A stretch of DNA of 64,000 nt from Clytia hemisphaerica (taxonomy: Eukaryota > Cnidaria > Hydrozoa > Leptothecata > Clytiidae): assembly GCA_902728285.1 (NCBI GenBank), contig CACVBU010000693.1, forward strand, positions 518,779-582,778, written 5' to 3'. Of the stretch, positions 1 to 64,000 are shown piece after piece. A program made the position numbers and the translations under genes. Within the stretch, counting starts at the first letter, position 1, and every line of letters starts with the position of its first letter. The notes beneath the pieces were generated by a model. The model was given only the letters and a program-made list of their open reading frames with translations, did no database searches and was not told where the DNA came from.

Positions 1-2888
1 GTAAAGACAGTTTCTCCACAAATGAAATGAAAAAAGAAAGCTTTTCAACTAGTCTAACTGTGAATGAAATGAAAAACTCGAGTGCTTCTATTGCAATAAA
101 CTCGCAACAATCAAAGGAGCATGAAAAAGTTGACGATGTTCAGAGCTCTCGTTTTGAAAATGATACATTCTTAACTGAGTTATTATCAGAAAGTAAGAAA
201 ATCAAGGCTTTGGCTGAACAAATTTTTACCAGTGCAAATATCGACAAATATCAATCCATGGAGGAGTTATCTCAGCACGAAGAAATCTTAAAACCAACAA
301 GATCACAATCGGTAGATAATATATCTTCAGAGACTCCAGCAAAGTTCAATAAAATGGGTGTCAGTTACAATCCAGCAGAAGTAAAACCTCCATTAAGAGA
401 ATGTAACTGTCAGTGTGATATTTGTAAATCCAAAAAGATTTTACCGCCACCTTCACGATATGATACAATACTGAGAAACTCTAACAAACAACAAAGTATG
501 CTGAATACAAACAACGAACAATATGAAAGTCAATATAAAGAAACAGAGAACTTGAAAACTCAATATGGTACTTTTGAAGGCCCTAGAAGGTTACCCCCAC
601 AGCCTGACAGTATAAGGGATTCTACTAAACATAATAGACCTTTAATAGGAGATAGCCTCCATCTTCGGACTATGCCTACTTTACCAGGCCCTTCTCCTGA
701 AGGTAAAAAAGCTGATTGGAGTGAAGCTTCTAAACTAGAATTACCTGAAAAATATGCAGACTTCTATTGCTGTCATGAAAAAGAAGAGCAAACTTCTAAG
801 CTAGAATTGCCTCGTAGATATGAAGAATATAGATATTTCAACGAGCAAGGAGATAGAGAGGAGTATTTTGATTGTTTGATACGAAATGAACAGAAAAATG
901 ATCCTCGTGCTTCTGAATATGAGAAATATAATGGCCAGGAGATTTACTATTGTTGCGCAAGCGAGGACTCTGATCAAAATGATATCGGTAACATTCAAGA
1001 AGTGATGAAATTGCCACACCCACCGCCTAAACAACAACAACAACAAAATCTTGAGGAATCACATGACCGTTACTATGACAACCGACCACGTGACGTATCG
1101 TTCGTGATGACGAGGAGGGGACAAAGAAACGTGTACCGTGAAGTGGAGTTCCTTCGTGAAAGATGCAGCGAATTAATCCAAAAATTAAAGGTAAGGTCAA
1201 ACAGTTTATTGGCTTTTCTGGAAAGACAGTGCAAACCCTGTTTTGGAGGTTATTCCCTGTTCAAAGTGAATAAGATTTAGAATACGGTAGAATTCTGTAG
1301 GGGTATGGAAAAATTCCTTCGAAAATAATCTGAAATTCAAAGTTGTTATTTGACTATATCCAAGGCTATATCGTATATAAAATCTGGAATTCCAGAGGCG
1401 TTCGAATTTAAAAGTGCATTGGATTCGAGAGAGACACATTATTTTTCAGTTTGAATTTTAAGGGGACATAGATAAAAGGTCAAACCTCCTTGAACAAGGG
1501 GTACACGTTTTTTTCTGGAAAAGCCTACTTGCGAGATTAAACAAGAAGCTTTTTCTTGTGTAAACGAATATCATTGCCCGACAAAAAGTTTCATTGATAA
1601 ACGAAGGTCTGAAGAATTGACCCGTATTGTTGTAGCCTGTTTCTTTCTTCTTAACTTTGGCTTGTCATTTTTACTAGACTTGTGCTAGTTGTTAAAAAAG
1701 TTGACCATAACTCAGATTAGATAGACGCTGCAAATGTTATTATGCATGGGAACCGACTCCTGAAACTGTTTCTGTTTTTTTCGTATATGTGTCCTGAAGA
1801 GTACTGAAGAAAATGCAGTAGTTGTTATTTTTTTCTTGATGGTATGAAACGCTCCCTCGGTTGAGCACTCTTATAAACATTTACACGCTTTTTTTTTTTA
1901 TAAGAATGGTGTAAATCCATTTCATCATGGATTAACTTTTTTGGGAAAATCATCCTAAAATATTCTTACAACATTCTTAGGTTATGATCCTAATTGACAA
2001 TTTATAGTTTTAAATGGTCTAAAAATGGCATTCTTAGCTTGAGTAGCAAAATTTTATAATGGTCATATTCTTAGCATATTCTTAATTTTTTGGCCATTTT
2101 CATCATGGACATTCTTATAAAGTGTATTCTTATAAAAAAAAAGCGTGTAAGCTGAGCAACTTGATATATGTCCTAGAAATTGAAGTCATTCTCTAGTAGC
2201 TGTCAGATCAAAATTGGTAGTAGATTCTCATTCGGCTTATATTCGAAATCTTTAGTAATTTAAATAAAAAGTTGTACCCTTGGGCGCTGTGTTGACTATC
2301 CCAAGTCTAATCTTGGTCATTAGAATTGAAAGAAAGTAGAAACTTCTTAGTTCAAACTTATCGACCCTATAACTGAAAATTATTGCGTTATTTTTAAGCC
2401 TACGCAAATCTTTAGTAGACGTGCTAATGTGTGAAAATGTACGATTCGGACCACAATGGGCTCTGATCCTGACCCTGACCCTTAAGGAAACTAAATTTTG
2501 TGATCCTTAGCTAATTATTTACGCTTAGAGCAATTCTTTAAGAATTAGGTTCTTTAGAGTTTCTATTTAAGTTTTTTTCTCCTCTTTCCTGGAAGTGGCG
2601 TAAAAGGTTGAAATGTACAAAGCAAAGAGTTAGACAATGTTAGATTCAGTCCCCTAAATGATTACATACATAGTCTAGTTCAAGAAAGAGGCTACGCTTA
2701 TCAAATTCATTGAAATTCACTCTATAGTTGCAACTGGATTCGCTGCATTATTTGCATAAATAACCGTTTTTGGTTTTCAGTTTTTCGTACAAATTATGGA
2801 TGGGATTTTGTCATCATCAAATATTGAAGATGTAAACAATATACTCCAGGTGGATGCTGGCAAACCTCCAAACCGATTGCTCATTTGA
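1..2888 (+). CDS. Unrecognised protein, 3' part of gene (5' end outside window)
   Basis: The frame is open from the left edge, so the 5' end is missing. A first visible exon ends at 1,190 before GTAAGG (phase 0). A plausible last exon runs 2,781-2,888 after TTTTCAG, stays in frame and ends in TGA. AATAAA follows at 2,926-2,931. If the exon is not spliced, the frame stops at 1,280 instead. The protein is hydrophilic. It has a short Cys cluster (CNCQCDICKSKK), Pro-rich patches and two imperfect copies of a SKLELP(E/R)(K/R)Y unit near 730-850. The last part of the long exon (LRERCSELIQKLK) looks helical. It shares an S-V-D-(N/D) phosphosite-like motif with the next gene's N-terminus, but a separate poly(A) signal and an in-frame stop before the next ATG argue for two genes. 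I do not recognise the family and infer no function. Confidence 0.6.
1883..2148. mobile_element. MITE with long TIRs, Tc1/mariner-like (TA-flanked)
   Basis: Inverted repeats CACGCTTTTTTTTT-ATAAGAAT (from 1,883) and ATTCTTATAAAAA...GCGTG (to 2,148) bracket an AT-rich, non-coding core with repeated ATTCTTA words. A TA dinucleotide lies on each outer side, as expected for Tc1/mariner target sites. It lies in the last intron of the first gene. No transposase is visible. Confidence 0.7.
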
Positions 2889-2925
2889 AATGAAAAATTA
2901 ACTGGCTAATGAATCATTAACTAAT

Positions 2926-2931
2926 AATAAA
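2926..2931 (+). terminator. Poly(A) signal AATAAA
   Basis: The canonical hexamer lies 38 bp after the proposed TGA of the first gene and supports its ending before the RIM-BP gene begins. Confidence 0.5.
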
Positions 2932-3593
2932 ATGACATATGATCAAAAAAGTTAAAAACAGATTTTATTGTTTCTTATTATTGATGAGGACAATTTGTAT
3001 GGTGCCATTATCATTGGTTGCTAGGTAACAAACTTATTAAAAATTCTTCCAAAATTGAACAAAATTGATACATTAATGGAACAGTTACAGGGTCACTTTG
3101 TACCGTGCATATAGAATTTCGCATAAATTATGCAGAAGCGACCTTGATTGATTAATTATGCATTCGATTGTGAAAGTTACGAGGGCGATCTGATTGTTCG
3201 ATTGACCAACCCTATTCGTTCATTTTGAACTGGAAAAGAATTGATATTCATTGAATGAATAGTTGCTCTTGAAATCAAAAGAAATTTTGACGAACGCTAT
3301 TTTCTGTTTATACCATTCAAACTCGATTTCAGGCTTCTTGCAAGTTGCTTACCTCGCTCTGTGATTTTTTTTTGCTGCAGAATTTCTTGTTGTTGTTGTT
3401 ACATTGTAATATTATCGTAGTAAAGCAAAGTCAAGGGACTAGAGAAAAGACTTTGGGTGGAAGTGTTATCGTGGGCGAAAACATTATCGAAGATCCTCAA
3501 ACAAGTCTAGAGGACTTTTACCAGAAATTGTTATTTTGACATTCAACTGACATACGAATTATTTCAATGTCGTTGTAAACTAAAATCGAAAAA

Positions 3594-6500
3594 ATGACGA
3601 GTCGTATGTACACTAGTGGAGGGACCACAAGTGATTTCAAATCGTCGTATAGAGGAACCACTACGAGTGGAGTCGGAGCTACAAGCTCATCAAAAAAGTT
3701 AGCAAGTTACTCACGGAGCAGATCTGTCGACGATGTATCTAGAGTTGGTGGCGGTGCTGAGACATCTAAAACTTTTATAAGTAGCGCTGATCGACGATCG
3801 AAAACGTTATCTAGTGGTGGCGTTGCTGGTTATAAAAGCTATGATACCGGTGTTACAAGCAGTAGCGTTACACGGAAAGGCGGAAGCCTGCGCCAGGGAG
3901 ATAGAAGCCTTACACAGAGTGGTGGATGTGCAATACGAGGTCGTGACACCGAGGTATGTACGGGTGGAGTGAGCAAGGGCTCTGATGGTCGTTTAATCAT
4001 GGAGGAAGGTGGCGTGGATCGAAGAAGCAGTCGGAACCAGTATCGAATCGTAGGACGTATCACTCGCACACCGTCACCATCAGCTGATTTGAGATATAAA
4101 TCATCAACTTCCAAAGGCGTTGGTCATTCCTCTTATGGCGTGAGTGCTGGAGGTGGCTCACGAAATATTGACCACAGCAGAGATACTACTACAAACATAA
4201 CTAAAGAGTACAACTTTGATAGTCGTAGAGATCATCGCGTTGGTGGATACTCTCACGAGACAGATCGAGGACGATTGATCAAAGATGGGATCGCCATCCT
4301 TGGAGGTAGCTCAAGAGGATACCGCGATGGGGGTGCTGATGCCCATGGAACATCAGGTAGCAGAGGAGTAGGAAGTGGTGACTTTCGACCCTCCAGAGGT
4401 GGCCTTGACCATGGCCTAGGCAGCAGTGGTGTCGGAGGCCGAGGAGGGATGAACCTTCCAGCTACTGGTCTTGATACAAACCCGATACGTGGTCATTCTT
4501 TTGATGTTGGAGGTGGCTATCCTGATGGTGGGAGAGACCCTCTTGGAAGGGATGGTTTCCCTGGAGGTAGGGATGGTTTCCCCGGAGGAAGAGATGGTTA
4601 CCCTGGAGGAAGAGGAAGGCGACCTATGGCAGGAGGGGGTGGTAGTGGTGGTGGTGGTGGATTGCAGCTACCGTTTGTCAGTGGTGGTGCTGGAGGCGAT
4701 CCTACTGGACGAAGGCCTTACGGTAGGGACGACCCTATCGGCCGACATGCCCCTGTTGGTTGTAGGGGCCCCGGTGGGATTGGTGGTGGACCTGGTTACC
4801 AACCAGGACGCCATACATCACCTGAAAGAAGTTTTGATGCTGGGCCGAGTAGAAACAGAGGGACAAGCATCCCTCGAAGACAACGTCCACGTGGTCGATC
4901 GGTGTCTGATCGTAAAGGTTACCGACCATCTGTTAGACGTAGCCGAAGTATGAATGATTTGTTGAGGAGTCCTTCGCCAAACAAACGTGGTGGTGGTGGA
5001 GGTGGTGGTGGTGGAGGCGGTGGGACCTTCGACCTGATGAACGATTCATTCCCTGTTTGCAAACGATTTCCAAATTGCAGTGTTTGTGCCATCGATATCC
5101 CTGCACCAAATCAAAACGTACGTTAGTCTATGATATGTGATGACTATTAGGTTTTAAATAGTTAGTCTTAAAAAAAGTAATCAAAAACATGAATATTTCA
5201 AAGACAAAGAAATTAAAAGTTTTAAAATTTGACATTGTTATAGTAGAATTCAAGTCCTCTTTTACGAAAAAAGTTTTGAAAATTTTCTTTGGAATGCTTG
5301 TTGGAAACTTGAGTTAATTTTCAGCTTCTCTTTTGATTCTGCAGAACAAAGAGACGTTGTTGATGTCCATCGATGATAAAGGAGATGACGATTTGTTGGT
5401 AAGATTCATTCCATTACATTCAGGGATTCTATGAAGATCTTTACTTCCGCCCTTTCTGAAGGTGGACTTTTGAAGATCACCTCCCTAATATCATCAAAGG
5501 TTTCTTCATGTTTATATATATTTTTGATTGATGCACAAAAGAGAATTTCTTAGGCAGTACCAATAGTGGAGGCTGATATAAGTCATCAAAGAAGCTCTTT
5601 CTATTTTCCTAAAGCAGTGTTCAGGCCCGGCGGAAGCGGGGAGGCTGGAGAGGCTTCCACTTTTGAGCAAATGAGAATCTTTTTTCAAATTCCTAGCGAA
5701 TTTTATCTCATTTCGAGCCCTCAGCCTCCCCCACCTTTATGGTTGTTCCGCTGGGCCTGGTGTTCGAGTTATGACATTTTCTGAATCTCTTTCCAGATTG
5801 AGAAGAAGGACAAGGAGATCCAACTTCAAACAGAATCCATTTCTCAAATCACTCAAATGTTACAAAAAACCAAGAAAGAATTAGAAGTCAAGGTAAAAAA
5901 CTTTCATAACATATGTAAATTCTATGACATACAAAATATCGCTTGTTTGATTATCTCAGTTCGAAATATTCCAAAGTATAAAAATAAATATAATTTTTAT
6001 CTAAATTTATTTCGTTTCAGTCGGTTGAAGTCAAACGTAAAGACGTTGAGGTAAGGTTCTATTCCATTGATACGTATTTACCATCCCCATTTCTCTCAAT
6101 TCCTTATGCGCCCTTTAGTATCACCAAAGTTTTAATCTCAAATGGACCCTATGCAAATGGTCTATTCCAGCAATGGATGTAAATTCATATATCTAACTTT
6201 TTAAGGAGATTATCAAGTTGATAATCATGTGACCCTATTAGATATTTGGGGTATTTTCTATGACATCCATTTCTTTGATATTTTTGCTTTCTTGATAACA
6301 GAATTCATATAAATTTGTCTAACTTGCCTGCGTCTTTCTAGATCACGCATCTTCGCACAGAATTGAAACGAATTGTCGAGAAGAAGAAAGTTCTGGAACA
6401 TTCCAATTCTGAGAACCAAGTCACATTAACAAAACTCGATTCAGTCGAGATGAGATTACGACAAATGAGCGAACGAAATGATGTTTTGATAATTGAGAAT

Positions 6501-9500
6501 AAAGAACTTATCGAAAGAGTGAGTTTGAAAAATATTTTATATAATAATCCTGAGAATCAGATGAGGATATAACTTAAAAACTGCAGGAAATTATCATGCT
6601 TAATTTTAATAGGTCTTCACAGGAAAAATATCATTGAGTTGTGGCTCTATTCCTTGCATACCATAATCAAAGTCCGTTCGCATTAAGTGTGCACTCCTTT
6701 TTGCTACCATGTGGAGACCAGTCTAAAGGGAGTTTACCTAATGACACTTACATGGTTTCTACATGGAAATTTAAATCTTGATAACGCGGCAAAATCAAAT
6801 CATCACACTTTTACAATTTAGGTTACCTTACTCAAGTATTCATTCCTCTATCTTGATTTTAAAATTAGGCCATTGTCATGGTGTCTGCCCGAACATAATC
6901 TGAATTAATGGTATTTTCCCGTCTTCTCATTTTAGATCAAGCAAACGGAGATCTCAGAACAAGAATTCAGCATTTTAGAACAAAACGTGTACGAACTTCA
7001 AATGCAACTTCGCGACATGGAAGATGTCGAAGTTCACAGAGACGAACTTCTACAGAAGATCCATTCTATTAAGAAACAGAGGGATGAATTTTTAGCCAAA
7101 GGAAAGATGGTCGAAGAAGAGAGAAATGAATTCTCGAAGAGTAATAAAACTCTGGAACAATATCTTATTGAATGGAAACGCAAAACGCAGGAATTTAAGC
7201 AGACTAACTCCTCACTCAAACAAAGGGTAAAACGAATTTTTTTTTATTAGAAAAAAAAATTTTGAAACTTGAGTGCAAGCTAACCTACCAATTACATAGC
7301 CTTGGTAATGTCATGTTCATTACAGGACAACAGGCTACTTTTCATGCATATAAACCAAAACCTTCTCTGACTTCTCTGACTTGGTAAACATAACAGAAGA
7401 AGAAAACAGTCTCTACATTCTATTTGATATCGTCACACTTCTAAACTTTCAGTAAAAACCTCAAATTTTTCTTTTAGATCCTTCTACTTGAGAAAGATAA
7501 GAAAGAACTTGAAATCAAGATCGACGAAATCCAATCAGACCGCGTCCGAATGCAGTCTACAATCTTCACATTGGAAACTGAGAGAGAAGATCTAATGGCA
7601 GAGCTTAAAGAAGTTGTCATCGAGAGAAACACATTAGAGCAGAGGTTGGCTGAACTTGAAGATATGCTTGGTGAACACGATCAGCTTGAAGAAGGATTCC
7701 ATAGTTTGAGATTGAAAGTATCAGAGTTGACCAAACAACGAGATGATGCTGAAATTTTGATCCATTCATACAAGGTAAAACAAATAAACATAACGCTCTC
7801 TAATTCGACGTTTTAATATTTGACACGCTATATTACTCCATAATATTAAAAGTCTATTCGTACGCTCCCTTATTCAATGGAAATTCAAGTACCTTTGAAA
7901 ATTGAAATTGAGAGCGTTAACTGTTCTATCAATTTCAAAATAATTTTGACGATAAGTACTTTTCTTTCTTGTATGGTCGATTAATGATACTTTCTCATAA
8001 CCCGTAATACTTTTACTGCAGAACTTGAACTGTTCCAAATTAACTTATTGGAATCTGAAATCTTTTTCTCGTCTCATTACAGACCAAAATACAAAACCTG
8101 AAGAAGTCTATCCGCACTAAAGAAGACACTGTCCTTCAACTCACTCATGATATCCAAGTCATGAAAGTTGCCATCGATCATTGCTCACCTGAAGATATTC
8201 CAAATCTACGATCCTTGAAAGGAATGGGTGGTGTACCCAGTGTGGGTGGAAGTGGCGGTGCGCCCATACCAGGGCGTGGGCGTGAACCAAGTAAAGATCC
8301 AACTGTGGTGAGCTGTATTTCTTAGCAAATTCTTTTATTTTATTCGTATACAATTGTAGATCAGTTTGAGAGGCCTTAGCACGCCAGAACTACTCTACTT
8401 TACAGTAATATTTTTTCTTAGATTCGCTCTAAATAGATGAAATGGATAAGATAATTACATTTTTCAAAATACTTTATTACCCATCGCAAATACTCAGTGG
8501 TTCCAATTTTTTTGCCAGGATTACATATACATAAGTATAAATAAGTAAGGCCATTCAATCATAAGCCAATTTATTCCTTAGATGTTCGATCCAAACATCC
8601 ACGATCTCGAAGGCTCCTCATCACCGGACGATTATGACTTGGTGACCGTCCGAACGAAAGACCATCATCATCACCATCATCATCGGTTATCGCCAAGTGA
8701 TGACTCAGTTCAAGAAGAACACTTGGTGACAACTTCAGCTCCGCGACCACGACGAAGAGGCCCGAGTGGTCGAAGCAGAAATGGTACTTTTGTTTTTATT
8801 ATCTTTTTTTTAATGTTTGTTTTCTGAGTGGTCAGCTGGGGTAAAAGAATTTTCTAAAAGAAGGGGATTTTAGCGAAAAAGTTGGGTTAAAAAGATCTAA
8901 CGTCCAAAACACATACTTAGAAACTAATGCCATCCCGCCAACTCTACAACCCCCCCCCGAGGAATTTGCCTGTCTGACTTCATGTTTCAACGTTTTCAAA
9001 GAAATTGTTTGTTTAACCTGATATTTTACAACCCTCCATCACTAATATATATGGGAATCGTTGGACCATCAGATCAATCGAACCGCTTTTATGGCTTATT
9101 TCCATTATTTTTATAATAGCTAAGAAGTATGTTGCTCTGTTCGATTACGATCCATATAAATCCAGCACATCAGATGCACCAGAAAAAGAATTACGATTGA
9201 GAGAAGGAGATTATATCACAGTCTTTGGAGAAATGGATTCTGATGGATTCTATGAAGCCGAAATCAATGGTAATTCATTGAGTGCTAAAAGCAGTACCTT
9301 ATTAATTTAGCTTCTGTGGCTTTTCTTACTGTATGCTATTAAATCATTTTTTGAAGTGAGTGTCTCTGGCCCTTGGCATTGATTGGAACCAGCATATCCC
9401 TCAGATTCTGAGAAATCAATGGTAGAAAGCACCTCGAAAGCCAAAATTAGCAACTCTGTGCTTCCTTTTCACTGTGTATGTACTTTTTATGAGCAACTCA

Positions 9501-12500
9501 AAACGTCTTGAAATTGTCCAGCACAATAACATTTTCCATCTTCGTTTTTCAATAGGTGTTCGTGGAATGATCCCAGGTATTTATGTCGAAGAACTGACTG
9601 ATACCAACCAAACCACTGATGTAAGTGTTTTCCCTCAAGATTATTAAGAAAATAAGACCATTAGTGACAAAAGAGACTTTAATACAAAATCAAACGATTA
9701 GTGAGCGCAATTTGAAGATTGTTCGAAGATTCGATCCTTCTTTTAAATTGTTTCAATGTGATTTTTCATGGTTTTTTAGAAGAAAGAACCTTTCCTACCA
9801 TTAGATCAATATATTGACAAGATTTAACTTCGCAGAACTTAACTCTAAAATTAATACTAACTCAATTAATTCGTGATTCTTCTTCTACTGGAATTTACTT
9901 GGATCTACTTTTTTCTTCTCCATCATCAGACTGGACATCATCACCACAGACTGTCGCGACGAGACCAGCGTGATCATCAGCAGATCGTGAGTCGGGAACG
10001 AACCTTCATCACACTTTATGATTATGATCCTTACACTATGGGAACTACTGATCGACCTGATCTTCAACTCTCTCTAAAGAAAGGAGAGGTCATCACAGTT
10101 CTGGGTGAAGTGGATATTGAAGGATATTTCACAGCTGTCATCAATGGTAAAGTTTGAAAATGTTTTTTTTCTATATTCTATTTGGCTCTGCTCTCTCGAA
10201 CACGATGTTCAATATACTGTAATGTCAAAAAAAACATACCTACCGCGTTATATGGATTTAATCTTGGTAACTTCTTCACAATTATGGAGTTTAGCTATCT
10301 ATAACTATTTGACATCTTGAAAAAAAATCAACAGTAAATATAGACTAAAGAACTTTCTATTTGGTTTGGTCTGGATAAGTTTCTGTCAACCTTTACCTTG
10401 GCAAGTTTTCCTTAAGAAAATTGTATTAGTAATTGCCTAAGATTTTCTACGTTTTTTTAATCAAATTTCCCGGTTCACACTTTCTTTAGGTCGACGTGGG
10501 TTAGTCCCATCCAACTTTGTTGAAGAATATTCACACTCTTCACATGCTGCGCACAATCATACGAGAGAAGAACATTTCCAAGGCACTGTACAAGTTGATG
10601 GTATTTCTGGTAAAAAACATATAAAATTGAGCTTCCTTCAAGACCATCATGTTGAAGTTTATTTTCCGATTTATAACGACTCTAAAAAAAGCCTAAAATA
10701 TCAAGAATAAACTCCGTTTCACAAGAATAGTACTACAAAAGGAGAGTTCTCTCGGCCCTAGTGACGAAATTGTTGATTTTCTTTTACAAACCTTTTCAAC
10801 GTTCTCGTCTAAAGTTGAACTAGCACTACGGTACAAGACTGTAGCTTTTTAAGTAGAAAAGGCTAGTTTTTGTGAATTGAGTTGCTAAAATTTAAAGAAA
10901 TTAACTAAATCGACTTTAAATCCTTTTTAGGACCGCCATATGCGCCACGTGATTTGAAAGTAAAAAGAGTGGTCACACGCAACGCAGTTTTGTTGAGTTG
11001 GCTTTTACCGTCCATGGATGACCATTACATAAGTAATGGATGCAAAGTCATCGGATATCGAGTAGGTGTTTTGCATTTTTCTCAGCCTTTCGATACATTA
11101 ATGAATGCACAGAAAGGATTCAACCTTCCCGATCTCACTCGTCTGCTTTTTTGCAATGATCGTATGTACTTGTTACAGTGGTGGTCTTCAAATTTGATAG
11201 TAGAAAATAGATAGAAGCGTAATTCAGCAGTCGTTATTGTAATTGCGGATCTCTTTGCCTTCGCTGGCGCTCTCTAATTTGACGTTATACCAAGGACTAC
11301 TACGCCTCATTCTATTCAATAATATAATCATAATATCGAAAGTCACTGTCAATGAGAAGCTCTCATGAAGGACGCACTTCTTTTCGATACGATGTATTTC
11401 CTATGAATTGTTTGAGAGTCAATGTAGTTAGTCTGTTGGTATCTTTAAGGCTTCTTTTTTAATTATAGCTTTGGGTGAATGGTCAAAGAAAACAAGATGT
11501 GACAAACCCATCGTGTAACAAGGCCCTTATTGATGATGTCGATTTAGCAGGACGTGTTGAGTTCAGTATTCAAACGATCGGAGAAAGCGACGTGTGTTCT
11601 GAGAAATGTCACTTCGCGATCACCGGCGCTTTGAGTACTCTTGTAAGTAATGTATATGCTCTTTGGAAACTCATTGAAGGCTTTTCTTCAGGAAATCATC
11701 CTGGATTTTAATCTTTAAATGAAAATGTCATTTGTAATTTTTTTAAATGAAAATGTCATTTGTAATTTTTTTAAATGAATGCTTATTGAGAATTTGGTGT
11801 TTGATTTGTAGCGGGAGAGTTTTATAATGGTTCTGAAAAGATGAAGATGGTAAGCTTACGGTTTACAATTGGTCTGACCTTAAGGAAACTTATTTTGGCG
11901 GGAGCTAATTTGAATTTACCCTGCCATTCGCCAAAAAGATCGGCTCTCGGCAAAAATTAAAAAAGATTGCTGCCTCGCCATGGAAGTCCCTCTCAAATTT
12001 AAAAATAGGATTTTTGCTGCTGACCAAAATGAGCTTCTTAAGGTATTTACCGGTTGCATTCTACTTTTTCAGGAGACAAACGAAACATTGGAGATGGAAG
12101 GTGATCATGATGTGGTAAGAAAATTATACTTTTTTATTTGTTTATATCCAAAGATCGTTTATTACGTTAAAGAAAAGGGTGGCGTTTTCCTATGAACCTT
12201 CCACGGGCTTTCCATAGATATATGTTGCTTCTTTATCATTGACCTTGCATCAGCTCAAAATTATTACTCATGAGTCTCTTTATGAAATGTCGAGGGAGAG
12301 GCTTTTACACCAATTAGCTTACGAATGAATAGACCTTATCGGAGTTTTTGATTTTTCTAAAAAAGCGATGCATTGTGGGATTGTTTCGAGTGTATTACAA
12401 TAGAAATCTCTTAGGAATTCCTCGAGGGAATTCTATTGTAATACACTCGAAACAATCCCAAAATGCATCGCTTTTTTAGAAAAGTCAAAAACTCCGATAA

Positions 12501-13406
12501 GGTCTATTTTGTATTGACACTTACTTATTTACCCAGAAATTCCTTCTTCCTCTTACAGTTTGTAGCATTATATGACTACGACCCCGTGAAGAGTTCACCG
12601 AACCCAAACCCTGCATTGGAATTGTTGTTCCGTGAGGGTGACATGATGATCGTTTATGATAAAAGTCGAAGCGATGGATTCTACTCAGCGAAGGTATAAA
12701 GTAAAAGTTGGCTTTCATTCAATTCAAGTTTTTCGTTGCTAATGTTTAATTGATGCTCAGAATTAATGAATCCCCAAACCAAAGGTGAATCGTTGTTCTT
12801 GATTTTAAAGTTTAGTCTCCCTTTTCACTGACTAAAAATCTTCCAGAACGTTCCTTGTTTTGTGCCTTCAATTGATCCGATACTACTTCATAATCTACAA
12901 AAGCTATTCAACATTTTCTAACATTTAATAACATTTATCTATTTAGATGAACGGCAAGAAAGGACTTGTTCCGTCCAATTTCATCGAACGCGTCAATCGC
13001 CGTTCAACGCACAAGACATCTGCTACGTCATCACGTCATTCGTCATCAATTCGCTCTTCCCGTCACGTGACTAGTCACCATGACTCTGTAAGTGTGAAGG
13101 AATATCTTTTGTAAAAGTTTTTTTGACGACGGAGGTACAGTATTTGGACGAAAAACTTTTGTTGAAAATAGATGGGGATGGCGGAATAATGATATCCTTG
13201 GTAAACTTAAACGCAGAAGGAAACTTTTCGGAAGACTAAAAACGTACTAAGAGATACTCGTTTAGAATACGATAAGGTGCGAATTTTGCTGCCTAGGATT
13301 GGAAAAGTTAACACAGTACCTGAAACCTTTCGTCTTTTTAACTTTTTAGGACAGCAATTCAAGGAAAGTGCAATTTGACTCGAAATCAAGCATCAAAAAG
13401 AAATAG
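3594..13406 (+). CDS. RIMBP: RIM-binding protein (RIM-BP) homologue, 19 coding exons, about 1,375 aa
   Basis: RIM-BPs are scaffolds that link RIM and voltage-gated calcium channels at presynaptic or secretory release sites. Exons read by eye: 3594-5117, 5345-5398, 5797-5892, 6021-6050, 6342-6518, 6936-7226, 7478-7774, 8083-8307, 8582-8783, 9120-9269, 9556-9620, 9930-10146, 10490-10609, 10931-11061, 11469-11642, 12073-12114, 12559-12693, 12947-13087, 13350-13406. All junctions keep frame. An in-frame stop lies just before the ATG. Domains: Gly/Ser/Arg-rich N-terminus (1-508) with GRDGFPG repeats; coiled coil (about 510-870); His-rich stretch; SH3-1 (about 968-1030, ALFDYDP ... DGFYEAEING); SH3-2 (about 1060-1125, LYDYDP ... 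GLVPSNFVEE); one FN3 (about 1152-1250, GYRLWVNGQ); SH3-3 (about 1266-1325, ALYDYDP ... GLVPSNFIERV). The SH3 signatures are typical of RIM-BP. The domain order differs from the vertebrate pattern SH3-FN3x3-SH3-SH3. Confidence 0.88.
4537..4611 (+). repeat. Short in-frame tandem repeat GRDGFPG in RIM-BP exon 1
   Basis: Four near-identical units of about 24 bp encode GRDGFPG/GRDGYPG. They are followed by GGT-rich tracts encoding poly-Gly, and a second poly-Gly tract lies at 4,988-5,025. These collagen-like low-complexity repeats are likely to vary in length. Confidence 0.8.
12330..12507. mobile_element. Foldback MITE with about 74-bp near-perfect arms, TA-flanked (GACCTT family)
   Basis: The left arm starts GACCTTATCGGAGTTTTTGA and its reverse complement ends the element. 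The arms are almost perfectly complementary over about 74 bp around a short loop, and TA lies at both outer edges. It sits in the RIM-BP intron between exons 16 and 17. Related ends occur at 43,909 and 48,456. It would form a strong hairpin in RNA. Confidence 0.85.
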
Positions 13407-13531
13407 ATCACTATGGATTATTTACACGTGTTTTTGAAGGATATGAAGCAAGTTCATGATTAATTGTCATAAATTAGATATTTTTGTATGAGATGGGTTT
13501 ATAGAAAAAGGTGCTGGTCGACGGTTTGGGA

Positions 13532-13537
13532 AATAAA
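13532..13537 (+). terminator. Poly(A) signal AATAAA of the RIM-BP gene
   Basis: The canonical hexamer lies about 126 bp after the RIM-BP stop codon. Confidence 0.55.
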
Positions 13538-13539
13538 CA

Positions 13540-15200
13540 AGTCATGGCTTGGTTCTACCAACAAAAAGGAAAAAGGATTCCATCTATATGGACTTGAGGG
13601 GTTGTGAACTTGTTATCCAAGAAGTCAAATGCCCAAATATAAAACTTATTCAACCTATAGAAGGATTAAAACTGTACGAAATGGCACCATTTCTGAGGAT
13701 TGATAATCCTACTGTCTGCTGTTTTGAACAGAACCATTAGTTTAGTTTGTTTTTCAATGCTGGTTTTGTAAGCAATTTTTTAATTTAGCCACAATATTTA
13801 GTTCTATTCCTTTAGGTAAACTGTCAGGGTTAAGGTTTTTTTAAATTATTGTACTGTAAATTAATTTGTACTTTATTGTTTATAGATTATTATTATTAAT
13901 TGCCAAATGCAAATATTACGGGATTTTTGAATAGCCAGTCAGTCATAATTTATCCTTTAGAATCAACAAAATACCTAAAACCGTCATGTATTTATTGGAA
14001 GCGAACTTTTTAAATCTTTTAACGGAATCTAAACTTTAGTCTCTATTTCTCATAAAAACCCTTTTTTCCTTATACTTCTTTTAGTAATTTTCAGTTTTTC
14101 AGACATACCATAACATACCCGAGATAAAAAACTATTTGGAGGAAATTAATTTTGGTGAATTTTGACAAAATCCAAAATCCATATTACGTATACAATCAGT
14201 CGGTACCACTACATGAAAAAGGCAACTATTGCTTTAGCGGGTAATATTTCCCGAGCGGGAAGGGAAAAGGAAACTGTTTCCAGATTGAAAATTTCATTAC
14301 TTTTCTTCGGTTTCCTGTTTTGGTCAAGTACTTTTCATCGTCCCCGAACGGGAAATAGAATTTTTGTAAACAAAGCAGATTTTTGTTTCCCGATCGAAAA
14401 AAAGTTTCCAAACAGGGAAGTTTTTAATTAGGAATGGGGAAAGTAGAATAAAGAAGCGATTACCCGGTGAATTTCTTAACTACCTGGTGAATATTATTTA
14501 TTTTCCTTCCTTTACAAGAGGGACAAGTTTTAAACTTTCCACATGCATTTCCGGAGTGCTCAGAGGCTACTTTCCCGTTCGGGAAATATTTCCCGTTAAG
14601 GCAATAGTTGCCTTTTCCCGACTGACAGTATGTCTGGAAAAAAAGTGAAAAGAATTTATATGATAAAAAATTCACACAATTATTACTCCAATAAACTAAA
14701 TTACAATGTGTTTTTTCGGACAATTGCAGTTCATTCTAAACTCTTGTGGATTTGGAAAGATTATCTAGTTTTCGATTTCAAAAGTTTCCCTTTCTTTTTA
14801 TATTTTTAACGGGCATAATATATAATGATAATGATATCTATATAATAGAAAATGCGTAAAAAAATTTCTTTTTTCTCGATTTATCAATTTTTATTAAACG
14901 ACAAAAAGCGAATACAAACAATCACGTGAAGCATGAAAATTAGAAAGTATATATCACTTCCAATATAACCAATGTTAAATATATTACACAATAAAAATAT
15001 GACAGTCACAAATCGAAATGAGGTATAATTCCAATATACTCCACAAAATGATAAAAGTCCACAGCTAGTCAATCGGTTGGTGCAACGTACCTCGTCTGTT
15101 AATGAAATTCACCTTAGACGAATATAGAGGAGATCGATTGATAATTTCGAATATCGGGGATTTGATGTGTTTGATATGTGTATTTTGAATTCGAAGATGT
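13540..15200. other. Convergent intergenic region between RIM-BP and PPIL4 3' ends
   Basis: AT-rich DNA with no credible coding exon. Apart from the MITE at 14,197-14,624, I see no structured feature. The two flanking genes converge here. Confidence 0.6.
14197..14624. mobile_element. MITE with CAGTCGG...AAAGGCAACTATTG TIRs
   Basis: The ends are inverted repeats: CAGTCGG then AAAAAGGCAACTATTGC..., continuing through AATATTTCCCG, mirrored at 14,570-14,624. The left arm carries a short extra segment (TACCACTACAT) between CAGTCGG and the rest. The core holds further short inverted motifs of TTTCCCG type. No coding capacity. Confidence 0.75.
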
Positions 15201-15206
15201 TTTATT
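15201..15206 (-). terminator. Poly(A) signal for PPIL4 (AATAAA on minus strand)
   Basis: TTTATT on the plus strand reads AATAAA on the minus strand, about 240 bp downstream of the PPIL4 stop. Confidence 0.45.
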
Positions 15207-15443
15207 TTAACAAAAATCCCTTCTAAATTTCTTTTCTACTGAAGGGAATTAACCATTAACGGATGAGACACACTACAGATTTCAAACTGTTCGGGAGATG
15301 ATTCGAAAACCGTTGAAGAATCCATCAAATGTCAATCAAATTTGTTATTTGTTTTGTAAAATATCCACTTTCATTAGATGGAAAATTTGTGCCTCGACCA
15401 ATGAAACTTGTTGACTTTTGTTTCAATCTTTCAATGAGATATC

Positions 15444-18400
15444 TCAATCACTATAACTATCATCACTACTCGAATATCTTCGCTCTTTCTTTTTCTTCGT
15501 CGACGAACTCGATGTCGTTGATTTCCTTCGAGGTGATGGCGACCGCGCGCGTTCTTTCTTACGATCGCGCGGGCGGTCGGATTCGGATGAAGATTGATCA
15601 CTAGAGGATGAAGTATTGTAACGTTTCTTCTTCTTTGTGGATGATGATGTGGTCGAAGTTTTCTTAGTCGACCTTTCAGGTGACTGAAAATGCAATAAGT
15701 AAATGAATAAAGAGATTGATAAAATGCTTAACCTGCTCAATATAATTGGTGAAGCAACTCGATCAAGCTACAGAGAATACCATGATATAGGTGTGTCAGC
15801 AACCTAACCACAGACCATCACCTTAAAGATATTCTTCTTTATGATGTAGAAAGGAGGTGCGTCTGTATGCTAACGAAGCAGAATTAACAAAACAAGTTGT
15901 GATCGGGCGCACTGATTAAGCTATTATGAATACATTTTAACGCTAGGATCACCCTCTCTTGAACTTACTTTTCGATAGTCTTCAGTATCACTTCCACTGC
16001 TGTACTTGGTCGTTCTCTTTTTCGCCGATGTCGATGATGATGAGATAGTTTTGCTGCTGTTTCTGTTGTTAGAAGGTTTAGTGGTTGAAGAAGTTTCTCG
16101 TTTTCTGTGAGATGATGATTTGTCATCCAGATCACTAACATCTTCGTCACTGCTATACCTGGAGAATGATACATATTCTGTTATAAATGACCTAGATTTT
16201 AGGTTTTAGTTGCTTAGCATTCTAGCACATTTACTGGTAAATCTTCTAAGAAACATCTTTAATATTATACCGTTAACAATAATTATGTTATCTAAAAAGC
16301 TTTTGGCGGGTTTCAGTGCTCGAGCACCGCCCTCACCCTTGGCCGGAAATTATGACCTCGTCTAGAATAACCCAATAATAAGGACAATACTGAAGCGAAC
16401 TTTTTTGTGTATTATGTGTGATAAGTGGATATACCTCGATTTTTTCTTTTGGGAGGTGGATTTCTTTTGCTGCTTGTAATCTTTTTCTGGAGTATATCTT
16501 CTCTCCTCTTTTCGATTCTTCTTACTCAAAGACGCCGACGTTGTTGTTGTTTTACTACGAGACTTTTTGTCATCCTCTGAGACATCGTCATCACTGGAGC
16601 TATCGTGTCGTTTCTTACGCCGAGTGTCTTTAGAAGCAGAAGTTGAAGAAACCGGTTTTCGTTTGTTCCGTTTCTCATCATAAGAATCATAATCACTTTC
16701 GTTTTCACTTGATGAATATTTCGATCGTTTCTTAACAACCTTTTTAGTGTCCTTTTTCTCATCGCTCAATCTTTGTTTTGGTTTAGCTTTTGGTTTCGGT
16801 CTCTCGTCATCCGGCGAATACCGACTTTTCGAATACGACCTTCGATCGGTGCTTTTCTTCTCACTTATCGTACTTTTCTTTAATTTCTTCATCAAAGAGT
16901 CATCATAATCGCCGTCGCTCTCGGGAGCAGCTTTTCGTTTATCGCCTTTCTGTTTCCGTGATGAACGATCGAGTGACGACTCTTTACGATTGCGAGTCTT
17001 TTTACGACTGTCATCTTCTCTCGATGACGATCGCCGACGCTCCTTTTTCTCGGCGATGCGACTTTTACTTTTCGGCGTATCACGTCTAGCAGGTTCGGGA
17101 CTAGATGATCTGTCATCTCTTTTCGGCTTCTTAGGCAGTAATTTCTTCTCCTTTCGTCTTTCATCAGGAGATACATTCTTTGAGCGACGTTTCTCAAATG
17201 ATGCATCTCTCTGAAGTTCCTCCGCCGAGGAGTCTCGATCACGACGACTTTTTGTACTTTGCCGACGACTTTTGTCGGCAGACACATCTTTACGCTTGCG
17301 ATTATCAGGAGTCGCGTCTTTTCTTCGTCGGACATTAGGCGATGGCGAACGCGAAGGAGAGCGAGAATCGAGACTGGATAATGAACCACGGCGTTTTTTT
17401 CTTTGCTTTTCAGCAGCTAAAGCTAATGAAAGGAAAGGATTACAATATGATGAAAAATGAACCAAAATAAAATAGTACATAGCAGAAAACTTCTTTGAAA
17501 ACGTCTATTATGTTTGTATTTAAGACACGGGTGGTCAGTAAGTAGATCTAATATAACATGAAGAAAGCAATACAGAGCTGTTGATGAAGGCTAAAACCCA
17601 CCTTTCCAAAAGAAAATGTTTAACAACTGAACCCAAAACTAGCGAAACAAATCCAAAGAAAAAATATATACGACAAAATCAATGGTAAAGATCATTGATG
17701 GAAATAGCAAAAACATACAGACATTTGCCTGTGCATAACTTAAACAACATAAAACAACTCTTTAAACAAAACATTGGGCTGTTCCTAAAATTTCCATACA
17801 GGGGGGTGGACGAACCTTTTCAAGTGAAAACAAATTTCTTGGAAAAGTGTGGGGGGTATCTACACTACATGGAAAATGGCAAAATTTGCAAAAGAACCCT
17901 TGAAAAAAACTCCTTCTATGTCTTAAAGTGAAGGTGGACGAACTAAAATCAGTTGTTCACCCCCTGGAAATTCAAGAATAACTCGTCCACCCCCTGTATG
18001 ACCATAAAATAAAATGGAATGGCCCATTCAAATCCTTACTTTTCTTGACACGTTTTCTGTCGTTTTCCGAATCACTCTCTTCAGAGTGTTCACGTTTATT
18101 TCGTGATTTATCGTGACCGCGTGACGATAAGGGTTTTTCCTTACGTTTGTCGTACTTCTTTTTGGCATCTTTGACTTTTTCCACTTCTTTGGCTTTTTCC
18201 ACTTCTTTGTCAAAAACCATTGAATATCTATGGCAAGAAAGTTATAAAAGAATTTGACCAAAATGCTGTGGCATTCGACATTCAAGGATACCAATCTGCC
18301 TACCATGCTCTACTCTTTACTTATTGGTTGGTCTCAGGTATCACAACTAAAAGTCAGTTTCTGCTGCATCTAGATTAAAGGGCCAACTTACAGAATGGGG

Positions 18401-21400
18401 ACATTAAAAGAAAATGTCTTGTTTATGTTACCTGTCTTCTTTACCCCCGTCTTTCAATTTCAATTTCGGTTTTTCATCCGGTTCCTTGGTACCATATTTC
18501 GAGGTTGCTGTAACAAAGAGAATGTTGTGTTGAAGACGTTACACAGTGTCGCTGACCTGTGGAATCATTTAACCACCCAGTACACTTTTTAAGAATGATT
18601 GGCATAAAACAAGGCAGACCCAGAGAACAGATCAAAACCAATCATATACCAGGTAATGAAGAAGTACCGAGTATCAGTCAAAATTTACCAGTCCTTTTTT
18701 GTGATGTTTATGCCGTAATATTTTATATGGAAGCATACCAAAAAGATCAGGTGTTTGCCACTTAATTTGAATTTAAACAATACTAGTGGCAAACGTCCCG
18801 GATGTTTCAGGTGTTTCCATATTGAACATTACATCAAGATAATCATCAATTAAAAAGTAAATGAAGTAAATTCTAAGTACCTTGTCTATGGTGTTTTTGT
18901 ATTTTGGCCATGGATTGACAAAAGTCCACGTGTATTCTCCGATCATCGATCAAAACGTTATCCATCTTGAAGTAGGCTTTTTCACACGATTCGATCTGAA
19001 AAGTTGACCGAAATTATGTTTAGTACATGCAAGATAAAGTGGTCAAATATTCTTAGAGCAGTGACTAAATAGTTCCTCTGATATATTCTTCCCTGTTTAA
19101 GATTTTGTTTGGAAGGATCAGTCGCAATAGTAACGTGACTGTTGATGATTTATGAGTTTGTTTTTTTTACCTCTTTAAACTCGACGAATCCATAGCAAAG
19201 AGAATCTTCCGTCTTTTTGTCTTTAATAATCTCGCAACTGAAAAATGGAGAGAAAATTTTTTTATCAGATTACAATACAAAAACTGCTGTGTGGGGGGAT
19301 TCTGCACGCTATACTTTAGCCTAGAGAAAACAGTAACTTGCGTCGAATTAATTTCAAATTCCCTGTCTAATCTACGTCACTTGAATACCTGCTAAATTGT
19401 GACGTAAAAAGCGAAACTGACGTCAAATATTTTTTTTCAAAAGATTTTAGCAAAAAAGTTGCACGAAAAACTTTAATTATCTATTTGAAATCTTTCAGTA
19501 AGCACGTCCTTGTAATTCTGAAAGATAATTTGTGAATTTGTTGTTGAAATAAGTTTGCAAAATGTTGAATATAAGTAAAATGATGAATACCCAAGAGGTA
19601 TTTGATGTTCCCGATATCGGGGAAATCGGAATAAAAAATGCAACAGTCGGAAAACTGCGTCAAGAATGTCGAGATCTTTTCTTATCTGAGAAGTATGTCA
19701 GTTTTCAGTTGACTGAATGTCAACGAGAAAAAGACACATTGATCTGTGAGGTTGATCTGATGGAGAGATTGTTGAAAGAAAGACAAGACAAAAATGAAGA
19801 AGAACAAACAAGATTGGTTGAACGATATGAAAGTCAATTCGAAAAACTTCGCGCTGAATGTCAACTACAAAGGAACCTTATGGAACCTTTGGAGAAGCAA
19901 ATCAATGAATTGACTCTTCGCGAAGGACAATTAATCAAACAAATTTCTGATAAAGAAATTACAAGTAGCCAACAGAAAATGTTGTTAGACTCCACCCGTA
20001 AAGAAATGGAGAAAATCAAAATCAAACTTGCCGGTACCGAACACGAGCTGAAAGAACAGAATCAAAAGTGTTTCAACCAAGAGCAAGAGATTTTCGATTT
20101 GTCTTCCAAAATCAAGATGGCTGCTCAAATTCAAGAACAACAATCGGCACAAGCGTTGAGTGTCGTCAAATCCAAATTCGAAATGGATCTTCAAGAGATG
20201 AAATTATTATTGGTTAATAAAGATGTTTTCATCAAAGAGAAAGAGGGAGAGCTGATCAAATTGCAAGCAGCAATGCAGGAGGAGAGCCGTAAGGTGACCC
20301 AAATGACTGAAGCTGTCAGCAAAAATGAAAAGCTCGATCTTGACTATCAGAAAATGAAACTCAAATACCGAGAAGTAAAACTGTCCGAGAAAGAACGATC
20401 TCGGCAATTGGCGGACGCGAAAAACGAGAATAAGAAGTTATCGAAGAAATATGAAGATCTGAAAAAGAAGAATGTTTCCCTTTCGGCAGAAGACAAGGAA
20501 ACATTGCGTTTGACCCGCCGAGAGAATTTGGATTTGAAATCCAAACACGCCATCCAAGAGCAAACACTTCGTCATGAGATTCAGAAGCTAAAAGAGGGAA
20601 ATAAGAAGCTGGATAAGAAAAACGTGAAGTTGGAACGCAAGTTGAGATATTCTCGTGAAAAGTTTGTTTCTTCGGATGAGGAAAATGAAAAATATCGATC
20701 GCTGGAGAAAGAAAACAAGGTAAGAAGCATATAGTGTGAAATCAAATAAATCAAATTCTCACAGCACCCTTTTTTAAATAAAACGATCAAAGTCGTGTTT
20801 CAAAAAGTTAAAAAGGGAGTCTTTTACAAACGCCTTACTGTCCAGGAAATCTGAAATGCTTCGTTTAATATTTGAATGAGCAGCCTGGTAAGCAACTTTT
20901 TCCCTGTATTCCAAAAGATCTTCGTAACTCCTGCCCTGAGAGACCTAATTAGGGGTTGGTTATAAAAAGGTGTGAAGTTCCCCGTTAAAAGTTCTATTAG
21001 AAAGTGCGCTATCAGGTTCTAACGCTGAAGTTGTAATGTTTTCTTTAGAAATTGAAGGAAGCAAAATCGAATTTTCAAAATGAAATCGAAGATCTTCGCA
21101 AGGAGAAAAAGCGATTGAAAGAAGAACTCAGAGAAAAAGAATGCGAAAAAGAAAACGTTGTGAAATCAATGCAAAGCAAAATTGACCAACTCACCAAAGA
21201 GCTGACAGAACAAAAAGGGAAAATTTGTCAGGAGAGCTCTACAACAGTAACAAAAGAACCGGCAGCCGCAGAATATTCTTACGAAGATGACTTTGAAGAA
21301 GAATCAATTGCTTCTTCAGCCGGCGAAAGTGAAAAAGAAGAACCATCTCATGTGGAAGAAATCGCTTCTATTTCTCCTCCTTCTGCTGCTACTAGCAACA

Positions 21401-24400
21401 AGTATGATGACGATACGTTTGAAGATGCTAGCATTGCAGAAAGCGTCAAATGTAAGTAATGAAGAGGAGACTCGATCTATATACTAGACTTTAGGGATTG
21501 TCATTTAGATGTTATGTTTTCTGTGTTACTTTTAGCTGGAATTTTTGGACCGTGGTTTTGAGTAGATTTGAGATGAAAATGCGTGTACCACACATTAACA
21601 TTTCCCTACATCATCGAATACATCTTCAAGCATGGAGGTAATAAGAAATAGATGGAGAATAAATGACTCGGTAATGGCCTAAGTTATCGTTAAATTCTTT
21701 TATATTTTCATTCAAATCGGTTTTCTTTGATTTACTATCATTGGAAGCAAAAAAATCCGAAATGTAAATTTATAAGAACAGAAGTGAGAATGTTATCCTG
21801 ATTGAAATAAACATTTTATGCAAAAGGTTCTTGTTCAAACGCGATACAAAAATAATTTTCTCGTAGTAAGGTTACAATAGTTCTATGATTTCATATCGAT
21901 GTATTTTTGGGCAAACATATTGCTAATTTTGAGAGTTTCAGCACATTTTCCTTGAAATTTTCTTCATTAGAAATCTTTACGTCTAAAAGGGAGGGGGCTT
22001 TCAAATTCTGATGGATGATTAATTTAAAGGTTACCTAATCGTAATATAGATTTTTTTTTAAATCTATCGATGATTTTATGAGAGGGGCCCTTAAAAATAT
22101 AGGATTTTGTGCTTGTTCCGGTAAGCTTTTTCTCATTTTGATCAACAAAGCTATTGTCTCACAATAGAGCTGTTAAAAATCCAACACCTTTTTATTCAGT
22201 TTTTTATGAACTTAGATATTCCCATGAGTGCACAAAAAATTGATCACTTTTTCCCATTGCAACCAAGGAGCCGTTTGCTTCCGAAGATTAGGTACAATGA
22301 AATAAAAGTCATTTATTCTCCATCTATTTCTTATTACCTCCATGCTTCAAGGAAGGTTACATTACAATGTAGGTTTCTGACGTTTGAACTTATTTTTTTT
22401 TTCTTTGCAGCTGACGCTCGCTTCGATGGTGACGAAGGTGAAATTTGTGAAGAATCCGTTGCTGACATCATCGAATCCGATGACGAATCCCAAAGATCCG
22501 ATCTCTTCTTCGGGGATAGAAACAACAAATTTGGAAACATTAGCTTTGGAGTTCCACAAGTTTCAAGTGTCGAGGAGGTGATTGTCGATGCACCCGTAAA
22601 AACACCCGTCACACAATTCGAAGCACCCTCTGCTCGATTCGAAGCACCAGCTTCTCGAGTCAAATCACCGATCGCTCGCGATGAAATTATGATAGAGGAT
22701 GTCACAACACCAGTTCTCCGTGCAGAATCGCCACCTTTGATGCTGGCAAAGACGCCTTCATCTTTGCTTTTCAATCAAGAAAAAGCCATGACTCCATTGA
22801 ACAATGTATCATCATTGAATGCTAACAAAAATGTCAAAGCCGGTAAGCCTTCAAAAGCAACCAAAGTAAAAACTACTGGACAAATTAATGCAGCCGATAT
22901 CTTCGGCAACGGAAAGTCAAAAAAATCTGGAAAGAAGAAGAACCTTGTCGGCGAATCGATCTCAGCTGCCGATATTTTTGGATCTGCACCCTCATTGAAG
23001 CCAAAGAAAGGCAAGAAAAACAAGAAAGCTCCTAAAGCGAGCAACAACCTCTCTGCTACCGATATCTTTGGCGCTCCACCATCAGCCAAATTGAACAGGA
23101 AACAAAGCAAAGACATGAACCGAGATATCAATTCCATCCTCGGAGATTTGTAAACTTAGTAGCATTAAGAGATAGACACGTGGCAAGAAAATGAAAATGT
23201 GATAGAATGATCGTCAGCTTGGAGAGTCGCTAGTTAGAAGACCTTTGTAAATAATTGTTTTTTATCCTCTGTGTCAAAATATAAAAATTCATCATCAAAA
23301 TAATGCATGAATATTTTGTAGACAACAAGTGATACTTTTATGGACCTACCTGGATATGCATTTAACACATTTATAATTGATATCTACGTGACGTGACCAT
23401 TAAACAATCATTCAGAACACAAATATTGACGATCTATTAAAATTAGTCATTTGTTTCTTATAAAAAAACATTTAGAAACTAAAATTTCATGTTCTTGAAA
23501 TATTCTTTCATATTCAAGACTTCGTGAGCAAAAAAACATCCATCCCGTCAATAAAATGACCAATTTGGCTAAGAACATTAATTTATGCTTATTAATAGTG
23601 ATTCTTAGGGATAGAGATGCGTTTTTTGAGCTGAAAAATTATTTTTTACAAAAATCTGCTTGAGCCATCTTTTACCTAATTTTATGCAAAAAAACAATGA
23701 TCCAATATTTCACAAAGTCCAAAAAACTCTTTTTTTGGCTGTTTTTTAGCTGAAATTTACCCCAAAAATTTTTTCTCAAAAATCGAGCTCCGTAACATTC
23801 GAGGGTTTATAGTTATGCATCTTTGTGCAAAAAAATCATAAAGAATAAAACAGCCAATTTCGAGAAAAGCTAATACCTAAGTTATTGATAATGTGTTTAT
23901 AAAAAAATATCGAATTTGGCCAGTTTTTCTATAAAATCACGCCAAGCAACCAAAATTTTATGTCTAAACACAAATATTCTTTAAAAGTAAGCCCTCATGA
24001 GCAAAAAAAACATCTATCTCATAAAAAAATTGAGTAATTTGACTAAGATGCAATTTTTAACAAAGTCCAAAAAACCCGTTTTTTAGCCGTTTTTTAGCCC
24101 AAATTTGCTCAAAAACATTTTTTTTCAAAATTCGGGCTCCGTCACATTCGAGGGTTTATAGTTATGCATCTTTGTGCAAAAAATCATAAACAATGAAAAA
24201 GCCTTTCTCGAGAAAAGCTAATACCTAAGTAATTGATAATGTGCTTATAAAGAAATATCGAATTTGGCCAGTTTTTCCATAAAAACACGCCAAGCAAACA
24301 AAATTTCCTGTCTAAACACACGTATTCTTCAAAAGTAAGCCCTCATGAGCAAAAAAAACATCTACCTCATAAAAAAAATTGAGTAATTTGACTAAGAACA

Positions 24401-27400
24401 TTGATGTATGCTTATTAATAGTGATTCTTATAGATAAACATGCGTTTTTTGAGCCAACAAAGTTTTTTTGCGAAAATCTGCTTGAGCCATCTTTAACCTA
24501 TGATGGTACCCTACTTTCATGCAAAAAATCAGAAAAAATTAATGATCCAATTTTTCACAAAGTCCAAAATACCCATTTTTTAGCCGTTTTTTGGCCCAAA
24601 TTTGCCTAAAAATTTTTTTTTTCGAAAATCGGGCTCCGTCACATTTGAGGGTTTATAGCTACACATCTTTGTGCGAAAAATCAGAAAAAACTAATGAACC
24701 AATCTCGAGAAAAGTTGGTAACGAACGAACGAACGAACGAACAAACGAACGAACGAACAGAGGTTAATTTATAGGACCTTCACCGGGGTAGGTCCAAAAA
24801 AACAACAAATTAAATTGGCCTCGCCTAAGATAAACTATAATATGTTTTCTTTTAGAAACCGGGTTGGAAAGAAGGGTCGAGTAAGTTTTCCATGTTGGCA
24901 ATTTAGAGAGAATTCCATCGCTAAATACAACAAATATTAAAGATTTATAAGGAAGTAGGAAAATAGGCACGTTCAATTTTTAAATTAAAGTTTTGATATG
25001 AGTTGTTCACCAAATAGAGCACTTGCTGTGAAACAAGGGGGCGGTGTATCATTCAGAAGGAAGGAAAAGTTCATAAACATAACCAATATTAAATTTCTTC
25101 GTTTTGTTGACGAAGCAAATGATTTAATTTGAATATTTTGTCGAGGGAATATATTGGTAACGTAAAATCGGTTGCAGTCGAAATGCTTATTATCGACGAA
25201 TATACAGCTGGGATACCTATCCAGTCAACTATCTCTTATTCGAACCTCCATGACTAGAACCTCTCTGTCATTCGAACTAAATAATTCGTTCCCTCAGGTG
25301 CTGAGTCTTTCTCTAGTTCCAAGAGAATTCTTGGTCCCTTGAAAATCGACTTAAAGAGAGCGAACTGTACTCGCACAAGTCCCCAAATATGACATGATTC
25401 CTTTAGACCACATGTATACTGATTGCGTCAAATGAAGTCAGAGAAACACAGCAACGAACTCGGGCCTCCTTTTTTTAAACAATAGCGAGTTTATGTATTT
25501 ACAATTTTGAGGATAGCGTAGCGAATGAAACGATTTGGAGCAATCCGAGGTTCTGACCCGCAAATTCGAGGGTGGTAAAGATGCTGATTTACCATCATCC
25601 ACAGTCAACCAGGATCTTCGTCACAGAAAAACACACAAATGGCACTCGCTAACCTAGCCACCAAATAGGATGAAAGTCGAATTTCAACAAGAAATCATAC
25701 GCGTAGGTTAGCACAAAAGTTTCCCGTTGCACAAGTTTGTCGTGTTAATTGGAAGCATAAAGACGTCGTTAATGGTGGTCTTATTGCATGCAATTAGATT
25801 TTGCAAGAGGATGTCCTAGAGCTGTGTAAAAATAAAATTGGCTTTAATTTTAATTTTTGCTAATGAGCGCATAAATGCATAATTTCAGATTGAAGTAATT
25901 GATAAGCACGTAACAATTGGATAATTGATTTGCTAACTAAAAATTTTGCCTCGTCTACTATTAAGATTTGCATCGTCGTTCAACTCGGTAACTTGTTCCA
26001 ACAACTTACATTAATACAACTTACGACTGAAAAAAGAACTAAAACCCACCATAAAGTGGGGGGCGTGGGGTTTTTCGGAATTGCGGAAATCGACTCTTTT
26101 TCCTACGGAAATTCGGTAATCAGGCAAAATTCCTTCGGGTTTTCGGAATTCTGAAATTGTTTCGGTATCGGAAATCCATGAATTTTTGCTTCCAAATTTC
26201 GGTATTTTAAAGTTTTTATCCCCTTTTTTCGGAATTCATACATGAAAAATCAAATTTGATGAAAACTTAGTCAGAACGAAGAAAAATACCCATAAAAATC
26301 GGTATTGGGATTGCAAGTATTTTTTTACGGAATTTCGGAAATTTTGGCAAAATTATTCGGTATTTCGAAAATCGCCCCATAAAGAAAACCAGAGTTTGAT
26401 TCTCAAATTTATTCATTTGGAGGGTCCGAAAGACTTGAAACTTTTTGTATCAGAAATAATTTTGAATTCAATATTTACTTCTTATGGTAGTAAAGTTGAA
26501 CACATCCTTACTGTTTTATATTGCCGTTTAAAAATTGAATTATTCACTAAGCTGCTGGTATCCTCTGAAAAAATCATCGTTCTTGTCGAATTTCTGCGAT
26601 TCAAACCGAAATGGAGAAACTTAAGGCGATCTTGTTAGTATCGTCGAAGAGTCCTTTTACACAGATTTCTAAATGAGGTCCGGAATAGATATTGACAACA
26701 GCAAAATATATCGTTTCACACGGGACAGATAGACAACCAATTCCATTTAATCTTTTCTATTTCCATTGGTTCATTCAAGACCTATATTTGCAATATCAAA
26801 ATCTGCCGAAAATATAGATTTTTTGAGAAGGAAAAGCTATTATTATGCTACTACGTATTTCCGAAGAAAAAATATTGTGGAGTTAATGACCCACTCAATA
26901 AGCTAATCAAAATTGCAATAATTGATTACCGGTGTAGAAAAAAATTAAAAACTTAACTTTTGCGAGGACTTATTTTTCCGAGCAAGCAGTTTTTTAATGA
27001 TTTTGGTGAAAGGTTTCTCCGGCAAATTTTGCCAAAATTGGTTTCTAAGTAATTTTTGATACCAGAATTCATTTATTTCTCTGCCTTTTACAAAAAATAT
27101 CTTTGATAGAAATCTAATCTTAATTATTTTCTTGAGAAACCAAACAGCTTAAAAAATAAAACTTTTGATCTAATGAATCATAGTTTCATAAATGAATTTG
27201 ACTTGATATCAAGATTCGCGACATGATTTCTTTAAAAAATAATACAAAGACACACATATAGGGCTCAGGGTATTCTGGTCAGAAGAGATCAACTCGACTA
27301 CACCCGAAATCTTATCAGTTACGCAATTCTTTTTTATAATGTCATCGGTCTTTCGTCCATAAATACACGAGGAAGGAAAACACAAAACCAATCGAGTTAA

Positions 27401-30400
27401 AGATGTCAAAAAGCTCGAGTTTAATACCTACTACACACATAATATTTCTTCCTGAACATGTTTCAAAATTAAATGGGAAATAATTGCAAAGATTCACAAG
27501 TTCTAAGTCCCGGAAGAATTAAAAAAGAAATCGATTTGACAATTCAACTCACTTAGTCACTTAAATTCGTTAAAATTATATATTTATCATCCGTCCTTCC
27601 AACAAACTTCCTTGTCCGGCAAAGTATAAATAGTGGACAAAATTTCCAGAAAAATCATCATCTTTCAAATTCATCATTTGACAAGGAGAAAACAGATCAA
27701 CATAAAAATGCAGATTTGGAAAATTTTGCTTCTTCTCTCCTTCTTGGCTGCCACAGTTTACTGTAAGTGTAATATTTATCAAGATTTCAAACATAAAAGC
27801 ACAGGGCGTTGTGAAGTACTATGCTTGGACAAACTCTCGGAGTTCAAATAGGTTAACGTTGTCTCTTTAATTAATACAATGAAAGTGAGACGATCCGCCG
27901 GCGTATGCAAAGCCACTGAAGTACTTGGCCAATAAACTAGAAATGACACTTTTTTCCATATTTACTTAACAGGTGAAGAGAGCAATGAACTTCAAGAAGA
28001 AAACAACAACGACGAACAAGTTGAAGACGAACCATCTGCATTGACTTTTCAAGATGAAGAAATTGAACAAGAAGAAAATGAAATTGAAGATGAACAACAA
28101 AATGGTAAGCCGTATAAAATGTGAACGATCGAATTCGTTTGAAATGATTTAAGTCTAGCTCTACTTCAAAAAATATTTTAAGAGTGAGGTCAATTACGTA
28201 TTTAGTATACACTTTCCAGCTATTTATGAAGTTTCCGATAAAGAATAGGAAGGTCTTTTGGCGGACGGGAGACTTTGAACCCAGATAAAAATGAAAGTAA
28301 AAATTTTAAAGAAAAATCATTATGCTGTTTTTATTTGAAAATCTTTACTCTATCATTTGTTGTTCTTTTTAATTTCTAGATGCAGCACCACGCGGCTACA
28401 AGACCAAAGTTTACACTGAGAAAAATAAGAATGCTGGAGAATGCAAAAGAATCAACTGGAAAAGAATTAGTTGTTGGAACAAGAAAGTTGGTTCTCGAGT
28501 TGAACGACGATGCAAAATGCAATACAGTAGACAATGCAAAATCTGTTCAAGATTCTACTATCGAACATGTACTAGCTACCATGGGTGTAAAAACGGTCCA
28601 TTGCAACCAAGACAATGTGCCAGAAAAATCGTTGGTAAGGGCTTTGCATGGAGAACAGCTCACACATCTTACTAATTTGACTAATATTTTTTGTATTTTT
28701 GACTAATTATTTTTGCATGTATTTAATTATTTTTGTTGGAGTAAAGAAATTGAATCTAAAAAACAGTTGACCATTACCTCCTTTCACTTCCAAATAAAAT
28801 ACAGCTAAAATTTGGGACGGACAGAGCTCGATACAATATGCCAGGGGGAATTTAATGATAATAGCCACTTTCTTTTCACCTTCCAAAACAAGCAAAACAA
28901 AGCATACTTAGATTAAAAACGTGATTCTAACTACAAGAAGGGCACAGCTAATTAAATTGGAGTCCTTTTTTTGATTCTTTAAACCATCATGTCGAAACGA
29001 AAATGAAAAATATCTTGGCTCCCAAGGTTAAGATTGAACAGCTTTAAAGTATTATTTAATAGATTTTACCCAGGATTATTGTATTCATTTATCGCTTTTC
29101 CACAGTTCTTAATCCCTAACTTGAGACTTTAACATGAGATTTCTTCCAGTCATTAAAAATAAACGAAACTTTTTACACCCACGGGTCTTTGGAAGAGTTT
29201 ATCTTAGTCCAGAGAAAAGTATCTTAATCCTGAATTGAAAAGGTGGCTGAAACTTGGTAAAGAATAAAGTTCCTAGAACCAACAGATAGAACCCACAGAC
29301 AAGTTTTGTACCCTTTTTGAGTAATTTTCAGTACGCATCCCTGTGAACAAGAGTGTTTCTTCCAAAACATGAAATTCCTTAAGATAAATGAACGAAACAG
29401 ACTCTACACAAAAATTATTCACTATCCTAAAAAAAGGGAGATCATTGTGCTTAAGTGACTCTACCAGCTGTGTTCGCGACGCAAAGAACTGTGGAAGTAT
29501 CGTAAATATACTTGAACGACTCAGGAGGATGAGGCAACCTTGTATGCTTAAATCTGACAAGTCTTCGTTACCACATCACAGTGACAAGCATATCTCCCCG
29601 TGCTTTTGTAAATCAGCAATGGTACCCAATTCTGTTCATATGACAAGGGTTGGCCAGGGTGAAGGCTAATTCTATTGCCAAGTGAAACACAGCACCGAGT
29701 GGGATCCGAACTTCGAATCAGGAATGAAGGGATTTTTTCAGAGAGGTGGGGTTGGACGCAGATACATTCAGAAAGTAGTTATCAACCAGAGAGACTCACA
29801 AAAACTCAACCATTAATTTGAACTACAACTCACGCTCCATGAGTTTATCATGTTAGGAGGCAAACGTATCGCATACTGCACTAATACTAATTTGACTAAT
29901 TTTTTGTATTTTTGACTAATTATTTTATTTTTGCTTGCATGCATGCATGCATACATTTATTTTTATTGAGTTAAAGAAATTGAATTTGAGAAATCAGATG
30001 TATTGTGTGCTTCCATTACTGAGCAAAATAAAGCAAATATTTCCATTTTGAACGGACCGAGTTTCAAATATGTCAAGAAAAATTGGTGAATTACAGCAAA
30101 CTTAGATGAAGGATTTGAATTTTTCGTGCCTCGCATTACATGAAGGATGAAGCTGAGAAGATTACAGTAATTTTCTTTTAGTACACCCCTTTGCTAAAGA
30201 CTCGCAGGGACCCCCGCCCTACTGGAAAATTTGACCAAAGTCTGATACCCGATGGGAAAAATACATTCTGGGCCCCACTGGGAAATTAACTATCATTTAA
30301 TTTCCATTCGAAATTCAAAGTGAAAAATGTAGGCTTCTGCTCATCCTCTAGCGACAAGAGTTTCTTATAGAAATTATCTGTGTGTAGAGGTCTGTGATTT

Positions 30401-33400
30401 GGACTAAAAGAATAGCACTTCATAACCATCACAACTGGATTGTTCGATCTTGGAACAATAGAATTTCTATTCCCATTGGCATTTGGACAAGTTCCACCTG
30501 GGCTGTGAGACAGAAGTGTTTGAGTTAACAAAACTGATGATATGGGAAAGCTTCCTTGGTGTAACAACCCATCTTTTGAATCAAAACCCCGGCACAAAAT
30601 AATGGAAAAGGTCTCGGTTCCAAAGGTTGAAAATTGAACGACATCAAAATACTTGTTCATAAAAGTTTACCCGTGAGTAATGTATGTTTCTACAATTCTC
30701 AATTCCCTTACTTGGGATTTAAATTAAACGTTTTTCCCAGCATTTGGCACCCAGGTACTTCCGGAAGAGTTTATCTTAGTATGGTATTGGTTTCAAAAGA
30801 CCCTGAATTGTACAATCTTCAGTAGAGATCCCTGTAAACAGGACCGTTCCTTCCATAACGAGAAAGTCTATAAAGATGAACGAAAGACATCCCATCCCAT
30901 GAAAAGGGAAATGATTAACTTACTCTGCCAAATCGCGACACACATATAGATGCTGGTGTATAGTAAATTGAATATACTCGAACGGATCGAGAGGACAGCA
31001 TATCCTCGCAGGGTTGAATCTGACAACTATTCACTACCATAACACAGTAATATTATGTATATCTCTTCATACACTTGTATCAGAGTGATGGTATCCCATT
31101 CCCCACAAATGACATTAGTTAGTTTGACCCCGGCGAAGGTACATCCACTGGTTGAGATTGAAGCTCCGAGCTCCTGCGAGGCAGTTAAGCCGTTTATTTA
31201 CAGAGAAGTGAGGTTAAACAGAAACACCGAGAAAGACAGACGTATCAATAATTAATTTGAGTTACAACTTGGGCTCCAGGAGTTTATAAAGATGAAGCAC
31301 GGTTCGCGTACTACACGATATCTTTTTCAGTACATGGAAATCTCCGTCAAAGTCCCAAAACCACTAGATAGCAAGAGATGCAATGATAGTTTCGCAAATT
31401 GTAGTGTTTTATGCATTAGATTGTGAAAACTACATCATCAACTTTCCCTTTATTTATCAGATTCCGTATATAAACAATCCTCAATTTAATATGATCCGAT
31501 TGAACACCAAACATCATGTATTTAGGATATCTGAATAAACCAAACCACACCACGTAATTCTTCACCCCCCTGAGCATATAGTTAAGCAATAGAATGGATG
31601 ATGATAACGATGTTGATTACGAAAAATTTAATCAAAATAGATAAGTATTAATCAATTCCTGCAACGCACATAACTTCCTCCTTGTAAAATTCAAATTTAA
31701 AGGGGAAATAATTGTACAAAATGCACAAGTTCCAAGGCCGGAAGAATTAAAATAGAAATCGATTTGACATTTCAACCCCCTTAAAGTCGTCAAATTATTT
31801 ATTTATCATCCGTCCTACCAGCAAACTTCCTTATCAGGCAAAGTATAAATAGTGGACAGAATTTCAAAAAAAATCATCATCTTTCAAAATCATTTATTTG
31901 ACAAGAAAAAAGAAAACAAAATCAAAATGCAGATTTGGAAAATTTTGTTTCTTCTCTCCTTCTTGGCTGCCACAGTTTACTGTAAGTGTAATTTTTATCA
32001 AGAATTCAAATAAAATAGGAGAGGGCGTTGTGAAGTACTATGCTTGGACAAACTCTCGGAGTTCAAATAGGTTAACATTGTCTCTTTAATTAATACAATG
32101 AAAGTGAGACGATCCACCGGCGTATGAAAAGCAACTGAAGCACTTGTCAATAAACTAGAAATGACACTTTTTCCATCTTTACTTAACAGGTGAAGAGAGC
32201 AATGAACTTCAAGAAGAAAACAACAACGACGAACAAATTGAAGACGAACCATCTGCATTGACTTTTCAAGATGAAGAAATTGAACAAGAAGAAAATGATA
32301 TTGAAGATGAACAACAAAATGGTAAGCCGTATAAAATGTGAACCATCGAATTCGTTTGAAATGAGTTAAGTCTAGCTCTACTTCAAAAAATATTTTAAGA
32401 GTGAGGCCTATATATTTACACTCTCCTCAGCTTTATATGAAAATACTTCAAATACATTGTTCTTTTTTATTTCTAGATGCGGCACCACACGGCTACTACA
32501 AAACCAAAGTTTACACTGAGAAAAACAGGAATGCTGGAGAATGCAGAAGAATCAACTGGAAAAGAATTAGTTGCTGGAACAAGAAAGTTGGTTCCCGAGT
32601 TGAACGACGATGCAAAATGCAATACAGTAGACAATGCAAAATTTGTTCAAGATTCTACTATCGAACATGTACTAGCTACCATGGATGTAAAAACGGTCCA
32701 TTGCAACCAAGACAATGTGTCAGAAAAATCGTTGGCATGGGCTTTGCTTGGAGAACAGTTCACACATCTTACTAATTTGACTAATATTTTGTATTTTTGA
32801 CTAATTATTTTATTTTTGCATGCAATGAATTTATTTTTGTTTGGGGTAAAGAAATTGAATCTAAAAAAAAGATGTCCTTTCATTTCAATGAAATACAGCT
32901 GAAATATGGGACGGGCAGAGCACGATTGATGTGGGGAAAAATTTAATGATATTAGCCGCATTCTTTTCACCGTTCAAAATAAGTAGAACACGGCATACTT
33001 AGATTAAAGAGGTGAATTTCGTGCCTTTTCCTAAAGAAAATGTATGACAGCTGAACCCAAAATAAAAACTAAGCAAAAACAATCTAAGGAAAAAAAATAC
33101 GGCAAAACCAATGGTAAAAATCAAATGATGGAAATAGTCCAAAACAAATACTCGAATACTGCCACTATCAGAGCCTAGTATAAAAACTGCCACTTAGTAC
33201 ACACCCATCCAGCCAACGCCACACACCTTAATAACTATTTCCATCCGACAAACAAAGTATAAAAGACAAATCCAATAAAATGACAAATCCGGTACTAATA
33301 TTGTAAGGGTATATAAGTAGCTCAGTTTTGACCCTTGTTGCTGGACTGACTTGTGTACCAATAAAAACAGGGTCACCTGCGACACAGGTCCACCGAAGTG

Positions 33401-36400
33401 GTCATCAGCAGCGATTTTCTTCCCTTGCATACAATAAGGTAAAAATAAGAAAATAAAAATCGACAGTCCATAGTAAATAAAACGGTGATATAATTATTAT
33501 GAAAAATTCAGTAGGTTATCACAAAATACTTTTGAGTCAGCACCGAACTCTTTGAAAAGAATATGCCTACCATAAATTTTTCTCAAGACGCTTCGTATCC
33601 CTGCTTTGCTTGCACCTTGTGTTAGCATTTTCCTATATAGATAGTGACAAGGCTCTATAAAACTACTAGGTACAGAAGAAATCCGAGCTGTGCTAACTAA
33701 TGCTCGCTAAAAACAGTGTTTGCAGGTGTATGGTAAATATACTCGAACGGCTCGAGAGGAAAGTGCAATTTTTGTATACTTAAACTTGACTGAAAGTTTT
33801 CCCGGCACTCTTGTTACAGAGGGATGGTGCCCAATTCCCCTCAAATAGCATTGGTTTGGTTGACACAAAATGTCAATACACTAACCACAACTCTGCTCCC
33901 ATTTTGCTTTATTAGCGTAACAGACAATAGTGTCCGATTCACAGTCTGTCATGGAAATTAATTCATTGAAAACCCTGCAGTGGTAGTATATAGTAAGTCT
34001 CACTACAACGGGTCATCTTCTAGAAGCAACTTTCGATGCATTAATTCAATTGCATACGATTTTATTTGAAAAACATAAAATTAAAAGGTCATTTTTTCTT
34101 TTTCATTTTACATAATAACAAAAATTAAAATGCTCTGAACTATCTTTTGATCGGTATATAATTTGATAGAATTTCAAAAGCACTGTTTGAAAAATGACAA
34201 GCAAAACAAAGATTAGTGCACTCTTCAAAGCAGCGAGTTGAATTCAATTAGTTCCCAAGTTCAGGACAACCCATATCATCAAGTTCTCATTGATCAACAA
34301 TTTAAAAATGTGCCACCTGTTTTACACGTCGGAAAATCTATAATTTTACTTTTCTGTCGGAATCATAAGACTACATTGGGGGAAGTTCTCCAACCACCGA
34401 AAACTGTTAAAATCAGAGCAAAGACGTAGAACTGATGTAAACGGAATTAAAAATTTTGCAACGTTAAGTAAAAAAATACGAATAAGCAGAATAATGGCAC
34501 TTTCTACATCCAAACCGGAAAATCTTAATGATTGTCAACGATATCACGATTAATCAATTAACGTAGGATAATGAATTGTTACTAATTATAGTTCGATTGA
34601 AATTGAGTTCAATTCAATATGACCACCAATGCAGGGGAAGTTTAAAATAACTAAAACATATTCTGTTACGTAAAAATGTAACCTGCCTTAACTCATCCGT
34701 AAGGTGAAGAAAATGAAAAATGAAAATGAAAAATTCCAATCTTTGGCTCTATAAACTGAGACAAGGATATTTTTCAACTCTTTCGATTCCAAAACGATGT
34801 TTCAAACACAGATAAACCGCGCCTAAAATTGCAGTCTCTAAAAGTTGACCTTTCACCCTTTTGGCACGTAAGAAGAAAACAACAAAAACAGGGATATTCA
34901 GCGCCAAAGAACCACTGAGTAGATTTACTTAGCTTTTAGTAGGGGACCAAGCCTTGGGTTCCATGACATCTTTTCTACAACCTAGCCATTTTTAGTCTAT
35001 TCCAGCGAACAGTATATTACAAGATATTTTTGAGAGGGAGGACGCGGATTAGGCCCGGGAAAACTTTTTATGACCAAAATAGTGACGCCGTAGGCAAAAC
35101 TGCAAGGGAAAATAAGGGGTAGAGAAATAGCTTATTTTCAAAAGTCAAAATAAACGAAAATGATTGGTACCATCTGAAAGAGCATGAAATTCTGAGCAAA
35201 AAATTGTATTACAACAACTCTCTGACTAAAACACACAAAGGAATACAGCGGCAAGATGGATGTATTTGAAAAAGAAGCGACTATTCCAATGACAAGGACT
35301 GGCCTCAGGAACAATAAAGCTTTGTGAACAGTTGTGAATCCTGTTTATCAGCAATGAAAATACATTCATCATTTTGATGTAGAAGCGAAGAGCATAACTT
35401 TCTAAACGCATTTTTAGAGATGCTAGGTTCAAGAGATTTTCATCATATGTACGGCTGAAATAAAAATAAAGGAAGCACAACCTTAACAATTAACCAAATA
35501 TTTCCTTCGACCTACATGATGTGATAATTATGTCGTAATTTAACCCTAAAGGACCATTGAAACAGGAAGTCTTGAAAGTTTAAAGTTCAAAAGAAAGAAA
35601 CATAGTGAAACACCCACTGAATTACCATACTTGTAAAAAAGGAAATTCATCAGAATGTCGACCAGTTCTTCCTTGTCCTGAATAGTATAAATGGTGGACA
35701 GAATTTCCAGAAAAATCATCATCTATCAAATTCATCAGTTGACAAGAAGACAACAGATCAACATTAAAATGCAGATTTGGAAAATTTTGTTTCTTCTCTC
35801 ATTCTTAGCTGCCACAGCTTACTGTAAGTATAATTTCTGCTTATTCCAACAGGGTTTGATGTTAAGGAGGAGCTTTGTACTTTACTTTGTCCTTTTTGCC
35901 AAAGAAAACATTCAAGCAAAAATGAGTTTATCCGAGTTGTTCCGATTTTTATCGAACAAAGGATTGTTTTTGATGTTTTCAATGAACTGATTTGTTCAGC
36001 CAAGTGAGCAAATAGAATCGGCTTAGTTTTTATCGTATAAATCGGAAAATATTTTTATTTGTACGCCAATGATTGCCGTAAGGCATAAAACTTGAAGCAA
36101 TGTATTTTTTTTAACAGCGAAATTTTGAAATAAATTTATGATCGATTAAATAGTTAACAAAAAAAAAAAATACCGAGTAATAGCACCTTTTAACTCGGAA
36201 TTTTATGATAATTTATTCTAAATCGACACACAACATATATACTTAGCAAAGAGCTATTTAATTCAATTTGACAGGTGCAGCAAGTAACCAAACAAATACT
36301 GAAGAAAAAGAAAAAGTCAACACTTTGAATGACGAACAAGGTGAGTTCCCATCCAAGAAATGTTTATCCTGACAATGTTGAATAATTCCTGGCGAAGCCC

Positions 36401-39400
36401 AGCTAAATATTTATTTTCATAATATTCCCTACATTTTACTGCATACAGAACGAGTTCTTCAGTTTATTCACATGATTTCTATCTTTAGAAAGTGATTTCT
36501 ATCTCGAGAAAGTGAGCGAGTAGCTCAGTCGGTAGAGCATTCGCTTTACATTCCAAGGATTGTGGGTTCGATCCTCGGTCACCACCAACTCATCGATCAG
36601 ATTGGGTAATCTGATCTAGGCGATAAGTTACTGGGACCTGAGAGTAGGTGTGGCGAACTCCATCTCAGTATTCGGCCTCCCAGGTCTGATGAACATGATG
36701 TTGAACAAATCCAGTAATGGTTTTAATTTTCTATTTCAGATCCCTCGTACCACGGATATTTGTTTTCAACGAAAAAGGTTTACACTGAGAAAGAGAAAAA
36801 CGCTGGCCAATGCAGAAGAATCAACATGAATATCATCAGCTGCTGGAAAGGAAATTGTCTCCAAAAGAAATACTATAAGTGTATCAAATATGCAACAAGA
36901 TGTAAAGTGTCTTATGACAGAGAATGCAATGTCTGCAACAGATATTACTATCAGAAATGTTATCGACGCATGCATTATGGGAGCTATGTGACCAAATGTA
37001 TTAATGGACCACCAATGCCAAGAGAATGTAGAAGAAAAATTGTTCAACATGTTCCTGAAGACAGAATCACTAAATGTAAGTAGAAATAACAAATTAGAAA
37101 TCCTTTATACTATCCAGCATTGAAAGTCATTTGGTTCTAAGCTATGAAACGAATGCAAAAAAGGAGTAAATGTAACAAAGACACCATGTGAGCAATATTG
37201 AAAATAGGAAAAAAACACTCCCTCCACTCACACTACATTTGACATTATACAGATTTACAAGCTAGGCTCACAGTGGGCCTCTAACCGATCTTATTTTACA
37301 CTATTCTTGAATCGTATTTTGAGGGATGGTTTTCCCATGCATCGTTGAGGTTTTCTTTGAAGGTCTTTATAGACTTTGCTGAAACGACATTTCTCGGCAG
37401 TCTATTCCAGGTTGGCACACATCTGTAATAAAAGGATTTCGTTTGAGGTCCGTGGAAACCGTCATTTGCGAAGTTAGGTAGAAGCTCATGGGGGTGTCTT
37501 CGATTTGGACGCGTACGTTTACTCAACTTGTCAGGTATTGTTGTTTTATCGTAGTAGTTGAGGTGTTTGTAAACCTGTACCATATCACAAAAATGTCTTC
37601 GAAATTCGAGTGTTGGTAAGCCGAGAATTTTGAGCCTATCACTATATGAAAGGCTGCGGTACGTTGGGACCAATCTTGTTGCACGTCTTTGCACTCCCTC
37701 GAGTAGGTTGACGTGTTTACGTAATCTTGGTGACCAAACTGATTGTGCGTACTCAAGGTGTGGTCGGACAAATGTTGAGTATAGTGTACGGAGGATCTCT
37801 GGAGTTAAGTTGGTGAAACCTCGTTTGATGACACCAAGCATTGAGTTGGCTTTTTTTACTTGATTGGCTATATGGTCTTCAAATGTCAATTCAGCATCAA
37901 CCAATATACCCAGGTCTTTTTGTTCAAATACGTGCTCAAGCTGAATATCACCAAGACGATACGGATGAGCGTGTTTTATATTTACGAATTTGCCGATTGT
38001 GAGAACGTGACATTTATCCGGATGGAACTGTAGTAGCCAATCAATGGACCATTTTTCGAGTGTGTCTATATCACTTTGTATGGCAAGGGAGTCATGGACT
38101 GAAACTACCTCTTTGAAGATCTTTGTATCATCTGCGAAAAGTAGCAGATCCGAAATCACCTTGTCAGGCAGATCATTTATGTACAGTACAAAGAGTAGAG
38201 GGCCCAAGACACTTCCTTGTGGTATTCCACTTAATACACTATCCATGTTGGATTTTGCTTGGTTTACTTTTACCAACTGCTTTCTTCTACTCAGAAACGA
38301 TGAAATCCAGTTCTTTATTGATCCAACTATGCCATACCCTTCTAGCTTTTTGCAAAGCCTACGATGAGGCACTGTATCAAATGCTTTAGCGAAATCAAAA
38401 TAGATGCAGTCTACAACTTTTCCGTCTGATATACTTTCACAGCACCTGTCGACATATTTCAATAGTTGAGTAACAGTGGAACGTCTACTGATGAAGCCAT
38501 ACTGCTTATCTGATAAAAGGTTTAAGTTTGTCAGGTGGTTTGTGATATGTTCTCGTAGTATCGACTCCATCAGCTTGCAAACCACGGATGTTAAACTCAC
38601 TGGTCTGTAATTGATGGCCAAGTTATGCGCGCCTTTGTTCTTGAAGATGGGCGTGACGTGAGCAACCTTCCAATCCTCAGGTAGTACCCCTTCAACCAGT
38701 GTCTTATTCATAAGCCTTGAAAGGGGCTCGGAAATTTCGTCGACAAGTTCTTTCAACATTCTTGGATGTATTTCATCAGGACCAAAAGATTTGTTTGTAT
38801 CCAGATCTTTGATCTTCTTACTTATCATATCTTTAGTTATGATGATGTCTGCAATATCTTGTTCTGTTCTTCGTGGAAATTCCGGAAGTTCTCCCTCAGG
38901 CTCGATGGTAAAGACACTGCAGAATTGTTTTTGGAGAATGTTTGCTTTCTCGTGGTCTTCGTGACGTAGCGATGACTTGTCTTTAGGTGACTCGAGAAGT
39001 GACGAAATTATCACGAGCCCTAAAACACTAATTACGTTTATTTTAATGACCTTTTTCCAGCACACGACGAAGCAATGAAAGATGGAGACGAATTCAAAAG
39101 TAAAGATGAAGTCGAAGTTGAAGAAGATAAAGATCAGAATGGTAACGTTTTTGGCCCAGCTAGCTTTAGCGTACTGGGCCTTTCATTAGCATTCTGCCCG
39201 GTGTCAGTGTGTAACAATTTACTAGGCGATACGCGTTTTCATATATGGCGTTTTCAAGCACAGGCTAATTCAGATTGTGAAGGATTTGATTGGCTGTTAG
39301 AACATGATTGACAGAATAAAAAACAATTGAAATCGTCTTTATTGGTTAAAAACATAAAAGGAGAAAATACAATTAACTATTAAAACTATAACTATAAGAA

Positions 39401-42400
39401 CATAACAGATGTAGTGTGTTTTAAGAAAAACAATGTAACAAACCGTAACAAACCTTCTTCTCTTTAGGAAGATGTTCTTTTAAAAAAAAATTGTTTTTAC
39501 ATTTCTCTATCATGTGAACAGTTCAGTTGTTCACGTGTTAGGAAAAAAACATCTCTGTATATAAGATTTAAATATTATGAATTATTTCTTATTGGCCCAG
39601 CTAGCTTTAGCGTACTGGGCCTTTCATTAGCATTCTGCCCGGTGTCAGTGTGTAACAATTTACTAGGCGATACGCGTTTTCATATATGGCGTTTTCAAGC
39701 ACAGGCTAATTCAGATTGTGAAGGATTTGATTGGCTGTTAGAACATGATTGACAGAATAAAAAACAATTGAAATCGTCTTTATTGGTTAAAAACATAAAA
39801 GGAGAAAATACAATTAACTATTAAAACTATAAGAACATAACAGATGTAGTGTGTTTTAAGAAAAACAATGTAACAAACCGTAACAAACCTTCTTCTCTTT
39901 AGGAAGATGTTCTTTTAAAAAAAAGTTGTTTTTACATTTCTCTATCATGTGAACAGTTCAGTTGTTCACGTGTTAGGAAAAAAACATCTCTGTATATAAG
40001 ATTTAAATATTATGAATTATTTCTTATTGTTGTAAATAAGAGATAGCCGAATGGTCTAAGGCGTCTATGGCTTGTATTAGCGACTCCAGGTTCAAATCCC
40101 CTCTGCTACTCAAGTCTTGTTCAGTTCATACTTTTATTCGCTGGGCCTTCATGCCCTCTGGGCTTCTTGTTGTTGTAAATAAGAGATAGCCGAATGGTCT
40201 AAGGCGTCTATGGCTTGTATAAGCGACTCCAGGTTCAAATCCCCTCTTCTACACAAGTCTTGTTCAGTTCATACTTTTATTCGCTGGGCCTTCATGCCCT
40301 CTGGGCTTCTTGTTTATCATAAAGAGGGTTTGAAAAAGAGACAAAGCATTTTTTAAATCACTCACCACCGGTTTTTTTCTTTTAAATGAAACCATCAAAA
40401 ACAGCAAAGTCCATCATCAAAACTTTGAGACATTATATTTCACATCCTGCTACATACAGAATCACTAAAAACTTGTGTAGAACACCAAAAAATACACTAA
40501 ACAAAGCGAGAAAGAGTAGCTCAGTCGGTAAAGCATTCGCTTTACAATCCAAGGGTTTTGGGTTCGATCCTCGGTCACCACCAACTCATCGATCATGGGT
40601 AATCTGATCTAGGCGATAAGTTACTGGGATCTGAGAGTAGGTGTGGCGAACTCCATCTCAGTATACGGCCTCCCAGGTCTGATGAATATGGCGATGAAGA
40701 AATCGTGTAACGGTTTATTAATTTTTGGTTCTAGATCCCTCATACCACGGATATTTGGTTTCAACGAAAAAGGTTTACACCGAGAAAGAGAAGAATGCTG
40801 GGCAATGCAGAAGAATCAACATGAATATCATCAGCTGCTTGAAAGGAAATTGTCTCCAAAAGAAATACTATAAGTGTATCAAATATGCAACAAGATGTAA
40901 AGTGTCTTATGACAGAGAATGCAATGTCTGCAACAGATATTACTATCAGAAATGTTATCGACGTATGCATTATGGAAACTATGTGACCAGATGTATTAAT
41001 GAACCACCGATGCCAAGAGAATGTGCAAGAAAAATTGTTCAACATGTTCCTGAAGACAGAATAACTAAATGTAAGTAAAAATAACAAATCAGAAATTCTT
41101 TACTATCCAGCATTGAAATTCATTTGGTTTTGAGATATGAAACGAATGCAAAAAAGGAGTAAACGTAACAAAGACACCCTAGCAACAATATTGAAAATAA
41201 GAAGAAAAACACTCCCTCAACACACACTACATTTGACATTTTATCCTGATATATCACTAACCCTAACAATAATTAACTTTATTTTAATGACCTTATTCCA
41301 GCACACGACGAAGCAATGAAAGATGAAGACGAATTCAAAAGTAAAGATGAAGTTGACGATGAAGAAGATAAAGACCAAGATCAGAATGGTAACGTTTTTT
41401 TATCACAAAGAGGTTTTGAAAAAGAAACAAAACATTCTTTAAAACCACTCTCACTGATCTTTTCTTTTAATGAAACCATCAAAAACAGCAAAGTCCATCA
41501 TCAAAACTTTGAAACATAGCATTTCATGGAAAAACAAATGGTTCTATATCTTTGATTTCAGATCTTGCTACATACAGAATCATTAAAAAACTTGTGTGGA
41601 AGACCAAAAAACACACTGATAAAGCGAGAGAGAATAGCTCCATTGGTAGAGCATTCGCTTTACAATCCCAGGGTTGTGGATTCGATTCTCTGTCACCGCC
41701 AACTCACTACTTAGATTAGGTGATCTGATCTAGGCGATAAGTTACTGGGACCTGAGAGTAGGTGTGGCGCACCATCTCAGCATTCGGTCACCCAGGTCTG
41801 ATGAATATAATGATGAACAAATTGCGCAATGGTTTTAATTTTTGATTTTAGATCCCTCGTACCACGGATATTTGTTTTCAACGAAAAAGGTTTACACTGA
41901 GAAAGCGAAGAACGCTGGCCAATGCAGAAGAATCAACATGAATATCATCAGCTGCTGGAAAGGAAATTGTCTCCAAAAGAAATACTATAAGTGTATCAAA
42001 TATGCAAGAAGATGTAAAGTGTCTTATGACAGAGAATGCAATGTCTGCAACAGATATTACTATCAGAAATGTTATCGACGCATGCATTATGGGAGCTATG
42101 TGACCAGATGTATTAATGGACCACCGATGCCAAGAGAATGTAGAAGAAAAATTGTTCAACATGTTCCTGAAGACAGAATCACTAAATGTAAGTAAAAATA
42201 ACAAATCAGAAATCCTTTACTATCCAGCATTGAAAGTCATTTGGTTTTAAGCTATGAAAAGAATGCGAAAAAGGAGTAAACGTAACAAAGACACCATGTG
42301 AGCAATATTGAAAATAGGAAAAAAACTCCCTTTAACACACACTACATTTGACATTATATCATGATATTATCACCAACCCTAACAATTATTACCTTTATTT

Positions 42401-45400
42401 TAATGACCTTATTTCAGCACACGACGAAGCAATGAAAGATGAAGACGAATTCAAAAGTGAAGATGAAGTTGACGATGAAGAAGATCAAGATCAGAATGGT
42501 AAAGTTTTTATACCCAAAAAGATTTTGAAATAGAGACAAAACTCACCATTCTTTTCTTTTGCTTGACACCGTCTAAAACAGCAAGTATGAAAATAGTCAA
42601 AACTCAATCATCAAAACTTCAAAATATAATATTTCATGGAAAAATAAATCGTCGTCTATCTTTGATTTCAGATCCGGCTACATACAGAATAACTAAAAAA
42701 CTTGAGTCGAGCACCAAAAAATACACTGAACAAGATCGATTGACCAATATTTGCCGAAAGACTGGCCAAGGAAAGGAAGTGAAATGCTGGGAAAAAAGAA
42801 CCTGCGTCGAAAGAGATTACAAAGGCTGCTTGAAAACCGAAGTTAAAAAGAGATGTGATATTATTTATGACAAAGAGTGTAAAGTGTGCTCTACATTTTA
42901 CTATGAGAGATGCTACCAACTACACAAGTATGGAAAGTACCTCCAATCTGAATGTGAGAAATCACGACAAATGAAATCTTGTGTATGGAAAATAAGTGGA
43001 CAAGTCACCAAAACCGAAACAACTGGAATCACTTATGAAACACACAACCCCCATCACTATTAAGAGACGGAATTCCGGACAGAATCAACATATCAATTTA
43101 ACATTTTTGTGATAATTTAATAACTAATATTTATCGTTTGTAATCTTTAGCATGCTACTTTTTTGTTTTAGTGGGTTAAGTAAAATGCATTTAAAAGTAA
43201 CCACATTGCCCATTTATTTTGCATTACTGACGCATCTCTGTTATAAATACACAGGTTTCGAATTAGATTTTTGCATAGCTTTTACTTTGATCCCATGTTA
43301 TTTGCACGAAGTTACATTGCAACAAGCAATTTTAGCTCATTTTTTTCATTTTGCTATACTGTATGAGTCACTATAACAGCCAAAAACATAAAATGATAAA
43401 GCAATAATAATCCTATTCATTTTATTGAATTTAAGAATAGAAAATTATTTTTTAATGAGTAAAAAGAGGTTTAATTAGAAACCCGTGTATTACTCTATGA
43501 AGAACATAATTCAGTCACGCAGTCAATCATCACAGTCACACAAACAGGCTCTAAGAAGAGTTGACAAAAAAAAAATTTATTCAGATAACCATTGTATTGA
43601 TACGGAACTTCCAAAGTAAACATCAGTTTTGTCATTGTTAAAAATGAAAGCGTAATACATACCTGAGGATTTTGCCGAATCTTGAAAAAATGATTTTTAA
43701 ATCGTCTTCATTTGTGACAGGGTTCAATTTGCAGACAAACAAAACGTTTTCTGGTGGTTTTTCATCCGCATCTTCAATATCACCAATCTGAAGAAGAAAA
43801 TTTATTTCATGGAACATATTATTTTTACAAGTCTTGAAACCATAGAAATTTCATTCATTACATTAGATCACGATGATGTGCATCCAGCGCTTTTAAGTAA
43901 AACTAATAGACCTTTTCATAAATTACATCACAAACATCACTTGCCTCGTCTTGAAAAAATTGCCATGGTGATTAGCTCCCAGCGGATTTTATTACAACTA
44001 CCTTCTATTCAGACATGATCACCATGGAAATTGTTTGATTACAAGGCAAGTGATGTTTGTGACGTAATTTATGAAAAGGTCTATTGTTGTAGGCAGATAG
44101 TCAATTTCACTCTACAAAATAAACCAAAATTCTTTAAGATTTCAATCTATTCTCAAAAAGCCTTACTGTTTCGAGGATTTTAGTTCCAATTTTCAATTCT
44201 TTGTCTTCAAGTTCCTTTTGTTCTTCTTCTTTGGATTTCTTTTCGCTCAAATCTTCATCCGCAGCAATACCTCCACTCTTTGGAAAAGGATGAAAACATT
44301 ACTAATACAATCTCAGTAACCTGATGGGAAATCCTTAAGCTAGTGGGAATAAGATTAAAGGAACTATTTATATCAGAAAAGGATAGGGATTTCAAACATT
44401 TTTATCTTTGTGATTCTCAAAATAGTGCTCTATTTTAAAGTGTAGATTTTAGTATAGTTTTTCAATGGGAATATCATTCAAGGGCATTAAATTTCTCTTT
44501 GCCAAATTTTTCAGAAAGTAGATTAAGGTTTCCCTGGATAAAATATTATGATTATTTATGTCTGTCCCATTTTATACCTCTAACTGTTCTTTGGTTGGTT
44601 CTGGTGATCTGTCAGGAATTACAAGCCCTTTTGGATCATCAAAAGGATCATCCAATATGATTGTATGTGATACTCTGGAAAGAAAAAAAGTCAGTTATAA
44701 GATATTCATGCCTTTTAATTTACTTTTTCATCTGAAATAACTGATAGTATCTAGTAAAAACTGGCAATAAAACATCAAAAACAAACATTTAAGTTAAGAT
44801 AGGACATTCAATAAAGTAGACTATGATAAATTTTTAGTTCTTCTCCGTATAGAAAAACAAGTGATACTTTTATGGACCTACCTGGTTATGTATTTAACAC
44901 ATTTATAATTGATATCTACGTTACGTGACCATTAAACAATCATTCAGAACACAAATAGTGACGATGTATTAAAATTAGTCGTTTGTTTCTTATATAAAAA
45001 CGTTTAGAAACCAAAATTTCATGCTCTTGAAATATTCTTTCATATTTAAGACTTCGTGAGCAAAAAAAACTTCTATCTCATAAAAAAATTGAGTAATTCG
45101 GCTGAGAACATTGATGTATGCTTATTGATAGTGATTCTTATAGATAAAGATGCGTTTTTTGAGCCTAAAAATTCTTTTTTTACAAAAATCTGCTTTAGCC
45201 ATTTTTTAGCCCTTTTTTGGCCCAAATTTGCCCAAAAACATTTTTTTTTTAAATCGACCTCCGTCACACTTGAAGGTTTATTGTTACGCATCTTTGTGCA
45301 AAATATCATAAAGAATGGAAGAGCCAATCTCGAGAAAAGCCTAAGTAATTGATAATGTGCTTATAAAAAAATATTGAACTTGGCCAGTTTTTCTATAAGA

Positions 45401-47859
45401 ACACGCCAAGCAACCAAAATTTCTAAACACACATATTTTTCTTAAGTAAGCCCTCATGAGCAAAAAAAACATCTATCTCATAAAAAAATTGAGTAATTTG
45501 ACTAAGAACATTAATGTATGCTTATTAATAGTGATTCTTATAGATAAACATGTGTTTTTTGAGCCAACAAAATTTTTTTGCAAAAAATCTGCTTGAGCCA
45601 TCTTTTACCTATGATGGTACCCTACTTTCATGCAAAAAATCAGAAAAAATTAATGATCCAATTTTTCAAAGTCCAAAAAACCCGTTTTATAGCCGTTTTT
45701 TGGCCCAAATTTGCCCCCAAATTTTTTTTTCGAAAATCGGGCTCCGTCACATTTTGGCCAACACCATTTTGCACCTTTGTACCAAAAATCAAAAGATTCC
45801 TATGATTTAATCCTGAGAAAAATTGGTAACAGACGAACGAACGAACGAACGAACGGACGGACGAACAAACACAGGTTAATTTATAGGACCTCCACCGAGG
45901 TAGGTGCAAAAATTAGTTTTTTTTCTATCCTCTGCTTTTTTGTTATAGAAGAGGGGGTTCTGACTATGTAAAAATATGTGGTCAGTAAAATAAACTAGTT
46001 AGCTTACCTGATGTCCTGATAAGGTTTATGAGAATCATCGCATATTGTTTCATTCAGTTTCTCCAGTACATCAAAACCTTCAGCTAGTTTACCAAACACT
46101 GTGTGTTTACCATCCAAAAAGTCAAGATTATCACCCAAAGTGATAAAAAACTATAAAAAGGAAATTTAGATGATAGAGTTTATTTTGAAGCTGAAAGGAC
46201 TTGTGGAACCTGGTAGTGTTAAGAATAATGTAAAGTTATGTTTAAGTGTTTGATTGATATAAACAAAAAAACTCAAGATGGCAAAAAACCAGGGCATACC
46301 TGTGAGCCATGCATATTGTTTCCATTATTGACAAACGAGATGGTTCCTCTGGATTGGTGACGTATCCTTGGCTTAGTTTCCAACTCATAATACTTTGCTT
46401 GCAAACCATGTAAAGAGCTAAATCAAAGTTATAAAAAAGTAACAGTTGTAAAGTATATTTTTACTATGGCTTTAAAGATATCACCTTTGGCTATGTTGAA
46501 AAGTCTTTCTTTGCTTAGATCTTATTTTGGATATTGAATCTTTCCAGGTTTTTTTATTTAATTCTCTATTGATAAAACTCTTTCCTTGAGTAGTAAAGAC
46601 TATTATCGCCTTTTTTCAGTGTCTTCCTTATGAAAGATGCAAAATCAAATAAAGTTTAGATCAACCATACGCAAAAATAGATTCTCCTCCTCTCCCAGTG
46701 CCAGTTGGATCACCACTTTGTGCAATGAAATTTCTCTGAAAGAGAATTACATGGTATGGTACAGCCCCTTCTCACAGACCCAGTGGGATTTTTTGAGCCA
46801 GTTGGGGTAAAATAACAGTTTAAAACTCGATGGGGATTGATATTCCTATGTTTTTAATGGCTTTGGATTTGAGCTCCATTGTTTTCGAGCCAGTAAATTC
46901 AGTGGGGATGGAAATAATTGCACATTATTTTGCAGTGCGGACTTGCTTATATGTTTATTTAATCAGTGGTGACAAAAATTAGAGTATAATTTTCCACTGA
47001 GGATAGCTGGGACAATATTTTGACCAATTTTTTCAGTCCCAGTGGGTCTGCGAGAAGGGGGTGTTTAAAAGGGGAAAAGGATTATAAAGATAAGGACCGT
47101 TTGTTTAAGAATTTAAAATTTTGTTTCCAACTCATTTTCCAGAGCTCATCTAATAAACCTTTGAAAATGTATAAACCTGGCTATAGTCAAAAGTGTTTAG
47201 AAAAGTTTTCTGAAAGATAAAAAACACCAACAAAAAAACGACCAACTTACTCGTATTGAATGAAACAAACAGAAGTTGTAATACTTGACTTTACATAGCT
47301 TTAGAAAGTTCAAACATGCTATAAATAAAGAATAATAAATCTTATTCAAGTCTTGTAGAAATCAATCAACATCACAATAAACTTTACTTAGTTCACCATT
47401 CTGCAAATTACAAACAGTACTTCAAATATTTATTAAAGATTTCCAACAAAAATGAAAACTTTAACCACCGAGGATAAGAGAAAGTATCAAATTGATATAG
47501 ATAAGGTCAAATTTTTACAACATGTATCCATTTAGTATTAAAGGTAATTGTAAATATAGGGGGCAACCTGTCCATTCAAAGTTTGATATTTTTGTCAGAT
47601 AGATTATAATTGACCTTAAATTTTTATCAAATTTTTAACCGTACCGCAGGTACCAGAACTTTGAGCTTTAAAGGGCAGTATTTTTTTTGTGTATTTGAAA
47701 ATGGGACTTGTTGTATTATACTTTTTTGATTACATACCATGAAAAATGAATGGATGCTTAAAAATTGGCCCCTAAAATTTCTGACTTACATCTCGGTCTT
47801 TCTTCAATACACAAATCAAAGACCAAATCTCCGATTGTAGTTTCAATCAAAACAGACAT
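15444..47859 (-). CDS. PPIL4: PPIL4-like cyclophilin with RRM and very long RS/K-rich tail; 15 coding exons, about 886 aa
   Basis: Peptidyl-prolyl isomerase of the nuclear, spliceosome-associated PPIL4 family. Exons (5' to 3'): 47859-47790, 47318-47251, 46735-46671, 46417-46300, 46150-46008, 44674-44578, 44277-44167, 43787-43663, 19237-19171, 18995-18881, 18507-18432, 18227-18040, 17422-16435, 16158-15969, 15683-15444. All phases agree. Cyclophilin fold at residues 1-160 ([11 protein letters not shown] start; [23 protein letters not shown]; the position of PPIA Trp121 is Phe). The family linker DDPFDDP...PDRSPEPT follows. RRM at about 235-318 (RNP2-like VLFVCKL; RNP1-like [23 protein letters not shown]). 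Residues beyond about 330 are an RS/K-rich low-complexity tail ending in [10 protein letters not shown]. Human PPIL4 is 492 aa, so the tail is greatly extended. Intron 8 interrupts the RRM and spans about 24.4 kb. The exon 13 start may be 17,422 or 17,416. Confidence 0.92.
17595..17735. repeat. Dispersed repeat, copy 1 (second at 33,020-33,170)
   Basis: The segment around AACTGAACCCAAAACTAG ... ATCAATGGTAAAGATCA ... TGATGGAAATAG has a diverged same-orientation copy at about 33,020-33,170. It lies in PPIL4 intron 12. Class unknown, no coding capacity. Confidence 0.5.
19562..23153 (+). CDS. Coiled-coil protein with three C-terminal ADIFG repeats, three exons, about 767 aa
   Basis: Exons 19562-20719, 21049-21451 and 22411-23153; frames join (phase 0, then 1) and give a TAA stop. 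Residues 1 to about 450 are strongly coiled-coil (long runs of E/K/Q/L heptads). An acidic part follows ([15 protein letters not shown] ... [14 protein letters not shown]). A Pro/Ala-rich stretch with EAP(S/A) repeats comes next. The Lys-rich tail carries three copies of an (A/T)DIFG motif ([21 protein letters not shown]), each followed by a basic patch. It is nested in PPIL4 intron 8 on the opposite strand, with its ATG about 325 bp from PPIL4 exon 9. I do not recognise the family. The layout would suit a cytoskeletal or centrosomal protein, but that is a guess. An alternative acceptor near 21,537 leads quickly to a stop. Confidence 0.8.
23342..24795. repeat. Unclassified interspersed element with internal tandem repeats, copy 1
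   Basis: It begins near GGACCTACCTGG and ends near CCGGGGTAGGTCC (short imperfect TIR). Its interior is made of diverged tandem monomers of roughly 350-500 bp that contain GAGCAAAAAAAACATCTA, GAGTAATTTGACTAAGA and GAGGGTTTATAGTTATGCA. A (CGAA)n microsatellite lies just before the right end. A second, shorter copy is at 44,874-45,906. No ORF suggests a transposase. It lies within PPIL4 intron 8. Confidence 0.75.
24720..24760 (+). repeat. (CGAA)n microsatellite
   Basis: About ten GAAC/CGAA units with one interruption. The position relative to the right end of the host element is the same as in the copy at 45,834-45,870. Confidence 0.85.
24800..27600. other. Non-coding intronic region, AT-rich
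   Basis: No supported exon. A low-complexity patch at about 26,060-26,370 is rich in TTCGGAA/TTTCGG words on both strands, which looks like a decayed short tandem or satellite-like sequence. Nothing else stands out. Confidence 0.5.
27625..27632 (+). promoter_or_regulatory. TATA box of secreted Cys-rich gene 1
   Basis: TATAAATA within AAAGTATAAATAGTGGACA. The same motif lies 83 bp before the ATG in all three family members (27,625/27,708; 31,844/31,927; 35,686/35,769), so it is very likely the core promoter. Confidence 0.8.
27708..28675 (+). CDS. Secreted Cys-rich family member 1 (single domain, 8 Cys), about 160 aa
   Basis: Exons 27708-27762, 27973-28104 and 28380-28675; all junctions are phase 1. 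The signal peptide [19 protein letters not shown] is followed by a Glu/Asp/Asn/Gln-rich acidic exon ([14 protein letters not shown]...) and a basic domain that starts [15 protein letters not shown]. Eight cysteines fall in the pattern C-x9-C-x12-C-x7-C-x2-C-x6-C-x5-C-x10-C, with the core C-K-(I)-C-x3-YY-x2-C. It ends AHTSY. AATAAA is at 28,793-28,798. I know no database family with this pattern. It is inferred to be secreted or an acid/base-partitioned mature peptide. It sits inside PPIL4 intron 8, opposite strand. Confidence 0.85.
29030..29870 (+). repeat. Duplicated intergenic flank of the Cys-rich family (unit 1)
   Basis: This stretch is recognisably homologous to 30,600-31,320 and to about 33,690-34,000. 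Shared landmarks are the GTTTATCTTAGT region and the TAAATATACT(T/C)GAACG region. It marks tandem duplication of whole gene-plus-flank blocks. Confidence 0.65.
29882..30110 (+). pseudogene. Remnant 3' end of a lost secreted Cys-rich gene copy
   Basis: It matches the sequence that follows the stop codons of genes 1 and 2 (ACTAATTTGACTAAT..., then a TTGAAT...AGA stretch, then GA(C)GG(A/G)C(C/A)GAG). No coding exon precedes it. It lies between two homologous flank blocks, so a middle gene copy appears to have been deleted, leaving only its 3' UTR. A short (GCAT)n run is at 29,937-29,950. Confidence 0.6.
30600..31320 (+). repeat. Duplicated intergenic flank of the Cys-rich family (unit 2)
   Basis: Diverged copy of 29,030-29,870. 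The open frames within it are not conserved between copies, so it is non-coding. Confidence 0.6.
31844..31851 (+). promoter_or_regulatory. TATA box of secreted Cys-rich gene 2
   Basis: TATAAATA in the context AAAGTATAAATAGTGGACA, 83 bp before the ATG, as in gene 1. The upstream TTTATCATCCGTCCT block is also shared with gene 1. Confidence 0.8.
31927..32775 (+). CDS. Secreted Cys-rich family member 2 (single domain, 8 Cys), about 161 aa
   Basis: Exons 31927-31981, 32190-32321 and 32477-32775, all phase 1. Nearly identical to member 1. The signal peptide differs at one position (F for L), the acidic exon at two, and the Cys domain by scattered changes such as [11 protein letters not shown] and [13 protein letters not shown]. 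All eight cysteines are kept. The long (124-aa) and 107-aa open frames over exon 3 are the true frame extended upstream and a shadow, respectively. This looks like a recent tandem duplicate of member 1. Confidence 0.85.
33020..33170. repeat. Dispersed repeat, copy 2
   Basis: Homologous to 17,595-17,735 (AGCTGAACCCAAAATAA ... ACCAATGGTAAAAATCA ... TGATGGAAATAG). Confidence 0.5.
33690..34000 (+). repeat. Duplicated intergenic flank of the Cys-rich family (unit 3)
   Basis: Shares GTAAATATACTCGAACGG and GATGGT(G/A)CCCA landmarks with units 1 and 2. The remaining DNA to 35,640 shows no supported gene. Confidence 0.55.
35686..35693 (+). promoter_or_regulatory. TATA box of modular secreted Cys-rich gene 3
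   Basis: TATAAATG in AGTATAAATGGTGGACA, again 83 bp before the ATG. The downstream 5' UTR (AATTTCCAGAAAAATCATCAT) is shared with the other members, while DNA further upstream is diverged. Confidence 0.75.
35769..43063 (+). CDS. Modular secreted protein: four Cys-rich domains alternating with acidic linkers, nine exons, about 589 aa
   Basis: Exons: 35769-35823 (signal [19 protein letters not shown]), 36275-36340 (acidic/polar), 36740-37075 (domain A1), 39061-39141 (linker), 40735-41070 (A2), 41302-41388 (linker), 41852-42187 (A3), 42418-42498 (linker), 42672-43063 (terminal domain B). All introns are phase 1 and all internal exons are multiples of three, so any domain/linker pair can be duplicated or skipped without frame loss. 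A domains start DPSYHGYL, carry KKVYTEK and have ten cysteines; A1-A3 are nearly identical. B ([13 protein letters not shown]...KKYTEQ) has the same ten-Cys pattern but diverged sequence. Linkers (HDEAMKD(E/G)DEFKS(K/E)DEV...) are strongly acidic, the Cys domains strongly basic. The gene is nested in PPIL4 intron 8. The family is unknown to me. Linking all nine exons into one transcript is inferred from phase and the absence of other start exons. Confidence 0.8.
36516..36695 (+). mobile_element. tRNA-derived SINE-like element, copy 1
   Basis: The head has an A box (TAGCTCAGTCGG) and B box (GGTTCGATCC) at tRNA spacing. The anticodon arm does not fold and the T stem is imperfect, so it is not a working tRNA gene. 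The body ends near CTCCCAGGTCTGATGAA. Copies at 40,512-40,684 and 41,630-41,802 lie at the same place, just before each A-type exon. Confidence 0.75.
37250..39006 (-). mobile_element. 5'-truncated LINE (CR1/jockey-like) with intact reverse transcriptase frame
   Basis: The minus-strand frame from about 39,006 to the stop at 37,296 encodes a non-LTR reverse transcriptase. Visible motifs: [61 protein letters not shown], the catalytic [11 protein letters not shown], then [10 protein letters not shown]. The endonuclease part is missing (5' truncation). The RT frame has no stop or shift, so the insertion is young. It lies in the intron after exon A1 of the modular gene, opposite in orientation. The sister introns at 41,071-41,301 and 42,188-42,417 lack it and define both borders; a few bases of target seem deleted. 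Confidence 0.9.
39151..40028. repeat. Tandem duplication of a 441-bp repeat
   Basis: TTGGCCCAGCTAGCTTTAGC starts at 39,151 and again at 39,592. The two units are almost identical over their whole length, apart from a 6-bp difference (ACTATA) and a few bases. They form the left part of a 1.16-kb insertion (39,151-40,312) that is absent from sister introns. Confidence 0.9.
40029..40312 (+). mobile_element. Two tandem copies (143-bp period) of a second tRNA-derived SINE
   Basis: Each unit has AGATAGCCGAATGGTCTAAG (type-II tRNA-like A box/D arm, Leu/Ser style) and GGTTCAAATCC (B box), then a tail with CGCTGGGCCTTCATGCCCTC. Units start at about 40,031 and 40,174. The anticodon region does not fold into a tRNA. 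The tail word CTGGGCC also appears in the neighbouring 441-bp repeat, hinting at a common origin. Confidence 0.75.
40446..40510 (+). pseudogene. Relic of a B-type Cys-domain exon, cut off by a SINE (unit 2)
   Basis: The sequence reads [11 protein letters not shown]...[10 protein letters not shown], matching the start of terminal exon B ([13 protein letters not shown]...KKYTEQ). The 3' splice site reads CAC where the intact sister has CAG, and its pyrimidine tract is deleted. A tRNA-derived SINE follows at once, so the exon is dead. Confidence 0.7.
40512..40684 (+). mobile_element. tRNA-derived SINE-like element, copy 2
   Basis: Same head (TAGCTCAGTCGGTAAAGC, GGTTCGATCC) and body as copy 1. 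It directly follows the B-exon relic. Confidence 0.75.
41562..41628 (+). pseudogene. Relic of a B-type Cys-domain exon, cut off by a SINE (unit 3)
   Basis: After an intact-looking TTTCAG the sequence reads [13 protein letters not shown]...KKHTDKAR, homologous to terminal exon B up to the YTEQ region, then runs into the SINE head. Because its acceptor survives, it might be used as an alternative end: the frame continues about 29 codons into the SINE before a stop, and no cysteine of the B pattern would be encoded. Confidence 0.7.
41630..41802 (+). mobile_element. tRNA-derived SINE-like element, copy 3
   Basis: Degraded head (TAGCTCCATTGGTAGAGC, GATTCGATTC) and the same body as copies 1 and 2. 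It lies between the B-exon relic and exon A3. Confidence 0.75.
43064..43660. other. 3' flank of the modular Cys-rich gene within PPIL4 intron 8
   Basis: AT-rich, with no convincing exon. A 74-codon open frame at 43,152-43,376 has no similarity I recognise and is probably chance or 3' UTR. Confidence 0.5.
43909..44081. mobile_element. Foldback MITE, TA-flanked (GACCTT family)
   Basis: GACCTTTTCATAAATTACAT... (left) is mirrored by ...TTTATGAAAAGGTC (right), with arms of over 40 bp continuing through CACAAACATCACTTGCCT. TA flanks both ends. It lies in PPIL4 intron 7. Its outermost bases match the elements at 12,330 and 48,456, but the inner arms do not. Confidence 0.85.
44874..45906. repeat. 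Unclassified interspersed element with internal tandem repeats, copy 2
   Basis: Collinear with 23,342-24,795 but shorter (fewer internal monomers). It has the same left end (homology begins slightly outside, at AACAAGTGATACTTTTATGG), the same (CGAA)n tract at 45,834-45,870 and the same right end (GGTTAATTTATAGGACCT...). It lies in PPIL4 intron 5. Confidence 0.75.
46765..47060. mobile_element. MITE with CCCCTTCTC(A/G)CAGACCCA TIRs
   Basis: Left CCCCTTCTCACAGACCCAGT and right TGGGTCTGCGAGAAGGGG are inverted repeats. CAGTGGG words recur near both ends. It lies in PPIL4 intron 2. No clear target duplication. Confidence 0.7.
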
Positions 47860-48118
47860 GATTCAAAACTTCAAATTCAAATTCAAGTCAAGGTCATCTC
47901 CAATCCTTTGCTTTCTTATATTTCAAAATAATCTAGAAAATCAACAGTTTACAAAATTACTAGAGCATCTTTTTAATGATAACATCTAATTGATTTGTCT
48001 TTTACAACACAGCTGTTGTCTAGAAATGAAATAATTTATCCTGTTTTTATTCCTTAAGGGCAAGTAATGTATGCTGTAATAATTCATTCAATACACTGTC
48101 TACTAAATATCCCTCTCC

Positions 48119-48216
48119 AACACCGGACATCCGACTTTCTTAAGTCCGGTGTAGAGATTGTCCAGTGGTAAAAAAAATTATCATTTTACACCGGACTTTC
48201 GGGTGTCCGGTGTTCG
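48119..48216. repeat. Short inverted repeat, CACCGGAC family
   Basis: CACCGGACATCCGACTTTC...AAGTCCGGTGTA is mirrored by TACACCGGACTTTCGGGTGT...CGGTGTTCG. Part of the motif (AAGTCCGGTG) reappears at 48,916 beyond the next element, which therefore seems to have inserted into this repeat. Confidence 0.65.
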
Positions 48217-48222
48217 TTATAG

Positions 48223-48914
48223 GGGTCAGTCACAAATCGATTTTAGGTTAGAAGAACGTCAATTGACGTTTTAAAAGCTGACCCACCCACCCACACCCAA
48301 AAACGTCAAACACCTTGATATCCCGAAAATCGATAAAAACTGCCTTCATCGCTGTTTCGTCAGCCATCTTGATTTCACTACGGCTCGCATAGTTTATATT
48401 TGAAAAAAAAGAAATGGAGATAATTTCTAAACTTGTTCACAAAATTCCCGTAATAGACCTTTTTTCAAAGAGGACGTCCTGTTGAATAATTATGTAGTCC
48501 AGCCATAAAAACAATGATAAAGCCATGCATAATTACTGTATCATGCATATTGTAATAATTATGCATGGTTTTATCTTTGTTTTTCTGCTGGACTACATAA
48601 TTATTCAACAGGGTGGCCTCTTTGAAAAAAGGTCTATTAATTATCTCCGTAGTATGTAGCGACAGAAAGAAAGGCCATCTGCAAAAATTCAAGGGCCGTT
48701 CGGGCCGTCAAACAAAGAAAAGACATAAACATCGGGCCGTTTGTTTTGGTTTTCAAAACAAACGAAGCGATCAAACAGAAACATGGCGAGAAGTAATATT
48801 TTGTATGGAATGAAAAATCGATGTTTCTGAAAAACGTCAATAACCTTTAACCCACCCACCCATATACGTCAATTGACGTTCTTCTAACCTAAAATCGATT
48901 TGTGACTGACCCCT
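48223..48914. mobile_element. TIR element of about 690 bp containing a nested MITE
   Basis: The ends are near-perfect inverted repeats of about 48 bp (GGGGTCAGTCACAAATCGAT ... ATCGATTTGTGACTGACCCC) that include AACGTCAATTGACGTT. The inside holds CCCACCCACCCA tracts and the 180-bp foldback at 48,456-48,635. No intact transposase is visible. It lies between the divergent PPIL4 and Kelch genes. Confidence 0.75.
48456..48635. mobile_element. Nested foldback MITE, TA-flanked (GACCTT family)
   Basis: GACCTTTTTTCAAAGAGG at the left is mirrored by CCTCTTTGAAAAAAGGTC at the right. The arms continue through TTGAATAATTATGTAGTCCA to a short centre. TA flanks both ends. A further right-end copy, CCTCTTTGAAAAAAGGTCTA, stands alone at 48,950-48,969. 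Confidence 0.85.
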
Positions 48915-49290
48915 AAGTCCGGTGCATCGGCAGGGTCCTCAGGGACGTCCTCTTTGAAAAAAGGTCTATTATGGACTGGTTGAGTAAAGTGGCCCTTACC
49001 AACTTCCAACTTTGTTATAAAAATAAATACTGAAAACAAATGTCTGGCACTAAGTTTACTTTCTTTAGGTTCGACATTCGATGTGATTTGTGATTTGATT
49101 TCTAAACGTTCTTCAACTTCACTGTGGTGAAGCAGTGAAAGCACGCTGAAATGGCTACCATTTTTAAATAATTTAAAGCATCCGTTTCATGTACAACTTA
49201 TCTAGGCTCGGTCCTTTAAAAAAGTTACAAGGCCCTTCAACGATTTTGTGGAGCACAGCCTAAAGCAAAATGTAAATATTACGATTCGGG

Positions 49291-51233
49291 ATGGGAAATA
49301 GCGTAGGAGTGTTCAGTGCAGAGATTTTGGCAGATTCGAGCAAAATGGCCGAGGAAGAAGACCTTGATCTCTCTGATTGGGATGATGTTGATGAAACAGA
49401 AGCTACACAAGAACCATCCTTGTCTTCAACAGAGGCCTCCAAAGCAGAATCCGATGATGAAGAAGAAGATTGGAATGATGTTATTGCCATAGAGATCCTT
49501 GAAGATTACTGTGTCCCACTCATGAAAGAACTTGAATCCTTTCGAAAAGATGGAATCTTGTGTGATGCTATCATTGCTGTTCGATTAGTCACCTTTTTTC
49601 AGCCATTAGTCCTTTTTTCAAAGATGTGTTTTCTAAACTCCAAGACTCTTCAGACAACAAAATAACACTACATAATTTAACTGGGAATACAATGGATGAT
49701 ATTCTTCACTTTGCCTACACAGGGGAGGTGTGTGTCCATGATGGAAACGTACGCCAACTTCTTGCTACATCTAGATTTCTTCAAATGAATAATTTAAAGG
49801 AGATGACAACTTCTTATTTGGAAAAGAAACTCAACCCTTCTTCTGCTGTTGATATACTTTTACTGGCTGACAAGCACAAGTGTGAAAATCTCTTGGCAGC
49901 TACTGAGAAAGTCATAATTGATAATTTTGTTATTGTATCAAAGACTGAAGGATTCAAAAAGATGAAATTTGAAATGATACACATGTTTATACAAAGTGAA
50001 TACATCAGAGTTAGCAAAGAAGAAGAGGTCTATGAGGCTGTTATGCTTTGGGTAAAATCTGACTTTGGCAATCAAAGACTTGAACGTATCAGTCAGTTAC
50101 CCAACCTATTGAGAGAAATTAGATTTGCACTAATTTCTCCCCCTTATATAACAGAAATGACCATGGATCCTACAATTCTTGAAAACTCTGAATGTTATGA
50201 TATTGTAACAGAGGGATTGAATTATCATGGTTCAGCAGGAGTTATGGCGCCAAATCATTCCTATGAGCCTAAATTAACAAAACCACGGAAATTAATGGAA
50301 ACAGTTCTAGGTGTGATTTCAGTTGGTGGATGGGATAAAGAAAAGCCTGTCACAGATGTATATGCGTTTGTTGAATCTAAGAAGAATTGGTTTCCTTTGA
50401 AATCAATGCCTACTGCTTGCTATGGTCACTCAGTAGTTAACAGTGATGGCCTTATTTATGTTATTGGTGGGAGAGATGAAAATGCTAAACTTCTAACAAC
50501 TGTTACAAGATTTGATCCAGCAACCAATGATTGGAGAAGTGTTAAAAATTTGCCTTACGCTTTGACTTCAACTGGGGTTTGTATTTTTAAAGGTCAAATT
50601 TATGTTGTTGGTGGCATCTCCCATAAGGGATCATTGAAATCAGTATTAAGATATAGTTCAAGATATAATGTATGGCAAAAGGTTGCAAATTTGAAATATC
50701 CTAGAGGAGCCTGCACTGTAGTGACGGATGGGAAATTAATGTATGCAATCGGAGGAATGAGAAAGGTTGTTACTGGCCAGGATGTATCTTGGGAATATCT
50801 TGATTCAATGGAGATTTATGATAAAGATTCTAAGTCTTGGACAATGGGGAAAGATTTATTAAACAAACGAGCATATGGTACTGCTGTTTATACTAATAAA
50901 AAGATTTATTTAACAGGAGGGCAAAATAAATTATTGTCAAATGTCAAAGGAATTGAGCTTTATGATACCATGAAAGTTGAATGGGTTTCTATTTCTTATT
51001 TTGGAATCCAACGCTCATTAAATGGAATTGCTTTAAATGAAAATACATTCTTTTTGGTTGGAGGAATTTCTAAAGATGGAGAAGTTATTGATTCTGTTGA
51101 AGTTTTTGATATGACAAGAAACCGTTCAACAAAAGTTGCAACGCTGCCAAAAACATTAAGTATGCTCCAATGTTGTACTTTACCTATGAAGTTAGCAGTG
51201 CTGCAAGGCATGGATACTGAGTTGATTAATTGA
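49291..51233 (+). CDS. BTB-BACK-Kelch (KLHL-type) protein, single exon, frame broken inside BTB
   Basis: KLHL proteins are mostly substrate adaptors of Cullin-3 ubiquitin ligases. Two overlapping frames make one gene. The first (49,291 or Met at 49,345) gives an acidic N-terminus (DLSDWDDVDE...) and the BTB start (FRKDGILCDAIIAV). From about 49,585 the protein continues in another frame (SHLFSAISPFFKDVFSKL...), so 49,626 is not a true start. Compared with the usual BTB consensus, four or five residues are missing at the break, fitting a small out-of-frame deletion or a sequence error. BACK follows (NPSSAVDILLLADKHKC...), then six kelch blades with the GG hallmarks (SVGGW, VIGGR, VVGGI, AIGGM, LTGGQ, LVGGI). 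It ends at TGA 51,233, with AATAAA at 51,285. It lies head-to-head with PPIL4. The lack of introns suggests a retrogene-like origin. Confidence 0.85.
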
Positions 51234-51284
51234 TCTCTTTTGATTTATTTTTTTTAAAGCGTGCATTTTTTCAAAACTAGATTT

Positions 51285-51290
51285 AATAAA
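51285..51290 (+). terminator. Poly(A) signal AATAAA of the Kelch gene
   Basis: The canonical hexamer lies about 52 bp after the Kelch stop codon. Confidence 0.55.
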
Positions 51291-51748
51291 TACAAATTTA
51301 AGATTTTTATTCGTCTTTTTTATGATTCGAAAGGTATTTTTAACAGCATTTTGGCAAAACCTCCCATTTATTTATATTTAGCAGTCAATTTTACAATCAT
51401 TACAAACATTACAACAATCGACTTGCAATAGAAGAAAAAACATGAACAGTTTAATTTTTAAATGTTAATTTTTCAAAACTTTTGAATACATTTTCCCTTC
51501 AAAGTGGTGATAAAAGGGATAGCGGAGTTTTTTTACATAAACCTTGACTAATTAGAATAAGATATAGAAACATAACGAGATGTTTTGACACTTTTTGACA
51601 ATTAGTTTAGTTTTATACATCTTAATTTATACATTTTTATGCTTTTCTATTTTCTACGCAACGATATTTTTGTAAAAGTAAACTTTTAATTTTATCAAAA
51701 CTGAAAAACTCAATTTACTTCTATTTTCTCTTGATATAATATGTGATT

Positions 51749-52099
51749 CCCGGGGGGGGAGGGCAGCTGGGCAAAAGGACCGACGGGTATGTGCGGGTCC
51801 TAAGGGTACCTTTTCCAACATGTTTAAAATGCACTGTAAGGGTCGGGAAAACTAGAGATGCACTGTAAGGGTAGAAATTTCAGAAAATTTCAGAAAATTC
51901 TTGAAAAACCTAGATATTTTGACCAAAAATGCTAGAATTTTGACCATTTGTTGCACGAAAGAGATCGAAAATTTGGGGGAAAATGCACTCTAAGGGTATG
52001 ATTTTCACTGATTTTTGCTGCACTGTAAGGGTGCAATTTTAAAAGCCAATTTTTGGCCCGCACATACCGTCAGTCCGCAAACCCAGTGCCCCCCCCCGG
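51749..52099. mobile_element. MITE with G/C-run TIRs and perfect 8-bp target duplication (hAT-like)
   Basis: The left end CCCGGGGGGGGAGGGCAGCT...GGGTATGTGCGGG is mirrored by CCCGCACATACC...CCCCCCCCCGG. ATGTGATT flanks both sides (51,741-51,748 and 52,100-52,107), the 8-bp duplication expected of hAT-type insertion. The inside has four spaced copies of GCACT(G/C)TAAGGGT. Confidence 0.85.
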
Positions 52100-52354
52100 A
52101 TGTGATTTCATATGATGGTCCAAATATTTTGTCTACTGTAAAGTCAATTGGACTTTGATTTATTGGCATTTTGGCAATTTGCATTTAATGATATATATTT
52201 CTAATAGGCCTTTGACTTTTTTTCACTCGATGTTTCGCAATTTTTTTTCGTGTCTGTCAATTCAATTTTTGCTCTGAAATTTGGCTTAAAAATGTTAATT
52301 ATAGAAATAGTAAAACATGCATTCTGCTCTAACTCAACTTCAGTATTTTCTGCC

Positions 52355-52661
52355 CAGTTTGCAGAGTGTGGCACGTTTACTCGAGACCTCGAGTGTACAA
52401 CTCAGAAAAAGTCGAGTGCAGGTACAAAATTTGAGGTTTTGAGGTTCAAGTGCAGACGGATTTTTAACCTCCAAGTGCGGAGTTCCACTATTTTCTCTTC
52501 AAGTGCAGCTAATTTTAGCATTTTTTTGCCATTTTGGGCCAATTTCCGAGGTATAGGTGCACCTTGTCCGGACCAAAATTTATCAGGTACGCTCTTCCAG
52601 TGCAAAACTTGGTACTTCCGAATTTTTCCTCGAGTGCAGCCTTGCCATACTCTGCAAACTG
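52355..52661. mobile_element. MITE with CAGTTTGCAGAGT TIRs
   Basis: CAGTTTGCAGAGTGTGGCA at the left and TGCCATACTCTGCAAACTG at the right are inverted repeats of 19 bp with one mismatch. The inside repeats CGAGTGCAG/AAGTGCAG words. The open frames across it are short and appear on both strands, typical of chance. No target duplication seen. Confidence 0.7.
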
Positions 52662-52699
52662 AACTAGATGAGGCCCAATTGAAGCAGTAGTAGTGAAAA

Positions 52700-54000
52700 A
52701 AAAATTTAAGTAGTTTTCGACAAAGAATTTGAGACTTTTAATTCTGACGAGAACCAATTTTCGTGAACAGAAAAATTTCATTTTCGATATAATGACCGTT
52801 TGAGATTCTAGTCTATCCTGGTAGGTAGATCCAACGATCACAATAATATCCCTGTTAAAGACCTCTCAAACAACGGTGATAAATGACTGAAAATGAAAAA
52901 TGGGCGAAAAGGACCTAATGCAAAGAGTTTTTACTTTTGATATGAAATAAGAAAGGATATAAAATTTGGATATTTGTATTTTTGAATTCGGGAATTCTGA
53001 ATTCTGAATTAACAATTTTTTCCCCAGTGTAAAAAATATCATTGCTTTTTATTTTCTAAAGTTTAAAGGCTTAGAATACCTTAAAGGAAGAAATTTTGGC
53101 GGGAATTTAATTTGGAATAGAATACCTTAAAGGACTTGTTTTTAGGAAAAAAGTCAGTCCTTCGTCAAAATTAAAAAATTGTATCACTCTACAAAAATAG
53201 TTCATTTTTTATGGAATTTTCACCCTCAACCCCAACCCTAACGCTATTGACGATTCTGATGGACACGTTGACGGGGGATGTAAGCCCTGAATGATTCCCC
53301 GAGTTTTACGGCACTGACCTCTTTAACGTCGCAGAATCGTTTAATGGCCCTGGCTCGCGAGTGTGAGGAATTTTAACCCCCTTCAAGTATAAAAAACTAA
53401 CACGCCCTGTCATCAGTGACCGGGTGAGTCTTTAACCGGTTGGCACTTGGGAAAATACAGAAAGTGAGTATCATGGTTTGGCTTTCTCTGAAATTAACCA
53501 GTGAAACAAGAATTTTATTCCAATAATCCAAAGAATCTTAGACGAAGGGTTCCGAAGTGCATTTATCCTTTTTGTTAAGCTAAGACCGTGGTTAGGTTGA
53601 TTCGTATGTGCAGATTTCATCGAGAAACGAGTTTGCTACTTCAGCACTGAGCAAAATAGTTGCCCTAATCCTTTGTTTTTCTTTGGGCCAGCCTCTGAGC
53701 TGGGACTTCCAGACCATGTATAATATTCAATTGACATTGGTCAATACTTCCTTCACAGGGGTTATAGAATGTACCCTATGCTATATTGATGAAAAGGATG
53801 ATCCAAAACTTTTCAAATTAACTACTCATTGCCAGTGTAGCCTGGAGATCCATGCTATGATTTATCTTCTTATATATACTGATGGCGAAATGAATAGCGT
53901 GGTTAGGGCAATTATTTGATCCATTTTGATAAAATACCAGAAAGATGTATCAAATATATAAGGTTGTTATGTTATTGGTTTATGTGAGAAGATCAATGTG
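52700..54000. other. Intergenic DNA without a recognised gene
   Basis: A 103-codon frame at 53,608-53,919 begins with GTG, lacks recognisable motifs and has no promoter or splice context. The rest is AT-rich sequence with no clear structure. Confidence 0.45.
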
Positions 54001-54005
54001 CGGTA

Positions 54006-54336
54006 CTTTAATCGTAGAAATTTTAGCGAGACTAATTTTAGCGTAGAATAGCGAGTCAAGAAAATCTTGATTTTTTTGGATTTATTTTAGCGAATCACGA
54101 TTTCAAAAAATTTCGCGAGTATAAATTTTAGCGAATACTCGTATTACATTATTGATTGCTTTGGTTTTCTAGCATTTCTTTGCACTGAAACCCTTCCTAT
54201 TGATAAAAATGTATCAAGGCAATATAACCAGAAATTTTGCGCGGATAAATTTTAGCGATCTGGCGTGTTTTAAAGAAAATAGGGAAAACTCGCTAAAACG
54301 CTAAAATTAGTTTCGCTAAAATTTCTACGATTAAAG
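54006..54336. mobile_element. MITE, TA-flanked, CTTTAATCGTAGAAATTTTA TIRs
   Basis: The left end CTTTAATCGTAGAAATTTTA(GCGAGACTAATTTTAGCG) is mirrored at 54,298-54,336. TA flanks both ends. The inside is full of (A)TTTTAGCG words, so the element appears to be built from repeated ends. Confidence 0.8.
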
Positions 54337-54339
54337 TAT

Positions 54340-55280
54340 ATGGGAAACGACAGTAGCAACTTCATGACACCCTTTCCCGCAAGATTATTGTATTTTCCTG
54401 GTTGCTGAAGTTCGGGATGCGTTAGAGAAATTACCGGACGAAATGTCTAATCGTTAGGGAAAGTTCTCAACAGAGTTAGTTTCCTTAGGGCAATATCTTT
54501 GACTTTTTTTCGCAGTAACGTTTTAATTTGGTCTTGTGAAAAAAATAATGTGGGTGTTTATACTTACTTCGCATCGGGTATAGTTTTAAAGAAGAAAGCA
54601 GAAAATTAGTTTGGTTTATTTGTATTTTATTTTGAAATAAACAACACCAAGTGTTCTCTTTGTTTTTTTTGTACAAATTATTCACAAGTTAAACTACTAC
54701 TCATAATAATATTAATTATAATTTATCGTCATCATCATTATCTTTTTAAGGTAAGGACAGCTGGGTGGTGGGTGGAGAAATGATTCGGCAAAGGGCGGCT
54801 GGAGGAAAATTGTTGATTTGAATTGAGGGCTCTACTATCCTCGAGGGTAGGGGAGAGGGTAGTGTAAGGAAGGCTAGGAAAATAAAATAGTGATGAAAAC
54901 GATAGTCCTCTGTATATAGTATATATACGAAAAAATAAAAGTAAATAAAAAATGTACAAGGCTTTTTTAAAGACAACAAAAAATATAATAATAATAATAA
55001 GGTGGCGGTACATCCAAAAAAATATAACATCTTACAAACAAACTTACACACATGTAAAAACAACTGTACAAATATATTGATTTGCTTTGCGCATGTCAGA
55101 AAGAGATGGGCAAAAAAGCGCGGGAAAAAATAATTTGTATTTGAAAATATGGATCCGCACTTTTTGTTTTGCCAATCTCTAATGGTTCATTATAATTAGA
55201 GCATTTTTCTACTATAAAAACAATAAATAACGTACTATTTTATATATCATATTTATATATTAAACCTTTTTGTCTTCTTC
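54340..55280. other. Intergenic AT-rich region downstream of Brachyury
   Basis: No supported gene. Poly-A/T and (AAT)n tracts. Brachyury's 3' end approaches from the right. Confidence 0.45.
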
Positions 55281-55281
55281 C

Positions 55282-55287
55282 TTTATT
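55282..55287 (-). terminator. Poly(A) signal of Brachyury (AATAAA on minus strand)
   Basis: TTTATT on the plus strand, about 315 bp beyond the Brachyury stop codon. Confidence 0.45.
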
Positions 55288-55601
55288 AAAATATATGCGT
55301 GCGCACACTGTGCATAAAAAATAGATTGCGCTTCTAAAAGTCATGGTAGTCTGGATCCAAGAAAGGGATCCATAATGGTAGCAAACCGATGTAAACCGGT
55401 GGAGCAAAGCTCGCTTCAGTCTTTTGTAAGGGCACATCAGATAGGCCCCATGGACGACTGAAATGTTTACGTCGATTATCAGCCAGACATGGCAAATAAG
55501 CGAATGCTCCAGCCATGTCGGGACGAGATGCATCGTTGTCGTTTTTGGTAAGACGTAAAAAACCTCTTTTAAATAAATGGTTTTCCTTCTTTAGGTTTGT
55601 T

Positions 55602-58600
55602 CTATATGTTCGTTGAATATGCAAGCGAGTGTGCCCAAGGGTTTGCGTTAGGGTCGACACCAGTTGCTTTCGTGGTTGGGAATTGTCCGAAAGTTGAAGC
55701 TGTAAACGTTGTACCGGACATCGTTTGATTGATGACGTCATCAGGTTTCAATTGCGCTGACGTCATTGCTGAATTATAGTTCAAGTGATGTAATGGCCAC
55801 GTATTATTTTGTATACATTGATTACTCATGAAGGGTGGGCTTGATTCACGATAATATGGCGGCTGACAACCGGACAAAAGATCGGGCCGTTGGTATGGTG
55901 ATGGGTAAGGTGACGCTCGGTGGTTCCGTAAATTATCACAACCGATACCACGTGTTACTGGAGACATCATGGATGGGTAATAGCCGTCTTAAAATAGAAA
56001 AGATGAAAATATGAAAATAACTTTCAATTGTGATTTTCTTAGATAAAAGGGTTGTTTTTAGGGGTCAACGAGAAATTTGGGAACTGTTTGCACTCGATGG
56101 TCCAACGGTCGGAAATCTTTTCCGCAAACTTGATATTTTCAGTTCAGATAAGTCTTATGACAACAACCGGAAACCCTTTAAATAGATCTGTCTATATATA
56201 GCTTGGAATGACAAAAATATCCATCCCTTTTGAAGTGAGCTGTAAGAACGGATGTTGGAGGCCTATAGGTGAAAGCCAATATTTAGACAATCCCAGTGTG
56301 ACAATCCTAAGTATTTTTAGACTGAATTCCAAACAAACTGAATTATAGAAGCCTGGATACTTACAGTTTGAAGCGATTTGATTGAGAGCATCACGTTCAT
56401 ATAGCATGTCTTTTTGGTCAGATCTGTCAAAGAAAAATCAAATATAAATTTCGTTCAGTCAAGTATATATAAGAAAAAATCTTATGGTTTTCGTTAGCTT
56501 TTCTTTAATAATCTTTACGCAAGAAAACATAAGTTTTCTACTCAAATTATAGTTATTGTTGAGGGTTGAAGTTTGCCACATTAAATGTCTTGTTAATGCC
56601 AAGAAAAACTGGAACCGTTAGGTAATCGTACCATTGAAAGTTAGGATAGGGAAGATTTCATAATTCAAACGAGGCGTAAGTATTTGCTTTGTTGAAGTAC
56701 TTGGCCTAAGGCGCCCGGAATTTTATTCAAAATACGTGTAAGAGAAGTAAAGGTATCAGGAGATGGACACAAAATGCCGGTTTGTTTACTTTGTATACAA
56801 AACTTTTGGAAAAGGAAATTTTTCCTTGAATCTGAACCGCATTGCGGACGTCGTGTATGTCTATGACGTCATTAAAGTATGACCGGATTAAATTCCGGAC
56901 GAACAAATATTATTTTTCCTTGGATAAAAATACGAAGAAAAGAGAAAATTTATAAGGGGAACAAAATACCGCTAGACAAACTGGAGTATCAGTGTCGAAG
57001 GTAAATCAAATGAAAGGGTAGCAAATAATCAAATAAAACAATCTACAAAAATTGAAAGGGATTACATTAACGTATAATTTCACAACAGGTTACAACTTTC
57101 TGGGAACATAACAAATTTCGCAAAGTTGAAAGAGAATTGAAGGAGCCCAACATAGTTACCAATAGAAACTAAAGCACTTGTATCGATGAAAACTTTTGAA
57201 ACTTGAAAGAAAGGAGAGGGAAAATAGGGTCTTAAACAAATATGAAAATATATATGAACATATCTTTATTTTAATAAGGAAATCAAAAAGAAAGATGGGG
57301 GAAAAGTAGCGATCGGTCGGCAAGATCAAAGCGATAGAGGCAAGTTCAAAGAAGAATGAAAGAAGAACCTTGATATCTTCAATTGCAATTTTCAAAAGTA
57401 GAACAATTTGCTTCCCCCCTCAATGTCCACTATGCTTTAAAAAAAGTCAACTTTGCATTTAAAAATTTCAGAAGAATTACTGAGAACCGAAAAACATGTT
57501 GTCGGTAAAATCTTCAGATGACATCATAACATTCAAAATAAGGATAATTAGATTGGATGTTTTTCATTAAAGACCTAGCTGCATTGTCTTTTCTTTTTCC
57601 TCTTCGATTTATCAATTAAGAGACAATAGAAAAGTCATCCTTAGTTTCTTTCAAAGCTTTTTTCGTCAATATTGTATATTGGAAAACAATACAAATCGGC
57701 ATTCTTTGTCTAATCAGATACCACGTAAAGCATCAAAAGACAGAATAACAACCCTTCTATAGAAAAGAAGGGAGATTTATGCATACATGGTTCTGCCGAT
57801 CCGACGTTTTATGAAAAGTGACATAAAAGTCTGTTAAACTTATTACGCAAAAAAAGACTCACTTTAATTAAGGTTCTTTGATTAATCAAGAACCGCTTAC
57901 AGAATTAATAAAATAAAAAAGAGGCATTTAGATATCATAAAAATCATTAAGTAAGGTAAAGCCAATTAAGGATCTCTTTGAAGTTGTTAACGAGGGATAA
58001 AAGCATATTAATTATCAAAACAGTATTTGTTGGCCTACTCCCTTATACCTTTACTTTTCTACACGCATGTTTTAACGTTAATGAGTTGACCAGGCTTATG
58101 ACCACCGTAAAAAAAAAACAAAAAAAAAAACAGGAAAAACATAACTTATGAATCGCATATAGCGCAAGACGAAAGTCTATCCTTGATATTACGATGACCA
58201 TTAAAAAGGCGCAATCGCGATGCGCTCTGGATAAAGCTTACGCAATGTATTTAGAGAGAGGATTTCCTGCAATGCGAGTGAAGAATTAAATCTTTGATTC
58301 TTACCTTTCTTTAGCGTCTAGGAAAGCTTTGGCGAACGGATTGTATTGGATTTTCAAGTGCGTAATCTGAAAACGAAAAAATAAAAGAGAAATAAGTTTT
58401 ACGAAAAGAAATATCATAATATTCGTGTTCAATTGATGAATAAAAATCACGAAACGGCTGAAATTCCCGAACGATTTGATTCCTAAATCAGGAAAAAATG
58501 ACATTCGTGCTTTCATTTTACTGACAAGATGACTTGTATGTGTCGGTATTTCGTTACAACTGTTACAAAGACCTACGCTGGCAAAGCCGATTGAATAATA

Positions 58601-61538
58601 TAAAGATACAATAGCATATTTGTGTGTATCAATAACGAAAACGAATCATTATTTACAAACATCATAAGCAGCTTATATTGAACCCTATTCATCATCATTA
58701 TATTTTTAGAAAACGAAAGTTTAAAACCTCTCTAAGTGGTTTTCAATGATGGGTGGCGGGCGTTAAAAATCGCAACCATAGAGTAAAGATACGGGAAGAG
58801 GGCGTATCGTTAACAGGCGGGCTTTTTTCTAATAGAGCATTATCAAACTGCCGACTTTGATGGGAAAATGATTTATTCTGTCATTAAAGAGGCGTGAAGG
58901 GCGTAAACTTACTTCTTCGTTTTGATAGGCGGTGACTGCGATGAATTGCGTTTCAGGGAAAGTGTGTGTGGATATCGTACGTTCGCCTTCGGGTGCACCG
59001 ACTCGGATGACGTGAATTCGTGGTTGATATTTGTGTAGAGAATTTAACATAACCTAAAAACAAAACACAATACATTTGTCTAATTAATTGTCTAAATATT
59101 CAATTTGGTCTAATTGAGAAGATAAGGCTGCGACTAGGAAGTTAAAATCACGGTGACGTGGCAATGAAATTTGTGGCCGCCAGGAAGGAAATGGTATCGA
59201 TAGAATCTATTTCTCAGTTACTTTACTTCCTTCCCAGTTCTATTTTCGCCAGGTCCTAACAACATAAGGAAAGCGTGACCAATTAGTTGCTTTAGAAGGT
59301 GTTTTCCTGTCGGAATTTCAGGAGAATTTTATTATAGAACAATTTGAGAGTAGAAATATCTTTTAAAACTATTTCTGGTATGCAATCAATCAAATTTAAA
59401 TTTCTGTTTCTTTGAGATAAAAGTTTTCAAGAAATTAGAATTGCCGCTGTCAAAACAAGACAAAAAGTCAAAAAAAGTAATTAAATCGCCCGTTGACCTT
59501 TTTTTCATTCGATCTATTTTATGTTTTTAATAATTATTGAAAGCAAACGGTCACCTATTAAGTAGAAGGAATGGGAAGAAAAATTTTCACACTTTTTACA
59601 TTGAATAAAGGCATTCCTAAAAAATAGATTTTTTTCTTCTGACAAAAGACCGACTGAATGATGACCGATCGTAATTTGTTTTTCTTTTAAAAAAAGCCGC
59701 CGTAAGGAAAGATGGCAGGCAATTTTTTCGCAAAAAATCAAACAAGCTCCCTTGAGACCAGGAAAAACTTAACCCACATAACATCAATGTTATTCCGTTG
59801 TACGACGAATCGCAAAAAAAGCTCTAAGAGAAACTACCTAATCCTTCCAAATTTCAAAATAAGTCTCATAAGAAAAGACAGCCAGTATATCTACCTGTCC
59901 TTCGCCGTTCATTTTATTGGTCAGTTTAACTTTGGTAAACGCGACAGAATTTTTCATCCAATGATTTCCGAAATTTGGCGAGTCCGGGTGAATATATACG
60001 GAACTAGTGGTTGCGGGTTCGGGTTTTCCACCGGCTACCCATTCACCGTTAACGTATTTCCAGCGGTGGTCTTCAACAGCAACGAAGTCCAATAGGATGG
60101 AATACATAGCATTGGGTTCCAGACCTCTAATGTTCAATTTCAATACGGGAAACATACGCCTGAAAAAATAACACAAATACATTTTTTTGAGAAAAAAAAT
60201 TAATAAAATTTTAGAGGACTAGAAATTTCAATATGGCGCGTTTACAAGCCTTTTCCCTTTTTTCGATAGAGTAATAAGATGAAAGAAAACCGACAGCAAG
60301 ATTCAATTCATATTTGTTTATTTGCATTTCTACGGGTTTAGATTGATTAAACATTGAACTTTTAGATTTTTTGTTCATTTTATTTCATTTTTTCCCAACT
60401 TATGATACATTAAATTTGGGTACTTTATTGAACTTATACCCTGCGGCGAAAAAATCCTTCAAAAAGATCTTCTACCGTAAAATTCCTCAGTCGTTTCAAA
60501 ACATAAAATCTGCATACGTGGGGGATTCAAGCCCTTACTCATTAACAAGCATGCTGTAGTAATAAAGTTTTGAAACCTTGGACCTGACGTCAATTTGACG
60601 CTAACTAACCTGTCAATCAAAAAACTAGAAGTACAGGGGCAGAGCGTACAGCATAAATCTAAGACCTAAAATGTTTCGAAATCATATGAGAAAAGACTTA
60701 ATCTTTAAGATTCTAAGTCAGACGAGTAGAAGCGTGAAAAAAGATGATGAGATTTAAAAAACTGATAGCTTGATCGTGTGATAAGATAAGAGATTTCATA
60801 TAAGCTTGAAATAGGACACCAAAGTAAAGGGACTAGGAAGAATATTTTGAAGATTTTTTCTTCTTCGTAACCAAGTTCATCGATTACAGCTACCACGTGT
60901 TATTTGAATTTTAATAACGAAGTGTTTCTAAGTAAAAATTTAGAGGTACATACACTGATTTTTTTGAAATTCCTAAAGCCTTGAAACGCATGTTTGAAAT
61001 ACTGTATGTATTACTGAAACGTACAAAGTACAAGGAGATTCGTAGATTCGAAAACTAGTTTCCCGGTGGCTTATCAAGAAACGTAAAAATGAGTAATTGA
61101 TTCATACCTTCCATTTTTAGTCACAATCATTTCATTAGTCAGTGATTTGAATTTCTTCCACAGCTCTGAGTCCTCCAGATGAACATGGACATGTTTAGCT
61201 TCAGAAGATAATTCTTCTTTCTTGGGTAGTTCATCTTCATAATTCTTCTGTTTCTTTTGTGGTGGAGGTGCTTGGAGAATCTCCTCATTACCATTGCAGT
61301 CTGTTGTATATTTAGGTTGTTGTTGTTGTGGGTGTTGCGGCGGCGCCATTTGTCCTTGTGGTGGTTGTAAACTCATGAGCGGTTGATGTTGTGCCGCTTG
61401 TTGTTGTGCCATTTGTAGATGTTGTAGTTTTAATTCTTCGTGATGTTCGTCTGCCATTTTTTGTTTCTCTGACGTCAATATGGTGTTCATGGAGAAATTA
61501 TTAGGTGTCATTTCAGTCTCGTCTAATTTGCAATACAT
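55602..61538 (-). CDS. T: Brachyury-type T-box transcription factor, six coding exons, about 447 aa
   Basis: Brachyury is a DNA-binding regulator of gastrulation and axial or blastopore fates. Exons (5' to 3'): 61538-61108, 60159-59895, 59053-58913, 58366-58305, 56423-56365, 55987-55602; all phases agree. The N-terminus is Gln/Pro-rich (about 45-80). The T-box runs from about residue 118 ([20 protein letters not shown]) through [71 protein letters not shown] to [20 protein letters not shown]. The tail has the Brachyury-typical [11 protein letters not shown] motif in exon 6 and ends AYSTNI. Residues after RVG ([15 protein letters not shown]) differ from the vertebrate GGPQRMITSHSFPE, which fits a non-vertebrate. 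A further open stretch in another frame, 55,334 to about 55,590, may encode an alternative C-terminus. Confidence 0.93.
56424..58304 (-). other. Brachyury intron 4
   Basis: A 1.9-kb AT-rich intron between the end of the T-box (exon 4) and the short exon 5. No exon, repeat element or structured RNA could be supported. Confidence 0.6.
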
Positions 61539-61539
61539 T

Positions 61540-64000
61540 TGTTTCTGTTTATCTGTTTATAATGTTCGAGTTTTCCAAAATAATTTTTGTAATATATTTT
61601 ATCTATTCTTCTAATGTGTTTTTCAACCCAAGATACTGTATAAACCACCGACTCTACGAATAAAAAAAATGTAAAATGAAATAAGGTTATAGATGTAGAA
61701 AAATCTTCTTTCGTAAAGAATGACAACTCGTAAACACTTGACTGAGCTCCATTGAAAAGTGAACAACACCAGTTCTTATCAAAAGCTAATTATTATTACT
61801 GGAACTCATTAATCGCCACAATAATTACAAATGATCATTAAAAAGGGGCCTTCACACCGAGCTAATGACCACAGCGTCTAGCTTTTTCTTTCATCTTCTT
61901 CAAAAGCAATTAACAAAGTTTTTTTTGAGAACAGAGAAGCGATAAAAATAACTTCATCATCAATTTTTTACTTCGTCATTCCATACAATACAAATCAAGA
62001 AATGAATTATACTCTCTCACTCGTTTCGCTTTCTATCTCTCTCTATGATTTATTTATTTATGACGTCAAAATTTCCGTTGAGCGGGATTGTCTCCGGGCC
62101 GGCACGGACTGTAAACAACTTTAAGAAAGACAATAGGAAAAGGAGGTAGCTAGTTATGATTTCAGCCAAAAACGTTGATCGATTGAATCAGTAAAGCTTT
62201 TCCCTTGGACATTACATGTTTCTATGCACCTCAATCAAGTCACTTTCAACAAAACATATCATGCAAATTACTCTATTTCTCTCAGGCCAACATGACTTGA
62301 CAATCAACGAACGTAAAAGAAAGTATAAACAAAAAAATGTCAATGGAAAGTTCTGTAGATGAATGTAACAAGCTACAGATTATCTCAGACAAAACAGTCG
62401 ACTTTAAAAGCTCATCTAAGAACCTTTTCTCAAAAAACGAAGGCTTCACAATTCTTTAAAACAACATAAAACTGAAACATTTCAACACCGTAAGTGACTT
62501 TCAAGCCTCAGTACCAAAAACTGAATGACAACAATAACAGACTTTTAAAATTACCATGTTGATGCTCATTTTACCACTTAACTATCAGACATTAGTGTGG
62601 CAAGTTCAGTTAAAGTTTATCAGACAAGTGAACTAAGATGGATAGAACCAGCACTTAACTTTATATATCAAATGACATAATGTATAAGCTACAAATAAAT
62701 ATATAAAAAACTTCAAAAAAAGAACGAAAAAATTAAACAAACAAAAAGTAGAAAAGAAAACTTTTTTTTATTTATTATTTGTCTTACACAAAAGAGCAAT
62801 CAGTCTTGAACAATAGACCATGACAAAAGAACTGAATTACGAATGTCTAAAAAAAGGACAGCGAAAAAACCCGAGCAACTTTTCTAACATTTTTTCGTTC
62901 ACCGAGTTAATGATATAAAAGAAAAAGCGAAAGAAGTAATCAGAGATGCTTCGTTTTTTATATATAGGTAGCTTATAACAATGGCTTTAAGATTCCTCTA
63001 TTCCGGAAAGTTATACACTGTCGCTTAGCCTTTTCTAGTCGTTTGTTAGCCTTTACTTTTAAACAATGACTTTTAAACTTTACGTGTATCTTTTGTGACT
63101 ATTATGTAGTACAACAATAATATCATAAAAGGCGAAAAGAAAAGCAAAAAAAAAGCTAAGATAACTTGCCGACAATTATGGGTTTATAAGACCACTTGCC
63201 CGCCTCTCTATTCTGCTATTGTTCTTATAGGTAAACAAAGCCTTCTTTCATCTTACCGACAAACTTATTTGTACAAGAACATGATATATGTGCATTTGAT
63301 TGGTTCTTTTAAGTGAAGGGAACCAATAAAAATTATTATTATTCATAAACATTAAAGGGAAAGAAATAAGAAAATTTTATGGGAAAAAGTTTTTATCTCC
63401 AATTCTTGCCTTATAATTTGAGTATCATTTTTTGAGCTTTTTAAGCGCTAAATTGACCTTGCCTTTTCAAGCAAAACAAATTGTTATAATGACGGTTAGA
63501 AGTTTAGAAAAACATCAGCCCACTGGGATTGATTGATATACCACGGGGTGCTTGTTTGCCAATGATTATAGGAAGCTAAGCAAACAAACTATCCCCTTAA
63601 AATAGAATAAAACCCGGTCAAATGAAGCAAAAGTGAAATCAATATTCGTTATTAGTCTTACTGTACCAAAATGAATGAAATAAGTAGACATTACTTAAAC
63701 GTTAAATTTTTGAGTCCAATAGAGCTGTTCGTGCCCCAGGCTTAAGCTTCAAAAATACCTAAAATACAGTTTAACGTAACCACTGCGGCGTTAAGATTGT
63801 TTACTTAATTGTGAGGGCCATTATAGTTAGTATAGTTCTTAAACACTTGAGTTAGTGAGACGTCTGATCGTTAACAATAATATATCATTGAAAAGTAGGG
63901 TTTGTTTCCTGTCTGTTATAATAATACGCGTTTTCCATGAGCGGCTTATAAAATATTCAAAACTACTCCGCCCCACCACTTGACTTAGATAAAGGAGTAC
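61540..64000. other. Upstream region of Brachyury
   Basis: No coding exon is recognisable. It is AT-rich with many short open frames on both strands. It probably holds the Brachyury promoter, 5' UTR and cis-regulatory DNA, but I cannot point to a specific site. Confidence 0.5.

Follow-up and report, generated by a model that had tools for sequence, protein, structure and literature searches.

A clustered Clytia hemisphaerica family of acidic–basic, cysteine-rich secreted proteins and its four-domain member

Three paralogues and the structure of gene C

The window, the whole 64,000-nucleotide stretch of Clytia hemisphaerica DNA analysed here, carries three related genes on the forward strand (Table 1). 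Gene C (35769–43063) comprises nine predicted exons with GT/AG at all eight introns and phase 1 at every junction; the frame is open throughout its 590 codons, which encode 589 aa and the stop. The sequence-only reading had proposed a nine-exon gene, with a signal-peptide start exon and acidic exons separating four Cys-rich domains, and the rebuilt frame matches it exactly. The claims that all junctions are phase 1 and that all internal exons (66, 336, 81, 336, 87, 336 and 81 nt) are divisible by three were also confirmed, as was the near-identity of three domains: domains 2 and 3 are 95% and 97% identical to domain 1, and domain 4 is 32% identical. Domain 4 had been said to retain only the ten cysteines and a YTE(K/Q) motif. 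The cysteines and YTEQ are indeed kept, but 'only' allows slightly too little, because seven further non-Cys positions are invariant in a seven-row alignment.

Gene C is not isolated. Two three-exon paralogues, gene A (27708–28675) and gene B (31927–32775), had been missed upstream on the same strand of the window, each encoding a signal peptide, an acidic exon and a single basic Cys domain. Their translations equal public records P0003 (gene A) and P0002 (gene B) letter for letter, and both neighbours were already present in NCBI and UniRef.

Table 1. Positions of gene exons, candidate promoters and repeats within the window.
Feature	Position	Strand	Basis
Gene A candidate promoter, ETS-like CTTCCTT + TATAAA	27607..27630	+	
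Gene A exon 1, signal peptide	27708..27762	+	translation equals P0003
Gene A exon 2, acidic propart, net -20	27973..28104	+	exon model, charge count
Gene A exon 3, basic 8-Cys domain, net +21, Asp first	28380..28675	+	exon model, charge count
Gene B candidate promoter, ETS-like CTTCCTT + TATAAA	31826..31849	+	
Gene B exon 1, signal peptide	31927..31981	+	translation equals P0002
Gene B exon 2, acidic propart, net -20	32190..32321	+	exon model, charge count
Gene B exon 3, basic 8-Cys domain, net +19, Asp first	32477..32775	+	exon model, charge count
Gene C candidate promoter, ETS-like CTTCCTT + TATAAA	35668..35691	+	
Gene C exon 1, signal peptide	35769..35823	+	rebuilt exon model
Gene C exon 2, weakly acidic, net -3	36275..36340	+	exon model, charge count
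tRNA-derived SINE-like element 5' of exon 3	36514..36723 (ends approximate)	+	Rfam tRNA; repeats D5, D12, D13
Gene C exon 3, 10-Cys domain 1, net +17	36740..37075	+	exon model, charge count
628-aa open frame, reverse transcriptase domain, mostly in gene C intron 3	37299..39182	-	
Gene C exon 4, acidic, net -8	39061..39141	+	exon model, charge count
Exon-9-type 5' end remnant joined to SINE before exon 5, duplication scar	40444..40508 (end approximate)	+	
Gene C exon 5, 10-Cys domain 2, net +15	40735..41070	+	exon model, charge count
Gene C exon 6, acidic, net -11	41302..41388	+	exon model, charge count
Exon-9-type 5' end remnant (D11) joined to SINE before exon 7, duplication scar	41562..41626 (end approximate)	+	
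Gene C exon 7, 10-Cys domain 3, net +19	41852..42187	+	exon model, charge count
Gene C exon 8, acidic, net -13	42418..42498	+	exon model, charge count
Gene C exon 9, divergent 10-Cys domain 4, net +11, with stop	42672..43063	+	exon model, charge count

The candidate promoter, an ETS-like motif with a TATA box, was found at 29 of 30 family genes, and 15 of the 18 strict matches genome-wide lie at family genes. Nonsynonymous divergence is below synonymous divergence between the domains of genes A and B (dS 0.170, dN 0.026) and between gene C exons 3 and 5 (dS 0.161, dN 0.026); exons 3 and 7 gave dS 0.033 and dN 0.011, on five changes only. Because dN is below dS between its domain copies and it shares its promoter with genes A and B, gene C is not a chance assembly of reading frames.

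The tRNA-derived repeat 5' of exon 3 (Rfam tRNA match at 36514–36581, scoring 29.4 bits where the cut-off is 29) has related copies near 40510–40716 and 41628–41835 (ends approximate); its labelling as a SINE is an interpretation. The first codons of the reverse transcriptase frame overlap exon 4 on the opposite strand. It is proposed that gene C is a four-domain derivative formed by tandem duplication of a unit containing the SINE, a domain exon and an acidic exon, and it may provide a recent, readable case of a multidomain secreted gene arising from simpler ones. The LINE and SINE insertions and the duplication scars could instead mean that the exons come from separate or dying copies and do not form one transcript; furthermore, protein database searches that returned genes A and B found no public protein covering gene C. 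A broken-up gene of this kind is unlikely, given nine intact exons in a single frame, junctions that are all canonical and in phase, the low dN between exons 3 and 5, and the family promoter upstream.

Shared features of the family

About 40 family loci, some of them broken, were located across the C. hemisphaerica genome. Nearly all have one domain, and gene C is the sole multi-domain member seen among them. Thirty genes with a signal exon fall into five clusters: C480 (3), C735 (4, at two places), C38 (5), C195 (7) and C94 (11). The signal peptide, assigned from sequence by judgement, is strongly conserved. Counts refer to a curated set of 31 domains from 28 genes, which leaves out two C735 copies whose domain is interrupted by stop codons, two from C94 in which no domain exon was found, C94_1 (domain beyond the stretch examined), two of three C149 genes, the C281 locus, the two C239 genes together with the second C915 match (domain not found or outside the stretch), a second C671 gene, and weak matches on C931, C504, C348, C472, C431, C470 and C526. 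Paralogue proparts were delimited by eye from reading frames; their exons end before GT, after G, in 26 of 27 cases and before GC in one (C195_6). Mature domains span 98–153 aa, with 7–18 Tyr in 28 of the 31 and 3 in the remaining three.

Public family members are 160, 161 and 226 aa long. Six public proteins matched, three labelled Clytia, the transcript-named P0006 (Clytia by inference), and P0001 and P0005 from ENA contigs, so that the family has been seen so far, at the level of sequence matches, in Clytia and two ENA contigs. No credible match was obtained in Pfam, toxin families included and with no defensin or cathelicidin hit, in PDB sequence searches, or in fold searches using a predicted domain structure of modest confidence. 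The earlier statement that no named family is known with this Cys spacing holds after these searches.

The framework of the domain comprises ten cysteines, each column being occupied in 29–31 of the 31 curated domains, with 8–12 cysteines per domain (9 in one copy). In intact members, spacing varies mainly between C3 and C4 (8–12) and between C8 and C9 (5–17). Cysteines are lost in pairs: C671 lacks C2 and C5, as does the domain of its excluded second copy, C735_1 lacks C7 and C10, and genes A and B lack C3 and C4, the last being weaker evidence because one deletion removes both. There are two exceptions, C195_3 and C915, each without C1 yet retaining C6, which either counts against a C1–C6 pair or points to decay or rearrangement. 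In intact members the index sums of nested Cys pairs agree within 3. Taken together, co-losses and spacing suggest a domain of two disulfide-laddered β-hairpins, with putative nested bonds C1–C6, C2–C5 and C3–C4 in the first and C7–C10 and C8–C9 in the second. AF2 strands E24–43/E46–65 and E69–78/E81–91 fit this layout at a modest mean pLDDT of 67.6; a second model, from alignment A1, differed from it.

At the junction of acidic and basic parts, all 31 curated domains start with Asp (for example EQQN|DAAPRG and QDQA|DAGHVR), a count that is partly built in because the domain-start script admitted only acceptors yielding Asp or Gly. When the pyrimidine-richest in-frame acceptor was taken without a residue filter, Asp was recovered in every one of the 27 single-domain genes; in two, another site tied. 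Public proteins have this junction for gene A, gene B and, through P0004, the C38_3-5 subfamily. The junction is a fit to astacin proteases, by which cleavage is predicted; a published reference on astacins bears the title 'acidic prime side specificity'. In C735 and C94 members, which open as DED, the predicted bond is ambiguous. The available text of PMC11976865 describes meprin β, an astacin, as favouring acidic residues at P1 and P1′ and disfavouring Ala at P1, and the Ala that precedes Asp in the seven C195 genes counts against a meprin-β-like cut. Neither dibasic nor amidation sites were found at seven acidic/basic boundaries inspected or at those of gene C, basic pairs being located inside the domains.

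The summed charge of propart and domain ranges from -10 to +8 in 27 curated single-domain genes, with C38_1, C38_2 and C735_4 forming an over-compensated subfamily (-8 to -10). Across 11 subfamily medians, propart and domain charge are inversely correlated (r=-0.82, Spearman -0.86), and mean absolute net charge is 3.0 against 7.3 in shuffled pairings (p=0.00115, not a clean probability because the subfamilies are related). Gene C is not neutral, with a net charge of +27 and exon charges of -3, +17, -8, +15, -11, +19, -13 and +11.

Relation to PF1 and other systems

The family probably corresponds to PF1 of the Clytia planula (Sci Adv 2025), matched by description and not by sequence. PMC12225738, in its available part, describes PF1 as several homologous short secreted proteins with conserved cysteines, found in Clytia only and without a Foldseek match. 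The family of genes A, B and C shares the homologous short secreted proteins and the conserved cysteines; on the other two points, two of its six public matches come from ENA contigs, and fold searches with the modest-confidence model gave no credible match. The aboral secretory cells that produce PF1 are also distinguished by expression of two astacins; PF1 is highly abundant, its function is stated there as unknown, and larval adhesion and antimicrobial activity are the options named. The sequence-only reading had called the family undescribed, which is true at best in part because of this probable identity; genes A and B, moreover, are in public databases. Charge cancellation, the Asp junction, the suggested hairpin disulfide layout and the ETS-like/TATA promoter are new; the available account of PF1 makes no mention of charge balance, Asp junction, disulfide map, promoter, genomic clusters or a four-domain gene.

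Anionic propieces whose charge tracks that of a cationic mature peptide are also described, in the accessible portion of PMC4571063, for precursors of α-defensins (r=-0.742, as cited there) and of bird and primate cathelicidins, whereas the Clytia mature domain is longer and has a ten-Cys framework. The excerpted PMC10945409 attributes a signal peptide, bipartite charge, a complex Cys pattern and genus restriction to the Hydra antimicrobial periculins and arminins, with 28 periculin genes including clusters of 14 and 9. The Clytia family shares the signal peptide, the bipartite charge, a complex Cys pattern and the clustering of paralogues, and so far an apparent genus restriction; the likeness is one of description, and no Hydra-labelled protein was among the public matches. 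Similarly, a coral family is characterised in the available part of PMC2652719 as taxonomically restricted, cysteine-rich and cnidarian, as is the Clytia family. Membership of the α-defensins was rejected on the ten-Cys (8–12) as opposed to six-Cys framework and the lack of a Pfam defensin match. The coral family is that of the SCRiPs, eight-Cys peptides shorter than the Clytia domains, and its resemblance to them is one of description.

Proposed mechanism and alternatives

The features read from the DNA (signal peptide, charge match in single-domain members, ten-Cys framework, Asp start, dN below dS and common promoter) are consistent with a multigene family of charge-balanced secretory precursors in which a protease removes an acidic mask and the domain binds polyanions, a model with about even chances of being correct. 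By masking the polycationic domain, the acidic segment would let the precursors pack densely in granules as neutral material and would shield the cell. An astacin-type metalloprotease would then cut before the conserved Asp, either in the course of exocytosis or later, and the freed domain might bind mucins, glycocalyx, substrate, bacterial surfaces or other extracellular polyanions in the secretion of larval aboral cells. Gene C could yield several free domains or, left uncut, work as a multivalent polyampholyte. Confidence falls from masking, through the hairpin and disulfide layout and the astacin cut, to polyanion binding. On this model the proteins may be effectors, unmasked once secreted, that serve larval attachment or microbial defence, with adhesion or mucus as the end use rated slightly above antimicrobial action.

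The sequence-only reading had likened the protein either to precursors cut into many peptides or to self-associating matrix, mucus or adhesive proteins. Either may hold, and both are sharpened by the Asp junction and charge balance, except that a neuropeptide-type multi-copy precursor is unlikely because the boundaries inspected hold no dibasic site or amidation Gly.

As a larval glue or mucus cross-linker, the family would need no cleavage: acidic and basic blocks would come together in a complex coacervate and set on the substrate, gene C being the most multivalent member. The alternating exon charges of gene C, the Tyr-rich domains and the adhesion option for PF1 make this a tentative possibility. 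If nothing is cut, however, there is no explanation for the Asp conserved at every boundary; almost every member has a single domain with a single propart, and support for DOPA or phosphoserine is absent.

Alternatively, these may be antimicrobials in the narrow sense, the propart only averting self-toxicity and the released cationic domain killing or shaping bacteria of the larval surface. The recipe shared with periculins and arminins, the defensin-like charge balance and the PF1 option argue for this, but such mature domains are large for antimicrobial peptides, the domain is repeated in gene C, and Hydra-labelled proteins are missing from the public matches; it is possible, with the odds somewhat against it. 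Nematocyst or other venom proteins, comparable to SCRiPs, share the Cys-richness, taxon restriction, multigene nature and conserved signal peptide, yet are very improbable given the lack of a toxin match in Pfam or of a dibasic propart end at inspected boundaries and, if the family is PF1, expression that is aboral neurosecretory rather than cnidocyte.

A further extension of the masked-precursor model is doubtful: that the co-evolved acidic mask and polycationic disulfide-ladder domain, opened by astacins at Asp and co-fired across the family by the ETS-like/TATA promoter in one larval cell type at settlement, constitute a new class of animal secretory effector with precursors held close to charge neutrality, gene C representing a step from single mask–effector pairs to a multivalent, alternating polyampholyte that arose through tandem duplication of SINE-edged units. 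The wider question addressed is how cnidarian larvae attach and guard their surface at settlement. If the family is PF1, testable handles become available in the form of the residue at which cleavage is predicted, a predicted set of disulfide pairs, the rule of charge masking, a paralogue list and a candidate promoter, and the promoter could be used to mark or silence the aboral cells.

Gene models and the wider family

The sequence-only reading proposed a nine-exon gene C, and this model was rebuilt exactly, in a single frame with GT/AG boundaries at 8/8 introns, all in phase 1, and internal exon lengths that are multiples of three. Its three near-identical domains and divergent fourth were likewise confirmed, domain 1 being 95, 97 and 32% identical to domains 2, 3 and 4. 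Genes A and B, three-exon single-domain paralogues on gene C's strand, were absent from that reading.

Features of the window and how each was recognised
Feature	Position	Strand	Details
Ig_RIMBP2 neighbour gene	10909-11211	+	Pfam
Gene A	27708-28675	+	three exons: signal peptide, acidic segment, one basic Cys domain
Gene B	31927-32775	+	three exons: signal peptide, acidic segment, one basic Cys domain
Gene C	35769-43063	+	nine exons, one frame, 590 codons including stop (589 aa)
Reverse transcriptase open frame (RVT_1)	37299-39182	-	Pfam; inside gene C intron
Tandem repeat pair (D4, D8)	39148-40029		spacing 435-441 bases, 99-100% identical; intron before exon 5
143-base unit, repeated twice (D10)	40021-40306		97%; tRNA-like by eye; ARAGORN called no tRNA genes in the window
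RRM neighbour	43641-43850	-	Pfam, just under cut-off
BTB-BACK-Kelch neighbour gene	49566-51230	+	Pfam
T-box neighbour gene	59841-60218	-	Pfam; presumably Brachyury-like, from its motifs

Homology searches matched gene B to public record P0002 and gene A to P0003, letter for letter; these records carry the names 'uncharacterized protein [Clytia hemisphaerica]' and 'Cnidarian restricted protein'. The label 'cnidarian restricted' also appears in the available text of PMC4169000, and both records were probably deposited from that study. Further matches were P0004 (Clytia), the transcript-named P0006, which shares the C-terminal half of P0004, and two short ENA contigs, P0001 (87% identity to domain 1) and P0005 (38-39%). 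No public protein spanning gene C was found in the searches that returned the A and B records.

Searching the 417 Mb assembly with five domain types and P0004 revealed domain exons on the window's contig (C480) and on contigs C38, C735, C195, C94, C149 (3) and C671 (2), with one more on C915. A motif scan of five contigs yielded 30 signal-exon genes (C38, 5; C735, 4; C195, 7; C94, 11; C480, 3); elsewhere, signal-exon matches occur on C915 (2) and, as the only family matches there, on C239 (2) and C281 (1). The family thus numbers about 40 loci, several broken, these counts being lower bounds. Domain exons outnumber signal exons in just one of the five scanned clusters, C480 (6 against 3), and gene C accounts for the excess. 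Two broken copies with stop codons inside the domain lie at C735:288k-300k, and at C94:729188 and C94:732147 a signal/acidic exon is present, but no domain exon turned up within 1.5-2.6 kb.

CTTCC(T/C), of which we take CTTCCT to be an ETS-like site, lies 17-24 bases 5′ of a TATA-like box in 29/30 signal-exon genes (relaxed TATA in two of the 29). In the window, CTTCC(T/C) occurs within 40 bases upstream of 5/109 TATAAA sites, family promoters included, and CTTCCTY-N8-16-TATAAA has three matches (A, B and C) versus 0.12 expected. Genome-wide, the stricter ACTTCCTCGT-N4-14-TATAAA has 18 matches, 15 of them at family genes, including the C281 locus, a P0004-like signal exon with promoter at C281:427220-427369; A, B and C carry the looser form and fall outside these 15. 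The other three (C649:2602158, C832:160930 and C932:234003) are probably chance, because the reversed control also gives 3 matches. This promoter is shared partly through common descent by duplication.

Charge balance, junction aspartate and relation to PF1

In 27 single-domain genes of the curated set (31 domains, 28 genes), the acidic propart carries -20 to -41 charges and the domain +19 to +41, with sums of -10 to +8. The sum is exactly zero in four genes, including the diverged C149 (-41/+41) and C671 (-39/+39) members. Across 11 subfamily medians, propart and domain charge correlate at r=-0.82; in 100,000 trials, shuffled pairings were at least as well balanced as the real ones 0.115% of the time, which is not a clean probability because the subfamilies are related. 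Gene C, at net +27, is the exception. Alpha-defensins show the same relation and cathelicidins a weaker one, according to the available text of PMC4571063.

Asp is the first residue across the phase-1 junction in 31/31 curated domains, a set in which acceptor choice favoured Asp or Gly starts; taking the best in-frame acceptor without a residue filter, it is Asp in 27/27 single-domain genes, two tied with another site. Gene structure does not force this, because phase 1 with G before the intron permits Asp, Glu, Ala, Gly or Val. Apart from the framework cysteines, just two positions are conserved in at least 26/31 domains: this Asp and an Arg (28/31). The preceding residue is N, A, S, E, Q or T.

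According to the available text of PMC12225738, PF1 comprises several short secreted proteins that are homologous to one another and have conserved cysteines; they are Clytia-only, lack a Foldseek match, are largely planula-restricted and of unknown function, and are produced by flask-shaped aboral neurosecretory cells. Compared by description, not sequence, the testable traits of the present family agree with those of PF1 or stay undecided, and the two are probably the same. Two Clytia-specific astacins are reported in PF1-expressing cells (PMC12225738). The astacin meprin beta has a preference for acidic residues at both P1 and P1′ and disfavours Ala, as described in parts of PMC11976865; the seven C195 genes fit such a cut less well because they have Ala at P1.

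We favour charge-masked secretion, in which the acidic segment would neutralise the basic domain inside the granule, a protease, probably an astacin, would release the domain at the Asp, and the released domain may bind polyanions outside the cell. The end use may be adhesion or mucus formation, or else antimicrobial action, with little to choose between them. Adhesion or mucus formation without cleavage, as a stand-alone alternative to this charge-masked secretion, is possible but not favoured, and antimicrobial action is about as probable.

Cysteine framework and predicted fold

Losses among framework cysteines C1-C10 are mostly paired: C3+C4 in genes A and B (one deletion), and C2+C5 in C671 and C7+C10 in C735_1 (separate changes). 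However, C1 alone is missing in C195_3 and C915. Members with an intact framework show nine spacing patterns. In these, C4-C5 to C7-C8 read 9/8/3/8, with 7 for 9 in the gene C domain 1 pattern; C3-C4 (8-12) and C8-C9 (5-17) are variable, which would be expected of hairpin tips. In the putative disulfide map, index sums of nested pairs agree within 3. The AF2 model from alignment A4 (mean pLDDT 67.6; five models, 62-68) places long strands at matching positions and differs from an earlier model built from alignment A1. Structural-neighbour searches returned no prominent neighbour.

History of gene C

The two introns that precede exons 5 and 7 contain about 60 bases of exon-9-type 5′ end joined to the beginning of a tRNA-derived SINE. 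On the simplest reading, the ancestor was a two-domain gene in which a unit of SINE, domain exon, acidic exon and exon 9 start was tandemly duplicated twice, the first unit being lengthened by a LINE and further repeats. The uninterrupted reverse transcriptase frame suggests recent insertion. Between the first two domain exons (3 and 5), dN (0.026) is below dS (0.161), exons 3 and 7 having too few changes to judge.
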